A stretch of DNA of 64,000 nucleotides from Magnolia sinica. Its lineage: Eukaryota > Streptophyta > Magnoliopsida > Magnoliales > Magnoliaceae. The notes beneath the pieces are model-generated. The model was not told the origin of the DNA and searched no databases. It saw only the letters and a list, made by a program, of their open reading frames with translations. Below, piece after piece: positions 1 to 64,000 of the stretch. The translations under genes and the position numbers were made by a program. The stretch spans positions 18,370,001 to 18,434,000 of the forward strand of contig NC_080588.1 of NCBI RefSeq assembly GCF_029962835.1, given 5' to 3'. Within the stretch, counting starts at the first letter, position 1, and each line of letters opens with the position of its first letter.

Positions 1-705
1 GTAAAATTGTCTATATATGGTAAAATTCTCTTTGGTCATTTGGTAATTACCACATTTTCGAGATGTGTGAGTGGTATCCAATCCAGTCACTAGATGTACT
101 TCACACTACGCCTCCGACCCAAAATCCAGCCTTGTCCGTTAGTTAGCCAGGCCACACCAAAAGGAACAACGGGGAGAAATGGGAAGGTGATATCCGCAGT
201 GGCAACTTTTAGATGAAATGCTGGCTCCACCTTGTGCATACTTAATCTAACCCAGTCATCGCGTGTGATCCACCAGTACGGAAGAACCCAAAAAAGCTCA
301 AACCATTCAAAACCCAAGGTGGACGCACCACAGCCTTGTTTTACGTTGATTCTAGTGGTGGGTCCCACTTGGTATGCACCGTGAACATAAGAAGGCTGGC
401 TCACCACATGCACGGTGCAGATTCCACCTAGTTCGAACGCACGTATTTTCCAAACGCACGTAAGAACGCTCGCCACCCACTCACCCGCCCTGGAAACATT
501 CAATGCAGGCGTTCAGTTCTTACCGTTTCCTGTGGCGTGGTCTACTTTAGCTCTTAATACGCTTCAATTTAGAAATCATGCCCTAAGATGAGCTGGTACA
601 CATTGCGTTCCTATCCAAGTGGATTCAGTACTGAGGTGATTAAACTATCTGGTCCAGCACCACGGTGTATGTGTCTCATCCAAGCTGTAAATACTTTTTA
701 CCAGA
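1..705. repeat. Intergenic repeat; left half of a MITE-like module split by the CACTA element
   Basis: No gene is recognisable here. The stretch holds phrases of the interspersed module found throughout this window, such as 'tttcctgtggcgtggtctac', 'cttcaatttagaaatcatgccctaagatg' and 'cacggtgtatgtgtctcatcc'. The module breaks off at the CACTA insertion and resumes at 11769 with the piece expected next ('tcatctcaaggcgtgatcctaaaattgaag'). The 137-codon open frame on the minus strand (90-503) lies in this repeat and resembles no protein I know. Outer boundaries are not resolved. Confidence 0.5.
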
Positions 706-719
706 CACTACAAGAAAAG

Positions 720-1870
720 AAAATAGGCCTTTAGCCACAATTTTTTAGCCTCAGTTAAAAAAATGGAGGCTAAATGTGTCTTTTAACCTCGGTTGTTAAA
801 GAACTGAGGCTAAAAGTTCATCTTTCGCCTCACTTGTATAGGTACCGAGGCGAAAAGTCTACCTTTTAGCCTCAGTTGCATAGGAACTAAGGTAAAAAGT
901 CTACCTTTTAGCCTCAGTTGCACAGGAACCGAGGTGAAAAGTCTAGTTTTTAGCCTCAGTTGCATAGGAACCGAGGCGAAAAGTCACCTTTTACCCTCAG
1001 TTGCATAGGAACTGAGGCGAAAAGTCTACCTTTTAGCTTCAATTGCATAGGAACTAAGGTGAAAAGTCTAGTTTTTACCCTCAGTTGCATAGGAACCGAG
1101 GCGAAAAGTCTACCTTTTACCCTCAGTTGCATAGGAACCGAGGCGAAAAGTCTACCTTTTAAGCTCAGTTGCATAGGAACCGAGGCGAAAAGTTTAGTTT
1201 TTAAGCCTCAGTTGCATAGGAACTGAGGCGAAAAGTCTACCTTTTAGCCTCAGTTGCATAGGAACTGAGGCGGAAAGTCTACCTTTTAGCCTCAGTTGCA
1301 TAGGAACCGAGGCGAAAGGTCTATCTTTTAGCCTCAGTTGCATAGGAACCGAGGCGAAAAGTCTAGTTTTTAGCCTCAGTTACATTGGAACCGAGGCGAA
1401 AAGTCTACCTTTTAGCCTTAGTTGCATAAGAACCGAGGCGAAAAGTTTATTTTTTTAGCTTCAGTTGCATAGGAACCGAGGCGAAAAGTCTATCTTTTAG
1501 CCTCAGTTGCATAGGAACCGAGGCGGAAAGTCTACCTTTTAGCCTCAGTTGCATAAGAACCGAGGCAAAAAGTCTACCTTTTAGCCTCAGTTGCATAGGA
1601 ACCAAGGCGAAAGGTCTACCTTTTAGCCTCAATTGCATAGGAACCGAGGCGAAAGGTCTACCTTTTAGTCTCAGTTGCATAGGAACCGAGGCGAAAGGTC
1701 TACTTTTTAGTCTCAGTTGCATAGGAACCGAGGCGAAAGGTCTACTTTTTAGCCTCAGTTGCATACAAACCGAGGCGAAAAATCTACTTTTTAGCCTCAG
1801 TTACATAGGAACCGAGGCCAAAAGTCTACTTTTTAGCCTCCATTGTATAAGAACCGAGGCCAAAAGTCTA
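720..1870. repeat. Left subterminal repeat array of the CACTA element, about 27 units of 42 bp
   Basis: The unit is about 42 bp, typified by 'ttttagcctcagttgcatag' followed by 'gaaccgaggcgaaaagtcta' plus 'cc'. Each unit contains GCCTC ... GAGGC with AGTT/GAAC just inside, so it can fold on itself. A final isolated unit lies at 2375-2412. CACTA subterminal repeats are binding sites for the element's own TNPA-type protein. The 42-bp period is a multiple of three, so several frames stay open through it without being genes. Confidence 0.9.
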
Positions 1871-2374
1871 TATTTAGGAATATTGAAAAAAAATTGAGAA
1901 TATTGAAAGAATTAATAATTTTTAAAATTTTTAACAATTGTGAAAAAATTAAGAATTTTGAAAAAAAATTGAGACAATTGGGAAAAAATTGAGAATTTTG
2001 AAAAAAAAATTGAGAGTTTTAAAAAAGATTTGAATTTTGAATTTTTTAAGAACTAAGAATTTTAAAAAATTTTGAGAACTTTAAAAAAATTAAGAAATTT
2101 TTTTTTGAAAAATTAAGAATAAAAAATGATAATTATAAAAAAGTATGAATTTTTTTTTAAATTGAGAATTTTTAAAAAATTAAGAATTTTGAAATTTTTT
2201 GAAAATTTTGAAAAAAAAAGAATTTTGAATTTGAAAATCTTAAAAAAAATTATAATTTTTTAAAAAATTAAGAAATTTCAAATAATTGAAAATTCTGAAA
2301 AAAATTTAAGAAATTTCAAATGAAATCGGATGGACGGCAGAAAGAGTTCAGAGAAAGGGCAAATGTCTACTTTT
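1871..2374. repeat. A/T-rich low-complexity spacer inside the CACTA element
   Basis: A degenerate run of 'gaattttgaaaaaaattgag' units with long A and T tracts. No gene or splice-flanked exon is visible. It separates the subterminal array from the internal promoter-like segment. Confidence 0.7.
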
Positions 2375-2420
2375 GTTAGCCTCGGTTGCATAGGAACCGA
2401 GGCTAAAAGTCTAATTCTGA

Positions 2421-2560
2421 TATATAAATTCGACGGGCGCGAGTGCGCATGGATGCTTTTTCCTGATTCTTTTCTCACTCGCTGTGCGAACGAGCGAGAG
2501 AGATCTTCGTTCTCTTTCTAGGGTTTTCTCCTGGGATTTTCACACCTCAATCGTCCTTCC
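2421..2560 (+). promoter_or_regulatory. Putative internal promoter and 5' leader of the CACTA element
   Basis: TATATAAAT at 2421-2429 is followed after about 60-90 bp by a pyrimidine-rich, GAGA-containing leader ('cgagcgagagagatcttcg', 'ctctttctagggttttctcc') that looks like a plant 5' UTR. It lies just inside the last subterminal repeat and points at the plus-strand captured exons. CACTA elements normally start transcription in this position. No transcript evidence is available here. Confidence 0.45.
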
Positions 2561-5460
2561 TTTTTTTTCATTTAATTTTCCACAAATCTCTTTGATTTCT
2601 TCGATCTTCGAAGAACCTGTCATGACCTCGATCTCTTTCTTCGCTTTTTCGCCTAGGGTTTCTGCTCCCGATTCGTAGATTTTACTCCTTTTTTTCTCGT
2701 TTTCCCAGCTTCAATCTCTGGAAAAGAGCTGGAATCCTTCTTCGCCGCTCCTTTAAAAGGTTTGAAGTTGATTCCGCTCTCAGAATTTTGTTTTTGAGAG
2801 GTTTCTTTCAAATAATTGTCTTTTCTGATCGAATTTTAGCCCAGAATCCCTTATCTATGGAGATTCTCTAACTTTTGAGATCTAATTTGTGGGTTTCAGC
2901 TCCTGAATCGGGGTTTCTGCTCTCCAGTTCGGGTTTTTTGAAACGTTTCTTTTGGTTTGCTCGTTTTTAAAGGAGATTCTTTTGATTTGAGAACTTAAAT
3001 GAGGATCTGCACTTGCTTTTTTTCTTTTTTTTCCTTCTCGGTTTTGAGAGGATTCAAATGCCGAGATTTCAATGGATTTTGCGGGAGTTTGGGAAATTTT
3101 AATGCAGTTCCTGTTTCTGGAAAGATAATGTCTAGTAATGGTTTAAGAAAGCGTGGGTTTGGAGGATTTTGTGTTTGGAAATTGCTGATTTCCACAGTTG
3201 AATTAAGGTATTTTTTTTCTCTGTTTCTGCTTGGAATTTAGCTTCAGATCTTCTTTGATGGAATATTTTTCATTTTTCGATCTTGTTTTAGGTGGGATAT
3301 ATGAATCTTTACTGTTTTATTTGTTTTGACGAACAAAAAAAAAAGATCATAGAATTAGCAAAATTTATAATGTGATTTCCAAGTTTAAGAAAATGTGGCG
3401 AGGATTTGAGTAATGTTTTAAATTTTCACTGCATTTGAATGATTTACTACTGCTATATTGTAGGTTTAGCTCCAACATCTGGTTGCAGGAATTAGCCTTT
3501 TGGGATGCTTGTTGATGTCATGATACTTGTTTACTTCTGCTTGAAATTTGGCTTTGAATTCACCCAATGGATATGCTCTTTCTTTTTCTACTTTTTTTGA
3601 GATAATGTTTTTGCATAAGGACACATTGATTAAAAAAGGAAACGCACAGCTGAACCATTTTTATGCATTCACTGCTAAGAATCATCCAATCTTATAAGAG
3701 TTAGTGAGAGTTAACAACTACAATGCCTTCTGTTTATGGTTATTTAATGGTGAGCTGATCTGAGTAATCATTTGAGAAATGCAGGTTCGGGGTTGGACGT
3801 TCACAATATTTGCTGGATCATGAAATTTTTGACGAGGTATGTTTGATTCCTTTGGCTATTGTTTGAATCTTTTGCTAGATTGGAAGATGTAGGTTTCGAT
3901 CTGTGGAAAACAAATTTTTTTTTTTTGTTTTCTTTTCTTTTTAAAATTTTCTTGGAACCCCTGGTTTGATGGAAAATAAAAACACAATTTTCAGAAGAAA
4001 AGAACTGATGAAAGAAAAGAAGTGTGATGTTTCTTCTAGATGACCTACTCTTGTTAAAGGGTACAAAAAGACATGTGGATTTTGGCATTTTATTTTATTT
4101 TTTTGTTTTTGTTATCTTCTTCTTCGTTTCTTTATTTTCTTTTTCTTTTTCTTTGGTTTTTTTAGTCATTCAACAGCTGTGTTGATTTTATTATTATTAT
4201 TATTATAATATTAACATTTGAACATTTGTTTGGTTGCGTCTATTGTTTTTTTTTTTTTTCCAGTGTAGATTGGTGTGGGTTTTCATGAGCTTGGAGTGGG
4301 TTTCGGTTTGTCTTCCAGAGCATGATACCTGATAAATTTCTATTGCATTGCCAGGAAATGTCAGGTAAGTCTTATGGGATTATCATTGTGTTACCATTCA
4401 GTTAAATTGAGGATGTAAAGGACAGGCTGGCTCTTATATCTTTATCATATAGATTTTGCACTGGCTAAGTGAAACACCATAAACGGTTATGGGGATGATA
4501 GAAATGTCACAGGAATGGTATTCCATTTGTTTATGGTTTGTTTGTAAAACCAAAACATATACTAATCCTTCGTTTTAAAAAAATGCTAACTATCCTGACC
4601 TAGACTAGTCATCACTAGCCATGTAGTATTTTTTTGATTGAAGTTTTCCAATGGAACTTTTCTTTTGTTTGTTTATTTGTTTGTTCTTTAAAAAAAAAAA
4701 TTAATTATTATTATTATTATTATTATTTTTGTGATTTGTTGATGCGTCAAAATTGGGTTGACATGGGCGAATGTATTTCAAGCTTTGATTGTCCAATTCA
4801 TAGGTCACCTCTTGATGGATCATAGCCTAAATGTGGCAATTGCTGGATTATCATATTTATCATTCACCCAACTCCTGGCTGTTCAATAACGATCCACAAA
4901 AGACCACTGATCGGATAGTTAAGAGGCATCTAAATTGCATGAATTGCAAGCCTTATCCAAGAAGCAAACTGATATTGGATGGTCCGGATGAATGAGCATG
5001 TTGTCTCATGAACATTAATGTAGTTCACCTGCATGGTGGATGTTAGAAAACCCCTTTCTTATACATACATCTTCTTGATTTGGATTTTCTAGTTCATACA
5101 TACATGGGGTGAAGTAATTAAAATGAGATAGTCCTTACATATTGATTATGTGATTTCTTCTTATGTTCTTTTACTTTTGCAGGTTGCCTGGCATTTAAGT
5201 GTGTTAGTGTAAATTGCCAATTTGATGGGCTACCACATGGATTGTAGATGGCCAGAGCTCAGAAAGCAAGTTGATTGCCTGTCATGGTCATCCTTTTAGT
5301 GGCCTAAAAAATGAGAGCACTTGTGTATGGCAACCGAGACTATCAGCTTGGTGGCTACCACATGGATCATGGATGGCTGGACCTCAGAATGTAAGTCGAT
5401 CAGACTCATAGTCATCTGATTAGTTGCCTAAAAGGGAGATGGTTAGCTCAAATAATGAGC
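2561..5460. other. CACTA interior with no recognisable coding sequence
   Basis: T-rich, intron-like sequence with several candidate splice sites, for example 'ccaggaaatgtcaggtaagt' near 4355. Short frames such as 2999-3241 (+) look leader-like and contain no domain I recognise. The segment may be 5' leader and intron sequence of an internal transcription unit or of captured genes. I cannot assign it. Confidence 0.4.
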
Positions 5461-5539
5461 AGCAGTCTCCATTCAGCTGCAAAACTCGCAACAATTGGAT
5501 GGTCAGAGACGTTTAGTCGCTGTAAAAATTTAGACGGAG

Positions 5540-5760
5540 AGTATGTCGAGTTTTCTCAGCGTCGTTTTCGTCGATCCTAGGAGAGTCGTCGGTTGATTCA
5601 GAAACATCCGGCTGTAATTCCACTCTGTCGGTCAATTTTTCGCTGTTTTTACAATACACGAAGCGGTTGTCGAGGTCGAGCTCGCATCTGGAATTTGGAG
5701 CATCTGATGGAATTGAAGACGAATACTCTGACGAATTTACAGTCAGATCTTCAATTTCCA
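5540..5760 (+). pseudogene. Captured fragment, probable N-terminal region of a SOLO DANCERS-like cyclin
   Basis: One plus-strand frame is open and reads a Ser/acidic-rich segment with SVNFSLFLQYTKRLSRSSS followed by HLEFGASDGIEDEYSDEFTV. It lies just upstream of, and in the expected order before, the much clearer SDS-like exon at 5827. The region ahead of the cyclin box in SDS proteins is Ser-rich and acidic, which fits. The opposite strand is also open (5513-5761), but nothing supports it. There is no start codon or complete exon, so I treat it as a captured piece within the CACTA element. Confidence 0.45.
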
Positions 5761-5826
5761 TAAAATTTCTTAATTTTTTTAGTTGTTTTGTATTTATATT
5801 GTCTAAATTGATATTGTAATTTTTAG

Positions 5827-5994
5827 CTTTTGAGGTTCGAAAATGAAGAGCATGAAGAGAGCTACAAAAAGCTCAGGAACAGGGAGAGGAGACACGAGTA
5901 TCGGCACGACTATGCCGAGGAATACGGCCCGACAACAGAGTACGGAGATGTCGTGCTCCAGCAGCAGCTGCTGATGGTGAACTGGATAATCGAG
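5827..5994 (+). pseudogene. Captured exon of a SOLO DANCERS (SDS)-like meiotic cyclin
   Basis: A 56-codon exon bounded by ...tttttag and gtgagg, phase 0 at both ends, encodes LLRFENEEHEESYKKLRNRE...HDYAEEYG...LLMVNWIIE. As I remember it, Arabidopsis SDS has at the same place LLRF-x-x-EE-x-EESY-x-x-LR-x-RER and ends in MV-x-WIV at the start of the cyclin box. SDS is a meiosis-specific cyclin needed for homologue interaction and DMC1 function. Only the linker and the first helix of the cyclin box are present. No further cyclin exons follow, so no working cyclin can be made. The reading frame of the fragment itself is open. Confidence 0.7.
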
Positions 5995-6204
5995 GTGAGG
6001 GACTCTCGAATCACGTTTTCTTAACAATATTCTATGAGAATCTAAAAAATTGGCTGATATGCAACTGAGTCCTATGAAGTTGCCGTTACATCGAATGGTG
6101 ACTATATAAATATCACAAATAGTACAGGAATTCATCTATATTTGTCATTACTGTTTGTAGTTGTGGGTAATTACCGATAACTAATTATCTTTGGTACAAA
6201 CCTT

Positions 6205-6206
6205 GT

Positions 6207-6281
<75 letters not shown>
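6205..6281. repeat. (TC)n microsatellite
   Basis: Almost perfect CT dinucleotide run of about 75 bp inside the CACTA element, downstream of the SDS-like exon. Confidence 0.97.
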
Positions 6282-6283
<2 letters not shown>

Positions 6284-9217
6284 AGTTAGGTTGAATGTCA
6301 CCTTCAACATGGCTATTTTTTTCTTTATGATTTGGGTGAATGTCACCACCGACAGGCCTCTATCTCTGTCTACAATTTAGACGGTCTCTCCTTCTGTCCC
6401 TCCCTTTATTGACAGTCTAATCTTCCAAACCTTGGCAATGTCAGTGTACTCTTTCCTGTAAATTCACAAATAAAGATTAGTTGCAACAGGAATCCAATTT
6501 TTCCCATTTCTTGGTCATTGTAATTTTGATGGCACTGAGGTGGTGATTTTATTATCCAATTATTGTTGTAACTCCCACATTTCGGCTTTGTTTTTATCAA
6601 TTTCTTTCATTTTCCATTCCTATTATTTTAGTAAACCAGAATGTATCAGTACTTAAATATAGCTGTTAAACTCAAATCAGGGTAAAGTCTCAGTGACTAT
6701 CAATTGACAAATGGCAGATTGAATGTTTCATTGGATTTTCTTGTCATAATGGCTGCCGAAATGTAATTTGAATGCATTTTGCCTAATGGATATTTTCTTA
6801 CCTAAATTGGTAGGTTCGATGTCATACGACACAATTTAATTGCAGTTGGGTGTTCTGTTGGCATTCACCTAAATGTTACTTTCTATGATATTTCTATGTT
6901 TGTGCAAAATGCAGTTAGTCGATTGGTATGATGGCTACATATTTCTATGCTTGATCTGTATGTTACTAATTATAGGTAGCAATGGCCTAGAAAAGATTAA
7001 TTCATGATCTTTCTTGTACCAGAAGGGCAGGGACTGGCACTACTGCAGATATGATCGGGCAGTTTAGAAAATTGCTACGTTAGGAAGGAAGATTTGTTAA
7101 TATTTTCTCTTCAACATCATTTTAGCATGACTAACCAATTGTCTTGGAAAATTTTTTAATACTTCGAACACTGATTGTAAGTTTGGCACCTTTTTGTTTA
7201 ATTATATTATGAATTTATATTGGAAACCTGAGAATTAAGCGGTGGTATTGGTGGTGAGTGTAGAAACGTGAGTTGCAATCAACTTCAGGGCGAATTGGGT
7301 GGCCAATTTGGTGGACAACTAACTGGTCTCTCGACATTGTGAGTTAGTTCTCTCTTCTCATTAAAATAGCAACAATTCTTAGCTGCTTTAGCATCATGGG
7401 AAAATGTTTTCTCATTAATCTATTGTTGACAATGGGTGAAATTGCTTTTGTTGAGTTTCCTTATTCAAATACACTAGTGTATTATTTGTAAACAGGAGGA
7501 AAAAAATGTAAAGAAATGGTGGTCTTTTTAGATCTTCCTCGGCGAGTCATTCCGAGTATAGTGAAAGAATGGAAGAGAAAGATAAGCCTCGCAGTTATGA
7601 TTTTATTTTAATTTTGTGAAGAATAAAGCTTTAAGTTTTTGTTCCATAGACATACGGGTAAATTTTTGTACCTCTTATTTCTTTTTCTCTGTCTCTAAGA
7701 TTTTTAGGTTTTGGCTTAACTCTTTTCTTCCGTGGTTTACTTTTTTATCTCTATGGTTTTTATGGTTTGGCTTTTACTCTTTTATTTTGCCTTCATCCAA
7801 CGTGTGTGCAATTGTTTTATATAATAATTAGAACTAGAGCCAAATGTTAAAAATCCTTTTAGCCGAAGATTGTTGGTGTATGTTGCAATTGTTTTTTAAA
7901 CGGTTGGATCTGGTTCAACTAAATTTGAGGTGTCAAAGTTAGATGGATTTGATTACAAATTACATAAATTGAAGATAAATGTGGTATTAATAAAGGAAGG
8001 TTCTACAATTGTAATTGAATGAAAAAAGAAAAAAAAAAAAAAACCATAAGGATGAAATATGAGCTTTTTTAGAAGAAAAACATGATAGGTGTGGTTAATC
8101 TTCTTTATGTATTAGATGATTTGGTTTTACTCAAAATATATAATTTAGCTACTATCAAAGTTTTTTTTAAAGACAAATAATATAATATATGCAAAGAAAA
8201 ATTAACGTCAAACAAGATTTTTCTTACATAACAACTATAAAACTTGAAAATTGAATGAAGATTCCCCTTGACAAGAATATTTAAAAGCAATAATTTAAAT
8301 CTTAATATAGAATTAGCCATGTCCACGTTGCTTATTGAATAGTTTCATCCAAAAACACTTGAAGGATTTTCTGGTGATAGCATAATGGTCAGAGGAAGAT
8401 CTATTGATAAAAGGCACCAATGTGGGAAATCAAACAAGATCCAAGTTGAAATGTCACAAAATAAGAAAGTATTAGAATTATTAATAGAATAACTATTTAA
8501 ATTGTTAATTTAAAATGATAAATTGAAAAGTTTCAAACCTAATTTATATCGTTAAGGTTTAAAGAGTTCTCAGGAACACCTAGTTGAGAAAGGTAATTCA
8601 TTCAAGGATGGAAAAATCTTATTAATGTAATTAAACAAAGAACTTAAACCATTAATAGATTTTAAATTTCAACATTTCATTTTATATGACACTACACCAA
8701 GATTACTTTTATACATATCAATTTTATGATGATGACATAGTTTACATGAATAATGATAACGTGTATATTATAGGAAATAGAGATGTCAAAATTGTCACAA
8801 GAACCCAATGGTGATCACATAGAGAATAAACTAGTAAGTTCCTCAGACTTTTTATTCTTGGATGTCATAAGACAAAAATCATACCATCTGCTCATTGGAA
8901 ATCTCATTTTCTTCTTACAATACTCACCTTGTTTCTAGTGTCAAGAATCTAAGTTGTGGAAAAGCATTCTGAGTTTTTGGTGGAGTCCAATCCATCCTGT
9001 TTTGCAAACTATTCTTGTGGCTCATTCGGCTTCCCTTTATAGCACAACATCCACTTTCCACAAGAAGTTCTGCAACACCGAAGGTCACACTAGTGTATTT
9101 CATTTACACCGCTGTTGCAGAATTATGGTTTTAGTGCTTGAACAAGGATTCTAAAATAGATTGGCAGTTGCCCAGTAGTTTTACAGGCAGACTAACAACC
9201 ATGCACATTTTGTTCAG
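6282..9217. other. CACTA interior, no recognisable gene
   Basis: A/T-rich intron-like sequence. A possible exon at 8774-8832 is bracketed by 'ttatag' and 'gtaagt' and reads EIEMSKLSQEPNGDHIENKL, but I recognise no family. The plus-strand frame 8954-9154 is likewise unassigned. An A-rich tract lies near 8030. Confidence 0.35.
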
Positions 9218-9690
9218 GTCAAGATGAGAATTTTAATGGGAACTTATGCTCTTTCTGGTGGATATTATGATGCATATTACAAACGTGGCCAGCAGGTACC
9301 ACAGTTATTTTTGCAAAGGCTTTTCATTATAGGCTGTTCTGTGAATTTTACGTAGTGTACCGATGTTTTGATAGCAGTTGTGGTGTTGTAGAAACCTAGA
9401 AGTTAATTTTTAGATATCTTGCGCCATTTATTTGGAAACTTTTTGTTGTAATAGTGTTTTAGGTGAGGACCTTGGTTCAGAAAAGCTTCAAGGCAGCATT
9501 GGATGAAAATGACATCCTCATTTCACCTGCTGCACCATCAGTGGCTTATAAGATAGGTATGCCACTTCCAGCAGCATATATTATGAATTATTGAGGCTAC
9601 TTTCATGGTTACTTCATGCCCAATGGGCAATGTTGTTTGCAGGTGAAAAGACAAATGATCCTCTGGCAATACATGATCCGTTGGTCAATC
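9218..9690 (+). pseudogene. Captured three-exon fragment of GatA (Glu-tRNA(Gln) amidotransferase subunit A)
   Basis: Three pieces with proper splice borders. Piece 9218-9295 reads [26 protein letters not shown]. Piece 9463-9556 reads VRTLVQKSFKAALDENDILISPAAPSVAYKI. Piece 9643 to about 9690 begins GEKTNDPLAI and then loses homology. These match, in order, the C-terminal part of the amidase-signature subunit of the organellar Asp/Glu-tRNA amidotransferase ([10 protein letters not shown]-x-GYYDAYY, ISP-x-APS-x-AYKIGEK). The amidase catalytic Lys-Ser-Ser core lies further N-terminal in the family and is absent here. Introns were kept, so capture was at the DNA level and not through a retrocopy. 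The end of homology inside the third exon marks the capture breakpoint. Confidence 0.82.
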
Positions 9691-10383
9691 CTTTCTAAAA
9701 AACCAGAACCTTGCAATATTTTTCATCACCGTCATTCATTTTCCATTCTCACAAGTGTTGGCAAGTTTTTCTTGCTTTCCTGGTTCATGCCCATGGGCTG
9801 TGTCCGTTGCTATCTTGTCATGAAATGCTTATTATCCTCATGGATGATGTTATATGGTTTTTGTCGACTCTGACAGTTGCATGTGGAATGCGTCTTGAAT
9901 GGTTTCTTGTCTGTTTTTTGTTCTCATCCTTCCTCCTTAGGATGTGCCTGTAATGACATTGGTTTGCTTAATCCACACAACTATCCTTATTGGAGGGGTG
10001 AACAGTTCCTTAAAGATTAATATTTTATTTTACTTTTTTGGTTGATTCACACTGCTGTTGTTTTCTGCTTGTGGTTGACCCATTCAAGCTGCACTTTTCT
10101 TATACGTGTGATTGGTTCGGACAAAATCAATTTTGATCTGCTCTTAGATGTTGTACCCGTGCTTTCTTCTATTTCAATACATATTTTCTTTTCCAAGATT
10201 TTCACATGATATGGGTCAAAAACATGTTTTTTGTTCTTTCTTCTATCTCTAAGTTCTTCCATTGAGGACCTAGTTCATCTTGCTGATCATGGTAGTCTTG
10301 CCTATGTCAGTCAATTCCTTTCAATAACATATTGCAATTTCTAGGCAACCTCATTGTAGTTTTCATTGCTTCGTACCTCACAG
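9691..10383. other. Spacer between captured fragments, no gene seen
   Basis: T-rich sequence between the GatA and kinase pieces. Overlapping open frames at 9616-9953 and 10047-10262 show no domain and arise partly from the GatA piece read out of frame. The last part (about 10310-10383) reads like the intron ahead of the kinase exon, ending in cag. Confidence 0.4.
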
Positions 10384-11090
10384 GGCACCTGAACTTCTAT
10401 TGGGAGCAAAGCAATATTCAACAGCTATTGACATGTGGTCGCTAGGTTGTATAATGGTAGAACTTTTAGCGAAGGAACTGTTATTCAATGGGAAAACTGA
10501 ATTTGATCAGCTTGACAAGGTTTCTACTCTGCACAACTTCTTCTCATGCCTATTATTAGCTGCACTGTTTTAATCAGTTATTGTGGTTTTACTTCATTTC
10601 AGATATTCCGAACTCTGGGCACACCAAGCGCAAAGATATGGCCAGAGTTTGTTGAATTGCCTGGGATCAAGGTCCACTTTGTAAAGCAGCAGTAAGTACT
10701 TGTTCTCCCTGTTTCTGATATTCATTCAAATTCATTAAGAGGCATACTAGATATTTAGTTGTGTTCTTATTCTCGCCACTGTTTTCCCAGGCTTCTAGCT
10801 ATGGGTGATGCTGGTCAGGCTTTCTGGTTTGCCTTGTTGGCAATTTTCAGTTGCGCAGATGTAGCTTATGTTTGGAGTAACCACTGACCTGTTTTTTTCA
10901 GGTATAACAAGCTACGTGATAAGTTATTTGTTGTTTGTTATTTTGTAATGTAGCGGATAACACAATATTGGAGGAAAAATGTGTTGACTCATTGTTCTGC
11001 ACTTTGGTTTCTTTTTTGTGTTGTGATGAGTTATTTGTTGTTTGTTATTTTGTAATGCAGCGGATAACAGCAAAAGCAGCAGAAGATGGA
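10384..11090 (+). pseudogene. Captured multi-exon fragment of a CDKG-type cyclin-dependent kinase
   Basis: Pieces with splice borders: 10384-10519 ([20 protein letters not shown] continuing [20 protein letters not shown] and FDQLDK), 10603-10691 (IFRTLGTPSAKIWPEFVELP then GIKVHFVKQ), about 10902-10930 (YNKLRDKLF) and 11061 to about 11090 (RITAKAA). They match kinase subdomains VIII-XI of CDKG/PITSLRE-type kinases, including the APE motif, DMWS-x-GCI and the late RIT-x-x-AA motif. The ATP-binding lobe, HRD and DFG motifs are missing, so it cannot be a kinase. The last pieces seem to flow into the CACTA 3' sequence. Captured introns again point to DNA-level acquisition. Confidence 0.85.
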
Positions 11091-11319
11091 CGGGCAGTGT
11101 TATCTCAGGGTACGCCAAGCATGACGGCACCGGTGATGACGTGCGCGACCATGACTTTGTATTATCTGTGGAATCTAATGTTGTGTAACAGTTTGATTGA
11201 GTTAAACTTTAAATAGACTGTTGTTAACTGTTTTGTTGGTATTGTGGCTTTCATGATTGATTGTTTCATGAGTGAATTGAATGAATGGATTAGTAGTTTA
11301 AATAAATATTTTTAAAAAA
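11091..11319. other. 3' unique part of the CACTA element, possible transcript end
   Basis: A plus-strand frame runs on from the kinase piece and stops near 11216. Beyond it the sequence is A/T-rich with 'aataaatatttttaaaaaaa' near 11300, which could act as a polyadenylation region. No domain is seen. Confidence 0.3.
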
Positions 11320-11750
11320 AAATAAAAAAATTTAGCCTCAATTTGTAACTGAGGCTTGAATTTAGCCTCGATTGTTGATAACCAAGGCTGAAATTCCCGT
11401 GGCTAAAGAGTTTAGCCTCGGTTGTTGAGAACCGAGGTTAAAAATAGATTTAGCTTCAGTTAGAGGCAATTGAGGCTAAAATTTGGATTTAGTCTCAGTT
11501 GAAAACAATGGAGGCTAAAATTTTGATTTAGCCTCATTTCGAGAAAATTAAAGTTAAAAAGGTTTTAGCCTCACTTGAAGAACCGAGGCTATAATAGTCA
11601 TTTTAGCCTCGGTTGCTAAAACTAAAGCTAAAGCCTTTAGCCATAAGGGTTTCAACCTCGGTTTGGATAACTGAAGCAAAACTGAGGTTAAAGGCTTTAG
11701 CCTCAGTTTTTAATCTTTTTAGCCTCAATTTTGAACCGAGGCTAAAACCC
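11320..11750. repeat. Right subterminal repeat array of the CACTA element
   Basis: About ten more diverged units of 35-42 bp built on 'tttagcctcggttg' and 'aaccgaggctaaa', the same GCCTC/GAGGC motifs as the left array. Units are shorter and less uniform than on the left. Confidence 0.88.
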
Positions 11751-11768
11751 CCTTTTCTTGTAGTGAGA

Positions 11769-12190
11769 TCATCTCAAGGCGTGATCCTAAAATTGAAGCA
11801 TATCCAAAGCTCAAGTGGGCCACACCACAGGAAACAAAGATATAATGGCATCCAAGTTGAAACCTTCCTAAGGCCCACGGTGATGTTTATTTCTCATTCA
11901 ACCTGTTCATAACGTCGCACAGACATTGGGTGAAGGGAAAACTCAAATATCAGCTTCATCAAAACTTCCGTGGCTCCTATGAAGTCTTCAATAGTAGGTG
12001 TTCAATTCACACTATTTCCTGTGGTGTGGTCCACTTAAGCTTTGAGTATGCTTCAATTTTGGCTCCGAGCCTTAAGATGATATGCTAAAATGAATGGACG
12101 GTGTAGATAAGATACACGCATCATGGTGGACCCCAGAGAGTGTTCTCAGCACGCAATCTGCTTTCACACATTATTGGATGGGGGGGCAGG
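11769..12190. repeat. Right half of the MITE-like module interrupted by the CACTA element
   Basis: Continues the module that breaks off at 702. It contains 'aagctcaagtgggccacacc', 'tcctgtggtgtggtccactt' and 'gaatggacggtgtagataag', ending near 'cacgcatcatggtggacccc'. Joining 702 to 11766 restores the phrase seen in other copies ('ccagatcatttt...'). No gene is present. Confidence 0.6.
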
Positions 12191-12195
12191 TGGTT

Positions 12196-15100
12196 TGTAA
12201 CGCCCTGAAATTCGGGGGTCGAGCATAACTCAGCTCCCAAGTTCCAAAACATCACTTATGCAACATATTGAATGATGGATGTATGTTGTCTATATTAGTG
12301 CATAAAACATGGAATAGATTAAGCCAAACTGCAAATATAATTCAGGGATGAGTGAAGAACGCAAGCGGAAGACTTAATGAAATATATGTGTACATGTGCA
12401 AATCTCTGAAATACATACGCATACCAGGTCGTAATACAAGTGTTGCTATCAAAATTATAAGTATCAAATTACATCATTTAATTTCCAAAAGAAATCTCAG
12501 CATCCCTCGCATCAAAACAAGGCTCATTAGAACCCGTCTGAAAACTGCATGAAGGAAAATGCAGCCTCATCATCCTCAATCTGCGGCTCTGCCTCAAAAG
12601 ATGCATCAACATCTACAACATCAGCAACTAAGACAGAGTCTGGTGGGTGTTTAACACCGCCCCAGAACTTAGGAGTGAGTGATCAACTCAGTGGAACAAT
12701 ATAGCAAAGGTTAACATGTTATCAGTTCAATCAAGCAGTAATGATAAAGCAGAATAATCAAACATATCCTAAGTGCTCTTGTTAATGCAAGAATGTATGA
12801 AGAATGATGCGTGCCCTCACGCGTACACCCTCAGCGTCTTCATCTTACGTTACGCATGACATCGCCTCAAAGTGCGCCACGTCTACAAAGCACATGCAAA
12901 TGCTGTGCATGAACATGATTACCAAGTTGTTATTAGTCCTTTTCATACAGCAGGATTGGGAAGCTAAGGTACCTTCCTCATATCACCATCCAAACAGTGA
13001 TCCATTCAAGGGTCGTCAGTCCTAGACATCTCATACGATCATATGGTTTCAAGTCGTTGCAAAGGGTTCGTCACCAATCAATGCACGCCTATCATACCTT
13101 CGTTACCACAATAAGGCTCGTCACCTCAATGCGGTATTCAGGCATGCTCGAGGTCACTACAAAGGGCTCGTCACCAATCAATGTAGGCCGACAGCACGAA
13201 TATAGTGTCTCATACCACCATAATCGGCTCACGAGTTTGGTTGCTCACTGGTCACTACGGGGAGGCTCGTCACCCCAGTGTAGGCCAATAGCTCGACCAC
13301 GGTGTCCCATACCACCATGTCTGGCTCATGAGTCTTAGTGGATCAAGGTACCATGGTTAATAGGATTTCATCGGTAAGTTTGGTACCCTAGATTCAAATA
13401 GTAGCGTCCATATATGGTGAACATACATCGGACAATCGGGTTACTTGACGAACTCAACTAGCACAAGCGCACGTTGGGTTGAACGACATAGAGTGCGCAA
13501 ACACTCCACGTGGCCAAACCACTGCCGAGAACTCTAATACGACTCGGGTTCGTCTAATCACGTCCTACGTGGCGAAAGCAACCTCAGCCACGAACTTAAG
13601 GCCGATTACCGATTTCCTGGACTATTCATAGTCCCAAACACATTACACTACAACAGATATTCGTATTGAATGTAAAACAATAATGTAACAACAACTTCAA
13701 CCATGTAGCATATGAGTATTTGAAGAATATCAACTTAACATGGATGTAAGCATAAGTAAGACTTGAAATTAAACAACAAGGAATGTAACTTGCATGAAGG
13801 AAATCATACATACTAGTGGGAGAGTTGAGAATCGCTTCTCAACGCCCATACTAGGTTGATATATCACACTTTAGATCATTCAGACATTTCTACAAACACT
13901 TAGAATACAAAATACAACATACATGACGTATGTTGAAATACACACATTTGGACAATTCCTTTTGCCAAGGAGTTGTCACACATACAATGAGCACAAGTAT
14001 ACGATAAATAATTATGGCAAACACAGATTCATATTTTATACGTATATGGTACTTTATACATATACATAGAATACACAAATCTCAATATAACACATGCATA
14101 TCAGGAACACAAAATAAATATAGTATTTGGCATGTGAAATCTCATTTATAACAAAAATAAATCATTCACTGGCATTGAAAGCCTTGAAAACCATAACCTA
14201 TACGATTAAAGTCCGCACCTTAAACCAGAAAAGAACACTGAACTAATTTCAGACGATATGTCTTCGTCAACGGCGACAGGATAACCTAAGGCAAGAATAG
14301 AAATGATCTACAACAACACAAAGACTATTCTAAGCTCTAACACAGATTAGGGTTAGGTTAACTTACCCAAAGATGAACTCAGAATCGCCGGAATAACGAT
14401 TCAAAAGTGAAGGTTTAAGGATGAAGAAGAACAGGAAAGAATCTAAGATGATTCACTAACTTCTCTCTCACTTTCTCTCTCTTTTCCTCTCTCTTTCTTA
14501 GCTAGGGTTAGGAAATTTGTATGGAAAAGAGAGCTAGGGTTTTAAGGTCTATAAATAGGCCTAACATTGATGAAAATAACCCCAGGGCCAAGGTATACTT
14601 AGGGTATAACGAAAACAAGCCTTTCTCGATCCAACGAAGCACTTCCAGTGGGCCTATTACCACGAAAGGTCGGACTTAAGCTCACTGACCATGGATCTAG
14701 GTCAAGCTGAGTTTTTGTACCGATCGGATCTTCAGATCAGCCGTGGTGGACCACACTCAATTCAACGGTCACCGAATCTCGATCAGGTCCACAAGCACAA
14801 GGATATGCCTGAGCCACCTTCCCTGATCAGAGGGTGAAATTGGGTCAGAATCCAACGGTCAGATTGCTTAAAATCATCGCACAAGCGACACGACTCAGAT
14901 TTCATAAAATCTTATTAAAATTTCAACCGTTCTCACACTCTTCACCCGAACTCAATCAAATCGACCCAGAACATCATCTGGACTTAATTTTTGAGGTGAT
15001 GACCAAGTCCAACATGGTGACCGCAACAGCTTAAGATCATCGCTATCGGACTTTCGACGCGCGGTCTAGGTCCGATCTAAAACTTCTAAAAATTCTCAAG

Positions 15101-15305
15101 AGCAACTGGATTTAGCGATGAATCCCAGATTTCAGAGTAACATAGCGCTAACTATTCTACAGGTTTTGAGTCATGCAGATCAAATTTAAAGTGATTGATG
15201 CAAATTTCACAAGCAATCGAGTTAAGCGCTAATTACCCTAAAAAGCTTCTAAGGAAAATAGAGGTAGTACTCGGGTCTTGGCACAAAATTTTCAGGGTCA
15301 TCACA
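12196..15305 (-). mobile_element. Solo LTR of a Tekay/Del-type Gypsy (chromovirus) family
   Basis: A 3110-bp stretch that begins TGTAACGCCCTGAAA and ends TCATCACA. A perfect 5-bp target duplication TGGTT (12191-12195 and 15306-15310) flanks it. Its start, its overall plan and its end match both LTRs of the full-length element at 43969-57472, so it is the same family in the same (minus) orientation. No internal coding region is present, so it most likely arose by recombination between the two LTRs of an inserted element. A pyrimidine-rich CT tract lies near 14460-14500. The small open frames inside are LTR sequence and not genes. Confidence 0.9.
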
Positions 15306-15318
15306 TGGTTGGACCAAA

Positions 15319-15856
15319 GGGAACGAGGATTGGCTACTCCCCTTGCGACTAGCCAATGGCTAGTGGTCATGTTGTTTGGGCCCCACCATGATGTATGTGT
15401 TTCATCCATGCCATTTATCTATTTTTCTAAATAATTTTATGGTATTAGCCCAAAAATGAGTATATCTCAATCTCAAGTTGACCACATTACAGGAAACAAT
15501 GTTGATTGAACGTCAACCATTAGAATTTGTTTGGGGGCCATAAAAGCTTGTATCAAGCTGATCTTTGTTTTTTTTTCCCCTTCATCTAGGACTATATGAC
15601 CTAATCAACAGATTGGATGTCAAATATACAGTACAATGGGCCTCAGGATGATCTTAATGGTGGATATCCAATCACTATTGTTTTCGATTGGTGTGGTTCA
15701 CGCCAGATTTATATCCTTCTCATTTTTGGGTTCAAGCCCTAAAATGACCTAAAAAATGGATAAACGGCATGGATAAAAGACATACATTATGGTGGGACCC
15801 ACAGAGCACAGACCACTAACCACCAGGTTAGTGGCAAGCGGAGTAGCCAATCCATT
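15319..15856. mobile_element. Mutator-like MITE upstream of F3'H
   Basis: Starts GGGAACGAGGATTGGCTACT and ends with the complement of GGATTGGCTACTCCGCTTGC. The flanking 9-bp repeats TGGACCAAA (15310-15318) and TCGACCAAA (15857-15865) match at eight of nine positions. A 9-bp duplication is typical of Mutator-superfamily elements. The interior carries the shared module of this window. It has no coding capacity. Confidence 0.75.
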
Positions 15857-15944
15857 TCGACCAAAGGAGAGCTCCACCCACCTGGCTAGTGGCAAGCAGA
15901 GCAGCCAATCCGTTTATACCAAAGGCGAGCTCCACCCACCTCAA
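15857..15944. repeat. Short tandem duplication of a MITE end plus its flank
   Basis: 'accaaaggNgagctccaccc' plus 'acct' occurs twice, starting near 15860 and 15918. A copy of the MITE tail ('ggctagtggcaagc ... agccaatccgttta') lies between them. This looks like a roughly 57-bp tandem duplication that took in the end of the neighbouring MITE. Confidence 0.6.
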
Positions 15945-16473
15945 GGGAAACGGATTGGCTACTCCCCCTAGCTAGTGGTCGGTGCTCTATGAGCCCCATC
16001 ATGATGTATGTGTATCATCCACGTTGCCTATATATTTTTCTAGATCATTTAAAGATTTTAAGGTATGAGACAAAAAATGAGGTATGTCCCAATCTCAAGT
16101 GGACCACATTATAAGAAACAGTGTTAGATGAATGTTGATCATTAAAAACTTTCTGGGCCATAAAAGTTTTGAATCAAGCTTATGTTTTTTAACCTTCATC
16201 TAGGTCTGTATGACCTAATCAATGTATTGGATGTCAAATGCACAGTACAGTGGGCCTTAGGAGGATTTTAATGATGGATATCCAATCACTATTGTTTTCT
16301 TGTGGTGTGGTCCACCTGAGATTTATAACCCTCTACTTTTTGGAATCATGCCCTAAAATAATCTTTAAAAATAAATGAACAGCATGGACGAAACACATGC
16401 ATCACGGTGGGTCCCACGGAGTACTGACCATCAGCCACTGGGCTGGCTACAGGGGGAGTAGCGAATCCGTTTC
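15945..16473. mobile_element. Second Mutator-like MITE in the F3'H upstream region
   Basis: Begins GGGAAACGGATTGGCTACTC and ends with the complement of GAAACGGATTCGCTACTCCC. The flanking 9-mers CCACCTCAA (15936-15944) and CCACCTAAA (16474-16482) match at eight of nine positions. The exact right border is uncertain by 2 bp. The interior is the shared module. No ORF of interest. Confidence 0.72.
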
Positions 16474-16482
16474 CCACCTAAA

Positions 16483-16638
16483 CCCTCTCCCAGGACCCCA
16501 ACTACCACGAGCAGAACAACCACGTATTGACGATTCCGCATTCCACGAGTCAACTTCTAGACCAGCAGCTACGTTCCAACTCCCGGACGCACCCAGCGCA
16601 TGTTAGGAAGCGGTGTTAGGTATCAATCGCCACTCGCG
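16483..16638 (+). promoter_or_regulatory. Residual proximal promoter of F3'H between two MITEs
   Basis: About 155 bp free of recognisable repeats. Once the MITE at 16648-17271 is discounted, this sequence lies directly upstream of the TATA box. It holds motifs of the kind known in flavonoid gene promoters: the AC/MYB-like 'ccaactacc', an ACGT-containing 'accacgta' and 'agtcaact'. R2R3-MYB/bHLH and bZIP factors commonly use such sites in this pathway. Their function here is inference from motif resemblance. Confidence 0.4.
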
Positions 16639-16647
16639 TATATAACT
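16639..16647 (+). promoter_or_regulatory. Upstream copy of the duplicated TATA box (9-bp TSD, TATATAACT)
   Basis: TATATAACT here is identical to 17272-17280 on the far side of the MITE. It is the displaced copy of the F3'H TATA box, now about 680 bp from the start codon. It could still direct a longer transcript running through the MITE. Confidence 0.8.
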
Positions 16648-17271
16648 GGTAGCGGATTGGCTGGTGTACCACACACCACCGAACTGGCTGGTGTGTTGAT
16701 GTCACCAAGTTCTGTGGATCCCACCATGATCTATGTGTTATATCCAAACCGTCCGTCTATTTGTATATATCGTTGTAAATCTTGAGCAGAAAAATAAGTC
16801 AGATCAAAAGATCAAGTGGACCACACTGTAAAATGCAGGGGGGATTGAACGTCTACCATTGAAAGTTTTTGAGTGTCACATAAGTTTTGGATCAATATGA
16901 TATTTGTTTTTCCTCTTCATCCGGGTCTTTGTGACCCTATGAACGGATTCGAAGGAAAATAAACATTACATTGGTCCTAGGAATATTTTAACGGTGAGAA
17001 TCATTCTCCCCAATTCTATTTGTAGTGTAGTCCACTTGAGATTTGGATATGAATCATTTTTAGGATCATGATTTAAAATAATCTCCCAAAATGGATGAAC
17101 GGTGTAGATATAATAAATACTTCGTTGTGGAGCCCATATAACTTTGATCTCCTTAGATTTGAACCATTAGTACAGCTCGGAGCTGGAGGAGTTTTCAGCG
17201 CTCGTCTTCGGACGAAATGTACACACACCAGCCAGGTGTGTGGTGTGTGGTAAGGAAGCTAATCCGCTTCC
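16648..17271. mobile_element. Mutator-like MITE inserted in the F3'H TATA box
   Basis: A 624-bp element with inverted ends GGTAGCGGATTGGCT (left) and GGAAGCGGATTAGCT (right, complement) and a perfect 9-bp target duplication TATATAACT. The interior carries the shared module ('tcccaccatgatctatgtgt', 'aagtggaccacactg'). It is non-coding. Because the target site is the TATA box of the neighbouring gene, the element now forms everything immediately upstream of the core promoter. Confidence 0.93.
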
Positions 17272-17328
17272 TATATAACTCACACCACCACGACCCTCCC
17301 TCACACCATCCACACCACAAGTAAAAAG
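17272..17328 (+). promoter_or_regulatory. F3'H core promoter and short 5' leader
   Basis: TATATAA at 17272-17278 lies 57 bp before the ATG at 17329. A start site about 30 bp downstream would leave a leader of roughly 25-30 nt rich in CA ('ccatccacaccacaag'). The TATA sequence is the downstream copy of the MITE target duplication. The ATG context 'aaaaagATGgcc' has G at +4, favourable in plants. Confidence 0.75.
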
Positions 17329-18228
17329 ATGGCCCTTGTCGAGTTCACGCTTTTCGCACTTCTCTTACCCACCCTCGTCTACCTCCTCGTTAACCTGCGC
17401 ACTGTCTTCCTTAAACGTCACCGCCTCCCTTTCCCGCCGGGTCCCAAAGGGTGGCCGATCCTAGGCAACCTCCCCCAGCTGGGCCTCGTTCCCCACCACT
17501 CCCTCGCCGCCCTTGCCCGAAAGTACGGCCCGCTCTTCCATCTACGGATGGGATCGGTCCACGTGGTCGTTGCTGCGTCATCCTCGGTGGCGGCCCAGTT
17601 CCTCAAGCACCACGACGCCAATTTCTCGAGCCGACCGCCGAACTCGGGCGCGAAGCACATCGCCTACAACTACAACGACCTGGTTTTCGCGCCGTATGGG
17701 CCGAGGTGGCGCGCGCTGAGGAAGGTTTGTGCAGTGCACCTCTTCTCCGCCAAGGCGCTAGAGGATTTCCGGCACGTGCGGGAGGAGGAGGTGGGGAAGC
17801 TGACACGTGCGCTGGCGGGTGAGCCGTTGGCGAACGTGGGGCAGCTGTTGAACGTGTGCACGACGAACGCACTGGGGAGGGTTATGATAGGGAAGAGGGT
17901 GTTCGGGGAACTGGTGAGTGGTGGGGCCCACAAGGAGGCAGGGGAGTTTAAGGAGATGGTGGTAGAGCTGATGGTGCTGGCGGGGGTCTTCAACCTGGGG
18001 GATTTCATCCCGGCCCTTGATTGGCTGGACCTCCAGGGCGTGGCGAGGAAGATGAAAAAGCTCCACAAGCGCTTTGATGACTTCCTGTCCGGGATCATGG
18101 ACGAGCACCGTAAGAGTGGTGGGACCCACACTGATCTGTTGAGCGTCTTGATGAGCTTGAACTTGAAGCTGGACGAGGCGGAGGGAAGCGGCAAGTTGAC
18201 AGACACCGAGATCAAAGCGCTGCTTTTG
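17329..18228 (+). CDS. F3'H: Flavonoid 3'-hydroxylase (CYP75B), coding exon 1
   Basis: Encodes residues 1-300 of a 517-aa P450. F3'H is an ER-bound monooxygenase that adds the 3'-hydroxyl to the B ring of flavanones, dihydroflavonols and flavones, using NADPH-P450 reductase. It leads to quercetin- and cyanidin-type products. Visible parts: a hydrophobic N-terminal anchor (about residues 3-23), the proline-rich hinge PFPPGPKGWP (34-43), the F3'H-type VVVAAS motif (79-84), helix C WRALR (127-131), the stretch DWLDLQGVARKMKKLHKRFD, and GSGKLTDTEIKALLL at the end where the family usually shows GGEK. The exon ends in TTG before GTATG, phase 0, a conserved intron position in this family. Reading on into the intron would add 26 residues before a stop (18309) and give a protein lacking the haem site. 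The long open frames on the other strand (for example 17670-18215) reflect high GC and are not genes. Confidence 0.96.
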
Positions 18229-18699
18229 GTATGTCTATTCTCTCACTCTCTTTCTAGATTTCTCGCTGATTTCCTGCTGATCTCTTCAGAAACTTGTGTG
18301 GCCTATTAATGGTCAATCACCACAGTTTCCTATGATATGTTCCAGATAATTGTATTTTGTTTCATTTTTGGGATAATTCCCTAAAATGATCTGAAAAAAC
18401 GAATTGACGGCATGGATACAGAATACATACATCAAGCTGGACCCCACGTTAAGGGCTGCACCGTCTTGGATGAGTGGGGGTCTCACCTATTCCGCTCCCC
18501 TATTTCTTAGCCCGGGGTCACGGTCAGTCTGCTTCCCTAGCATGGTTGCTGTGCTGCAGGGCATGGGTTCGATCAAAATCTCAGATGCGCGCATCATCTG
18601 AGCTGAGCTTAGTATCCTCCATCTACACAGTGGGGCCTAAGAGTTCGCTGGATCAACAACTCAAGTGGCCCACGCCACACAGAACGGTAGGCATGAGAT
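18229..18699. repeat. Intron start and partial MITE module
   Basis: From about 18310 the sequence reads as a right-hand half of the shared module ('cacagtttcctatgatatgt', 'ttccctaaaatgatctgaaa', 'gacggcatggatac'). At 18480-18610 a GC-richer piece includes 'gggttcgatcaaaatctc', which I could not assign. Confidence 0.45.
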
Positions 18700-19836
18700 G
18701 GAAGCGGATTAGCTGGTGTACCACGCACCAGCGATATAGCTGTGTAATGACGTCAGTAAGTTCCGTGGGTCCCATCATGAGGTATGTGTTATATCCAAAC
18801 CGTCCATCCATTTGGCGAGATCGTCTTTAAGGCTTGATATCAAAAATAAGACAGATCTAAAGATCAAGTGGACCACACTGCAAAAAGCAGTGGGGATTGA
18901 ACGTCTATCATTGAAACCCTTTCGGGGTCACTGAATTTTTGGATGAGTATGATATTTGTTTTTACTCTTCGTCCATGTCTTTGTGATTTTATGAAAGGCT
19001 TGGATGGAAAATAAACTTTACGGTGGGCCCTATGAAAGTTTTAGTGATGAAAATCATTACCGCCGCTGCTATTTGTGGCGGGGCCTAGTTGACCTTTCCA
19101 TGCGATTCATTTTTTAATTCATGCACTAAAATGGAAGTGGATTGGGTGGTGTACCTCACACCAGCTATCACTGGTGTATTGACCTCAGCAAGTTATGTGG
19201 TATCATAACGCTTGAGATGAAAAATAAGACATGATTATCAAGTGGACCACACTGCAAAAAGTGGTCGGGATTGAACGTCTACCAATGAAACCCTTTCTGG
19301 TGCCACAGAAGTTTTGTATCAGTATGAAATTTATTTTTCCTCTTCATCTAGGTCTTTGTGACCTTACAGACAGATTGGATGGAAAATAAAAGTTATGGTG
19401 GGCCCTGCTATTTGTGGTGTGATCCATCTCATCTTTGAATATGATTCAGTTCTTGGACAATGCTCTAAAATGATCTCTGAAAATAAATGAACATATAATA
19501 AATACATCACTTGGAGGGCCATGTAGCTTTAATCTCCTTTGAACCACTGGTACAACTCGGAGCTCAAGGAGAGTCAGTCGCTCGTCTTCGCACGACACAT
19601 ACCTACAGCAGCTATATGGTGTGTGTACACTAGCCAATCCGCTTCCCACTAAAATGATCTCAAAAAATGGATGAACGGTGTGGATATAATAACTATGTTT
19701 TGGGGTCACGCAATTTTGATCTCCTTTGAACCGTTCGTACAACTCAGAGCTCGAGGAACATCAGCGCTCGTCTTACACGACGCGTACCTACACTAGCTGT
19801 ATCGCTGGTGTTTGGTACACCAGCCAATCCACCTCC
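18700..19836. mobile_element. Mutator-like MITE interrupted by a second MITE
   Basis: Starts GGAAGCGGATTAGCTGGTGT and ends 'ggtacaccagccaatccacctcc', the inverted counterpart. It carries 'atgacgtcagtaag', the shared module and 'cgctcgtcttacacgacgcg' near the right end. A second element (19133-19646) sits inside it, so its own length is about 614 bp. The 9-mers next to its ends (gcatgagat and ccatgctca) do not match convincingly, so this is an older insertion or its ends are misplaced by a few bases. Confidence 0.75.
19133..19646. mobile_element. Nested Mutator-like MITE with perfect 9-bp TSD CACTAAAAT
   Basis: A 514-bp element with ends GGAAGTGGATTGGGTGGTGT and, as complement, GGAAGCGGATTGGCTAGTGT. 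CACTAAAAT at 19124-19132 and 19647-19655 is a perfect 9-bp target duplication. It was taken from the host MITE's own 'gcactaaaatgatctc' phrase. This gives the order of the two insertions and fixes the target-duplication length of the family. Confidence 0.93.
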
Positions 19837-19964
19837 CCATGCTCATGCCAAACACAGGCTATATGTGGGCCGACAAGGGTGTTTATGGTCAAACAAACTC
19901 TGCAATCAAGCGAAACTCTACCGGACGCATTTAAGGGGCGCGGATTGGTCCATCACAGTTTGGT

Positions 19965-20507
19965 GGACGTGGATTGGCTATGGGTACGTGCGAAGACGCT
20001 CACCCTCCTCGGCTCCAAGTTGTACAAACGGTCCAAAAGGAGATCAAAGTAGCATCCCTATTTATTATATCCATGCTGTTCATCCATTTCAGTTTAAACC
20101 ATGATTTCAAAAATGAGTCATATCCAAATATCAAGTGGACGGCACTACCAATAAAAGTGAGAACAATAATTCTCACCCTTGAAACATTCATGGGGCATAC
20201 ATTATGTTTATTTTCTATCTAGTATCTTCATAAGATCACACGTACCTAGATGATGAGAGAAAAACAAACATCATATTGATCCAAAACCTTTATTACCCCA
20301 GAAGAATTTCAATGGTGGAAGTTCAATCTCCAGCTGCTTGTACAGTGTTCTCCACATATCTTGGGCTCAATCCTTATGACCAGCTTGCCAAATGGACAAA
20401 CGGTTTAGATAAAACACATGCCTCCCCTAATGTAACTCACAAAATTTGATGACGTTAACACCCCAGCCAGATTGGTGGTGTGTGGTACACCAGCCAATCC
20501 GATTCCC
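19965..20507. mobile_element. Mutator-like MITE with perfect 9-bp TSD CAGTTTGGT, opposite orientation
   Basis: Begins GGACGTGGATTGGCTATGGG and ends 'gtacaccagccaatccgattccc'. CAGTTTGGT at 19956-19964 and 20508-20516 is identical. The shared module runs in reverse relative to the MITE at 27473. It is inserted next to another 'gcggattggtccatcac' end fragment (about 19937-19955), so it may itself lie in an older relative. Confidence 0.9.
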
Positions 20508-20516
20508 CAGTTTGGT

Positions 20517-22442
20517 AGTTCATTCAATAAAATAGAAAATTTTATTCTATTTCATTTTATTTTATTTATTTATTTTATTCATTTATGGCATCAGATCTGA
20601 GGTAAACCGTACCCAAAAATCTTTTTGAAGGCCAAAAAAGTTTTGGAATAAGCCGATCTTTGTGTTTTCTCTTCATAAGTCTGCCTAACACAGGAGAGAG
20701 AAAAAACATGACAGAATACGTTACTATAGACCTTGAGAAAATTTTAGTTATAGCCCGTTTCGAATCACTATTTCATTTTATTTTATTTATTTATTTTGTC
20801 TAATGTCCTGTTTATTTTGTCTCATGCGTTATAATGAGCTCAAAAAAGTGAAACAAAACAGGAAGCTAATCCGTGGTAGGTTTGCGTTAGTGACGTCGAC
20901 ACACCGACAAGTCGGTTTCCAAACCACAATACATCATTTTCCCAAGTCATGGATCCATTGAATCGCTTGTGCATTTAATAAATTCAACGTCTCGCTAGAA
21001 AGAGCTAATTACTCCGCCATTGAATCCGCCTGCATCATGACGTAAGGAAACCATCGTGGCCCTTGACGTGGTCTAGTGACATCGCGGTGGCAGTTCACTT
21101 TTCTTTGGGCCTGTTTGACTTTTCAAATAATATGCAAATACTTCCTAATCCTGCCTAGGACAGTTGCGAAATAAATATGGGGTCCACTGTTATGCATGCG
21201 GCTTATTCACACCATCTCCATGAGTCCAAAATTGAAGCAGGTACTTAAAAAATGAAGTAGATCCAAAGTTAAGTAGATTAGCCGAAACTGAACACTTATT
21301 GTTCAAAACTTTTTAAGTCCTTCATAAATTTTAAGTCTCTCATAAATTTTTGCTTAACCTAATTTATTTATGTTTTCCTGTTATCCGTGTCTGTGTGTGA
21401 ACATGTTCGGTGACTAGTAAACATTAATATGGATCTTGTAAAGAAACAATTGTCAACAGTGAACATTTTAAGGTTGTCATTTCCTTTGGTGTGGGCCACT
21501 TGAGTTTTGGATCCACCTTGTTTTTTGGCTCATGCCCCGAAATGTTTTGGTAAGATGGTTGGACGGCACGGATAAGTCACATATATTACAGTGGGCCCTA
21601 CAAATTTAAGTCAGTGTTTTTGAACCAGTTTTGGAGGCAGAAATACTTATCCGGGTTTTCAAACGAGCTACTAATAATTACCCTTCTAGAAAAGATACGG
21701 AAAATCAACAGGCAACCCTTTTTGGCCAACTATTTCCATAGCGAAGCAATTTTTGCCTTTTAAAAAAAAAAAAGGAAAATTCCATTTGGGATCCACTTAT
21801 TGTATGGTCTAGAAGAATTCAATTTGTGTTTCGTGAATGGTGGACCATCCATCTTTTACATCACCCCCACATTAACCGTGCATGAGATAAAGCAACTCAA
21901 TTCAATATTCAGGTGGCCCTATCATGGCAGCCACGTAAAATCACACCCGAAAACTCTTAAATTGGCTCAGTGTTAGTGCTATGTACCAGGCCGTATTTTT
22001 TTCTTGTTGGGTGGCACGGCCTAATTACTTTGCGACTGCCATCTTAACAACACTGCCGCATCAGGAAGGGTACCACGTGGATTGAGTATTACCTCTGAAA
22101 GCTTTTGACAGGAGCTTCATGCGACCGCAAGTTAGGTGGGGTCCACTGTGATGTTTGTGAGAAAGCTATCCGAACAATCCGCTTTGCCAGAGTATGTTAG
22201 GACATGGGCCAAAAATAAAGTTGATTCAAAACTCAAGTGTGTTGAATGGCATGAAAAAGTGTCAAGTGAAATGGCTACCATTGAAACCTCCTGCGGTGTT
22301 TATATGCCATCGACGTAGTTGATAAGTCACTCTTGCTGGGACGAATTGAAAACACAAAAAATATTAGCTTCTTCTAAAACTTCCGTGGCCCCACACATAT
22401 GTCAACGGTGGACATTTAATCTTCATTGTTTCACGGTTTAAG

Positions 22443-22479
<37 letters not shown>

Positions 22480-22705
22480 TTTCTGCCTCACTTTCAAGTA
22501 GTACGAAGTTCCCGTGAAAGGCTTTGGAGGAATCCGCGTCCTCACTATGGCAGGCGTCCCCATCCCCACTTTTCACGTGGTGGGGCATATCTGAGTTTCG
22601 GACCGGCATGATTTTTGAACTCAGTTCGGGGACGCTCGGTTTGCTTTCTGTCACGTGTCCCTATCGGACGTTGCGTTCGCTTTCTGTCAGTTGTCTCTAT
22701 CCGAC
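20517..22705. repeat. Intron segment with MITE-module fragments, no gene
   Basis: Contains ATTTT-rich low-complexity sequence (20520-20580, 20770-20820). Partial copies of the shared module lie at about 21175-21615 and 22130-22430, followed by a poly(T)/poly(A) tract near 22446-22480. No ORF with a recognisable domain. Confidence 0.5.
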
Positions 22706-23496
22706 GGAAGCTGATTGGCTGGTGTACCACGCACCGGCTATACTGATGGGAATACCGGATTCTCTGTTTGCGTCAAGCAGCAAAATTAAATTGTGGTTGT
22801 TGCAGTTTGATTGGACCATGTGATTGTGTATTTGCTCGGTGGTTGAGATGGACCAATCACTGTTCCGCAAACTACGAAAAAAAAGCAGGAAAGTCGTGCT
22901 TTTGACAAACAGATGATGGTGTAGATAGGTGTGTTGGAAGACGAGCTCGGAAACTCCTCTAGCTCCGAGTTGTACGAGCGGTTCAAAGGAAATCAAAGTT
23001 ACGTGGCCCCACAACTATGTATTTATTATATCCACACCGTTTATCTATTTTTAGAGGTTATTTTAAAGCATTAGGAAAAAAAAAAATCATATAGGAAAGC
23101 TTAAATGGACCACACCAAAAATAGCAGCGAGGATAATGATTTTCACCATTAAAAAATTCATAAGGCCCACCATAACTTTTATTTTCCATCCAATCTGTTA
23201 ATAAGGCCACAGATACATGCATGAAGAGGAAAAACAAATTTCATATTAATCTAAAACTTCTTTGACCCCCAAAAGGGTTTCAATGGTAGATAGTTCAATC
23301 CCCTACTGCTTTTTGCAGTGTGGTCCACTTGATATTTAGATCTGTCTTATTTTCCGGCTCAAGCCTTAAGACGTGCTCACCAAATGGAAGAATGGTTTAG
23401 ATATAACACATACCTCACATACCTCATGATGGGACCCACTGACGTTAATACACTAGCTATATAACTGCTGTGTGGTACACCAGGCAATCCGCTTCC
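22706..23496. mobile_element. Mutator-like MITE in the F3'H intron
   Basis: Begins GGAAGCTGATTGGCTGGTGT and ends 'ggtacaccaggcaatccgcttcc'. The adjacent 9-mers CTATCCGAC (22697-22705) and CTATGGAAC (23497-23505) agree at six of nine positions, a decayed duplication. The left part (about 22745-22900) is unrelated to the other copies, so the element has an internal replacement or insertion. The shared module resumes near 22915 in reverse orientation. Confidence 0.72.
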
Positions 23497-23504
23497 CTAT
23501 GGAA

Positions 23505-26500
23505 CACGGCCGTGCTAGGATCGATAATACAGCCGATCCAAACTTCCACTTCCACCTAAATAAGGTGTCAATAAAGATCTTTCATAACACGGGTGAGTGG
23601 ATCACTCAGAGTAATAGTAAAAATGCATATTTTGAAAGAATAATGTGATATTGAATGGAAAACAAACTCAACATATGAATGTAGATTTAAATTATAATTA
23701 AAAACTATAGTTAAGAATTATTACTACTTTTAAAATAAATTAAGATAAAAGATAAATTAATAGATTGTTTTTTATTGTTGTTGATTTTGATATTGATTGT
23801 TTGGTTTATTGGTTGGTTTGATTATTCTTTGTTCATTTATTCTGTTTGTTATATAGTTCCGTTGCAGCTTGTTTTTTCAAATCTTTCTTTTATTATGGTT
23901 ATGATAGTTGAAATTTTTTTCCATAAATTCTTCTTTTGTTATATTTCCATTTTGTGACTATTCATCTTCTGTCAGTCAAGCTTTTTTTTTTTTTTTATTA
24001 TTATTATTTTTTTTTTATTGGCTGCGTGTTTTGATTCGGCACACATCTCGACCGCTCGTTCCATTTTTGAACACCTCTCGACCACCTTTTCTGCTTTCAT
24101 ACACTTCTTAGCCACTTGTTCTGATTTTGTACTCCTATTGGCCGCTCATTCCATTTCTAGACGCTTCTTGACAGCTTGGTCTACTTTTAGACACCTCTTG
24201 ACTGCTCGGTTTACTTTTGGACACCTCTCGGTCGCCTCCTGGATGTCTCTTTAGTTTGCTTTTGAATAACTCTCAGCTATTCTATCTTATCATTTTGACA
24301 GTTGTAATTCTATAAAAAGCACTTCAAGTATCTTTGAAGATCTTTAGCATACTATATCTTTCCTATACTATAACCTGCATCATTTTTCAACTGGGTTTCC
24401 AAAGAATGGTCAGAATTAGGGTACAACATTACCTCCACATCGCTTTGCCCTTGGTAAAAGGTGAATGTGATGTTGATTTGTTATTTAGCGCAATAAATGT
24501 GACTGCTCAGCCGTGTAAAAACATCAATTTCGACAATCTTTGTCGAACTCGGCCATCTTGATAAAAAAACATTAAAGTTCGTCAACTTGGGCATTTTGGC
24601 TGAAAAATAATAAATTTGGATATCTTGGTCAAAAAATGGCAAATTCGGTCAGTTTGGTCGAACTTGGCCGTCTTAGTCGACAAATGGCAAATTCGGCTAT
24701 CTTGCTTGAAAAACAGTAAATTCAACTAATTTGGTCGAAATCGGTCATCTTGGTCGAAAAATAACAAATTTGGTCATCTTAGTTGAACTCCGTTGTCTTA
24801 ATCGAGAGATAGTAAATTTAATTGTCTTAATTGAACTCGGCTATCTTGGTAAAAAAATAGAAAATTTAACTACTTTGGTTGAATTTGGTCATCTTGATCA
24901 AAAAACGGTAAAGTCGGTCATAATAATGGAGACTGTTAATCAACCCATTTTGATTAGGGCTTATGGTTAACCGAGGTAGTAATACAAGTGAGAACTTGGC
25001 CTCCAACTTTGTAGAACATTTAAATAATTTGGTTACGATTCAAATAGCAAGATTTGACCGTCGGAGGTAGTTCAAGACCTACCTGGTTTTGTCTTCCATG
25101 ATACAATAGATTCTCAAGGGTTGCCCCTCATGTATACACTGGTTTCCTTCTTTAGGAACAACATTTTTGACCTCCTATTTTGGTCACCTGAATTTAGCAC
25201 ATGGCGAAAGATTCCACACTTCCTATATAGCAAGAGACGTATTCCGTTGCGAAAGAGATACCCGTACTGTTGAATATGATGTTGGCGCCACATGTTGTAC
25301 TGATGATGTTGGTGCTAGATTTCTGACAAAAAAAATATTGACTTGTTGTTGAGGCATCACAGGTGTTTTTTTCGACAAAAAAAGCCATCATCCGATTCAT
25401 GTTTTCGGTATTACTAGAGATCCATTTGCCTAAAGTTTCAACTTGAACTCATAACTGTTCAACGATATTTTGAAATCCTTTTGCATATTGAGAATTGCAG
25501 CTGATAAAATCTCAAGAGGCTCAACCTTAGATAAGGATGTCATATTCCAGTTTAATGGAAAGATTACTAGATTTAGTAGCAAACCTAATTGCTAAGGTAC
25601 TTGATGAACTTGTCTTTGGCTCATGATTCCGAGAAATCATTGCATCGATAAGTGTACTTGTGTCAAAAGTATTCTTTTTACACAATTGATATAAAAGTAA
25701 TATTGATGACAGCCAAGTAGCTTTTCCAATCCCACAGGGCGTGCCAAAAATATTGGTACTTGCCAAAATTGTTAGACAGACGGTGCACAATGATTTTTTA
25801 ATGGCAATGAAGTAGTTTATCATTCCACCTAGCGTGTCAAAAATGTTGAATGATCAATTTACTTTCTGTCACGTGTAGTGTTGCGGGCGTGCTAAAATCG
25901 ATAATGCGGCTCGATCTAAATTGATCAACTTCGACCCTAAGCGTCGAAATAAACAAATACGTCCAAATGAACATATATGACTAGATTCTGAAAAGATTGG
26001 TTATGCAACCACTTGAAGAATTTATTAATGATCAGGCAATAATCGGAGGATGGGCTCTTCCTCCGAAGAGGGGTTGCTTTGTGCTTTCCATGAGAAAGGA
26101 CTTTCAAAATATTAGTGCAATCAAATAAAAAGGAAAAACTCACAATTGGTTAGTAGGAGAAATTATAAAAACGTGTCTTTTGAAAGAACCGCGTGGTATT
26201 GGATAGAGAACAAATCCAGCATGAGCATAGATTTGAATTACAAGTAAAGATTATAGCTCAAAATTACAGCTACTCCTAAGATAAATTGAGATAAAAGATA
26301 AATTGATAGATTATTTTTTTATTTGTTGTAGTTGATTTTGAGATTGATTGATTGGTTTGATTATTCTCCGTTGATTTCTTCTACTATGTATAGAGTTATG
26401 TTATAACTTATTTTTTCAGATTCATTTTCTATTACTACAATGGTTATGATTGTTGAAAAGTCATTCTCTAGATCCTTCTTTTTATTATAATTCTCTTATG

Positions 26501-26805
26501 TTGATTAGCTTTGTTCTGATTCTCGACCATTCATTCTACTTCTGTACGCCTCTCGACTGCTTGTTTTCCATTTGTACGTCTATCGGCTGCTTGTTTTATT
26601 TCCGAATATCTCTCAACCGTTCAGTCATCTTTTAGACATCTTTGCGCCATGTCCTAGATGCCTCTACTAAGTTTACTTTTAAATACATCTCAGCTGCTCG
26701 AACTCCAAATATCATGAAAGATCTTTAGGATGTTGTATTGTTCCCTTGGTATACCATGTGTCCTTTTCAATTAGGTTTTCCAACCATGGTCAGAAAGGTA
26801 CAAGA
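23505..26805. mobile_element. Probable degenerate non-autonomous LTR element (LARD-like) in the intron
   Basis: Two direct repeats of about 0.92 kb, 23505-24425 and 25870-26805, share the same order of landmarks: 'gtgctaggatcgataat' / 'gtgctaaaatcgataat', 'aagataaaagataaattaatag' / 'aagataaattgatag', runs of 'gacacctctcgac...', and a final 'aatggtcagaat' / 'catggtcagaaa'. The roughly 1.45-kb interior has no gag or pol. The repeats look strongly diverged, so the insertion is old. Clean TG/CA ends and a target duplication could not be placed. Broken and non-coding. Confidence 0.5.
24530..24930. repeat. Degenerate tandem repeat inside the intronic LTR-like element
   Basis: Repeated phrases 'ggtcatcttggtcgaaaaa' and 'tggcaaattcggtca' recur about every 28-30 bp (possibly as a 56-60 bp dimer) through some 400 bp. 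Similar short tandem structure ('gacacctctcgaccgctcgt' units of about 30 bp) occurs in both flanking repeats (24040-24250 and 26510-26640). Confidence 0.65.
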
Positions 26806-27472
26806 GTCTCTGAAAGCAACATTCGTCCCACAAAAAAAGCCCATCTTATGCCCTTCTTCATCATTAGTTTTCCACCTTTTAAAATTGGTATCTTCAAATC
26901 CTGCAATCTAGACCCTCCAATCACCGACCCAGCAGGAATGCGTTCATATCAGAGATATTTCACCTAAGAAGGCAATATCTATATGATTTTCCTTTCAAGT
27001 TTGAGCCACTTATTATTCTACTTTGTACGATTCATTTGCTAGTCACTATGGTTAGGATTGATTGATTACACAATGAAACCCAGAATTTGAATGGTCTCGA
27101 TTGCTTTATATCAGCACCACATGCAAGGAAGATAAGTCACCCTTGTTGAAGAGTGAGATTTGGCATGAAAATTGTAGGACTTTCACAACATCTCATCGGT
27201 GAAAAAGGTGGGCCACGCCCGTTATGAAAAATGCCTGAGCCGGAGGTTGGAATTTCCAAACCATCAGAACAGCTTTTCAGCACGGTCTCCACTTGTTAAG
27301 CTTGACAATCGTCCTTTGTCATGCACAACCTTCAGACCGTTCTTATGCCCACACCCCGTCTTTCCTGCCTCTCATACCGAGTTATTTCATTGATTGCAAA
27401 ATGCATGGTAGGAAATAGCCCAATCAAGCGGACGGCAGAGCATCCACGACTTTTACGTCCCTTAGGTTCGTT
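26806..27472. other. Intron stretch with no recognised feature
   Basis: No homologue of a P450 exon or known transposon is seen. A 64-codon frame at 27199-27393 has no recognisable domain. Confidence 0.4.
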
Positions 27473-28149
27473 GGAAGCGGATTGGCTGGTGTACTGCACA
27501 CAAGCTATATAGCTGGTGTATTGACGTCAGAAAGTTGTGGGTCCAATCATCATAAGGTATGTGTTATATCCAAACCGTCCATCCATTTTCTGAACTCGTT
27601 GTGAGTCTTGAGACGAAAAATAAGACAGATCTAATGATCAAGTGAACCACAATGAAAAGGTAGTGGGGGATTGAACGTCTGCCATTGAAACCCTTTTGGG
27701 TTCGCAAAACTTTTGGATCAATATGAAATTTGTTTTTCCTCTTAATCCAGGTCCTCATAACCTTGTGAACCGATTGGATGGAAAATATAAACGTTATGGT
27801 GGGCCCTACAAAAATTTTAACAGTAAAAATTATTATCTCCGCCACTATTTGTGGTGTGGTCCAGTTGATATTTGGATATGATTAGTACTCTAAAATGATA
27901 TGTAAAAATGGATAAACGGTGTGGAATATAACAAATACATCACTGTGAGGCCTTGTAACTTTGATCTCCTTTGAACCGTTCGTAAAACAAAGAGTTTGCG
28001 GAGCGTCAGCGCTCGTCTTCGCAGGACACGTACCTACATCAGCTATATAGCTGGTGTGTGGTACACCAGTCGTCGGCGCTCGTCTTCAAAGGACACGTAC
28101 CTACACCAGCTATATAGCTGGTGTGTGGTACACCGGCCAATCCGCTTCC
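27473..28149. mobile_element. Mutator-like MITE with a duplicated 3' end
   Basis: A 677-bp element, GGAAGCGGATTGGCTGGTGT at the left and its complement at the right. The flanking 9-mers AGGTTCGTT (27464-27472) and GGGTTCGTT (28150-28158) match at eight of nine positions. It contains TTGACGTCA near 27521 and near-palindromic 'agctatatagct' blocks at both ends. The last about 70 bp (from 'cagcgctcgtcttcg' to 'gtgtggtacacc') occur twice in tandem. Confidence 0.9.
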
Positions 28150-28946
28150 GGGTTCGTTAGAGCAAGGTTGGCTCTGGAAGCACGTGCTCAATGGTTGACT
28201 ATTGGGTGAAACCACCAGCATTTCAGAGAACTACCAAAGAAATTTGTTCCCTTGGGCTTATAATTTGGCGGAAGCGGTGGGACCTACCCTTAAATATGGC
28301 CTGACCTTGTACATGGTGGGCCATTTTCATGCGTATATACGTAGGCCTCATCCCTTCTTCCATTCTTCCATGGGTGGCGAAACTTACGGTGGTGCAGTGG
28401 ACTACCAAATCCGAACGTCACATTCACCATTTGCGGGAGAAATGAAACAGGTGACTGAGCGCGGGGAAGTGCTCGAGTTGGGCCTGTTTGGATGCATGCC
28501 GTTTGAGGCTTAGGCCTGAAAGTCTGGCAGGTTCAACTCGACGTTGGGTTGGGCTTGGGCAGGATGTATTGAGTTTAGTTTTGGGTTTGGGCTATACAAA
28601 CACCAACCTGATAAAACTTAGGTTGACCTCGAGTTGAGGTCTTGGGTTGTCCAACCCAATTCGAACCTGATCGATATATAAGTTACTTATAAATTATAAT
28701 TGAGTATGGATTGTCTGTTTTGAAGGCACATGAAATTCCAGTGCCGGTCTCATTGGTCCAAGTCATTTCGGATGACTCAAGATAACAAGATACACCGAAC
28801 TTCTCGGTGCCGGTCTCAATGGGGCCCACAGAGCACCAACCACCAGCCATTGGCTGGTGGCACTTGGAGTAGCCAATCCGTTTCCCTAATTTCTCCCCTT
28901 CTAAATCCATCTTTCCTAGTAAAATCCTGACAGGTGTAAATTTCAG
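28150..28946. repeat. End of the F3'H intron with repeat fragments
   Basis: 28520-28680 is a patch of 'gggttgggcttgggc' and 'cccaacc' phrases resembling a degraded inverted-repeat element. 28740-28885 holds the right end of a MITE of the GGGAAACGGATTGGCTACTC type, ending about 60 bp before the splice acceptor. The 28202-28513 frame shows no domain. Confidence 0.5.
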
Positions 28947-29600
28947 GACTTGTTCACTGCTGGCACGGACACGTCGTCAAGCACAGTGGAGTGGGCCCTA
29001 GCGGAACTCATTCGTCATCCTAAGATCCTAGCCCAGGCCCAAGCCGAGCTGGACTCAGTAGTGGGCTCGGCCCGACTTGTATCAGAAGCTGACCTGGCCA
29101 ACCTGCCCTTCCTAAACGCCGTCATCAAGGAAACCTTCCGGCTCCACCCCTCAACACCTCTCTCCCTACCTCGCATCGCCGCCGAGGACTGTGAAATCAA
29201 TGGCTACTTGATCCCCAAGAACTCTACACTCTTGGTCAATGTTTGGGCCATCGCTCGTGACCCAGCCGTGTGGCCTGAGCCACTCAAGTTCTGTCCCGAG
29301 CGGTTCCTCCCTGGTTCGCCTCAAGCCCACATTGACATTCGAGGCAATGACTTCGAGGTGATACCGTTCGGAGCGGGCCGGAGGATATGCGCCGGGATGA
29401 GCTTGGGCCTTCGCATGGTCTACTTCATGACAGCAACCTTGGTCCATGCATTCAACTGGGCCTTACCAGAGGGCCAAGTGGCCGAGAAACTAAACATGGA
29501 TGAGGCTTACGGGCTCACCTTGCAGAGGGCTGTGCCCTTGACCTTACGCCCTCTGCCAAGGCTAGAACCGCACGTGTACGGTGCGACTCAGTGCTCTTGA
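28947..29600 (+). CDS. F3'H: Flavonoid 3'-hydroxylase (CYP75B), coding exon 2
   Basis: Encodes residues 301-517 and the TGA stop. It holds the catalytic core: I-helix AGTDTS (305-310) for oxygen activation, K-helix ETFR (E362, R365), PERF (417-420), and the haem loop [10 protein letters not shown] (441-450) with the thiolate ligand Cys448. The C-terminal substrate-recognition region [13 protein letters not shown] is of the F3'H kind rather than F3'5'H, as far as I remember both subfamilies. The exon starts GAC after TTTCAG, phase 0, and joins exon 1 with no frame break, giving 517 aa (family about 505-520). Many F3'H genes have one or two further introns in this part; none is seen here. Every signature residue is intact, so the gene appears functional. 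F3'5'H or flavone synthase II are less likely alternatives. Confidence 0.96.
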
Positions 29601-29760
29601 ATGCACGTAGCTATTTTTCAGTGATGTTTATCACCTGCTCTATTAGTGTGTACGTGTGCGGGGTGTTTTACATGTTGATATATTCACCTGAACCGCATTT
29701 TACATTTCGTTAGAAGAATAAGATACTTTGGTGTAAGTTTGTTGCCTAAGGGAAATTTGC
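29601..29760 (+). other. Probable F3'H 3' UTR
   Basis: Follows the stop codon. It has T/G-rich stretches ('gtgtacgtgtgcggggtgtt') and AATAAG at 29717-29722, which may act as a near-upstream polyadenylation element. The cleavage site cannot be fixed from sequence alone. Confidence 0.4.
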
Positions 29761-30107
29761 TTTACATGCTGGGCTGGCCAGCTTGAGATGGGCCAGGCTC
29801 TTGTAAAACATTCAGAACCATCGGATTAGTGGGCGGGGCCTGGGTTCATTGTGGCCCTCATTTTGAACTGTTTCGGCCGTGTGTCATAGGCCAAGCTTAT
29901 TCGATCATTTGCTGAGGGGTTATTGTGTATGTATGATTCAAATTCAAATCCAAGATTTGAATATCAGGATCATCAACGAAGCATGATTATAAAATTATAT
30001 CCTCCATATGGTGGGTGAAAACCATCCACTGTACAGTATTGTGGTACAGGGCAATTGTACCCTAATATACAATGGCTTTTGCCAAATCTATGGATTAGAC
30101 CCGGCAA

Positions 30108-30110
<3 letters not shown>
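29761..30110. other. Intergenic sequence, no recognised feature
   Basis: Nothing coding is seen. A 'gtgggcggggcctgggttca' phrase suggests old repeat material. Confidence 0.35.

Positions 30111-30177
<67 letters not shown>
30111..30177. repeat. (TA)n microsatellite
   Basis: About 67 bp of nearly uninterrupted TA. It creates artificial open frames reading YIYIYI on both strands. Confidence 0.98.
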
Positions 30178-30179
<2 letters not shown>

Positions 30180-30608
30180 GAAAAGTTTTATGCATTCGAG
30201 CTCATGGGAACTTCCCATGAGGTCGAGCTGTGTGTAGCCACCGTGTCGAACATCTACCCCATCAGTCACATGCACCATTCCATGGTAGGCCTAGGGCTTA
30301 AAAATAAAGTCAATCTGTGACTTGTGTGGGCCACACCACATACAAAAGTTGAGAGGGGTTACCCTCCATTAAGGCCCACCGAGTGTCGTTCACAAAGCCA
30401 GCCCATCCATTATGTGTGTCCCACTTGGAGTTTAAGACACATCCAAATTTCAGTTGGGCCCCACCAAGTGCTTTTATATGTTTTAGGCATGTCTTCACAT
30501 GATTTTAGATGGTATGGTCCACTTGAGTTCCGTACACCGCTGATTTTTGGGATATCCCTATAATATAAAGGAGACTCCTCAAATGCACGGTGTTGATGTT
30601 CAACATAC
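30178..30608. repeat. Repeat-derived intergenic sequence between two (TA)n tracts
   Basis: Phrases such as 'gtgtgggccacaccacatac', 'aaggcccaccgagtgtcgtt' and 'atggtatggtccacttgag' mark another MITE-like sequence, bounded on both sides by (TA)n. No gene. Confidence 0.5.

Positions 30609-30643
<35 letters not shown>
30609..30643. repeat. (TA)n microsatellite
   Basis: About 35 bp of TA repeats. Confidence 0.95.
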
Positions 30644-30646
<3 letters not shown>

Positions 30647-31215
30647 CCTTTCACATTAAGTTGTTTCGCTGGGATGTTAAATGGGTCCCACTAAGATGTT
30701 AGTAATAAATTCACACTGTTTATACATTTTTAAAAATAATTTTATAGTATGAATCCAAAACTAAGGTACATCAAAATCTCAAGTGGGCCATACATTGTTG
30801 ATTGAACTCTAGCCATTAAAAACTTATTGGAGCTATCAAATTTTTGGATATAGCTGATATTTGTTTTTTGCTATTCTTGGTCTGTATAACCTAATCTACT
30901 GGTTGGACGTCAAGTAAACATCACGGTGGGGCCAACATTTGGAACAACTTGGATGTTGTGCAAACTTGACCTGTAGATACTTCGGATGTGATAACTATTA
31001 TAATAATGTTAAAGAGCATGGATCCCAGTAGGAATGATGTCATGGATGTTATGAACGGTGTATTTTCCTTTAGTGAGGCTCACTTGAGTACTGTATATTG
31101 CTTTTTTGGTCTCAAAGTCTAAAAATGAGCTCAAAAAACGGATGAACAGGTAAAGTTTTTACAAACATCATGGTGGGCAGCCTATGTTTACAAGGCCGCA
31201 ACTTGCTGCGAAAGA
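30644..31215. repeat. MITE-module copy, diverged
   Basis: Contains 'gggtcccactaagatg', 'aaaatctcaagtgggccata', 'aacatcacggtggggcc' and 'aaaaaacggatgaacaggta' in the usual order. Borders and target duplication are not clear. Confidence 0.5.
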
Positions 31216-31217
31216 CA

Positions 31218-31732
31218 GGGAGCGGATTGCGTCCTACCCCTGCCCGTCTCCTGCTTGGAATGGTCAGGAGCTTTGAGTGGCCACCGTGATGTATGGATGT
31301 TATCCACACCGTCCGTCCATTTTTCCGTATCATTTTAGGATATAAGGCAAAAAATGAGGCAGATCAAAGACATACGAAGACTACACAATGGGGATTAAAT
31401 TCTCACCGTTGAAAACTTCATGGGGGCGCCAGAAGTTTTGGATGGAGCAGATATTTGTGTTTTTTCCTCATCCAGGTTTTATGTAACTTTATGAATAGAT
31501 TGGATCGCACATAAAAATAACAATGTGCCCTGGAAAAGTTTCAACGGTGAGAATCATTACTACCACCGCTGCTTCCTGTGGTGTGGTCCACTTGAGCCTT
31601 GAATCTACTTAAGTTTTAATTTTTTCTCTAAAATGATGGTGTGGATAAGACCCATACATGACGGTGGCCACTCAAATCTCTTACCCGTTACCAACTGGAG
31701 ACGGGAAGAGGGTAGGACGCAATCCGCGTCCG
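31218..31732. mobile_element. MITE of the GGATTGCGTCCTACC end type
   Basis: The left end GGAGCGGATTGCGTCCTACC is mirrored at the right by 'gggtaggacgcaatccgcgtcc'. The interior is the shared module, and both ends repeat 'gagtggccaccgtgatgtat' / 'catgacggtggccactca' in inverse. A 9-bp target duplication could not be confirmed. Confidence 0.7.
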
Positions 31733-31768
31733 TCCAGAGACGATGAAGATTACGTCCTACCTCCGGAC

Positions 31769-32290
31769 GCGGAAGTTCCTACGCAAGGATGCTGGTTGGG
31801 GCCACAGTCATGTTTGTGAGAAATCTACTCCGATCATCAGTTTTTCGAGCTCGCTCATTTTAGGATGTTAGATAAAAAATGAGGTGGATACAAAATTCAA
31901 GTGGGCCACGCTAGAGGAAGCAGTGAGAATTCAGTGAGAACCGTTGAAAAATTCTTGTGGCCATAAAACCTCTCTTTGAAGCTAAAGTTTTTGTATTTTC
32001 AGTTGATTCCAGTGGTAAAGACATTATAAACGGTTTGGATGACATAAAAACATCAAGGTGAAGCTAGAAAGGTTTCAACGGTAAGTATTTCTTTCCCCAT
32101 TTTTCCCTCTCGTGTGGCCCACTTGAGTTTTGGATCCGCCTCATTTTTTTATTTTTTTTTCTTTTGTACTACAATGAGCTCGGAAGATGGATGAACGTGA
32201 TTACATTTCCCACAAACATGATGGTGGCCCCATCCAGCATCCTTGCGCATGAACTTCCTGCCGAAGGCTTTCCAAGGAAATCCACGTCCC
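31769..32290. mobile_element. MITE of the GGACGCGGAAGTTCC end type
   Basis: Left 'ggacgcggaagttcctacgc' with 'aaggatgctggttggggcca', mirrored at the right by 'tggccccatccagcatcctt' and 'ggaaatccacgtcc'. The interior follows the shared module. Borders approximate. Confidence 0.6.
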
Positions 32291-32304
32291 CTGCCCCCAG
32301 CTGG

Positions 32305-32830
32305 AAGCGAATTGCGTACTAGGTAACTCAGTACCTTGAGCGTAGGGAGTAAAACCTTTGAGGCCCACTGTGATTTATGTATTTTATTCAATCCGATTCA
32401 TTCATCTTAACAGATAATTTTATTGCATGAGCTAAAAATTAAAGCATTTAAAAAGTTAAAGTGGACCACACCATAGAAAACAGTATGAATTGAATGTTTA
32501 CCATATAAAAATTCTTAGACGCTAAATAAGTTTTGGATCAAGCTGATATTTGGTTTTTTCCTTCATCCATGTCTTTTTTGTCTTATGAACAGGTTGGATG
32601 ACAAATAAACATCACTGTGGGCCATAGGAAGGTTTCAACGGTGGAAATCATCATTCCCTTTGTTTCCTGTGGTCCAGTTCGCTTGAGCTTTAGATATGCT
32701 TAAATTTTGTGCTCAACCACTAAAATAATTTGGAAAAACTGATAGATGGCGTGGATAAATTAAATACATTCACGGTGGGCCTAACTAAGTTTACTCAGTA
32801 CAATAAGAGCTGAATAACTCAGAACGCAAT
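32305..32830. mobile_element. MITE of the GGAAGCGAATTGCGTACT end type
   Basis: Left end GGAAGCGAATTGCGTACTAG with 'taactcagtacctt', mirrored by 'aactcagaacgcaatccgattcc' at the right. Shared module inside. It abuts a further copy. Confidence 0.65.
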
Positions 32831-33570
32831 CCGATTCCCCCCCGCTCGGAACGGGCAGGAGCTTTGAGTGGCCAGAGTGATTGATGGGTTTTATCCACAC
32901 TGTCCATCCATTTTTCCTTATCAATTGAGGGTATTATCACAAACTTGAGGCAGATCCAAAGCTCAAGTGGACCACACCACATGAAGAAGCTGTGATAATG
33001 ATACTCACTGTTGAAACTTTTTTAGGTCCCACTGTGATGTTTATTTTCCATTCAACCCATCCATAAAGTTACATGGACAAATATCAACTTATCCAAAACT
33101 TTTATTTCTAGATGGAAGTTTTCAATGGTAAGAGTTTAATTCCCATTGTGTGGTCTACCTGTTTCTGGTATTTGACTAATTTTCTGGATCATATCCTGAC
33201 ATGATATGGAAAAATGTACGAATGGTGTGGATATAACCTATATATCATGGTACCCACTCAAAGCTCATGGGCAGGGTAGGATGCAATCGGCTTTCATCCG
33301 GAGAAACAGAGGGGATTGCGTGCTACCAACGCATGTAGCAAATGGCTATTGGGATGCTATTTGGGGTCCACGGGGATGCTTGTGAGAAATTCACTCTTAC
33401 ATCTGTTTTGCGATATCATTTCAGGGCATATAACAAAATATGAGACGTATTCAAAACTTGAGTGGGCCATACAAGATGAAAAACGAGAAAAAGACTTTCT
33501 TACCATTGAAACTTTCCTGGGCTCCACTTTGATGTTTATATTAAAAGTGCCCTGGTTTATAAATTAGCAT
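32831..33570. repeat. Further MITE copies, one nearly complete and one partial
   Basis: About 32831-33300 is a copy with 'gctcggaacgggcaggagct' at the left and 'gctcatgggcagggtaggat' at the right. 33310-33570 is the left half of another ('gattgcgtgctaccaacgca', 'tggggtccacggggatgctt'). No gene. Confidence 0.55.
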
Positions 33571-34815
33571 GATCGTTGAGTCAGCTAGACAAAGGAGCCC
33601 TAATAGGAAGATTGATCAAGCATCTGCCTCAACAGGATGTGTGCTCGAACTCGTCACAGGTAAATCTTAGCCTTACATCCCATGTTCCAAAACACCAGGT
33701 ACGTAAATCCCTTAAAATTGAATAGAACACCCTAAGGTTTTGTGGTTAGAAAACTTTCGCAAACTTCAGGAAAAATCTTCAAGTTTTCTACTCTTTGTCA
33801 ATTTATCGATACATGGATCGATGAAATCGAATCTTGTTATCGTTGTCATCGAAGCTCACTCGATATTATCGAAATGAAGACATAAGATGTCCAACAACCA
33901 CAAAGATCTCCAGATGGAATTATCGATATATCGAGAGATGGTTCGATATCATCGAAATTTGAAACTCGAGTCCATCGAGTAGACTCGATAAAATCGACAT
34001 CAGGTCTATTGTGTCCAAAATACTACTAAGGCAAATCATGTAGTCCTTGATATATCGAAGAGCTCCTCGATATTCTCGGAATTCAAATCTCGATGATATC
34101 AGATTGTGACACATATCTATTCAGCAAGTTTTTCAGGTTGTTTTTCTTGGATCGAGGGTCACTCGATAAAATCGATATTCAAATGTCGATTATATCAAGG
34201 CATGGTCGATGTCATCGAAAGTGGATAAAAACTGTCCAGCAAGCTTATAGGAAAATTTCTTAAAATTATCGATGAATCGACACTGCCCTCGATATCATCG
34301 ATATTCAAATTCCGATGATATCGAGTGATGCTCGATCATATCATATACCTGAAATATTTCAAAGGCAAGTGCTCTCACACTTTCAAATGTTGAGGAATCG
34401 AACCTCATGTCGATGAAATCGGAGTTCGAAATCGATGACATCGACACTCATTCGATTTCCTTGACCAGTTGGCAAAAGATCTCAAAAGCATTTGACAATT
34501 GAGTTCGTGTCATCGAGCGGCCAGTCGATGCTATCGAGAGTATACGCTCGATGATATTGACCCTGCTCGATGATATCGAACTCTGTAAAAAATGTGACCG
34601 TTTTATATTCGTTGGAACCTTTTGCCTATTTAATGAGAGATTGCCCTTAGTTGTTGGTAGAGAAAATAAAGAGTGCTTTTGTGTGTTTAATCCTATATCA
34701 TATATCCTATGCCTTTTCACTCATGGAAGTTCATCCTCCAATCCACCCTCATTATTGACATTCAATAGAGTGGATTGGGGAATGAACTTCCTCATTCAAG
34801 GATCCTGCAGCTAGT
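33571..34815 (+). mobile_element. LTR-like fragment, possibly SIRE-type Copia, rich in TCGAT/ATCGA motifs
   Basis: No coding sequence. From about 33800 to 34580 the phrases 'tcgat', 'atcga' and 'tcgatgatatcga' recur densely. Then comes a promoter- and leader-like stretch ('gtgaccgttttatattcg', 'gagaaaataaagagtgcttt'). The plan resembles the Copia LTR at the end of this window, which has clusters of TCGACTAGTCGA-like motifs before its TATA box. Family assignment is inferred from this resemblance only. A fossil without an identifiable partner LTR or target repeat. Confidence 0.4.
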
Positions 34816-34869
34816 ACCTTAATATAAAATCATTAAGCTGGGATGCCTTGAATGCATAGATGATTAGAA

Positions 34870-37199
34870 TCGCTCTATGATGTTTTATTTAAACTAACTT
34901 GATTTAAATTGATTTTAAACTTGCAAGTATACGAATCAGGTGTAGACACGGTACGTATTACGAGATCGTTCCCACGAGGACTGGTTGTCACAATTCGAAT
35001 TTTATGATTTTTCTTAACTAATCTAACAAATAGTTTAGCTAGTTATTAAGTAAACTAACAAAAATCAATGAAAAATAACTGAGAACAAGAAGGAAAATTC
35101 ACTCAAGGAGAACACTAGGACTTTTGAATCCACCCCTAATTATCCTAACTCTTGTTTTACTTGTTGATTCATCCTAATTCAGATTGATATACATTCAATA
35201 AATAAAGCACAATATGTGTTCTTGTTCAAGCACACAGGATGTATAATTCCCTTTAAGCACAAGTGATTTTTTCCTTAACATCAATTGTCCCTAATGCATG
35301 CACATCAATTATCATGTATATATAGACATTAAGAATCAACCAAACCACTTAAATCCACATCCACCATCTAATATCTTGATTATGAATCACAAAAGATGAA
35401 ATTGGAAAAAAAATCTTAAGGATCACATCTTTCCATCCATGTTTAAGCATGAATAGATGTAAATTCCTATTTCTTTCTCTGTAGGAAAACCTGTTCATGG
35501 TCAGACAGAAGCACACCTAGAATAAGATTCCAAACAACATCCACTTCTAGACTTTGGGCAAGCTCATAAATTGGAGAGGTATGGAGTTTTCATTTAATCA
35601 TAATAGAGAAAGAAATAAATCAATTAATTCCAGATGAAATCAATAAACAAAAAAAAATTATTCAAATTCGGGGCTTCATCTAAGCCCTAGCTAAGAAATT
35701 AAAAATTCATGGGATGTAACAAAGATTCAATTGGAAAGAAGAAAAACATAATTGATAAGAAGCACATCCCTTACACAACCCTCTGATTTCTTTCAATCTG
35801 ATATGAATCTGTCAACCCCAACACCATCAAAAGAAGAGCAATCTGTTCTCGAGCAATCTCCCCTTTTCTTTCTTCCTCTCTCTCTCTCTCTCTCTCTCTT
35901 TTCACCCATGTCCACAACCGGGCCCCCTAATTCTCTTTCTTCTCTTTCTTTTATAGCAGGAGAGGGCGGTGGAGAGCTTTCGGTGGAGAACCGACCATGC
36001 TGGAGTCGGTGGAGGCTTTCATAGAGTGATACGCAGCTACAGGTAACGCAACACCGACTTGCATTTTGGAATCAAAATCGCGGCCGCACATGCAAGATCT
36101 GAGATGTTCAGTCATCTTGGCTATGGTCGGTCCCACCTTGGAAGCATTTTGGACGGTCCAGCTGGTCGGACCGATCCTAACCATGACTGTAAAACGGCCC
36201 AGATCGGCCAGGTCTTCGGACGCGCGTAATGCATAATCCTTATGCTGTTCAAGTTGGTGGGCCCCTGATCAGTGTCATATGGAAAATCCAATCCGTCCAC
36301 TAGATTCCCCTTGCAAAACCAGTCGGATATGGATGATTTTGGATCTGTTTCGGTGTGGCCCATGGAATGTTCTTGCTGCCATCCATCCCGAGTTTGAACG
36401 GTTGAAAACCGATCAAGCTGTCTTCTTCTAATTACCTCTTCTAGGTCTGGGTCAAATGGTCCTTGGGCTTCAAATGGACGGCTAAGATTGAGCTGATGGG
36501 TCCATATGATGACCCACAGGGATCAAGCAACGATCCTCTGTTTGTCCGTTCGCAACAACAGAGCACAGCTGTTGCCGTTTTTGAAAAGGAAACGGGTCAA
36601 AGTCGGTTTGACTCGTCTTGCATTATAGTGCAACTCTAGTGCACTTGTGCACGGTGTACACATCAGCCAGGTGGGGTCCACTGTGACGTTTATGAGAAAT
36701 CTAATCCATCCGTTCATTCTTCCAGCTAATTTAAGGGGTTGAGCCTTAAATTGAAGCATATCCGGGTATCAAGTGGGCCCCAGTTTGACAATTTGTGGGC
36801 TGATCTGACTGTTGGTCCATTTTCACAAAGATCCAATGGCTGATTTTCGATGTGTACGGTTAATTTATGGTTCTTAGGCTAGATATGAAGTTTCGCGCCG
36901 AGCAGATGGCGGAAACTTTGTGATCTTGCATTCTGGATGCTTTTCAGGCCCGTGTATTGTGAATGACTTGATTTCCTCAGATTTCTGGCATGTACTTTCT
37001 TCAATCTTGATCCCATGGAGTCTGTCCCTTGCCTTGGTGATGCTTGAGCATTAAATCCATGCTTTTTGCATCCTTTCCCGTCCACGCTCCTAGATTCACC
37101 TTGCATCACAAACAAGATTAAAATGGGGCATTAAAAAGAATCATGTTCGTAAAAGCAAGCAATTACTAGGGTCTAATATGCAATATTCGACCCTCAACA
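34870..37199 (-). repeat. 3' LTR of the Athila-type element
   Basis: Read on the minus strand the LTR begins TGTTGAGGGTCGAATATTGC at 37199, right after the purine tract in 'gctggttgggggtta'. Near its far side lies the phrase 'ccagtcctcgtgggaacgat', typical of this lineage. A CT microsatellite (about 35877-35900) lies inside. The outer border near 34870 is approximate. Confidence 0.65.
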
Positions 37200-38593
37200 T
37201 AACCCCCAACCAGCATTTTGTTAGTCTCGAGTAAAGTATGTGAAAAATAATTTCAGAAATACAAGACATTCCTATAAACCCGAGTGACTTGTGAAAAAAT
37301 AGTCAAGATGCGAGAATTCTAAGATTCATGAATGGTGAGCAGTATTTTCTCCTGGAATTAAGCTGACGGTAAACTTCATAATCAAGTTCAAAAAATTAAT
37401 CCATTAATTAGAACAATTCTAAATATTGAGTTCTATGAGTGTATAGTGTAATCTCGGCTTATCACTATTAAGAGATCCAATTGTCAATTTCATGATATCA
37501 TTGGTAACTAACAAAGGAATTCATGACAACCAAAACCTAAACCAACACTTGCTTTACAGATTAAATTTTCATTCTGCCAGCCTTTGATTTTTCCATAAAC
37601 AGTAACGCCAAGGAGGGGAATCAAATCCTCACTTATAGGGAGCAAACCTATGGTGAAAACTAGTCGCCCAACTCTTTCCAAATGTCAACCATAGGGAATC
37701 GAATCTACACCTATAGGGAGCAAACCTATGGTGAAGTTCGATCGCTCAACCCTTTCCGCAGGCAGCTATCTTGTAGCTGGGTATTTTCTTTGTCTTTCAT
37801 TCTTATTATTGAACATGATAGACAAATTTCCCAGGTTGGTTCCTTCCATGCTTAATGATCACCAAGTTACAATTCAATATCGAACTGAAACCTTAATGTG
37901 TAAGCGAGATGTGTCATGTGAGATCATGATTCAATCAATGTTTAAAACTTCTAATCATGGGTTAACAATTCAAACTTAACTGTGAAATCTAACAGATGAC
38001 TGAATCCAAGAGTCATAAATTACCAACATTCTGTATCTTGTAATTCTAAAATCAAGACTATCCTTCAAAATCACTTCGAATTCACAAGAAATTTCAGAAA
38101 TTTTTTTTATAAAATTTTTACAATATTTGCTCTCAAGACCAAGAAAATACTGATTAGGTAACCTAATCTCCCACCCCCAACATAAAATCTACATTGTCCT
38201 CAATGTAAAAGATATGAGCATGCAATGCACATGAGATAATGAAATTGAAAGAGAAGTTTTGCTAGTCCTCAAGCAAAACAAAAATAACAAAAATAAAATC
38301 CAACCTACACCACTTTCACAAGTACTCTCGATTGCATTTAGCTTATGCAACAAGCCTTTAAACCCTTAGGTTGCCCCTAGTGGACGAGTTGTAGTCTCGT
38401 GAGGGTTTGTAGCAATGTTACTCACAAACATTGAACTAACTAACTAGGAAAAAGAAATGAAATGAAAGGTTGGGTTGCCTCCCAGGAGCACTAAGTTTAA
38501 CATCTTCAGCCAGACAAGCAATGAAAGCAACCATGGACCATGAATTAATCAATCATGATAACCTGGGTCCTCCAAATAAATTTCCTCAACATC
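37200..38593 (-). other. 3' untranslated region of the Athila-type element
   Basis: Non-coding stretch between the integrase region and the LTR, with the lineage-typical sequence (minus strand) 'ttgaggacaatgtagatttt' followed by 'gggggtgggaga'. No env-like frame is recognisable. Confidence 0.55.
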
Positions 38594-40616
38594 TTAAGTA
38601 ACCAAATCCTCTAAATATGGTTTTAGCCATTGACCATTTACTTTGAAAATATTCTCGTCCTTTAGATTTTGAATCTCAACTGCTCCATGAGGAAATACTT
38701 TTACTACCTGATAAGGACAATACCATCGCGAACGTAGTTTTCTAGGAAAGAAGCGTAACTTGGAATTATACAATAATACTTTCTGGTCCGGTTCAAATGT
38801 CTTGCGAAGAATTGATTTGTCATGAAAAAATTTTGTCTGTTCTTTACAAATTTTTGCATTTCTCATATGTCTTATTTCGAATTTCTTCTAACTCATTGAG
38901 TTGAAGTTTATGGTGCAATCCAACCTTGTTTAAGTCAAAATTAAAGGTTTTGATGGCCCAATAAGCATGATGTTCTAATTCCACAGGCAAGTGACATGCT
39001 TTCCCAAAGACAAGCCTATAGGGGGACATTCTAATCGGGGTTTTGAAAGTCGTACGATATGCCCAAAGAGCATCATTCAAATGTTGCGACCAATCCTTAC
39101 GATCAGGGCGACCTGCTTTCTCTAAAATTTGTTTAATCTCCTGATTCGAAACCTCTACTTGACCATTTGTTTGTGGATGGTATAGCGTTGTAACTTTATG
39201 GGTGATGGAATATTTCTTCATTAACGATTCAAACGGTTTATTGCAAAAATGAGTACCCCCATCACTTATAATTGCTCGAGGAGTACCAAAATGAGAAAAG
39301 ATATTTTCTTTCAAGAAACGGACCACAACTTTGTAATCATTCGTTTTACATGGCACTACTTCAATCCACTTAGAGACATAGTCGACGGCCACAAGGATAT
39401 ACATATAACCGAATGATGAGGGAAATGGACCCATGAAGTCAATACCCCAAACATCAAATATCCCAACAATGAGAATATTGGTAAGTGGCATCATGTTCCT
39501 GCGAAAAATATTACCCGTACGTTGGCATTTATCACATGTAGAACAAAAGGTATGGGTGTCTCGAAAAAGTGTAGGCCATCCACTTTGTAAAACTTTTGCA
39601 GCTGTTTTCTTTAAACCAAAATGACCACCACATGCATGGTCATGACAAAAGGAGAATATACTATGAAACTCACTCTCAGGCACACATCTCTTAATAACTT
39701 GGTCACGACAAAGTTCGAATAAGTATAGGTCATCCCAAAAGAAATGTTTAACCTCAGCAAGAAATTTAGATTTATCCTGTTTAGTCCAATGAGAATGAAA
39801 TTGACTTGTAAAAAGATAATTTACAATATCCGCATACCAAGGTACTTGAGAAATAGCTAAAAGTTGTTCATCAGGGAAAGACTCGTTCATTGGTAAAGGA
39901 TCCACTGTGGACTCTAAGACAAGTCTAGACAAGTGGTCGGCTACCACATTTTCGGAACCCTTTTTATCCCGAATTTCAATGTCAAATTCTTGTAGCAAGA
40001 GAATCCAACGAATTAATCGAGGTTTAGCATCTTTTTTAGAAAGAAGATATTTCAATGCTGTATGATCTGAGAACACTATAACCTTTGATCCTATGAGATA
40101 CGATCTAAATTTGTCTAGAGTAAATACCACTGCTAACAATTCTTTTTCAGTAGTAGAGTAGTTAAGTTGAGCATCATTTAGAGCCCTACTAGCATAATAA
40201 ATGACATGAGGCATTTTGTTTAATCGTTGTCCTAAGACAGCTCCAACAGCATAATCAGAAGCATCACACATAAGCTAAAAAAGTAAACTCCAATTAGGTG
40301 GTTGGATGATTGGAGCAGAAGTTAATAAATGCTTTAACTTATCAAAAGCTTTCTGACAATCATCATTAAGGACAAATGCAACATCTTTAGCTAATAAATT
40401 GCATAAGGGTCGAGAAATTTTGCTAAAATCTTTAATGAATCTCCTATAGAATTCCGCATGCCCTAAGAATGATCTAATCTCCTTCACCGTTCTGGGTGGA
40501 GGAAGACTATAAATTAAATCAATCTTGGCTTTATCGACTTCAATGCCTTTACTTGAAATAACATGCCCGAGTATAATCTCTTTTTGAACCATAAAATAGC
40601 ACTTTTCCCAATTCAT

Positions 40617-41078
40617 ATTTTCCTTCTGTATCTCCTATCATTCTTTTGCGCACCATTGTCACACACTTTCATCACCCTCTAAGCTTTCTATAATCTTATG
40701 CACGATTAATGTGTGCAGGAGATCCTAGGTCGGCATCTTAGTAGCGGAGCTTAGATAGGAGTTGAGCCGTGGACCCGAGTGTTGTAGATCTTCTTCCTTC
40801 TTTTTTTTTTATCAGATGTATTTCCTTTTAGTATTGTATTAAAGCTCAAATATATAGTGGATTTTGTGATGTGTGCCTTTGTTATTTCTCAGATATACTT
40901 TCCGTGATTTTGGGTATGCTCGTATTAGAATGGACATATGATTATGAAAATCCTCCTTGTAGGATCTCAGGATCAAAACCTGCTTCAGGAGCTGAGAATG
41001 GGGTACTACGGAGGCTATTGCAGCTAGAACCGGCTATGGGTTCCTTGTAAGTCCAATTACCGAGTCCGGGGTGTGACA
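40617..41078 (+). mobile_element. LTR end fragment, probably Gypsy, plus orientation
   Basis: Includes 'gcatcttagtagcggagctt' and 'gagttgagccgtggacccga' and ends 'gagtccggggtgtgaca', as chromovirus LTRs often do. It abuts the broken end of the Athila element. A partial fossil, no coding part. Confidence 0.35.
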
Positions 41079-41780
41079 ACTATGCCCACTAACCTCGGGC
41101 GGGTAAGGCCACCACTCCTTCCCAACCGACTATGACACTGTGAGTTGCGGCCTACTGGTATTCGGCACTCAGGCGCTCATGTATCCACTCGGTCTAGATG
41201 TTGGGGCGTCTCCTGGCCACGGAGGTTTAGTGATTTTCACCCAGGGACATCTATGATGCCCCGATGCTGGTAACAGATTTTCGGTGTCCCATCTCGCCAT
41301 CCACGACATGCCTATGGAGGCTACGACCCTGATGTCGCTAGGGCGTACAGTAATCACAACATACAATGCAAGACGCATAAGTCATACAATCCAGTCAAGC
41401 ATCAATCATGCGCATATCATGCGCTCTTGTGAGACAATCTTCACCTATTAGGGAGTCTTATAACAACGTTCCCAATGACATATGCAATGGTCAACCACAT
41501 CTCATAACAAGTATGCAGATGATGCATATAGGCATGTATCATGATGCTATACTGTCACACACTCACAATCGGTATCGACCATTGGAATCGGCCTCGACAA
41601 TCGACCTCGACAATCGGAATCGGAATCGGCCTCGACCATCAGAATCGGCCTCGACAATTGGAATTGGCCTCGACAATCAGAATCTGTAATCGGCCTAACA
41701 AATGGCCTAAGGGAAGGTCATAATCTGGACATTTAACCGTCATTGCCCATCAATGTGGACATTTAACCAACATTGCTCCC
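41079..41780. repeat. LTR-like debris with a GGCCTCGACAATCGGAAT tandem patch
   Basis: 41079-41400 resembles LTR sequence of the kind in the solo LTR ('ttcggcactcaggcgctcat'). At 41570-41700 'cggcctcgacaatcggaat' is repeated about six times with variation. No gene. Confidence 0.45.
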
Positions 41781-41784
41781 AAGG

Positions 41785-42965
41785 AGTGGCCCACATAGAG
41801 CAAAACATAAAGTGGGCCAATGGCCTCACACAAAAGGGCTAATATACATCGCAATGGGCCTCGTTCAAGGGCCACACATACACCATATCAGGCCTCATCA
41901 TATGGGCCTCATATACAACACATCGGGCCTCACTCATTGGCCACATGTACATCACAATGAGCCGCATGTCATGGGCTTAATACATATCACAATGTGCCGC
42001 ATCCATGGGTCGGAGATACATCACAATGGGCCGAAAATATATCACAATGGGCCACGACATATGGGCTAGAAATACATCTCAATGGGAATTACCAAATGGG
42101 CCGGAAATACATCATAATGAGCCGTAAATATATCACTATGGGCCACGATATATGGGTCGAAAATACATCTCAGTGGGCCTTACCAAATGGGCCAGAAATA
42201 CATCACAATGGGCCTCATCATATGGGCCGAAAATACATCACAATGGGCCTCATCATATGGGCCAGAAATATATCACAATGGGCCACGATATATGGGCCAG
42301 AAATATATCACAATGGGCCACAATATATGAGACGAAAATACATCTTAATGGGCCTTACCAAATGGGCCACAAACACATCATAATGGGCCTTGCTAAATGG
42401 GCCATAAATACATCATAATGGGCCACAACCATGGGCCTCCAACATATCATAGCGGGCCACAACCATGGGCCTCAAATATATCATAATGAGCCACAACCAT
42501 GGGCCTCAAACAAATCATAGCAGCCACAACCATGGGCCTGAATATATATCATAATGGGCCGCAACCCAGGTGCCTCAATATACATCTAGGTGGGCCGCAT
42601 CAATGGGGCTTAAGTACATCACATGAGCCTCATCGCACGGGCCTCAAATACATAACAGGTGGGCCCTACACATGGGTCATTAATACATCTCAATGGGCCA
42701 AGACCCATGGACCTCAGACATGTCACGATGGGCCACAACCCATGGGCCTCAAATACATTATAATGGGCCACATCACATGGGTCTCATAAGTATCGCAATA
42801 GGCCGCTCACACGGGCCTAATATATATCACAATGGGCCACATGACATGGGCATAATACACATCACAATGGACCACATGACATGTGCCTATATACACATCT
42901 CAATGGGCCCCATCTAATGGGCCTAATACACAGCGCAATGGGCCGCATCAATGGGCTTCATATAC
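41785..42965. repeat. Minisatellite of about 35 bp built on ATGGGCC
   Basis: About 33 degenerate units such as 'cacaatgggccacgatatat' plus 'gggccagaaatatat'. Each unit holds two GGGCC words separated by roughly 14 and 21 bp. The array is most regular at about 41990-42420. Several frames stay open through it (repeating MGRKYITMG and similar), which is a by-product of the period and composition. Confidence 0.9.
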
Positions 42966-43968
42966 ATCAAGTGGGCTGCATCCACGAGCCGTACTAATGG
43001 GCCTCATACATACCAAAATGAATCATATCGAAGGATCATCTGAACCACACCCTAAATAGCGATGGAGATAATGATTGGAAAATCATCTGGACCATACCAC
43101 AAATAGTAGTGGTGATAATGTTTTCCACCATTTAAAATTTCTAGGGCCCACCATAACATTCATGTTCCATCCAATCTGTTTATAAGGTCTCAAAGGGCTG
43201 AATTAAGGGAAAGAAAAAAAACAAATTTCATATTGACACTGGACTTCCATTCTCCCAAAAGAGTTTCAATGGTAGGCGTTCAATCCTCCACTATTTTCTG
43301 CAGTGTGGTCCACTTGATATGCGAATCTATCTTATTTTCATCACAAGCCTCAAAGCGAGCTTACAAGTGGGTGGACGGTTTGGATATAACACACCTCAGG
43401 TCAGACCCACGGAGCTTGCCGACTTCGTGATAGATGGATGGTCTAGATATAACATTGATCAGGCCCACTAAATTTAGCTGACATCAATCCAATAGCTTGT
43501 AAGGCTGGTGGATGGACAGTTAGGATGTAAACCACATGCATCATGGTGGTGGGGTCCACGTCCTCAACGGACGGACGATTGGCATATAACCCACACCTCA
43601 TGATGGAACCACCGAACTTGCTGACGTGGTAGCAGCTACATGTTGTTGGGATGCTGCCCAATAGCCCAATAGATGAACGGTGTTGATGCAAAACAAAAGC
43701 ACCAAGGTGGGTCCCATGCAATTTGCTGACATTATCAGCTATATTGCTGGTTGGAGACGTACACCAGTCCAAGCGTCCAATAGGTGGGTCCCATATGGGG
43801 CTCACCATATACATATCATATGTATATAATATAATATAATATTATTTATTATATTATTATTATTATTCTTTTTTTTTTTTTTTTTTACAGATCAACAGCG
43901 TCCAGCGTCCAGTGATGGACGGCTGGATGAAATACATACATCGAGTGGCCCATTGGCTAGATGGACGG
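42966..43968. repeat. MITE-module sequences forming the target region of the large Gypsy element
   Basis: Several phrases of the shared module in reverse orientation ('gaccataccacaaatagtag', 'gcagtgtggtccacttgata', 'gacggtttggatataacaca'), then an A/T-rich tract at 43810-43886. The text continues smoothly from 43968 to 57473 across the inserted element. Confidence 0.55.
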
Positions 43969-46900
43969 TGTAACGCCCTGAAAATCGGGGGTCGAGCATA
44001 AACTCAACTCCCGAGTTCCAACGCATCACTTATGCAACATAGATAATGATGATTAAATGTTGTCCATATTAGTGCGTTAAACATGAGTGAGATTATACCA
44101 AAACAATATATATCATACTCCATAGACAATTAACTTACACAAACGGAAGACTGTGATACAATATAAAGCATATAAATGGTGGTAAGTCCCCAGAGTAAGA
44201 TCAGATTACCGGGTTAAATGTTTACGTGTATAGTTCCAAAATTCACAAAATGATACAGAATAATGTTCAACTAGTATTTCTGCAATCCTGGTAATCCCTG
44301 TCGATCAAAACATGGTCTACATAGACCCGCCTGATAGCTGCATATAGGAGAACTCCTCCTCGTCATCATAAAAATCAGGCTCCACCTCGCAAGCATCGCC
44401 ATCATCTGCAACTAAACCAGAGTCTGGTTGGTGTTTTAAAACACCATCCCAGAGTGGGAATGAGTGATCAACTCATGGAGCAAGAAGGCAAAGGTTAACA
44501 TGTTATTAATTCAGTCAAGCAGTAATGATAAAGCAATACAACAATCATGTCCTAAGTACTCTTGTTAATGCAAGTATGAAATATGATAATGATGTATGCC
44601 CTCGCTTGTACTCCCTCTGCGACATCATCTCACGATCGCGGCATGTAACACTCCCGCTATGCTTAACTCTAACGCCAAAGGCACATGCACCGCATGCGGT
44701 GCATGTGTGTGATTAGCCAAGTTCTTAATTAAGCATATTCATATAGCAGGTTGGGAAGCTAAGGTACCTCCCTTTATATCATTGACCCAAACATTGATCT
44801 ATTTAGGGTCATCAATCCTAGTAGTCACGTACGATAGGCAGTTCTAGGTCGCTACGGAGAGGCTCATCACCTCAGCGCAGACCGGGTTTATACTCTAGTT
44901 TACTACGGAAAGGCTTGTCATCTTAACATAGTCCTAGTGTATACTCGAGGTCACTATGGGCTCGTCACCTGATCATAGGCTGACAGCTCGAATACAGTTT
45001 TTCATACCACCGTATTTGGCTCATGAGTCTTGGTTGCTCACTAGATACTACGGGGAGGCTGTCACCCCAGCGTAAGCGGACAGCACGACCACAGTGTCCC
45101 ATACCACCATGCCCGGCTAATGAGTCTTAGCGGATCGAGGTACCAAGGTTTAACAGGCTTTACACTGGTAAGTTGGTACCTTAGATTCAAACAGTAGCGT
45201 CCATACATGGTGAACATATAATGAGTCAATCGGGTTACTTAACAGCTCGGTTAGTATGAGCGTACGTTGACTTGGTCGACATAGAGTGCGTAAGCACTCC
45301 GCGTGGCCTAACCATTGTCGGCAAATCTCCGTACGACTCGGATTCCCCGAACGCATCGGATGTGACGGGAGTAGTTCCACCACATAACCGGGAACTATTA
45401 CCGATTGTCTGGACTATGTCATAGTCCTAGTCACACTCCAACCAATAGCATTCAGATATGGTAATCCAAGACAGCATGTGACAACTAAAATCAGATATAA
45501 ATCTTACTTGAGCAATTTAACAAAACACATACTACACTTGTTACCATACCTAGGCATTTCATCCCCAACTCATAAAGTAGTAAGATAGGTTACATAGAGG
45601 AATCTGTAACCATAGATAAGGGAATTGAGAATCTTATCTCAACACCCTCATGGCATACATTTAAACAAACATTTTCTCATTCAGGCATTTTATCAGACAC
45701 TTAGACTACACATAACACATACATGTAATAAATTGGTTATAACATCTATTATAGCAAATCCATTCACAAAGAGTTTTCATACGTACAACGATCATGTAAT
45801 CTCAATCATATAATCATAGTAAACAGAAATCATAATTCCATATTCATTCAGGCATTTCAACAAACAGATGGAATGCCTTTTATTTAACATAGTTCACATA
45901 TTTATGTAATATACGGAAACCATTACGTCTAAGCACATGTGACAACAATCAAGTCAGTCATAAATCATTACTGACATTGAAAGCCTTGAAAATCATAACC
46001 TAAACATTTATAGTCCGCACCTTTCACCGGTAGACTCGTAACGAACTCAGTTTAAACACTAAGTCTTTGTCTACGACACAATGACAACCTATAGCATGAA
46101 ATAGGTTAGCTATTCCACCATTCACTCTATTTGAATCCCTAAAACAGATTAGGGTTAGGATTTCTTACCCAAGTACGGAGTCAGAATCTCCAAAATAGCG
46201 ATAGGGTAATAGTGGTTAAGCACGTGGAATGACAGGGAAGAATCTAAGGAACAATCCACCACACTCTCTCTCTTAGTTTCTCTCTCTTTACTTCTTTTTT
46301 TTCTCTCTTCTCTCTCTAAGGTTTGTAAATTCGTATGTGAAGGGAGAGAGAGGGTTTAAGGCCCTTATATGGGCCCAAAACTGAACTCAATGGCCGCAGG
46401 GCCATGGTATACTTAGGTTATAACCAAATAGTAGCCATTTCGGTCCAACAGAGCGCATCTGGAGGCCCCTTTTCTGCATACGGTCCGGAGTAAGTCTCCT
46501 GACATTGGATCTAGGTCAAGTTAAGTTTTTGGTCCAATCAGATTTATAGATCGACCGTGGCGGACCTGTTTCAGTTCAACGATCACCGATACTTAATTAG
46601 GGCCACAAGTACACTAACATGTGTTGGAAATTTTCTTTGATTTGAGGGTGTAATTAGGTCAGAATTTAACGGTCTAAAACATTAAATTTGGCTTATAAGC
46701 AAGCGACTCAATTCAGTTTGTTTCCTAAAGATATTCGCGTTTCTCACACACTTCGCTCCGGGCTCAAGTTGTGCGTTTCTGATTACTATTAGGACTTGGT
46801 TTCCGAGATGGTTGTCAAGTCTAGTAAAGCGGTGATAACCATATAGTTTCGTAGTAATCGGACTTTTGATGTGCAGTCTAGGTCTGATAGGAGTTTCATG

Positions 46901-47128
46901 ATGCTCTTGCGAGCAACTGGGTTTTGAGATGGATCCTAAGTTCTTATGTAATGTAGCGTTAATGGTTTTACCCGTTTTAAGTCTCACAGATCGTATTTAA
47001 AGTGATTAGTGCTAATTTCACAGGTAATCTAGTTTAACACTTAGTTAATTCTCGTCTAGATTTGGTCCTTAGTGATTTCTGCCTGAGGTGGTACTCGGGT
47101 CTTTGTACGAATTTTTCGAGACGTTACA
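43969..47128 (-). repeat. 3' LTR of the Tekay-type element
   Basis: In plus-strand reading it starts TGTAACGCCCTGAAAATCGG and ends 'tttttcgagacgttaca', followed by the purine tract. Within it (about 44820-45130) a unit with 'ctacggggaggctcgtcacc' and 'cccataccaccatg' recurs several times, a short tandem-like motif also present in the other LTRs of the family. Confidence 0.92.
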
Positions 47129-47372
47129 ATCTACCCCCTTAAAGAAAAATTTTCATCCTCAAAATTAGTACCTTTTCGTACTCCTCGAGAATCTGAGGGT
47201 AGTTCTTGCGAACCTCATCTTTTATCTCCCAAGTAGCCTCTTTTTTAGTGTGGTGCGTCCACAGAACCTTCACAAGTGGAATCACTTTACTGCGCAACAC
47301 CTGCTCCTTCCTATCTAGAATTCGCGTTGGTCGCAGTACATAAATAGTATCTTCACTTAACTGTACCTGCTC

Positions 47373-48219
47373 TCATCTAATAATGTGGGAAGGATCGGGA
47401 GCGTATTTCTTTAATATAGATACGTGAAATACATTGTGCACGTCGACGAGTGGTGTGGGCAAAGCAAGGCGGTAAGCTACCACCCCCACTCGATCAAGTA
47501 TCTGGAATGGGCCAATGAATCTTGGCGTGAGCTTCCCCTTCTTTCTAAACCAAAGGACTCCTTTCATGGGGAAAACTTTTAGGAACACATGGTCCCCAAC
47601 CTCGAACTCTAACTGTCGTTGCCTCATATCGGAGTAGCTCTTCTGTCTACTCTGCGCTGCCAGGAGTCGACGCCTGATAATGTCGATCTTCTCTGAGGTC
47701 ACCTGAACTAACTCCGGGCCAATCAAACTCTTCTCGCCAACCTCTGCCTAGCAATGCGGTGCTCGACAGGGGCACTCATACAAGGCCTCATAGGGAGCCA
47801 TGCCAATACTCGCTTGAAAACTGTTGTTATAAGCGAACTCTGCATAAGGAAGACAGTCATCCCAACTGTCCTTGAAATCCAGTACACAAGCTCGCAACAT
47901 ATCTTCCAACACCTGATTTACCCATTCTGTCTGCCCATCAGTCTGTGGGTGGAACGCGGTACTGAACTTCAGTTTCACACCCATTGCTTCCTGGACGAGT
48001 CCAGAAGATAGATGTGAATCGTGTGTTTCGGTCTGACACGATCTCCATAGGAACTCCATGCAGATGCACAATTTTCTTGATGTATAACTTGGCCAACTCA
48101 TCTGCGGAGTTCAAAACTCTAATAGGGAGAAAATGAGCCAATTTCGTCAATTGGTCCACAATCACCCATATGGAATCATGTCCCTTCCTCGTATTCGGTA
48201 GCATTGAGATAAAATCCAT
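47373..48219 (-). pseudogene. Integrase and C-terminal region of the Tekay-type element, broken
   Basis: Recognisable stretches are MDFISMLPNTRKGHDSIWVI with VDQLTKLAHFLPIR (integrase core), GLVQEAMGVKLKFSTAFHPQ with TDGQTEWVNQ, and the C-terminal domain with KLTPRFIGPFQILDRVG and VFHVSILKKY. The order and motifs are those of Gypsy chromoviruses. Interrupted; a fossil. Confidence 0.85.
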
Positions 48220-48449
48220 AGAAATGAAATCTCATTTCCATTCAGCTATGGGCATGGGCTGAAGTAAACTAGGAGGTCGGCGATGCTCTGCCTTGACCTG
48301 CTGGCATGTGAGACAACGAGACACATAATCTCCTATGTGGGCCTTCGTGTTGTCCCACTAGTACGGGCGCTTCATGTCTCGGTACATCTTCACACTGCTA
48401 GGATGCAGTGCCATCCTCGAATTGTGAGCAGCTTCGAGAACTTCCTTCC

Positions 48450-50129
48450 TCAAGTCATGAAGATTTGGGATGCATAGGCGGCTATGATAAAGTAAACTCC
48501 CATCCGTGCCAACTCTCCACCGTCACTAACCCGCCTTCTCAACTCTGCCAACCCTTCATCTTCCTTCTGAGCCACAATGATTCGGTCATCGATAAGTGGC
48601 TGAACCCGAATATATGTGATGCTCTCGAATAGCTCCTGTACCGTTAGTCTCTGCTCAAAGTCTCTCACAGACTCTACCATATCCCACTCTGCCATCATCA
48701 GCAAAGCCGCGAATGCTATCGCCTTCTTGCGGCTCAACGCGTCTTGCTTCTTGTGGTAGGAGACCTCGAACTTGAGGCCTTGCCTTCTTGAGGTCTTGCC
48801 AGGATGGTAGGAGACCTCGAACTTGAAGTCCTTCAACGTTTCCATCCATCATCGCTATCTCATATTCAGGTCCCTTTGTGTGAATATATATTTGAGGCTC
48901 TTGTGGTCGCAAAAGAGCTCGAACTCCTCTTCGTAGAGGTAATGTCTCTAGAGCTTTAATGCAAAGATGACGGCTGTTAACTCTAAGTCATGCGTAGGAT
49001 AATTTTCCTCGTGTTTCCTCAATTGTTGTGATGCATAGGTGATGACCCTGTCCTTCTGCATCAGAATACAACCCAAACCAACACGAGACGCGTCGGTTTA
49101 TATTGTATACTTGACCCCTTGCTCTGACAATACTAGCACAGGGGCGGACGTCAACTTGTCCTTCAGCTCCTGAAAAGCTACTTCGGCCTTCTCGTTCCAG
49201 GCGAACTTGAGATCTTTTCGAGTCAGCTGTGATAATGGTCTGGCTATCTTGAAAAATCCTGAATGAATCGTCGATAGTAACCTGTCAGGCTAAGAAAACT
49301 CCTCATCTCGGTAACCGAATCGGGCTGCTCCCAGTCCTGAACTGCGGTTACCTTAGCAAGGTCCACAACTATCCCTTCCTTGGACACCATGTGTCCCAGG
49401 ACTTGACTTCTTTCTTCCACAAGTCGCACTTCTTGTACTGTGCAAACAACTGGTTCTTCCTGAGAGTATCAAAGACTGCTCGCAAGTGTTCCTCGTGATC
49501 TTTCCAACTCTTGGAGTATATTAGGATGTCATATATAAACATGATGATGAATCAGAATAGATAAGGCCGAAAGACCCTGTGCATCAGGTCCATGAATATG
49601 GCCGGTGCATTTGTGAGTCCAAACGACATCACAAGGAACTCATAATGACCAAAACTAGTCCTAAAAGCTGTCTTCTACATGTCCTTATCCCTGACGCGCA
49701 ACTGGTGATACCCTGACTGTAAGTCGATGTTCGTGAAATACTCGCCCCCTTCAACTGATCAAACAAGTCATCTATCCTAGGCAAAAGATACTTGTTCTTC
49801 ACCGTCACTTGGTTCAACCTGCGATAATCAATACACAATCATAGAGATCCATCCTTCTTCTTCACAAATAGCATAGGTGCTCCCCATGGAGACACACTAG
49901 GCCATATAAAGCCTGCATCTAACAGATCATCGATCTGTTTCCTCTGTTCCTCCATCTCACATGGAGGAATGTGATAGGTCGGTAGTGAAATGGACGTCGC
50001 ACCCGACACTAGATCAATAGTAAAATCAATCTCGCGTTGAGGAGGTAATCCAGGTATCTTCCTTAACACGTCTTCAAAATCTCGAACGATTAGCGTGTTT
50101 TCAAGTGTCGAACTGCTATGATCCTTCAA
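48450..50129 (-). pseudogene. Reverse transcriptase/RNase H region of the Tekay-type element, broken
   Basis: Stretches with [59 protein letters not shown] and FKFEVSYHPGK are typical Gypsy RT and RNase H words in the right order along the minus strand. Several breaks; not functional. Confidence 0.85.
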
Positions 50130-50245
50130 TAGGGCAACATAATAAAGAACCCGAAAGGGACAACTGACCTAAATGGGGAAAGTGAAGGTTGTGTTTTCAG
50201 GCCCATGTGCCGTAACCAGTCAGGCCTCACAGTCGATCTCGGCCC

Positions 50246-51867
50246 TCATTTCAGTAAACTAATCCATCCAAGGATGACGTCGAAATGATATATCATGGTG
50301 ACAATCAGGTCAATGCATATCATCCTGCTCCTTAAATCTATCAGGCAACCTTCACACAACTTGGTGGTATCTGTAAAAGTTCTTGGTGCTGCGATAACTC
50401 TCATCCCAACCATCGAGGTCATATTCAGCCCTAAGCGCCTGACTGCAGAACATGATATCAAATGCAGAACATGTCCACCAATAAAAATACTAGTGTACCT
50501 TGGATGTGGGCAGTGACCTCAAAAGCTAAAGGCACCGTAGCTGTTGAATCGGACGCTTCACCTGTAAGAGCATGTACTCGTGCCTGCTGAGAACAGTTCG
50601 GTTGCGGTATCATAGGCCGGTGAGGTGGCCCAAAACGAGGTGTAGGCGGCCGAAAAATGGATGTGCTACTGCTGACTGTATAGGTGGGGCTGTAATGGCC
50701 TGAGGAGGCTAGCGGTTGATCCTCTGAGGTGGCGAGAAGTCGTTGTCCCTCATGCTGGTGAAACAGTACGTGTCAGCATGGGTCGACCTTTGGCAGTAGG
50801 TGCACCATATATTAGGTCACCTCGGCTGTGTTGGTGGAGCCGTAAGCCTAGGAGGCGAGTCAGTACGGGGCCTCTTGCCGAGGAACGGCCTGCTCGGCAG
50901 ATCTGGTCGTGGCCTAGGAACCATAGGCACACGAGTGCAGGATAATCTATCCCCGTCTTGCTCCGCTCACAAAGACATGCCCACTAGCTCAGCATTGTTG
51001 GATATGCTAGCGTAGCACATCTTCGAGCATATATCGGGTCGCAGACTCTTAAAAAATTACCGCATCCGCATCAGCATCAGCTGATCTACCAATATCAGGG
51101 GAGCACATCTGGCCAGCTCTATGAACCACTTCTCATACTCTGCCACTGTTATCCCTCCCTGACAGAGGCGAAGAAACTCTCCTTCTCATGATAGTAAGGG
51201 GAAAGTACTTCTCATGGAAGCGGGTCTCAAAGGTTTCCCATGTCCACACATACCCTACTGGAACTGTCCGTAGGATATTGTTCCACCATAAGCTGGCCTC
51301 CTTCTCGAACATATAGGTGACCAGCTCCACCTGTTCTGCCTCAGTTTAGTACAACGGCTTTAGCATCTTAGAGATGCGGTCTAGCCAATACTCGGCTTCC
51401 TTGGGTCTGTGAGTACTCACAAAAGTAGGAGGTCGGAAGTGTTGGAATAGCTCAAAAAGGCCGCTAGCACCCACGTTCCCAGCAGGGTGCACAAGAGGTG
51501 CTGGTGGAACCACACCCATACTCTGGGCAAAGACCCCTGCGATGGTGACCAAAAGCTGTTCCTGCTACTGCTGGTGCTGCTGCTGCATCAAGAGCATCAT
51601 CTACTCAAACCTATCAGGAGGGGGAGCTGATTGTGGCACGTGTAGCATCGAGGTAGACACGCGGTTCTACTTAGGAATCGGTGGTGCCACAAGTGGTGCA
51701 ACAGGTGTTGGGCCATTAGTGGGGCTAGTGGCCGGCTGAGAATCCGGCATAGTGTTGTGAGTTAGACCCAAACTGGGGTCCGTCCGGCTATCATTTAGGG
51801 GAGGTGCCCCATTAAACGAGGCGCCCAAGGTGAGACATGACGTACTCCGTGTGACCTTAGGTGGCAT
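50246..51867 (-). pseudogene. Gag and protease region of the Tekay-type element, broken
   Basis: Gag words are FRPPTFVSTHRPKEAEYWLD, EKEASLWWNN and FETRFHEKYFP. A protease-like segment with HFDVILGWISLL lies downstream of it on the minus strand. Broken by multiple changes. Confidence 0.78.
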
Positions 51868-52342
51868 TCCCTATATACAACATAGGGTGCAACCTAGGTC
51901 AGATTCAGCATATCACAAACTCAACTATACAACATTCACATTACAGCTCAAAGGAACTTCATGCATTTCATTTAACCAAATTGTCACAATACATGAGATA
52001 CAGTATTACATGGATCATGATAGAAGATGCATGTAAGCTAATCTAAGCAAGCTTAAACCACTAAACATACTATCCGTCCTATTAAAGTACTAAGCCTACC
52101 AAGGCTATACATAGAAACAAGAAAACAAGCAACTAAGCAAGCTAAAAGGCTATGTAGGGCTAGTCGTTTGACTCTGGCGATGGGGGAGGTGCCCCCTTGT
52201 CCTGTAGAGAACATAAGATGGCCCTCAAGGTGCGAGACACCTTCTTGAATTTTTGTTTCATGAAGGCCTCATTCTCTTCAAGCTTGGCTCAGGTCTCTCC
52301 AAGTTCGGTCCGAACCTGTCCGACCTCTTGTTGCAGTGCGGC

Positions 52343-53538
52343 TTAGCCCTCTTCGATTTGAGCCCAACGGGCTTCTAAAATAGCCCGATCACTGTCATGC
52401 TCATGAGTGGCAAGAGGAGATCCCTCATTAGTGTCTTGGGCCTCCTCTTCTTCCTCTTCCTGCTCTTCTTCTATCTCCTCTCCACCTTCTTCATTGCTCA
52501 CTTCCTCTTCACTTTCTATTTCATCCTCACTCTCGTCGTGTCGGGCTTGACGCTGTTGTGGCCCAATCTCCATATCATTGAGAGTTGATGAAATGGATCG
52601 GCACAAGAATTTTTGCACCAAGTCTGTAGCCGAATTCATTGCGAGCTTGCATATGAGTTGGCCGAATGGAAGTGAAATGGCCGTCCTAGTGGAGCGTGCG
52701 GTCTGAACTATCTGTAGTAGTACACACGTGGCAGGCACAGCTTATCTCCTTGCCCTGCTCGGTACAGAAAGTCTACCATTAAACGCATGCACTCGCTGTG
52801 ATTGCTCCACCTGGGGTACATGTTGTACGTGAAGATGTGGTAGAGAAGGCGAAAGTCGTCGGTCATATTGGTCGTTAGGAGGCTATTGTTTGGATTCTAG
52901 TAGGTCAGTCGGCCACAAAGGAATCCCGTGGGGTGATCCTTTTCACGCGCACTCCTAAGATTCTTCTCACTAGTATGGACCTCACCAAGCAGCATTCCCA
53001 TGAGTCGGACTATCAAGCCAACATCAATCGTGGCTTTTCCCTTTCCCACGGGAATTTTGAACTACAAAGGCTCCAGCGTTGGCTCCCCTATATGGGCATA
53101 GAAGAGTCGGACAGTGCTCACATTCGCGTGGAACTTGCCCTCAAATATGGGACCCCACCCGGCATCCACCAGGCGGTCCATCACCAAATATTGCCTAAAG
53201 AGCCTCTCATCCATGTGTGCTTTAAAAAGGACCCTACGGCCTCGAAATCTTCCATGGAACAGATCCGCCAGTAGAGCTCTCTCTCGAGGAGCCTGGGGAT
53301 CGAGGTCCCGCTTTGTCCTTATCTCTCGATCGATGATCGTACCTGCGGTGACACTTTTCAGCCTTCTCGAATGAGTAGGGCTAGGCCTGGCTTCCTCCAT
53401 GGAAGCTCTCTTCTTCCCCATGAGAGAAAAAAGCGTGGAAATGGAGAAAATAGCTGTTACAAGCTCGAAAAGAGCCATTGGAGTGAAATAAGGTGGAGGG
53501 ATAGGATGAGTTGTTAGACTTTGAGATTTTTGAGACAC
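52343..53538 (-). pseudogene. Accessory ORF region upstream of gag in the Tekay-type element, broken
   Basis: Between the primer-binding site and gag, same strand as gag-pol. The first part (53062-53538) has FKAHMDERLFRQYLVMDRLV and FYAHIGEPTLEPL. The later part (52343-52738) has LPFGQLICKLAMNS and then a Glu-rich tail. This resembles the 'putative plant transposon protein' family (Pfam PF20167 as I recall), often found in plant LTR elements. A related ORF occurs in the Copia element at 61642-62819. Its function is not known. Broken. Confidence 0.6.
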
Positions 53539-54300
53539 AAAGGAGTGCTTATGTGCTCAAATGAGGAGGATTAAGGGAGATAGGTAGTTGTGGAAGATGA
53601 ATTTGAGAGAGTAGTGGAGGTGGTGCAAGAAAAGGGAAGAAGATGAGATTGAAGGGGTGATTTGAGAGGGGAAAAAGGGATTTGTAGAGGAAAAAGACAG
53701 CGTGGAGGTATGTAAGAGGGGAGAGGGGAGCAAACTGGAGGGATATAGGGGTCCCCACATGATTTCATAGGCCTCACAGCGTCCCACAAGTGCCGGCCCG
53801 CCAGGTCTGCTGCGGCACGACAGGCCCGGACCGGGCGATCGGTGAGGCCTCGCCAATCTAGCGATGCCATCGCCGGTCCCTGGACTCCTCGGTGAGGGCT
53901 CACCCCAGGGGAGATGCCATCCCCTCAGGGTGCCGTATGTGTGTGGAGTCTGCTTTGGATCCTCCTGTTTTGTACCGTTTGGGTCCCCTAGTCCGTTTGA
54001 GTCATTTCGAGTCCCATCTCGCGTATATTCACGTGTTTCAGGTTGTTTGAGTGTGGAACTTGTCAATTTATCATCTAGACCCATCGATTGCAGGTTTAGA
54101 AAAGGTCTGGGGTCACCACGCATGATCTTAGATGCGTACATGCCCCGATTTCAAGGGTCAATTTTGTCGATTGGCGAAATTGGGGATCCTATGACTATCC
54201 CTATGTTTTGTCGCTCTCTCATAAGTCAAAGTACATCAGTGTGCATCGTGTGACCATAACCCAGGTCCAGTTTAATCCCAATCATACTCTGATACCAACT
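53539..54300 (-). other. 5' untranslated leader of the Tekay-type element
   Basis: Between the 5' LTR and the accessory ORF. It contains the primer-binding site at its LTR end (plus strand 'actctgataccaactt', about 54285-54300). Overlapping open frames here (53557-54253) follow base composition and carry no domain. Confidence 0.65.
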
Positions 54301-57300
54301 TGTAATGCCCTAAAAATCGGCAGTTGAGCATAAACTCAACTCCCGAGTTCCAACTCATCACTTATGCAACATAGATAATGATGATTAAATGTTGTCCATA
54401 TAAGTGCGTTAAACATGAGTGGGATTATACCAAAATAATATATATCATACTCCAGAGACAGTTAACTTACGCAAGCAGAAGACTTTGATACATATATAAA
54501 GCATATAAATGGTGGTAAGTCCTTAGAGTATGATCAGATTACCAGGTTAAATGTTTACATGTATAGTTTCAAAATTCACAAAATGATACAGTATAATGTT
54601 CAACTAGTTGTATTTCTGCAATCCCAGTAATCCCCGTCGATCAGAACATGGTCTACATAGACCTGCCTGATAGCTACATATAGGAGAACTCCTCCTCATC
54701 ATCATAAAATCAGGCTCTGCCTCGCAAGCGTCGCCATCATCTACAACTAAACCAGAGTCTGGTTGGTGTTTTAAAGCACTGTCGCAGAGTGGAGTGAGTG
54801 ATCAACTTAGTGGAGCTATAAGGCAAAGGTTAACATGTTATCAATTCAGTCAAGCAGTAATGATAAAGCAGTACAACAATCATGTCCTAAGTACACTTGT
54901 TAATGCAAGTATGAAATGTGATAATAATGTATGCCCTTACCTGCACTTCCTCTACGACATCATCTCACGATCGCGGTATGCAACACTCCCGCTGTGCTCA
55001 ACTCCAATGCCAAAGGCACATGCAATGTGCTGCATGTGCATGATTAGCCAAGTTCTTAATTAAGCATATTCATACAACAGGTTGGGAAGCTAAGGTACCT
55101 CCCTTTATATCATTGACCCAAACATTGATCCATCTTGGGTCGTCAATCCTAGTAGTCACGTACGACAGGCAGTTCCAGGTCGCTACGGAGAGGCTCGTCA
55201 CCTCAGCGTAGGTCGGGTTTATATCTAGTTTACTACGGAAAGGCTCGTCACCTCAACGTAGTCCTAGTGTATACTCGAGGTCATTACGGGCTCGTCACCT
55301 GATCGTAGGCCGACAGCTCGAATACAGTGTCCCATGCCACCGCATTTGGCTCACGAGTCTGGGTTACTCACTGGACACTACGGGGAGGCTCATCGCCCTA
55401 GCATAGGTTGACAGTATGACTACGGTGTCCCATACCACCATGCCCGACTCATGAGTCTTAGCAGATCGAGGTACTAAGGTTTAACATGCTTTACACTTGT
55501 AAGTTGGTACCTTAGATTCAAACAATAGCGTCCATACATGGTGAACAATAATGGGTCAATCGGGTTACTTGACAGGCTTGGTTAGTACGAGCGTACGTTG
55601 ACTTGGTCGACATAGAGTGCGTAAGCACTCCGCGTGGCCTAACCACTGTCGGCAAAACTCCGTACGACTCGGATTCCCCAAACGCATCGGATGTGGCGGG
55701 AGTAGTTCCACCACTTAACCGGGAACCATTACCGATTGCCTGGACTATGTCATAGTCCCAATCACACTCCAACCAATGGCATTCACATATGGTAATCCAA
55801 GACAGCATGTGACAACTAAAATCAGATATAAATCTTACTTGAGCAATTTAACAAAACACATACTACACATGTTACCATACCTAGGCATTTCATCCCTAAC
55901 TCACAAAGCAATAAGATAGGTTACATAGAGGAATCCGTAACCATAGATAAGGGAATTGAGAATCTTATCTCAACACCCTCATGACATACATTTAAACAAA
56001 CATTTTCTCATTCAGGCATTTTATCAGACACTTAGACTACACATAGCACATACATGTAATAAATTGGTTATAACATCTATTATAGCAAATCCTTTCACAA
56101 GGAGTTTCCATACGTACAACGATCATGTAATCTCAATCATATAATCATAGTAAGCACAAATCATAATTCCATATTCATTCAGGCATTTCAACAAACACAT
56201 GGAATGCCTTTTATTTAACATAGTTCACATATTTATGTAATATACGAAAATCATTACGTCTAAGCACATGTGACAGCAATCAAGTCAGTAATAAATCATT
56301 ACTGACATTGAAAGCCTTGAAAACCATAACCTAAACATTTATAGTCCGCACCTTTCGCCGGTAGCCTCGTAACGAACTCAGTTTAAACATTAAGTCTTTG
56401 TCTACGGCACAACGACAACCTATAGCATGAAATAGGTTAGCTATTCCACCATTCACTCTATTTAAATCCCTAAAATAGATTAGGGTTAGGATTTCTTACC
56501 CAAGTAAGGAGTCAGAATCGCCGGAATAGCGATACAGTAACTGTGGTTAAGCACGTGGAACGGCAGGGAAGAATCCCAGGAACAATCCGCCACTCTCTCT
56601 CTCTCTCACTTTCTCTCTCTTTCCTTCTCTTTCTTCTCTCTTCTCTCTCTAGGGTTTGCAAATTCATATGTGAAGGGAGAGAGAGGGTTTAAGGCCCTTA
56701 TATGGGCCCAAAACTGAACTCAATGGCCCCAGGGCCATGGTATACTTAGGTTATAACCAAATGGTGGCCGTTTCGGTCTAACGGAGCGCATCTGGAGGCC
56801 CCTTTTCTATGTACGGGTCGGAGTAAGTCTCCTGACATTGGATCTAGGTCAAGTTAAGTTTTCAGTCCAATCAAATTTATAGATCGACCGTGGCGGACCT
56901 GTTTCAGTTCAACGGTCACCGGTACTCGATCAAGGCCATAAGTACACTGACATGTGTTGAAATTTTTTTCTGATTCGAGGGTGTAATTGGGTCAGAATCT
57001 GACGGTCTGAATCCTTAAATTTGGCCTGCAAGCGAGTGACTCAATTCACTTAAATTTCAGTTCGTTTCCTAAAGATATTCACGTTTCTCACACACTTCGC
57101 TCCGGGCTCAAATTGTGCGTTTCTGGTTACTATTAGGACTTGGTTTCTGAGATGCTTGTCAAGTCTAGTAAAGTGGTCATAACCATATAGTTTCGCGATA
57201 ATCGGACTTTCGACGTGCTGTCCCAGTTCGATACGGAGTTTCATGATGCTCTCGCGAGCAATTGGGTTTTGAGACGGATCTTAAGTTCTTAGGTAATGTA

Positions 57301-57472
57301 GCATTAATGGTTCTACCTTTTTTGGGTCTTACAGATCGTATTTAAAGTGATTAGTGCTAATTTCATAGGTAATCTAGTTTAGCACTTAGTTAATTCTCGT
57401 CTTGATTTGGTCCTTAGTAATTTCTGCCTGAGGTGATACTCGGGTCTTTGTACGGATTTTTCGAGCGATATA
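54301..57472 (-). repeat. 5' LTR of the Tekay-type element
   Basis: Collinear with 43969-47128 over its whole length. A CT-rich tract at about 56590-56660 and 'gggtttaaggcccttatatg' near 56685 fall where a promoter would lie. On the minus strand that region would precede the R segment. Confidence 0.92.
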
Positions 57473-58191
57473 GACGGTCTGGATGAAACACCAGACATGG
57501 TGGGACCGTCCGAGCTTGGTGAGGTCTACACAGTAGCTGTATGCTACAGATGGACGGTTTGGATAAAATTTATAAATCACGGTGGTCCCAGGGCTGCTGG
57601 ATGGTAATCCAGCACGTTCACTTGATGGACGGTTAAGATATAACACATGCCTCACGGTCAGATCCACTACTGACGTGGATCCAGTTGCAGGTGTTGCTGC
57701 GTGGGATGTGCAGATGGACGGTGTGGATGCTGCTCATGTGCAATGAATGGGGGCCAAATTGGATGGTGTTAATAAAACACATACATCACAGGGGTCCCAC
57801 CATCCTGACATATGGATAGTTGGTGATCAGACCCAACACTTGCTGACGTCACAACATCAGTAACAATAGCTACGTGTGGTGCTCTAGCCAATCCACTTCC
57901 AGACTGGTGGGTCCCACATGCTGATACATCACATCAAGATGGTGGGCCCCACATTAGATCAAGCTGGTATTTGTGTCATCCTTCATCTAGGCACACCAAA
58001 CGTCCAACGGACGAATGACTTGGATAAAATGCATACGACAGGTGGTTCTCACATACACGTGGCCCACAGCTTGGGACCAAGCTGATATTTGTGATTTCCC
58101 TTCATCCAGATTAGGCAGCGGGGCTGGCCTAATGGCTGGACGGTCTGAATCAGCCATGCAGGCATTTAATAGGTGGGCCACATCAATCAAT

Positions 58192-58226
<35 letters not shown>

Positions 58227-58330
58227 CAAATGGTGGAGGGACTCCACCACTATGGGCCCCTCTATACAATGCATACATCAAGATGGGTCCCACCATATGT
58301 GGCCCCTCAAATCATTAAAATCGAGATAAT
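57473..58330. repeat. MITE-module sequences downstream of the Gypsy element
   Basis: Continues the text broken at 43968: 'gacggtctggatgaaacacc' follows 'cattggctagatg'. Several phrases of the shared module follow, with a (GA)n microsatellite at about 58193-58222. No gene. Confidence 0.55.
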
Positions 58331-58970
58331 GAACACTCACCTTTGATCTCCTCTTCCTCCTTCCGCCTATAGCCTTTAGAGCTCCAAGGGAACGATTTCA
58401 ACGGTTAAGATGATCTTTGGATGGTGGGATTGGGTGTTAGAGAGTGGGCCACACTAGTTTCTCATCTCCTTAGAAAACCATGGATGTTGGGTTGCTTGGG
58501 AGAATGAGAGAAAGATGAGAGAGAGGTTATAAGAGAGAGAAAGATGGGTGAGTGATGGGTGTGAGTGATGGGTGTACTTGGTTGTAAAAGAGAGTTGACT
58601 TTGGGGAGGGTGGTTGTACTTGAGGATGGGTGTTGTACTTTGACTAGTGATATGATTGATGTGATGTTCTGATGGGTTTTGTAAATGTGCGGTATTTTCC
58701 TCGAATTAAACGCAGGCCCACATCTTCTGGCCTGGGTATGGCCTCGGCGCACGAGACACGGTCTCGGAACAGCGGCGACGGCGCGGTCGCTAAGGTATAA
58801 GTCATGGGTCGAGCCGACTCTGGAATATGGGATACAACTCAGGGTTATGTGTAAATGCTATTTACGCATCGTGGGTCGCTGGAATTCGACCAGGAGGACC
58901 GCGAAAGCCTACGGAATGGTACGATTTAGGATACGGGCCTCACAATACATGGGTAGCTTTTATGAGAGAG
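58331..58970 (+). mobile_element. LTR-like fragment, probably Gypsy, plus orientation
   Basis: GA-rich stretch (58490-58560) followed by 'cgtgggtcgctggaattcga' and 'gatacgggcctcacaataca', similar in plan to the LTR end at 40617-41078. No coding part. It borders the truncated Copia element. Tentative. Confidence 0.3.
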
Positions 58971-61245
58971 AAGTCTGAAACTCTATGAAGTGAAAATGAT
59001 ACTCAAGCGTATCCAAACTGAAAAGGAATCAAATGTTTCAAAAATTCGAAGTGACCATGGATCGAAATTTGATAATAGCAATTTTGAGAAGTTCTGTAGT
59101 GATCACGGGATATCACATGAATTTTCTGCACCTAAGACACATCAACAAAATGGGGTTGTTGAAAGGGAAAATCATGTCCTTCAAGAAATGGCCAATGTTA
59201 TGTTAAATAGCATGAAATTACCTAAAAATCTATGGGCTGAAGTTATGAACACTGCATGTTATATAATAAACCATGTTTATACTAGAAAATTAAATGATAA
59301 GACTACTTATGAACTATGGTTCAATAAGAAGCCCATAGTCAAGTACTTTCGAGTTTTTGGTAGCAAGTGCTATATTTCGCGTGACCGCGAAAATTAAGGG
59401 AAGTTCGACACTAAAAGTGATGAAGGGATTTTTCTATGGTATGCTCTAAATAGTCAAGCATATCGTGTTCTCAACAAGAGAACCAGTGTTATTTAAGAAT
59501 CCATTAATGTGGTTATAGATGATCACCTGAATACACCTATCTCTAGTTCGGAAGATGATGAAGTCTCTATTTTTGATAAACTAGACTCTTCATCCAGTCA
59601 AGACGACACTGAACTACGGTCAATTAAAGATCATCCAACTGATCAAATTCTTGGGAACCCTCTCATTGGTGTGCGTACTTGAAGATAATTAGAAAACATA
59701 TGTAATTATGTATGCTTCACTTCCCAAATTGAGCCGACCAATGTAAAAGAAGCAATTACTGATGAAAACTGGATAATAGCCATGCAAGATGAACTGAATT
59801 AATTTTTAAGGAATAATGTATGATATTTGGTTCCTAGACCTAATGATAAACATATAATTGGAACTAAGTAGATCTTTAAAAATAAATCTAATGAATTAGG
59901 AAATATTATAAGAAACAAGGCAAGACTGGTTATACAAGGGTACACTCAGATAAAAAGTATCGATTATGATGAAACCTTTGCCCCAGTAGCTCATCTTGAA
60001 TCTATCAGATTATTTATATCCATTGCTTGTTTCAAAAAGTTCAAAATCTATCAAATGGATGTCAAGAGTACTTTCTTGAATGGTGATTTACATGAGGAAG
60101 TATATGTAGAACAACCTAAGGGTTTTGAAGATCCTAAACACACTGATCATGTTTATCGCCCGAAAAAGGCACTTTATGGTTTAAAACAAGCTCCCAGGGC
60201 ATGGTATGAGAAGCTGACTAAGTTTTTACTAAGTCATAACTTTATAATTGGGAGTGTTGATAAGACTCTGTTTGTAAAGAAATACAATGATCGTATACTC
60301 ATAGTACAGATATATATTGATGATATTATTTATGGTTCTACATGTTTTAACTTGTCTACCGAGTTTGCAAAATTGATAAAGTCCAAGTTTGAAATGAGCA
60401 TGGTTGGAGAACTGAACTACTTTTTAGGTCTACAAGTGAAACAATTTGAAGACAAGATTTTTATTTCTCAAACCAAGTATACTCTAAACTTGGTTTTGAG
60501 AGAGGTAAAAACTTTGATTCTCCTATGAGTATGACTCTTAAGCTCTCTAAGGATGTAACAAGTAAAAGTGTAGATCCTAGGTTGTATCGCAGTATGATTG
60601 GTAGCTTATTATATTTAACTGCGAGTCGACTTGATATAGCATTCAACATAGGTATCTGTGCTAAATATCAATTAGATCCTAAAGAATCTCACCTGATTGC
60701 TGTCAAGCGAATAATGAGATATGTCACAAGTTCGGCCAATCTAGGCCTTTGGTATCCATATGATACTAATGTTCAGTTAGCTAGTTATATGGATGCTGAC
60801 TGGGCTGAGAATATAGATGATCGAAAGTCTACCAGATACGGATGTTTTTATGTTGGGAACTGTTTAGTTTCATGGCATAGCAAGAAATAAAATTCTGTTT
60901 CGCTATCCACAGTTGAGGCTGAATATATTACAGCCAGAAGTGCTTGCAGTCAGCTTGTGTGGATGAAAAGGATGCTAAATGACTATAGATTTGTGCAAGA
61001 TACTATGATTCTTTATTGCGATAACTCTAGCGCTATCAACATTTCTAAAAATTCCATCTAGTATTCACGAACTAAGCATATTGACATTAGATATCATTGT
61101 ATTCATGAATTAGTGGAAGCTAAAATTATTTTATTGGATTATGTTCAAACTAAAAATCAACTTACAGATATTTTCACAAAGCCACTTGACAGAAACAGGT
61201 TTGCTAAATTAAAAATGGATATTGGTATGTGTAATGTGATTTGAG
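58971..61245 (+). pseudogene. Integrase, reverse transcriptase and RNase H of the Copia element, broken
   Basis: Integrase: KIRSDHGSKFDN, HEFSAPKTHQQNGVVERE, LPKNLWAEVMNTACYIIN. Reverse transcriptase: [57 protein letters not shown]. RNase H: MIGSLLYLTASRLDIAFNIG, DADWAENIDDRKSTRYGCFY. The order is that of Copia pol. Interrupted; a fossil. Confidence 0.88.
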
Positions 61246-61641
61246 ATTATTGTGTCTTCTTGTATCATATTGTACATTGTTATTTTTGCAAATTTATTGG
61301 ATTTAAAAAATTAATAAAAATTGTACAATTTTGGGTCTACACGACTAGTTGAGTACACACTCGACCACTCATGGCACGACGGGTCGAGTATGTACACGAC
61401 CAGTCGAGTAGCATGTGTAGGGTGCTTTTAAGATGAGTAAAACCACTTTTTCTTCACTCTCTTCATCTTCTCCAACAGCCCCTTTCACGACTAGTCGAAC
61501 TCACCTTCGATTGCAACTTGGTTAGTGCATCTTTTCCATTTTCCTTTCGAATTTTGGTTCTTTTCACTTCTATTTACTTGATTCTAAGGTTTATTTCAAG
61601 ATTTCTAGTGGTTTCTTTGCATTCTAGCAAAAAAACTGACT
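61246..61641 (+). other. Spacer downstream of Copia pol with TCGACTAGT-type motifs
   Basis: Non-coding. Contains 'cgactagttgagtacacactcgacc', 'cgacgggtcgag' and 'cgaccagtcgag' (61340-61410), the same motif class as in the 3' LTR of this element at 63740-63960. Confidence 0.6.
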
Positions 61642-62819
61642 TTGGTGAAATCCATAAATCCTTCTTGCATTCTTCTATTTTATCTTGCAATCAAAGGTAG
61701 ATATAAGAAGAGAACCACTCGTGGTCCTTCTTCTTCCTGTTTCACACTGATTTCGGTGCATACTCTTCGACCACCCGAAGAGGACTCGGAATATGTGCGG
61801 GACATCCGTTTCTGCAATTTCATTGTTGAACGAACTGTTAATTCCAACCATCTGATTCCTTTCAATATCATTCCCCTCCTTGTGGCTGTAGGATGGGCTA
61901 ACATATTGAATTGGGGCGGGCCCGCATATTGGTCCATTGTCCACGCCATATATGCTTGCATTAGTGATGTGTCTATTGAAGATTTAACCTTCACTATTAC
62001 ATTTAGAGAAGGTACATTTCCAGTAGATCATCACTTGATCTCAAGTTTAATGGATATTCCTGTTAATGATAAAGGAATACCAATATCTACATTATCTGAG
62101 AGATAGAATGAATCTAAAAAATGAATGTTAAACAGGGATTTATGTAACATGAACTCATATTGGAATTTTAGGATTACACTCCGATCCAATCATATGTTAC
62201 CCAGATACAGAGTTCTTCATCGTATCTTTATCTCGAATGTTTACTCGAGATCTAGTAACAAGACTGAATTAACTTCTTTCATGGTGCGCATCCTTCACTC
62301 TGTTATTTCTGGTACTCAAGTGTGTCTTCCATCTCTAATTTGCTATATGATAATTCAATTTCGTCTCCATCTAGGCCATAGCGATATACCTTTCGCTTAC
62401 TTGATGACCACCCTTGCTACTCATTGTCTTGTGGTCATGCTAACTGGAGAAGCTCATATTTCCCATCTTCCCTTCAACAATTCCACATTAACAAGATGAA
62501 TCTGATGTTGGCTCCTGGCCAAGTTGATAGGGATGATGGAGGAGCTAATGAAGAAGTTGGAGAGGAAGAAGCACTACCCCCTGATGATGTGACCATGGAT
62601 AATATCTTTAATGAATTAGAATATGATTCTGAGGCTGATCCTGATTATCAGCCATTTGATTGTAATGAGCAGTTGAGAACCTTAGAGGAAAAGGTGAAAG
62701 GTTTGCATGTATCCCAAGAGACTCAATTCAAATATATACGCAAATACCTTCGGTGTATTAACAAGGGATTACATCAAATTGATCCATCTATTCCTACTCC
62801 ATCTTCTGGTTCTGACTAG
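61642..62819 (+). pseudogene. Accessory ORF region after pol in the Copia element, broken
   Basis: Recognisable words: YVRDIRFCNFIVERTVNSNH, LLVAVGWANILNWGGPAYWS, IYACISDVSIEDL and VDHHLISSLMDIPV, with an acidic region (EEVGEEEALPPDD) and a predicted helical tail (NEQLRTLEEKVKGLH) towards the end. It occupies the place where SIRE elements carry an env-like ORF. Its core, however, resembles the plant 'putative transposon protein' family and the ORF upstream of gag in the Gypsy element (52343-53538). I see no clear signal peptide or membrane anchor. Broken. Confidence 0.6.
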
Positions 62820-63319
62820 TTGTTATTCATGTTGGGTTTGTAATAACTCTTAACTTGTGCTTGAATAGTACTTGCACATGTTTAGTTTATGCTTCATGAT
62901 GATAATTTGATCATGTAATTATGCTTCATGATGATATTTTGATACTAATCTATAAACATGCTTATGTTATTCACTCTCTTAAATCCTACTCTTCTCTTAT
63001 ATTTTTTTTTCTCTTCAATCCTCTCTTTCATTTTCTTTCCTTTGTCATATTGTGACAAAAAGGGGGAGAAATGTGGTATATATGTATATGATGATCGTTA
63101 AGGATGTGTGATTAGAGATATATGGAGATAGAGATTTTTTTTTTTTGGATATGTATTTGTTTAATACAAGTACTCTACAAATCGCCTGGATTAAGGGGGA
63201 GTATTGGATTATGGGGGAGTTGTCGTGAGTTGTAGTAGCATTATTGGTGCATGATTCTTTATTGAACTGGTGCATGATTCTTTAGTTAGTTTTGTCACAA
63301 ATTTGACAAAGGGGGAGAT
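62820..63319 (+). other. 3' untranslated region of the Copia element with three purine tracts
   Basis: AAAAAGGGGGAGAAATG (about 63056), TAAGGGGGAGTATTGG (about 63191) and AAAGGGGGAGATTG (about 63308) are three similar purine tracts. The last directly precedes the LTR and is the presumed primer for plus-strand DNA synthesis. Confidence 0.75.
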
Positions 63320-64000
63320 TGTAAGTGCTATATTGGAAATCCAGCTCCCAGATTTGTCAAAATTTGTTGTGCCAAACCATTTAGAATCTGTAGCGTGTTT
63401 TGACAAGTTAGAAAGACCATATTCATGCATTTTGAGTTGTCCACATCATTGTTGAACTTTTCTACATATTTAAGTTGAAGAACGTTGACGAAGTTCAATA
63501 CTACAAGCTCAAGTATATGAACAGAAGTTCGAAGCTCAAGTTAAAGTTTAAGATCACTACCTTAAGTCTAGCTCAAGTTCAAGCTTCAAGGACAAGCTTC
63601 ATGTACTTCAAGTAATCAAAAGTGATCGATGTTTCGATGTTTCAAACTCACAATCAAGGTATGAAAGACCCTAAAGTGACCATAGGTTAGGTCATATTCG
63701 TTGCATATTGAATTTGGGTCAACGTATAAGTTTATAAGCTTTTCTTCGACTAGTCCTAACCTTTGTTCGACTAGTCCAAGCACTGGCTCGACCAGTCCAA
63801 GATTTGTTGAGAATTTTCAGAAATTTTTTATTATGCCTCAACCAGTCATGGACACTACTCGACCAGTCGAGCTAGCAACTCAACCAGTTGAGTAACGAGT
63901 TTTTCTTATTACGCCAGAAATTTTGAAAATTAGTTGGTGCTTCGACTAGTCGAACCGACCCTTAGACCAGTTGAGGGAATAGAATTTTTACCTATAAATA
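63320..64000 (+). repeat. 3' LTR of the Copia element (start only)
   Basis: Begins TGTAAGTGCTATATTGG immediately after the purine tract. It contains a cluster of 'tcgactagtc' / 'cgaccagtc' motifs at 63740-63960 and a TATA-like 'cctataaata' at the very end of the window, so U3 is nearly complete and R/U5 lie outside. Confidence 0.8.

Follow-up and report, generated by a model that had tools for sequence, protein, structure and literature searches.

The window, by which we mean the whole 64,000-nucleotide stretch of Magnolia sinica DNA analysed here (contig 16, 18,370,001-18,434,000), contains a predicted F3'H gene of two exons and, directly in front of it, a 624-bp repeat element which appears to have inserted into the promoter of the gene. 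The features of the promoter region and of the gene are the following:

15946..16474, forward strand: older related MITE just upstream, its right end and flank placed by eye
16475..16638, forward strand: stranded old proximal promoter, of which 16476-16638 resembles nothing else in the window
16639..16647, forward strand: upstream copy of the target-site duplication TATATAACT, TATA copy 1, adjoining the old proximal promoter
16648..17271, forward strand: 624-bp MITE, Mutator-type and non-autonomous as judged from its inverted arms, genome matches, the 9-bp duplication of its family and its ORFs
16648..16696, forward strand: left terminal inverted repeat arm, 49 nt, 82% complementary to the right arm
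17223..17271, reverse strand: right terminal inverted repeat arm, 49 nt, its inner part differing from the family consensus
17272..17280, forward strand: downstream copy of the target-site duplication TATATAACT, TATA copy 2, fused to the old leader and likely the working TATA box
17281..17328, forward strand: remaining host leader, pyrimidine-rich, with a CA at 17302-17303 and without an ATG
17329..18228, forward strand: F3'H exon 1, intact frame, ATG at 17329
28947..29600, forward strand: F3'H exon 2, after an intron of about 10.7 kb

The F3'H gene is intact. Its two exons encode a product of 517 aa, which is 100% identical over 517 aa to the NCBI flavonoid 3'-monooxygenase of M. sinica, and the NCBI protein starts at the same methionine as the ATG at 17329. 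The protein contains a P450 domain (PF00067, 7.2e-106), is 78% identical to a relative from Tasmannia, and the best 60 of its 342 matches to solved structures are other P450s. Near the C-terminus we find GLTLQ, which we take to be F3'H-like. We assign the gene to F3'H (CYP75B) and predict that its product carries out the 3'-hydroxylation of flavonoids. In a genome search in which 83 of 642 candidates were scored, the best match beyond the two exons themselves was 53% identical and no paralogue with an empty insertion site was found; the gene looks to be single-copy in the assembly.

The 9-mer TATATAACT occurs at 16639-16647 and again at 17272-17280, bordering the 624-bp element at 16648-17271, which has the left tip GGTAGCGGATTGGCT and the right tip AGCTAATCCGCTTCC. 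An initial annotation of this DNA had described the 9-mer as exactly flanking an element with inverted ends, which proved correct to the base, and we can confirm the distance of 57 bp from the start of the downstream copy to the F3'H ATG. It had further proposed that a continuous promoter emerges when the element is removed together with one 9-mer copy. This was reproduced by joining the flanks with a single copy, which then read ...CACTCGCGTATATAACTCACACC..., and it is likewise supported that the host DNA upstream was pushed 633 bp away. Over 48 nt the left arm of the element also matches the opposite end of other family copies, with up to 96% identity, and the open reading frames of at least 40 aa that touch the element reach 61 aa at most. 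The insertion of this element into the upstream region of F3'H seems well supported. As a separate observation, the right tip (17250-17271) departs from the family consensus in a cluster, with ACACCAGCC changed to AAGGAAGCT. The result is GGAAGC...GCTTCC, a short inverted repeat without mismatches that looks like the product of a templated (quasi-palindrome) mutation.

It may be asked whether the direct repeat is a target-site duplication at all: an old palindromic repeat could lie next to sequences that are alike by chance or because they are rich in TA. The 9-mer is AT-rich, and shuffling the window gives 0.68 expected matches to it, with the three found reached in 1 of 100 shuffles; the third copy (23458-23466) lies within another copy of the same repeat family. 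Exact 9-mer pairs spaced 500-999 bp apart make up 5.9e-5 of placements (1874/31,620,750, in a repeat-rich window), and the window holds one other exact 9-mer match at an offset of 633 (2/63,349 positions in all). Against chance stands the fact that the pair adjoins both tips of an inverted-repeat element exactly, and that, of the family copies whose tips can be recognised, half follow a 9-bp rule, as do copies in the F3'H intron. Given this family rule we reject a chance repeat, which we regard as hardly credible.

The element belongs to a repeat family. When the whole genome was searched for the 624 bp, at least 41 matches covering at least 79% of the element were obtained, the element itself included; this is a lower bound, as 40 of 13,454 first-look candidates were scored. 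The initial annotation would have doubted its own reading if no matching repeats existed elsewhere, and the genome holds at least 40 other long matches, with identities of 79-85%. For the analysis of duplications, 44 matches were placed in 40 loci, target included, and the 26 copies with both tips recognisable were used, the other 18 of the 44 placements being excluded for lack of two such tips. In these 26 copies the identity of the flanks is 0.534 at 9 bp, compared with 0.303 at 8 bp and 0.304 at 10 bp. Three or fewer mismatches in 9 bp are seen in 13 of the 26 copies versus 0.77% of 50,000 cross-copy draws, and two copies, the target and one other (L002), have a perfect pair. The remaining 13 have 4 to 9 mismatches as placed. 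Some of these are near-identical duplicates of each other (L007/L010 and L014/L015), which were retained in the count, and in two (L030 and L032) inspection by eye shows a pair displaced by one base. The absence of a clear pair in these copies may reflect decay, rearrangement, misplaced ends or dependent copies.

A 9-bp target-site duplication is the signature of this MITE family, and a 9-bp duplication is a hallmark of the Mutator superfamily. The earlier suggestion of a Mutator-type duplication is thus supported, with flank identity across the family peaking at 9 bp. A hAT origin, or one in another 8-bp superfamily, can be rejected since flank identity at 8 bp is at background (0.303). We also considered whether the family prefers TATA sites and rejected this, as among the 13 copies with up to three mismatches only the 9-mer of the target contains a TATA. 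With no such preference among the recognised duplications, the hit on the TATA box looks like luck.

Several relatives of the element lie close by, among them five more full or nearly full family copies in the F3'H intron:

18700..19836, forward strand: same-family copy, split by the nested copy at 19133-19646, its duplication unrecognisable
19133..19646, forward strand: same-family copy nested inside another copy, with the duplication CACTAAAAT, 9/9
19939..20506, reverse strand: more diverged same-family copy, 23% from a six-copy consensus
22706..23496, reverse strand: same-family copy with the flanks CTATCCGAC and CTATGGAAC, 6/9 (by eye)
27473..28149, forward strand: same-family copy with the duplication AGGTTCGTT and GGGTTCGTT, 8/9

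The older MITE upstream of the promoter (15946-16474) has a decayed 9-bp duplication, CACCTCAAG at 15937-15945 and CACCTAAAC at 16475-16483, with 7/9 positions in common. With the target included, six near-full family copies are found between 16.6 and 28.1 kb, and pieces of related MITEs are densely packed over the stretch 15300-33300, within F3'H and on either side of it. Outside this stretch the window has fewer family matches (near 12, 43 and 57 kb), and the viral contigs scanned held no match to the 23-base tip of the element. Elsewhere in the window, frames at 38844-40271 (reverse strand) and 60055-60528 (forward strand) resemble by eye pieces of LTR-retrotransposon pol, namely RNase H/integrase and reverse transcriptase.

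By these features the MITE family is Mutator-like in kind, and we looked for a transposon encoding a MULE transposase that shares its ends. At least 150 matches to the MULE domain PF10551 were scored in the genome, those listed exceeding the family cut-off. In 30 loci of these 150 matches, scanned over 1.5 kb on each side of the domain, an exact MITE end was found in none, and a 15-base stretch with up to three mismatches from the MITE tip in two. The better of these (two mismatches) is internal to one MULE (L082) and not at its end. This MULE is complete-looking: it spans 6.8 kb (L082:2133-8919), has inverted ends of 177 nt that are 91% identical and a perfect 9-bp duplication GGAGTTAGG, and contains an 820-aa frame with MULE, FAR1 and SWIM domains. 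By eye, its tip GGACGTGGATTTCCT has 11 of 15 bases in common with the MITE tip GGAAGCGGATTGGCT. In two further loci (L080 and L081) the MULE domain lies between inverted repeats of about 1.2 kb (76-77%), with several MITE-like palindromic units (66-77%) within or near them; TA microsatellites were seen at the outer edge of these long repeats. On contig 68 another MITE copy lies at a distance of 5-6 kb from a MULE domain, but it looks like a copy of its own among other related pieces. The exact parent transposon of the family was not found among the MULE loci scanned.

The target copy is 11.8% diverged from a consensus built without it, while 29 other aligned copies are 6.9-16.5% away. The copy at 19939-20506 (23% diverged) was excluded from this alignment and two near-identical pairs (L007/L010 and L014/L015) were kept in. 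The mutation rate given for M. sinica in an extract of PMC10999834 is 1.2e-7 per 30-year generation, or about 4e-9 per year by hand calculation. At this rate, also by hand calculation, the insertion happened at most about 32 million years ago; this is an upper bound because part of the 11.8% divergence precedes the insertion. In the 13 recognised duplications, target included, 17 of 117 positions differ, which by the same kind of calculation gives about 20 million years on average. The target MITE is probably old.

A perfect 9-bp pair next to an old element might suggest selection on the second TATA copy. We reject this, since 0 differences in 9 positions has a chance of about 0.24 under the family average, and for the same reason the perfect pair does not indicate youth. 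In the target copy, 5 of 52 CpG bases and 16 of 237 other C/G bases have decayed, and in the pooled other family copies the values are 13.0% and 7.6%. Heavy past methylation of the target copy is not supported by this comparison: as CpG decay is not clearly raised in it, the sequence gives no sign of a strong methylation target.

Between 13,000 and 18,400 only three stretches of at least 40 bp have no other match in the window, namely 15231-15316, 16476-16638 and 17278 onward. The old proximal promoter is therefore reduced to an island of 163 bp between the older MITE and the 624-bp element. The island contains two ACGT cores (16522 and 16571), two TTGAC cores and, on the minus strand, one MRE-like ACCTAAC (16615-16621); a motif scan found neither a G-box nor an E-box in it. 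The MITE contains three E-boxes (16813, 17033 and 17233) and one MYB core. All these motifs are weak hints.

The island also contains, at 16606-16613, the exact 8-base family tip GGAAGCGG with TGTTAGG on either side (16600-16625), 33 bp upstream of the TATA box. The site resembles the excision scar of an earlier insertion of the same family. In 20,000 shuffles of the island the tip appeared in 154, and the tip with a surrounding 6-bp direct repeat in 2, in a comparison made post hoc.

A functional TATA box has the form TATAWAW and lies about 30 bp before a YR start site. Here TATATAA begins at 17272, in TATA copy 2, and its first T lies 31 bp before the CA at 17302-17303. We consider TATATAACT the probable TATA box of F3'H, and the central claim of the initial annotation, that a MITE inserted exactly across a TATA-like sequence at the core-promoter position and duplicated it, is supported. 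The downstream TATA is the likelier working copy in view of the CA at 31 bp, the leader without an ATG and a start codon that is the same as in the NCBI protein.

TATATAACT might still not be a working TATA box, because TATAWAW is common in this AT-rich window. It occurs 91 times on the forward strand, once inside the element at 16764, and by simple arithmetic about 6% of given 40-bp stretches would contain it by chance. The insertion would then be real and the duplication of the 9-mer without special meaning, with F3'H starting elsewhere: inside the MITE, in the leader without the help of a TATA box, or at a distant upstream site from which the 5' leader is spliced. Such a start would fit with the 91 matches and with the shortness of a 26-nt leader, and mPing, according to an excerpt of PMC3782648, is a MITE that may act as a core promoter despite disruption of the TATA box. 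It is less easily reconciled with the position of TATATAACT, the CA at +31 and the pyrimidine-rich leader without an ATG; if the start were at the upstream copy, 11 ATGs and a long fold would precede the coding sequence. We think a start elsewhere unlikely.

The initial annotation had also suggested that two TATA boxes could give two transcript classes. This idea has to be revised: an RNA from the upstream copy would cross the whole element and contain 11 ATGs before the F3'H start, none of which opens a frame that continues into F3'H, and a very stable fold of -217.2 kcal/mol (z -9.2, 20 shuffles) is predicted for the 661 nt at its 5' end. Because of these ATGs and this fold, the upstream TATA copy is unlikely to yield protein efficiently unless the element is spliced out.

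Both copies could be used in another way, the upstream one driving a MITE-headed RNA that interferes with the downstream promoter or gives rise to small RNAs tuning F3'H, and the downstream one giving the real message. The upstream copy and the adjacent island are intact, CA sites are present at 16671-16678 and most of the predicted RNA is taken up by its fold. MITE hairpin transcripts made from a neighbouring gene promoter have been described as 24-nt siRNA substrates in an extract of PMC12595863. The upstream TATA has, on the other side, been separated from the old leader and start region, a search of 15300-17400 at the Rfam gathering threshold gave no family, and CpG decay in the target copy is not clearly raised. 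We regard the use of both copies as distinctly improbable. More speculative still, and very doubtful in our view, is a tandem core promoter with divided jobs, together with repeated family hits upstream and an excision scar that duplicated a MYB-like core. If this were true, the F3'H message would come from the downstream TATA and be controlled by sites within the MITE. The upstream TATA, still joined to the old proximal promoter, would give a full-length hairpin RNA of the MITE, and small RNAs derived from it would act back on the promoter, so that the old light/MYB input would tune F3'H negatively.

The explanation we favour, an insertion that copied the TATA box and left the downstream copy in use, begins with a non-autonomous Mutator-type MITE, presumably mobilised in trans by a MULE transposase. 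The staggered 9-bp site that it entered would have been the TATA box of F3'H, apparently a single-copy gene, and repair copied the 9 bases to both sides, as the sequence and the 9-bp rule of the family show. The presumed core promoter was in this way split into old upstream DNA, TATA and MITE on one side and MITE, TATA and old leader on the other. Most likely the downstream TATA would drive F3'H, transcription starting near 17303 and giving an ATG-free leader of about 26 nt. The old proximal promoter of 163 bp would act, if at all, from 633 bp further off, the intervening MITE sequence may bring its own sites or attract silencing, and the upstream TATA copy would at best give a hairpin-headed, poorly translated or aberrant RNA. 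Taken as a whole we hold this explanation to be highly probable. Because the TATA box was copied to both sides, F3'H probably kept a working start signal. The duplication itself is unsurprising, since any insertion that copies 9 bp and falls on a 9-bp TATA site must copy that site.

The closest precedent for the F3'H insertion would seem to be a maize Adh1 allele with a Mu element in its TATA box. In this allele, Adh1-3F1124, reportedly described by Chen et al. 1987 and Kloeckener-Gruissem et al. 1992, Mu3 lies in the Adh1 TATA box; the 9-bp duplication is said to recreate the box, and organ-specific expression to be altered. As the maize case is reported, both have a Mutator-type element at the TATA box of a metabolic gene, a 9-bp copy of the TATA and a retained gene. 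The maize allele, reportedly, arose in a Mutator line with a larger element and has a measured organ-specific change, whereas the F3'H case is a probably old 0.6-kb MITE in the reference genome of a wild tree.

Another comparison is mPing, which is of the PIF/Harbinger type and not Mutator. In rice promoters, as in F3'H, a small MITE near the core promoter parts upstream elements from the TATA box (excerpt of PMC3782648). The same excerpt explains the weakened cold response of OsDREB1A in part by the distance added between upstream elements and the start. By analogy, it is plausible that distance-sensitive input to F3'H was lost through the insertion. In the mPing study lines with and without the insertion were compared and expression was measured (PMC3782648). 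Mobile elements upstream of flavonoid genes are also reported in extracts on TORE1 in torenia F3H (PMC4234012) and on a hAT element in the promoter of Saintpaulia F3'5'H (PMC10794571). These resemble the F3'H MITE in position but concern other genes and element classes, and their effect on flower colour is known; no duplicated TATA box is mentioned for them in these extracts. For maize Mu, an extract of PMC2774946 describes 9-bp duplications and a preference for regions near transcription starts, as in F3'H, where the insertion is near a presumed start and has a 9-bp duplication. That study, in the part cited, concerns active Mu, whereas we describe one old insertion, and TATATAACT departs from the target pattern SW::SWNNNNNWS::WS given there for maize Mu (PMC2774946).

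We found no report of a MITE in an F3'H promoter in Magnolia in the literature searched, most subscription journals lying outside the search, and nothing relevant on duplicated TATA boxes among the literature matches listed. In the main text of the M. sinica genome paper the words 'anthocyanin', 'flavonoid' and 'MITE' occur 0 times. The kind of event is known from maize, and the novelty would lie in the case itself: a wild magnolia in which the F3'H gene, seemingly the only one, has a MITE of probably old age across its likely TATA box.

One would normally expect a core promoter to be destroyed when an element inserts into it, but here the copying of 9 bp plausibly rescued the TATA box of F3'H. 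The site is a simple natural experiment, in which the presence or absence of the element can be typed and the starts can be read from existing full-length cDNA. According to extracts of PMC10999834, resequenced samples exist for 21 M. sinica and 22 related Magnoliaceae, and Iso-seq exists for M. sinica. F3'H is apparently the sole gene for an enzyme of pigments and UV screens in this highly threatened wild tree.
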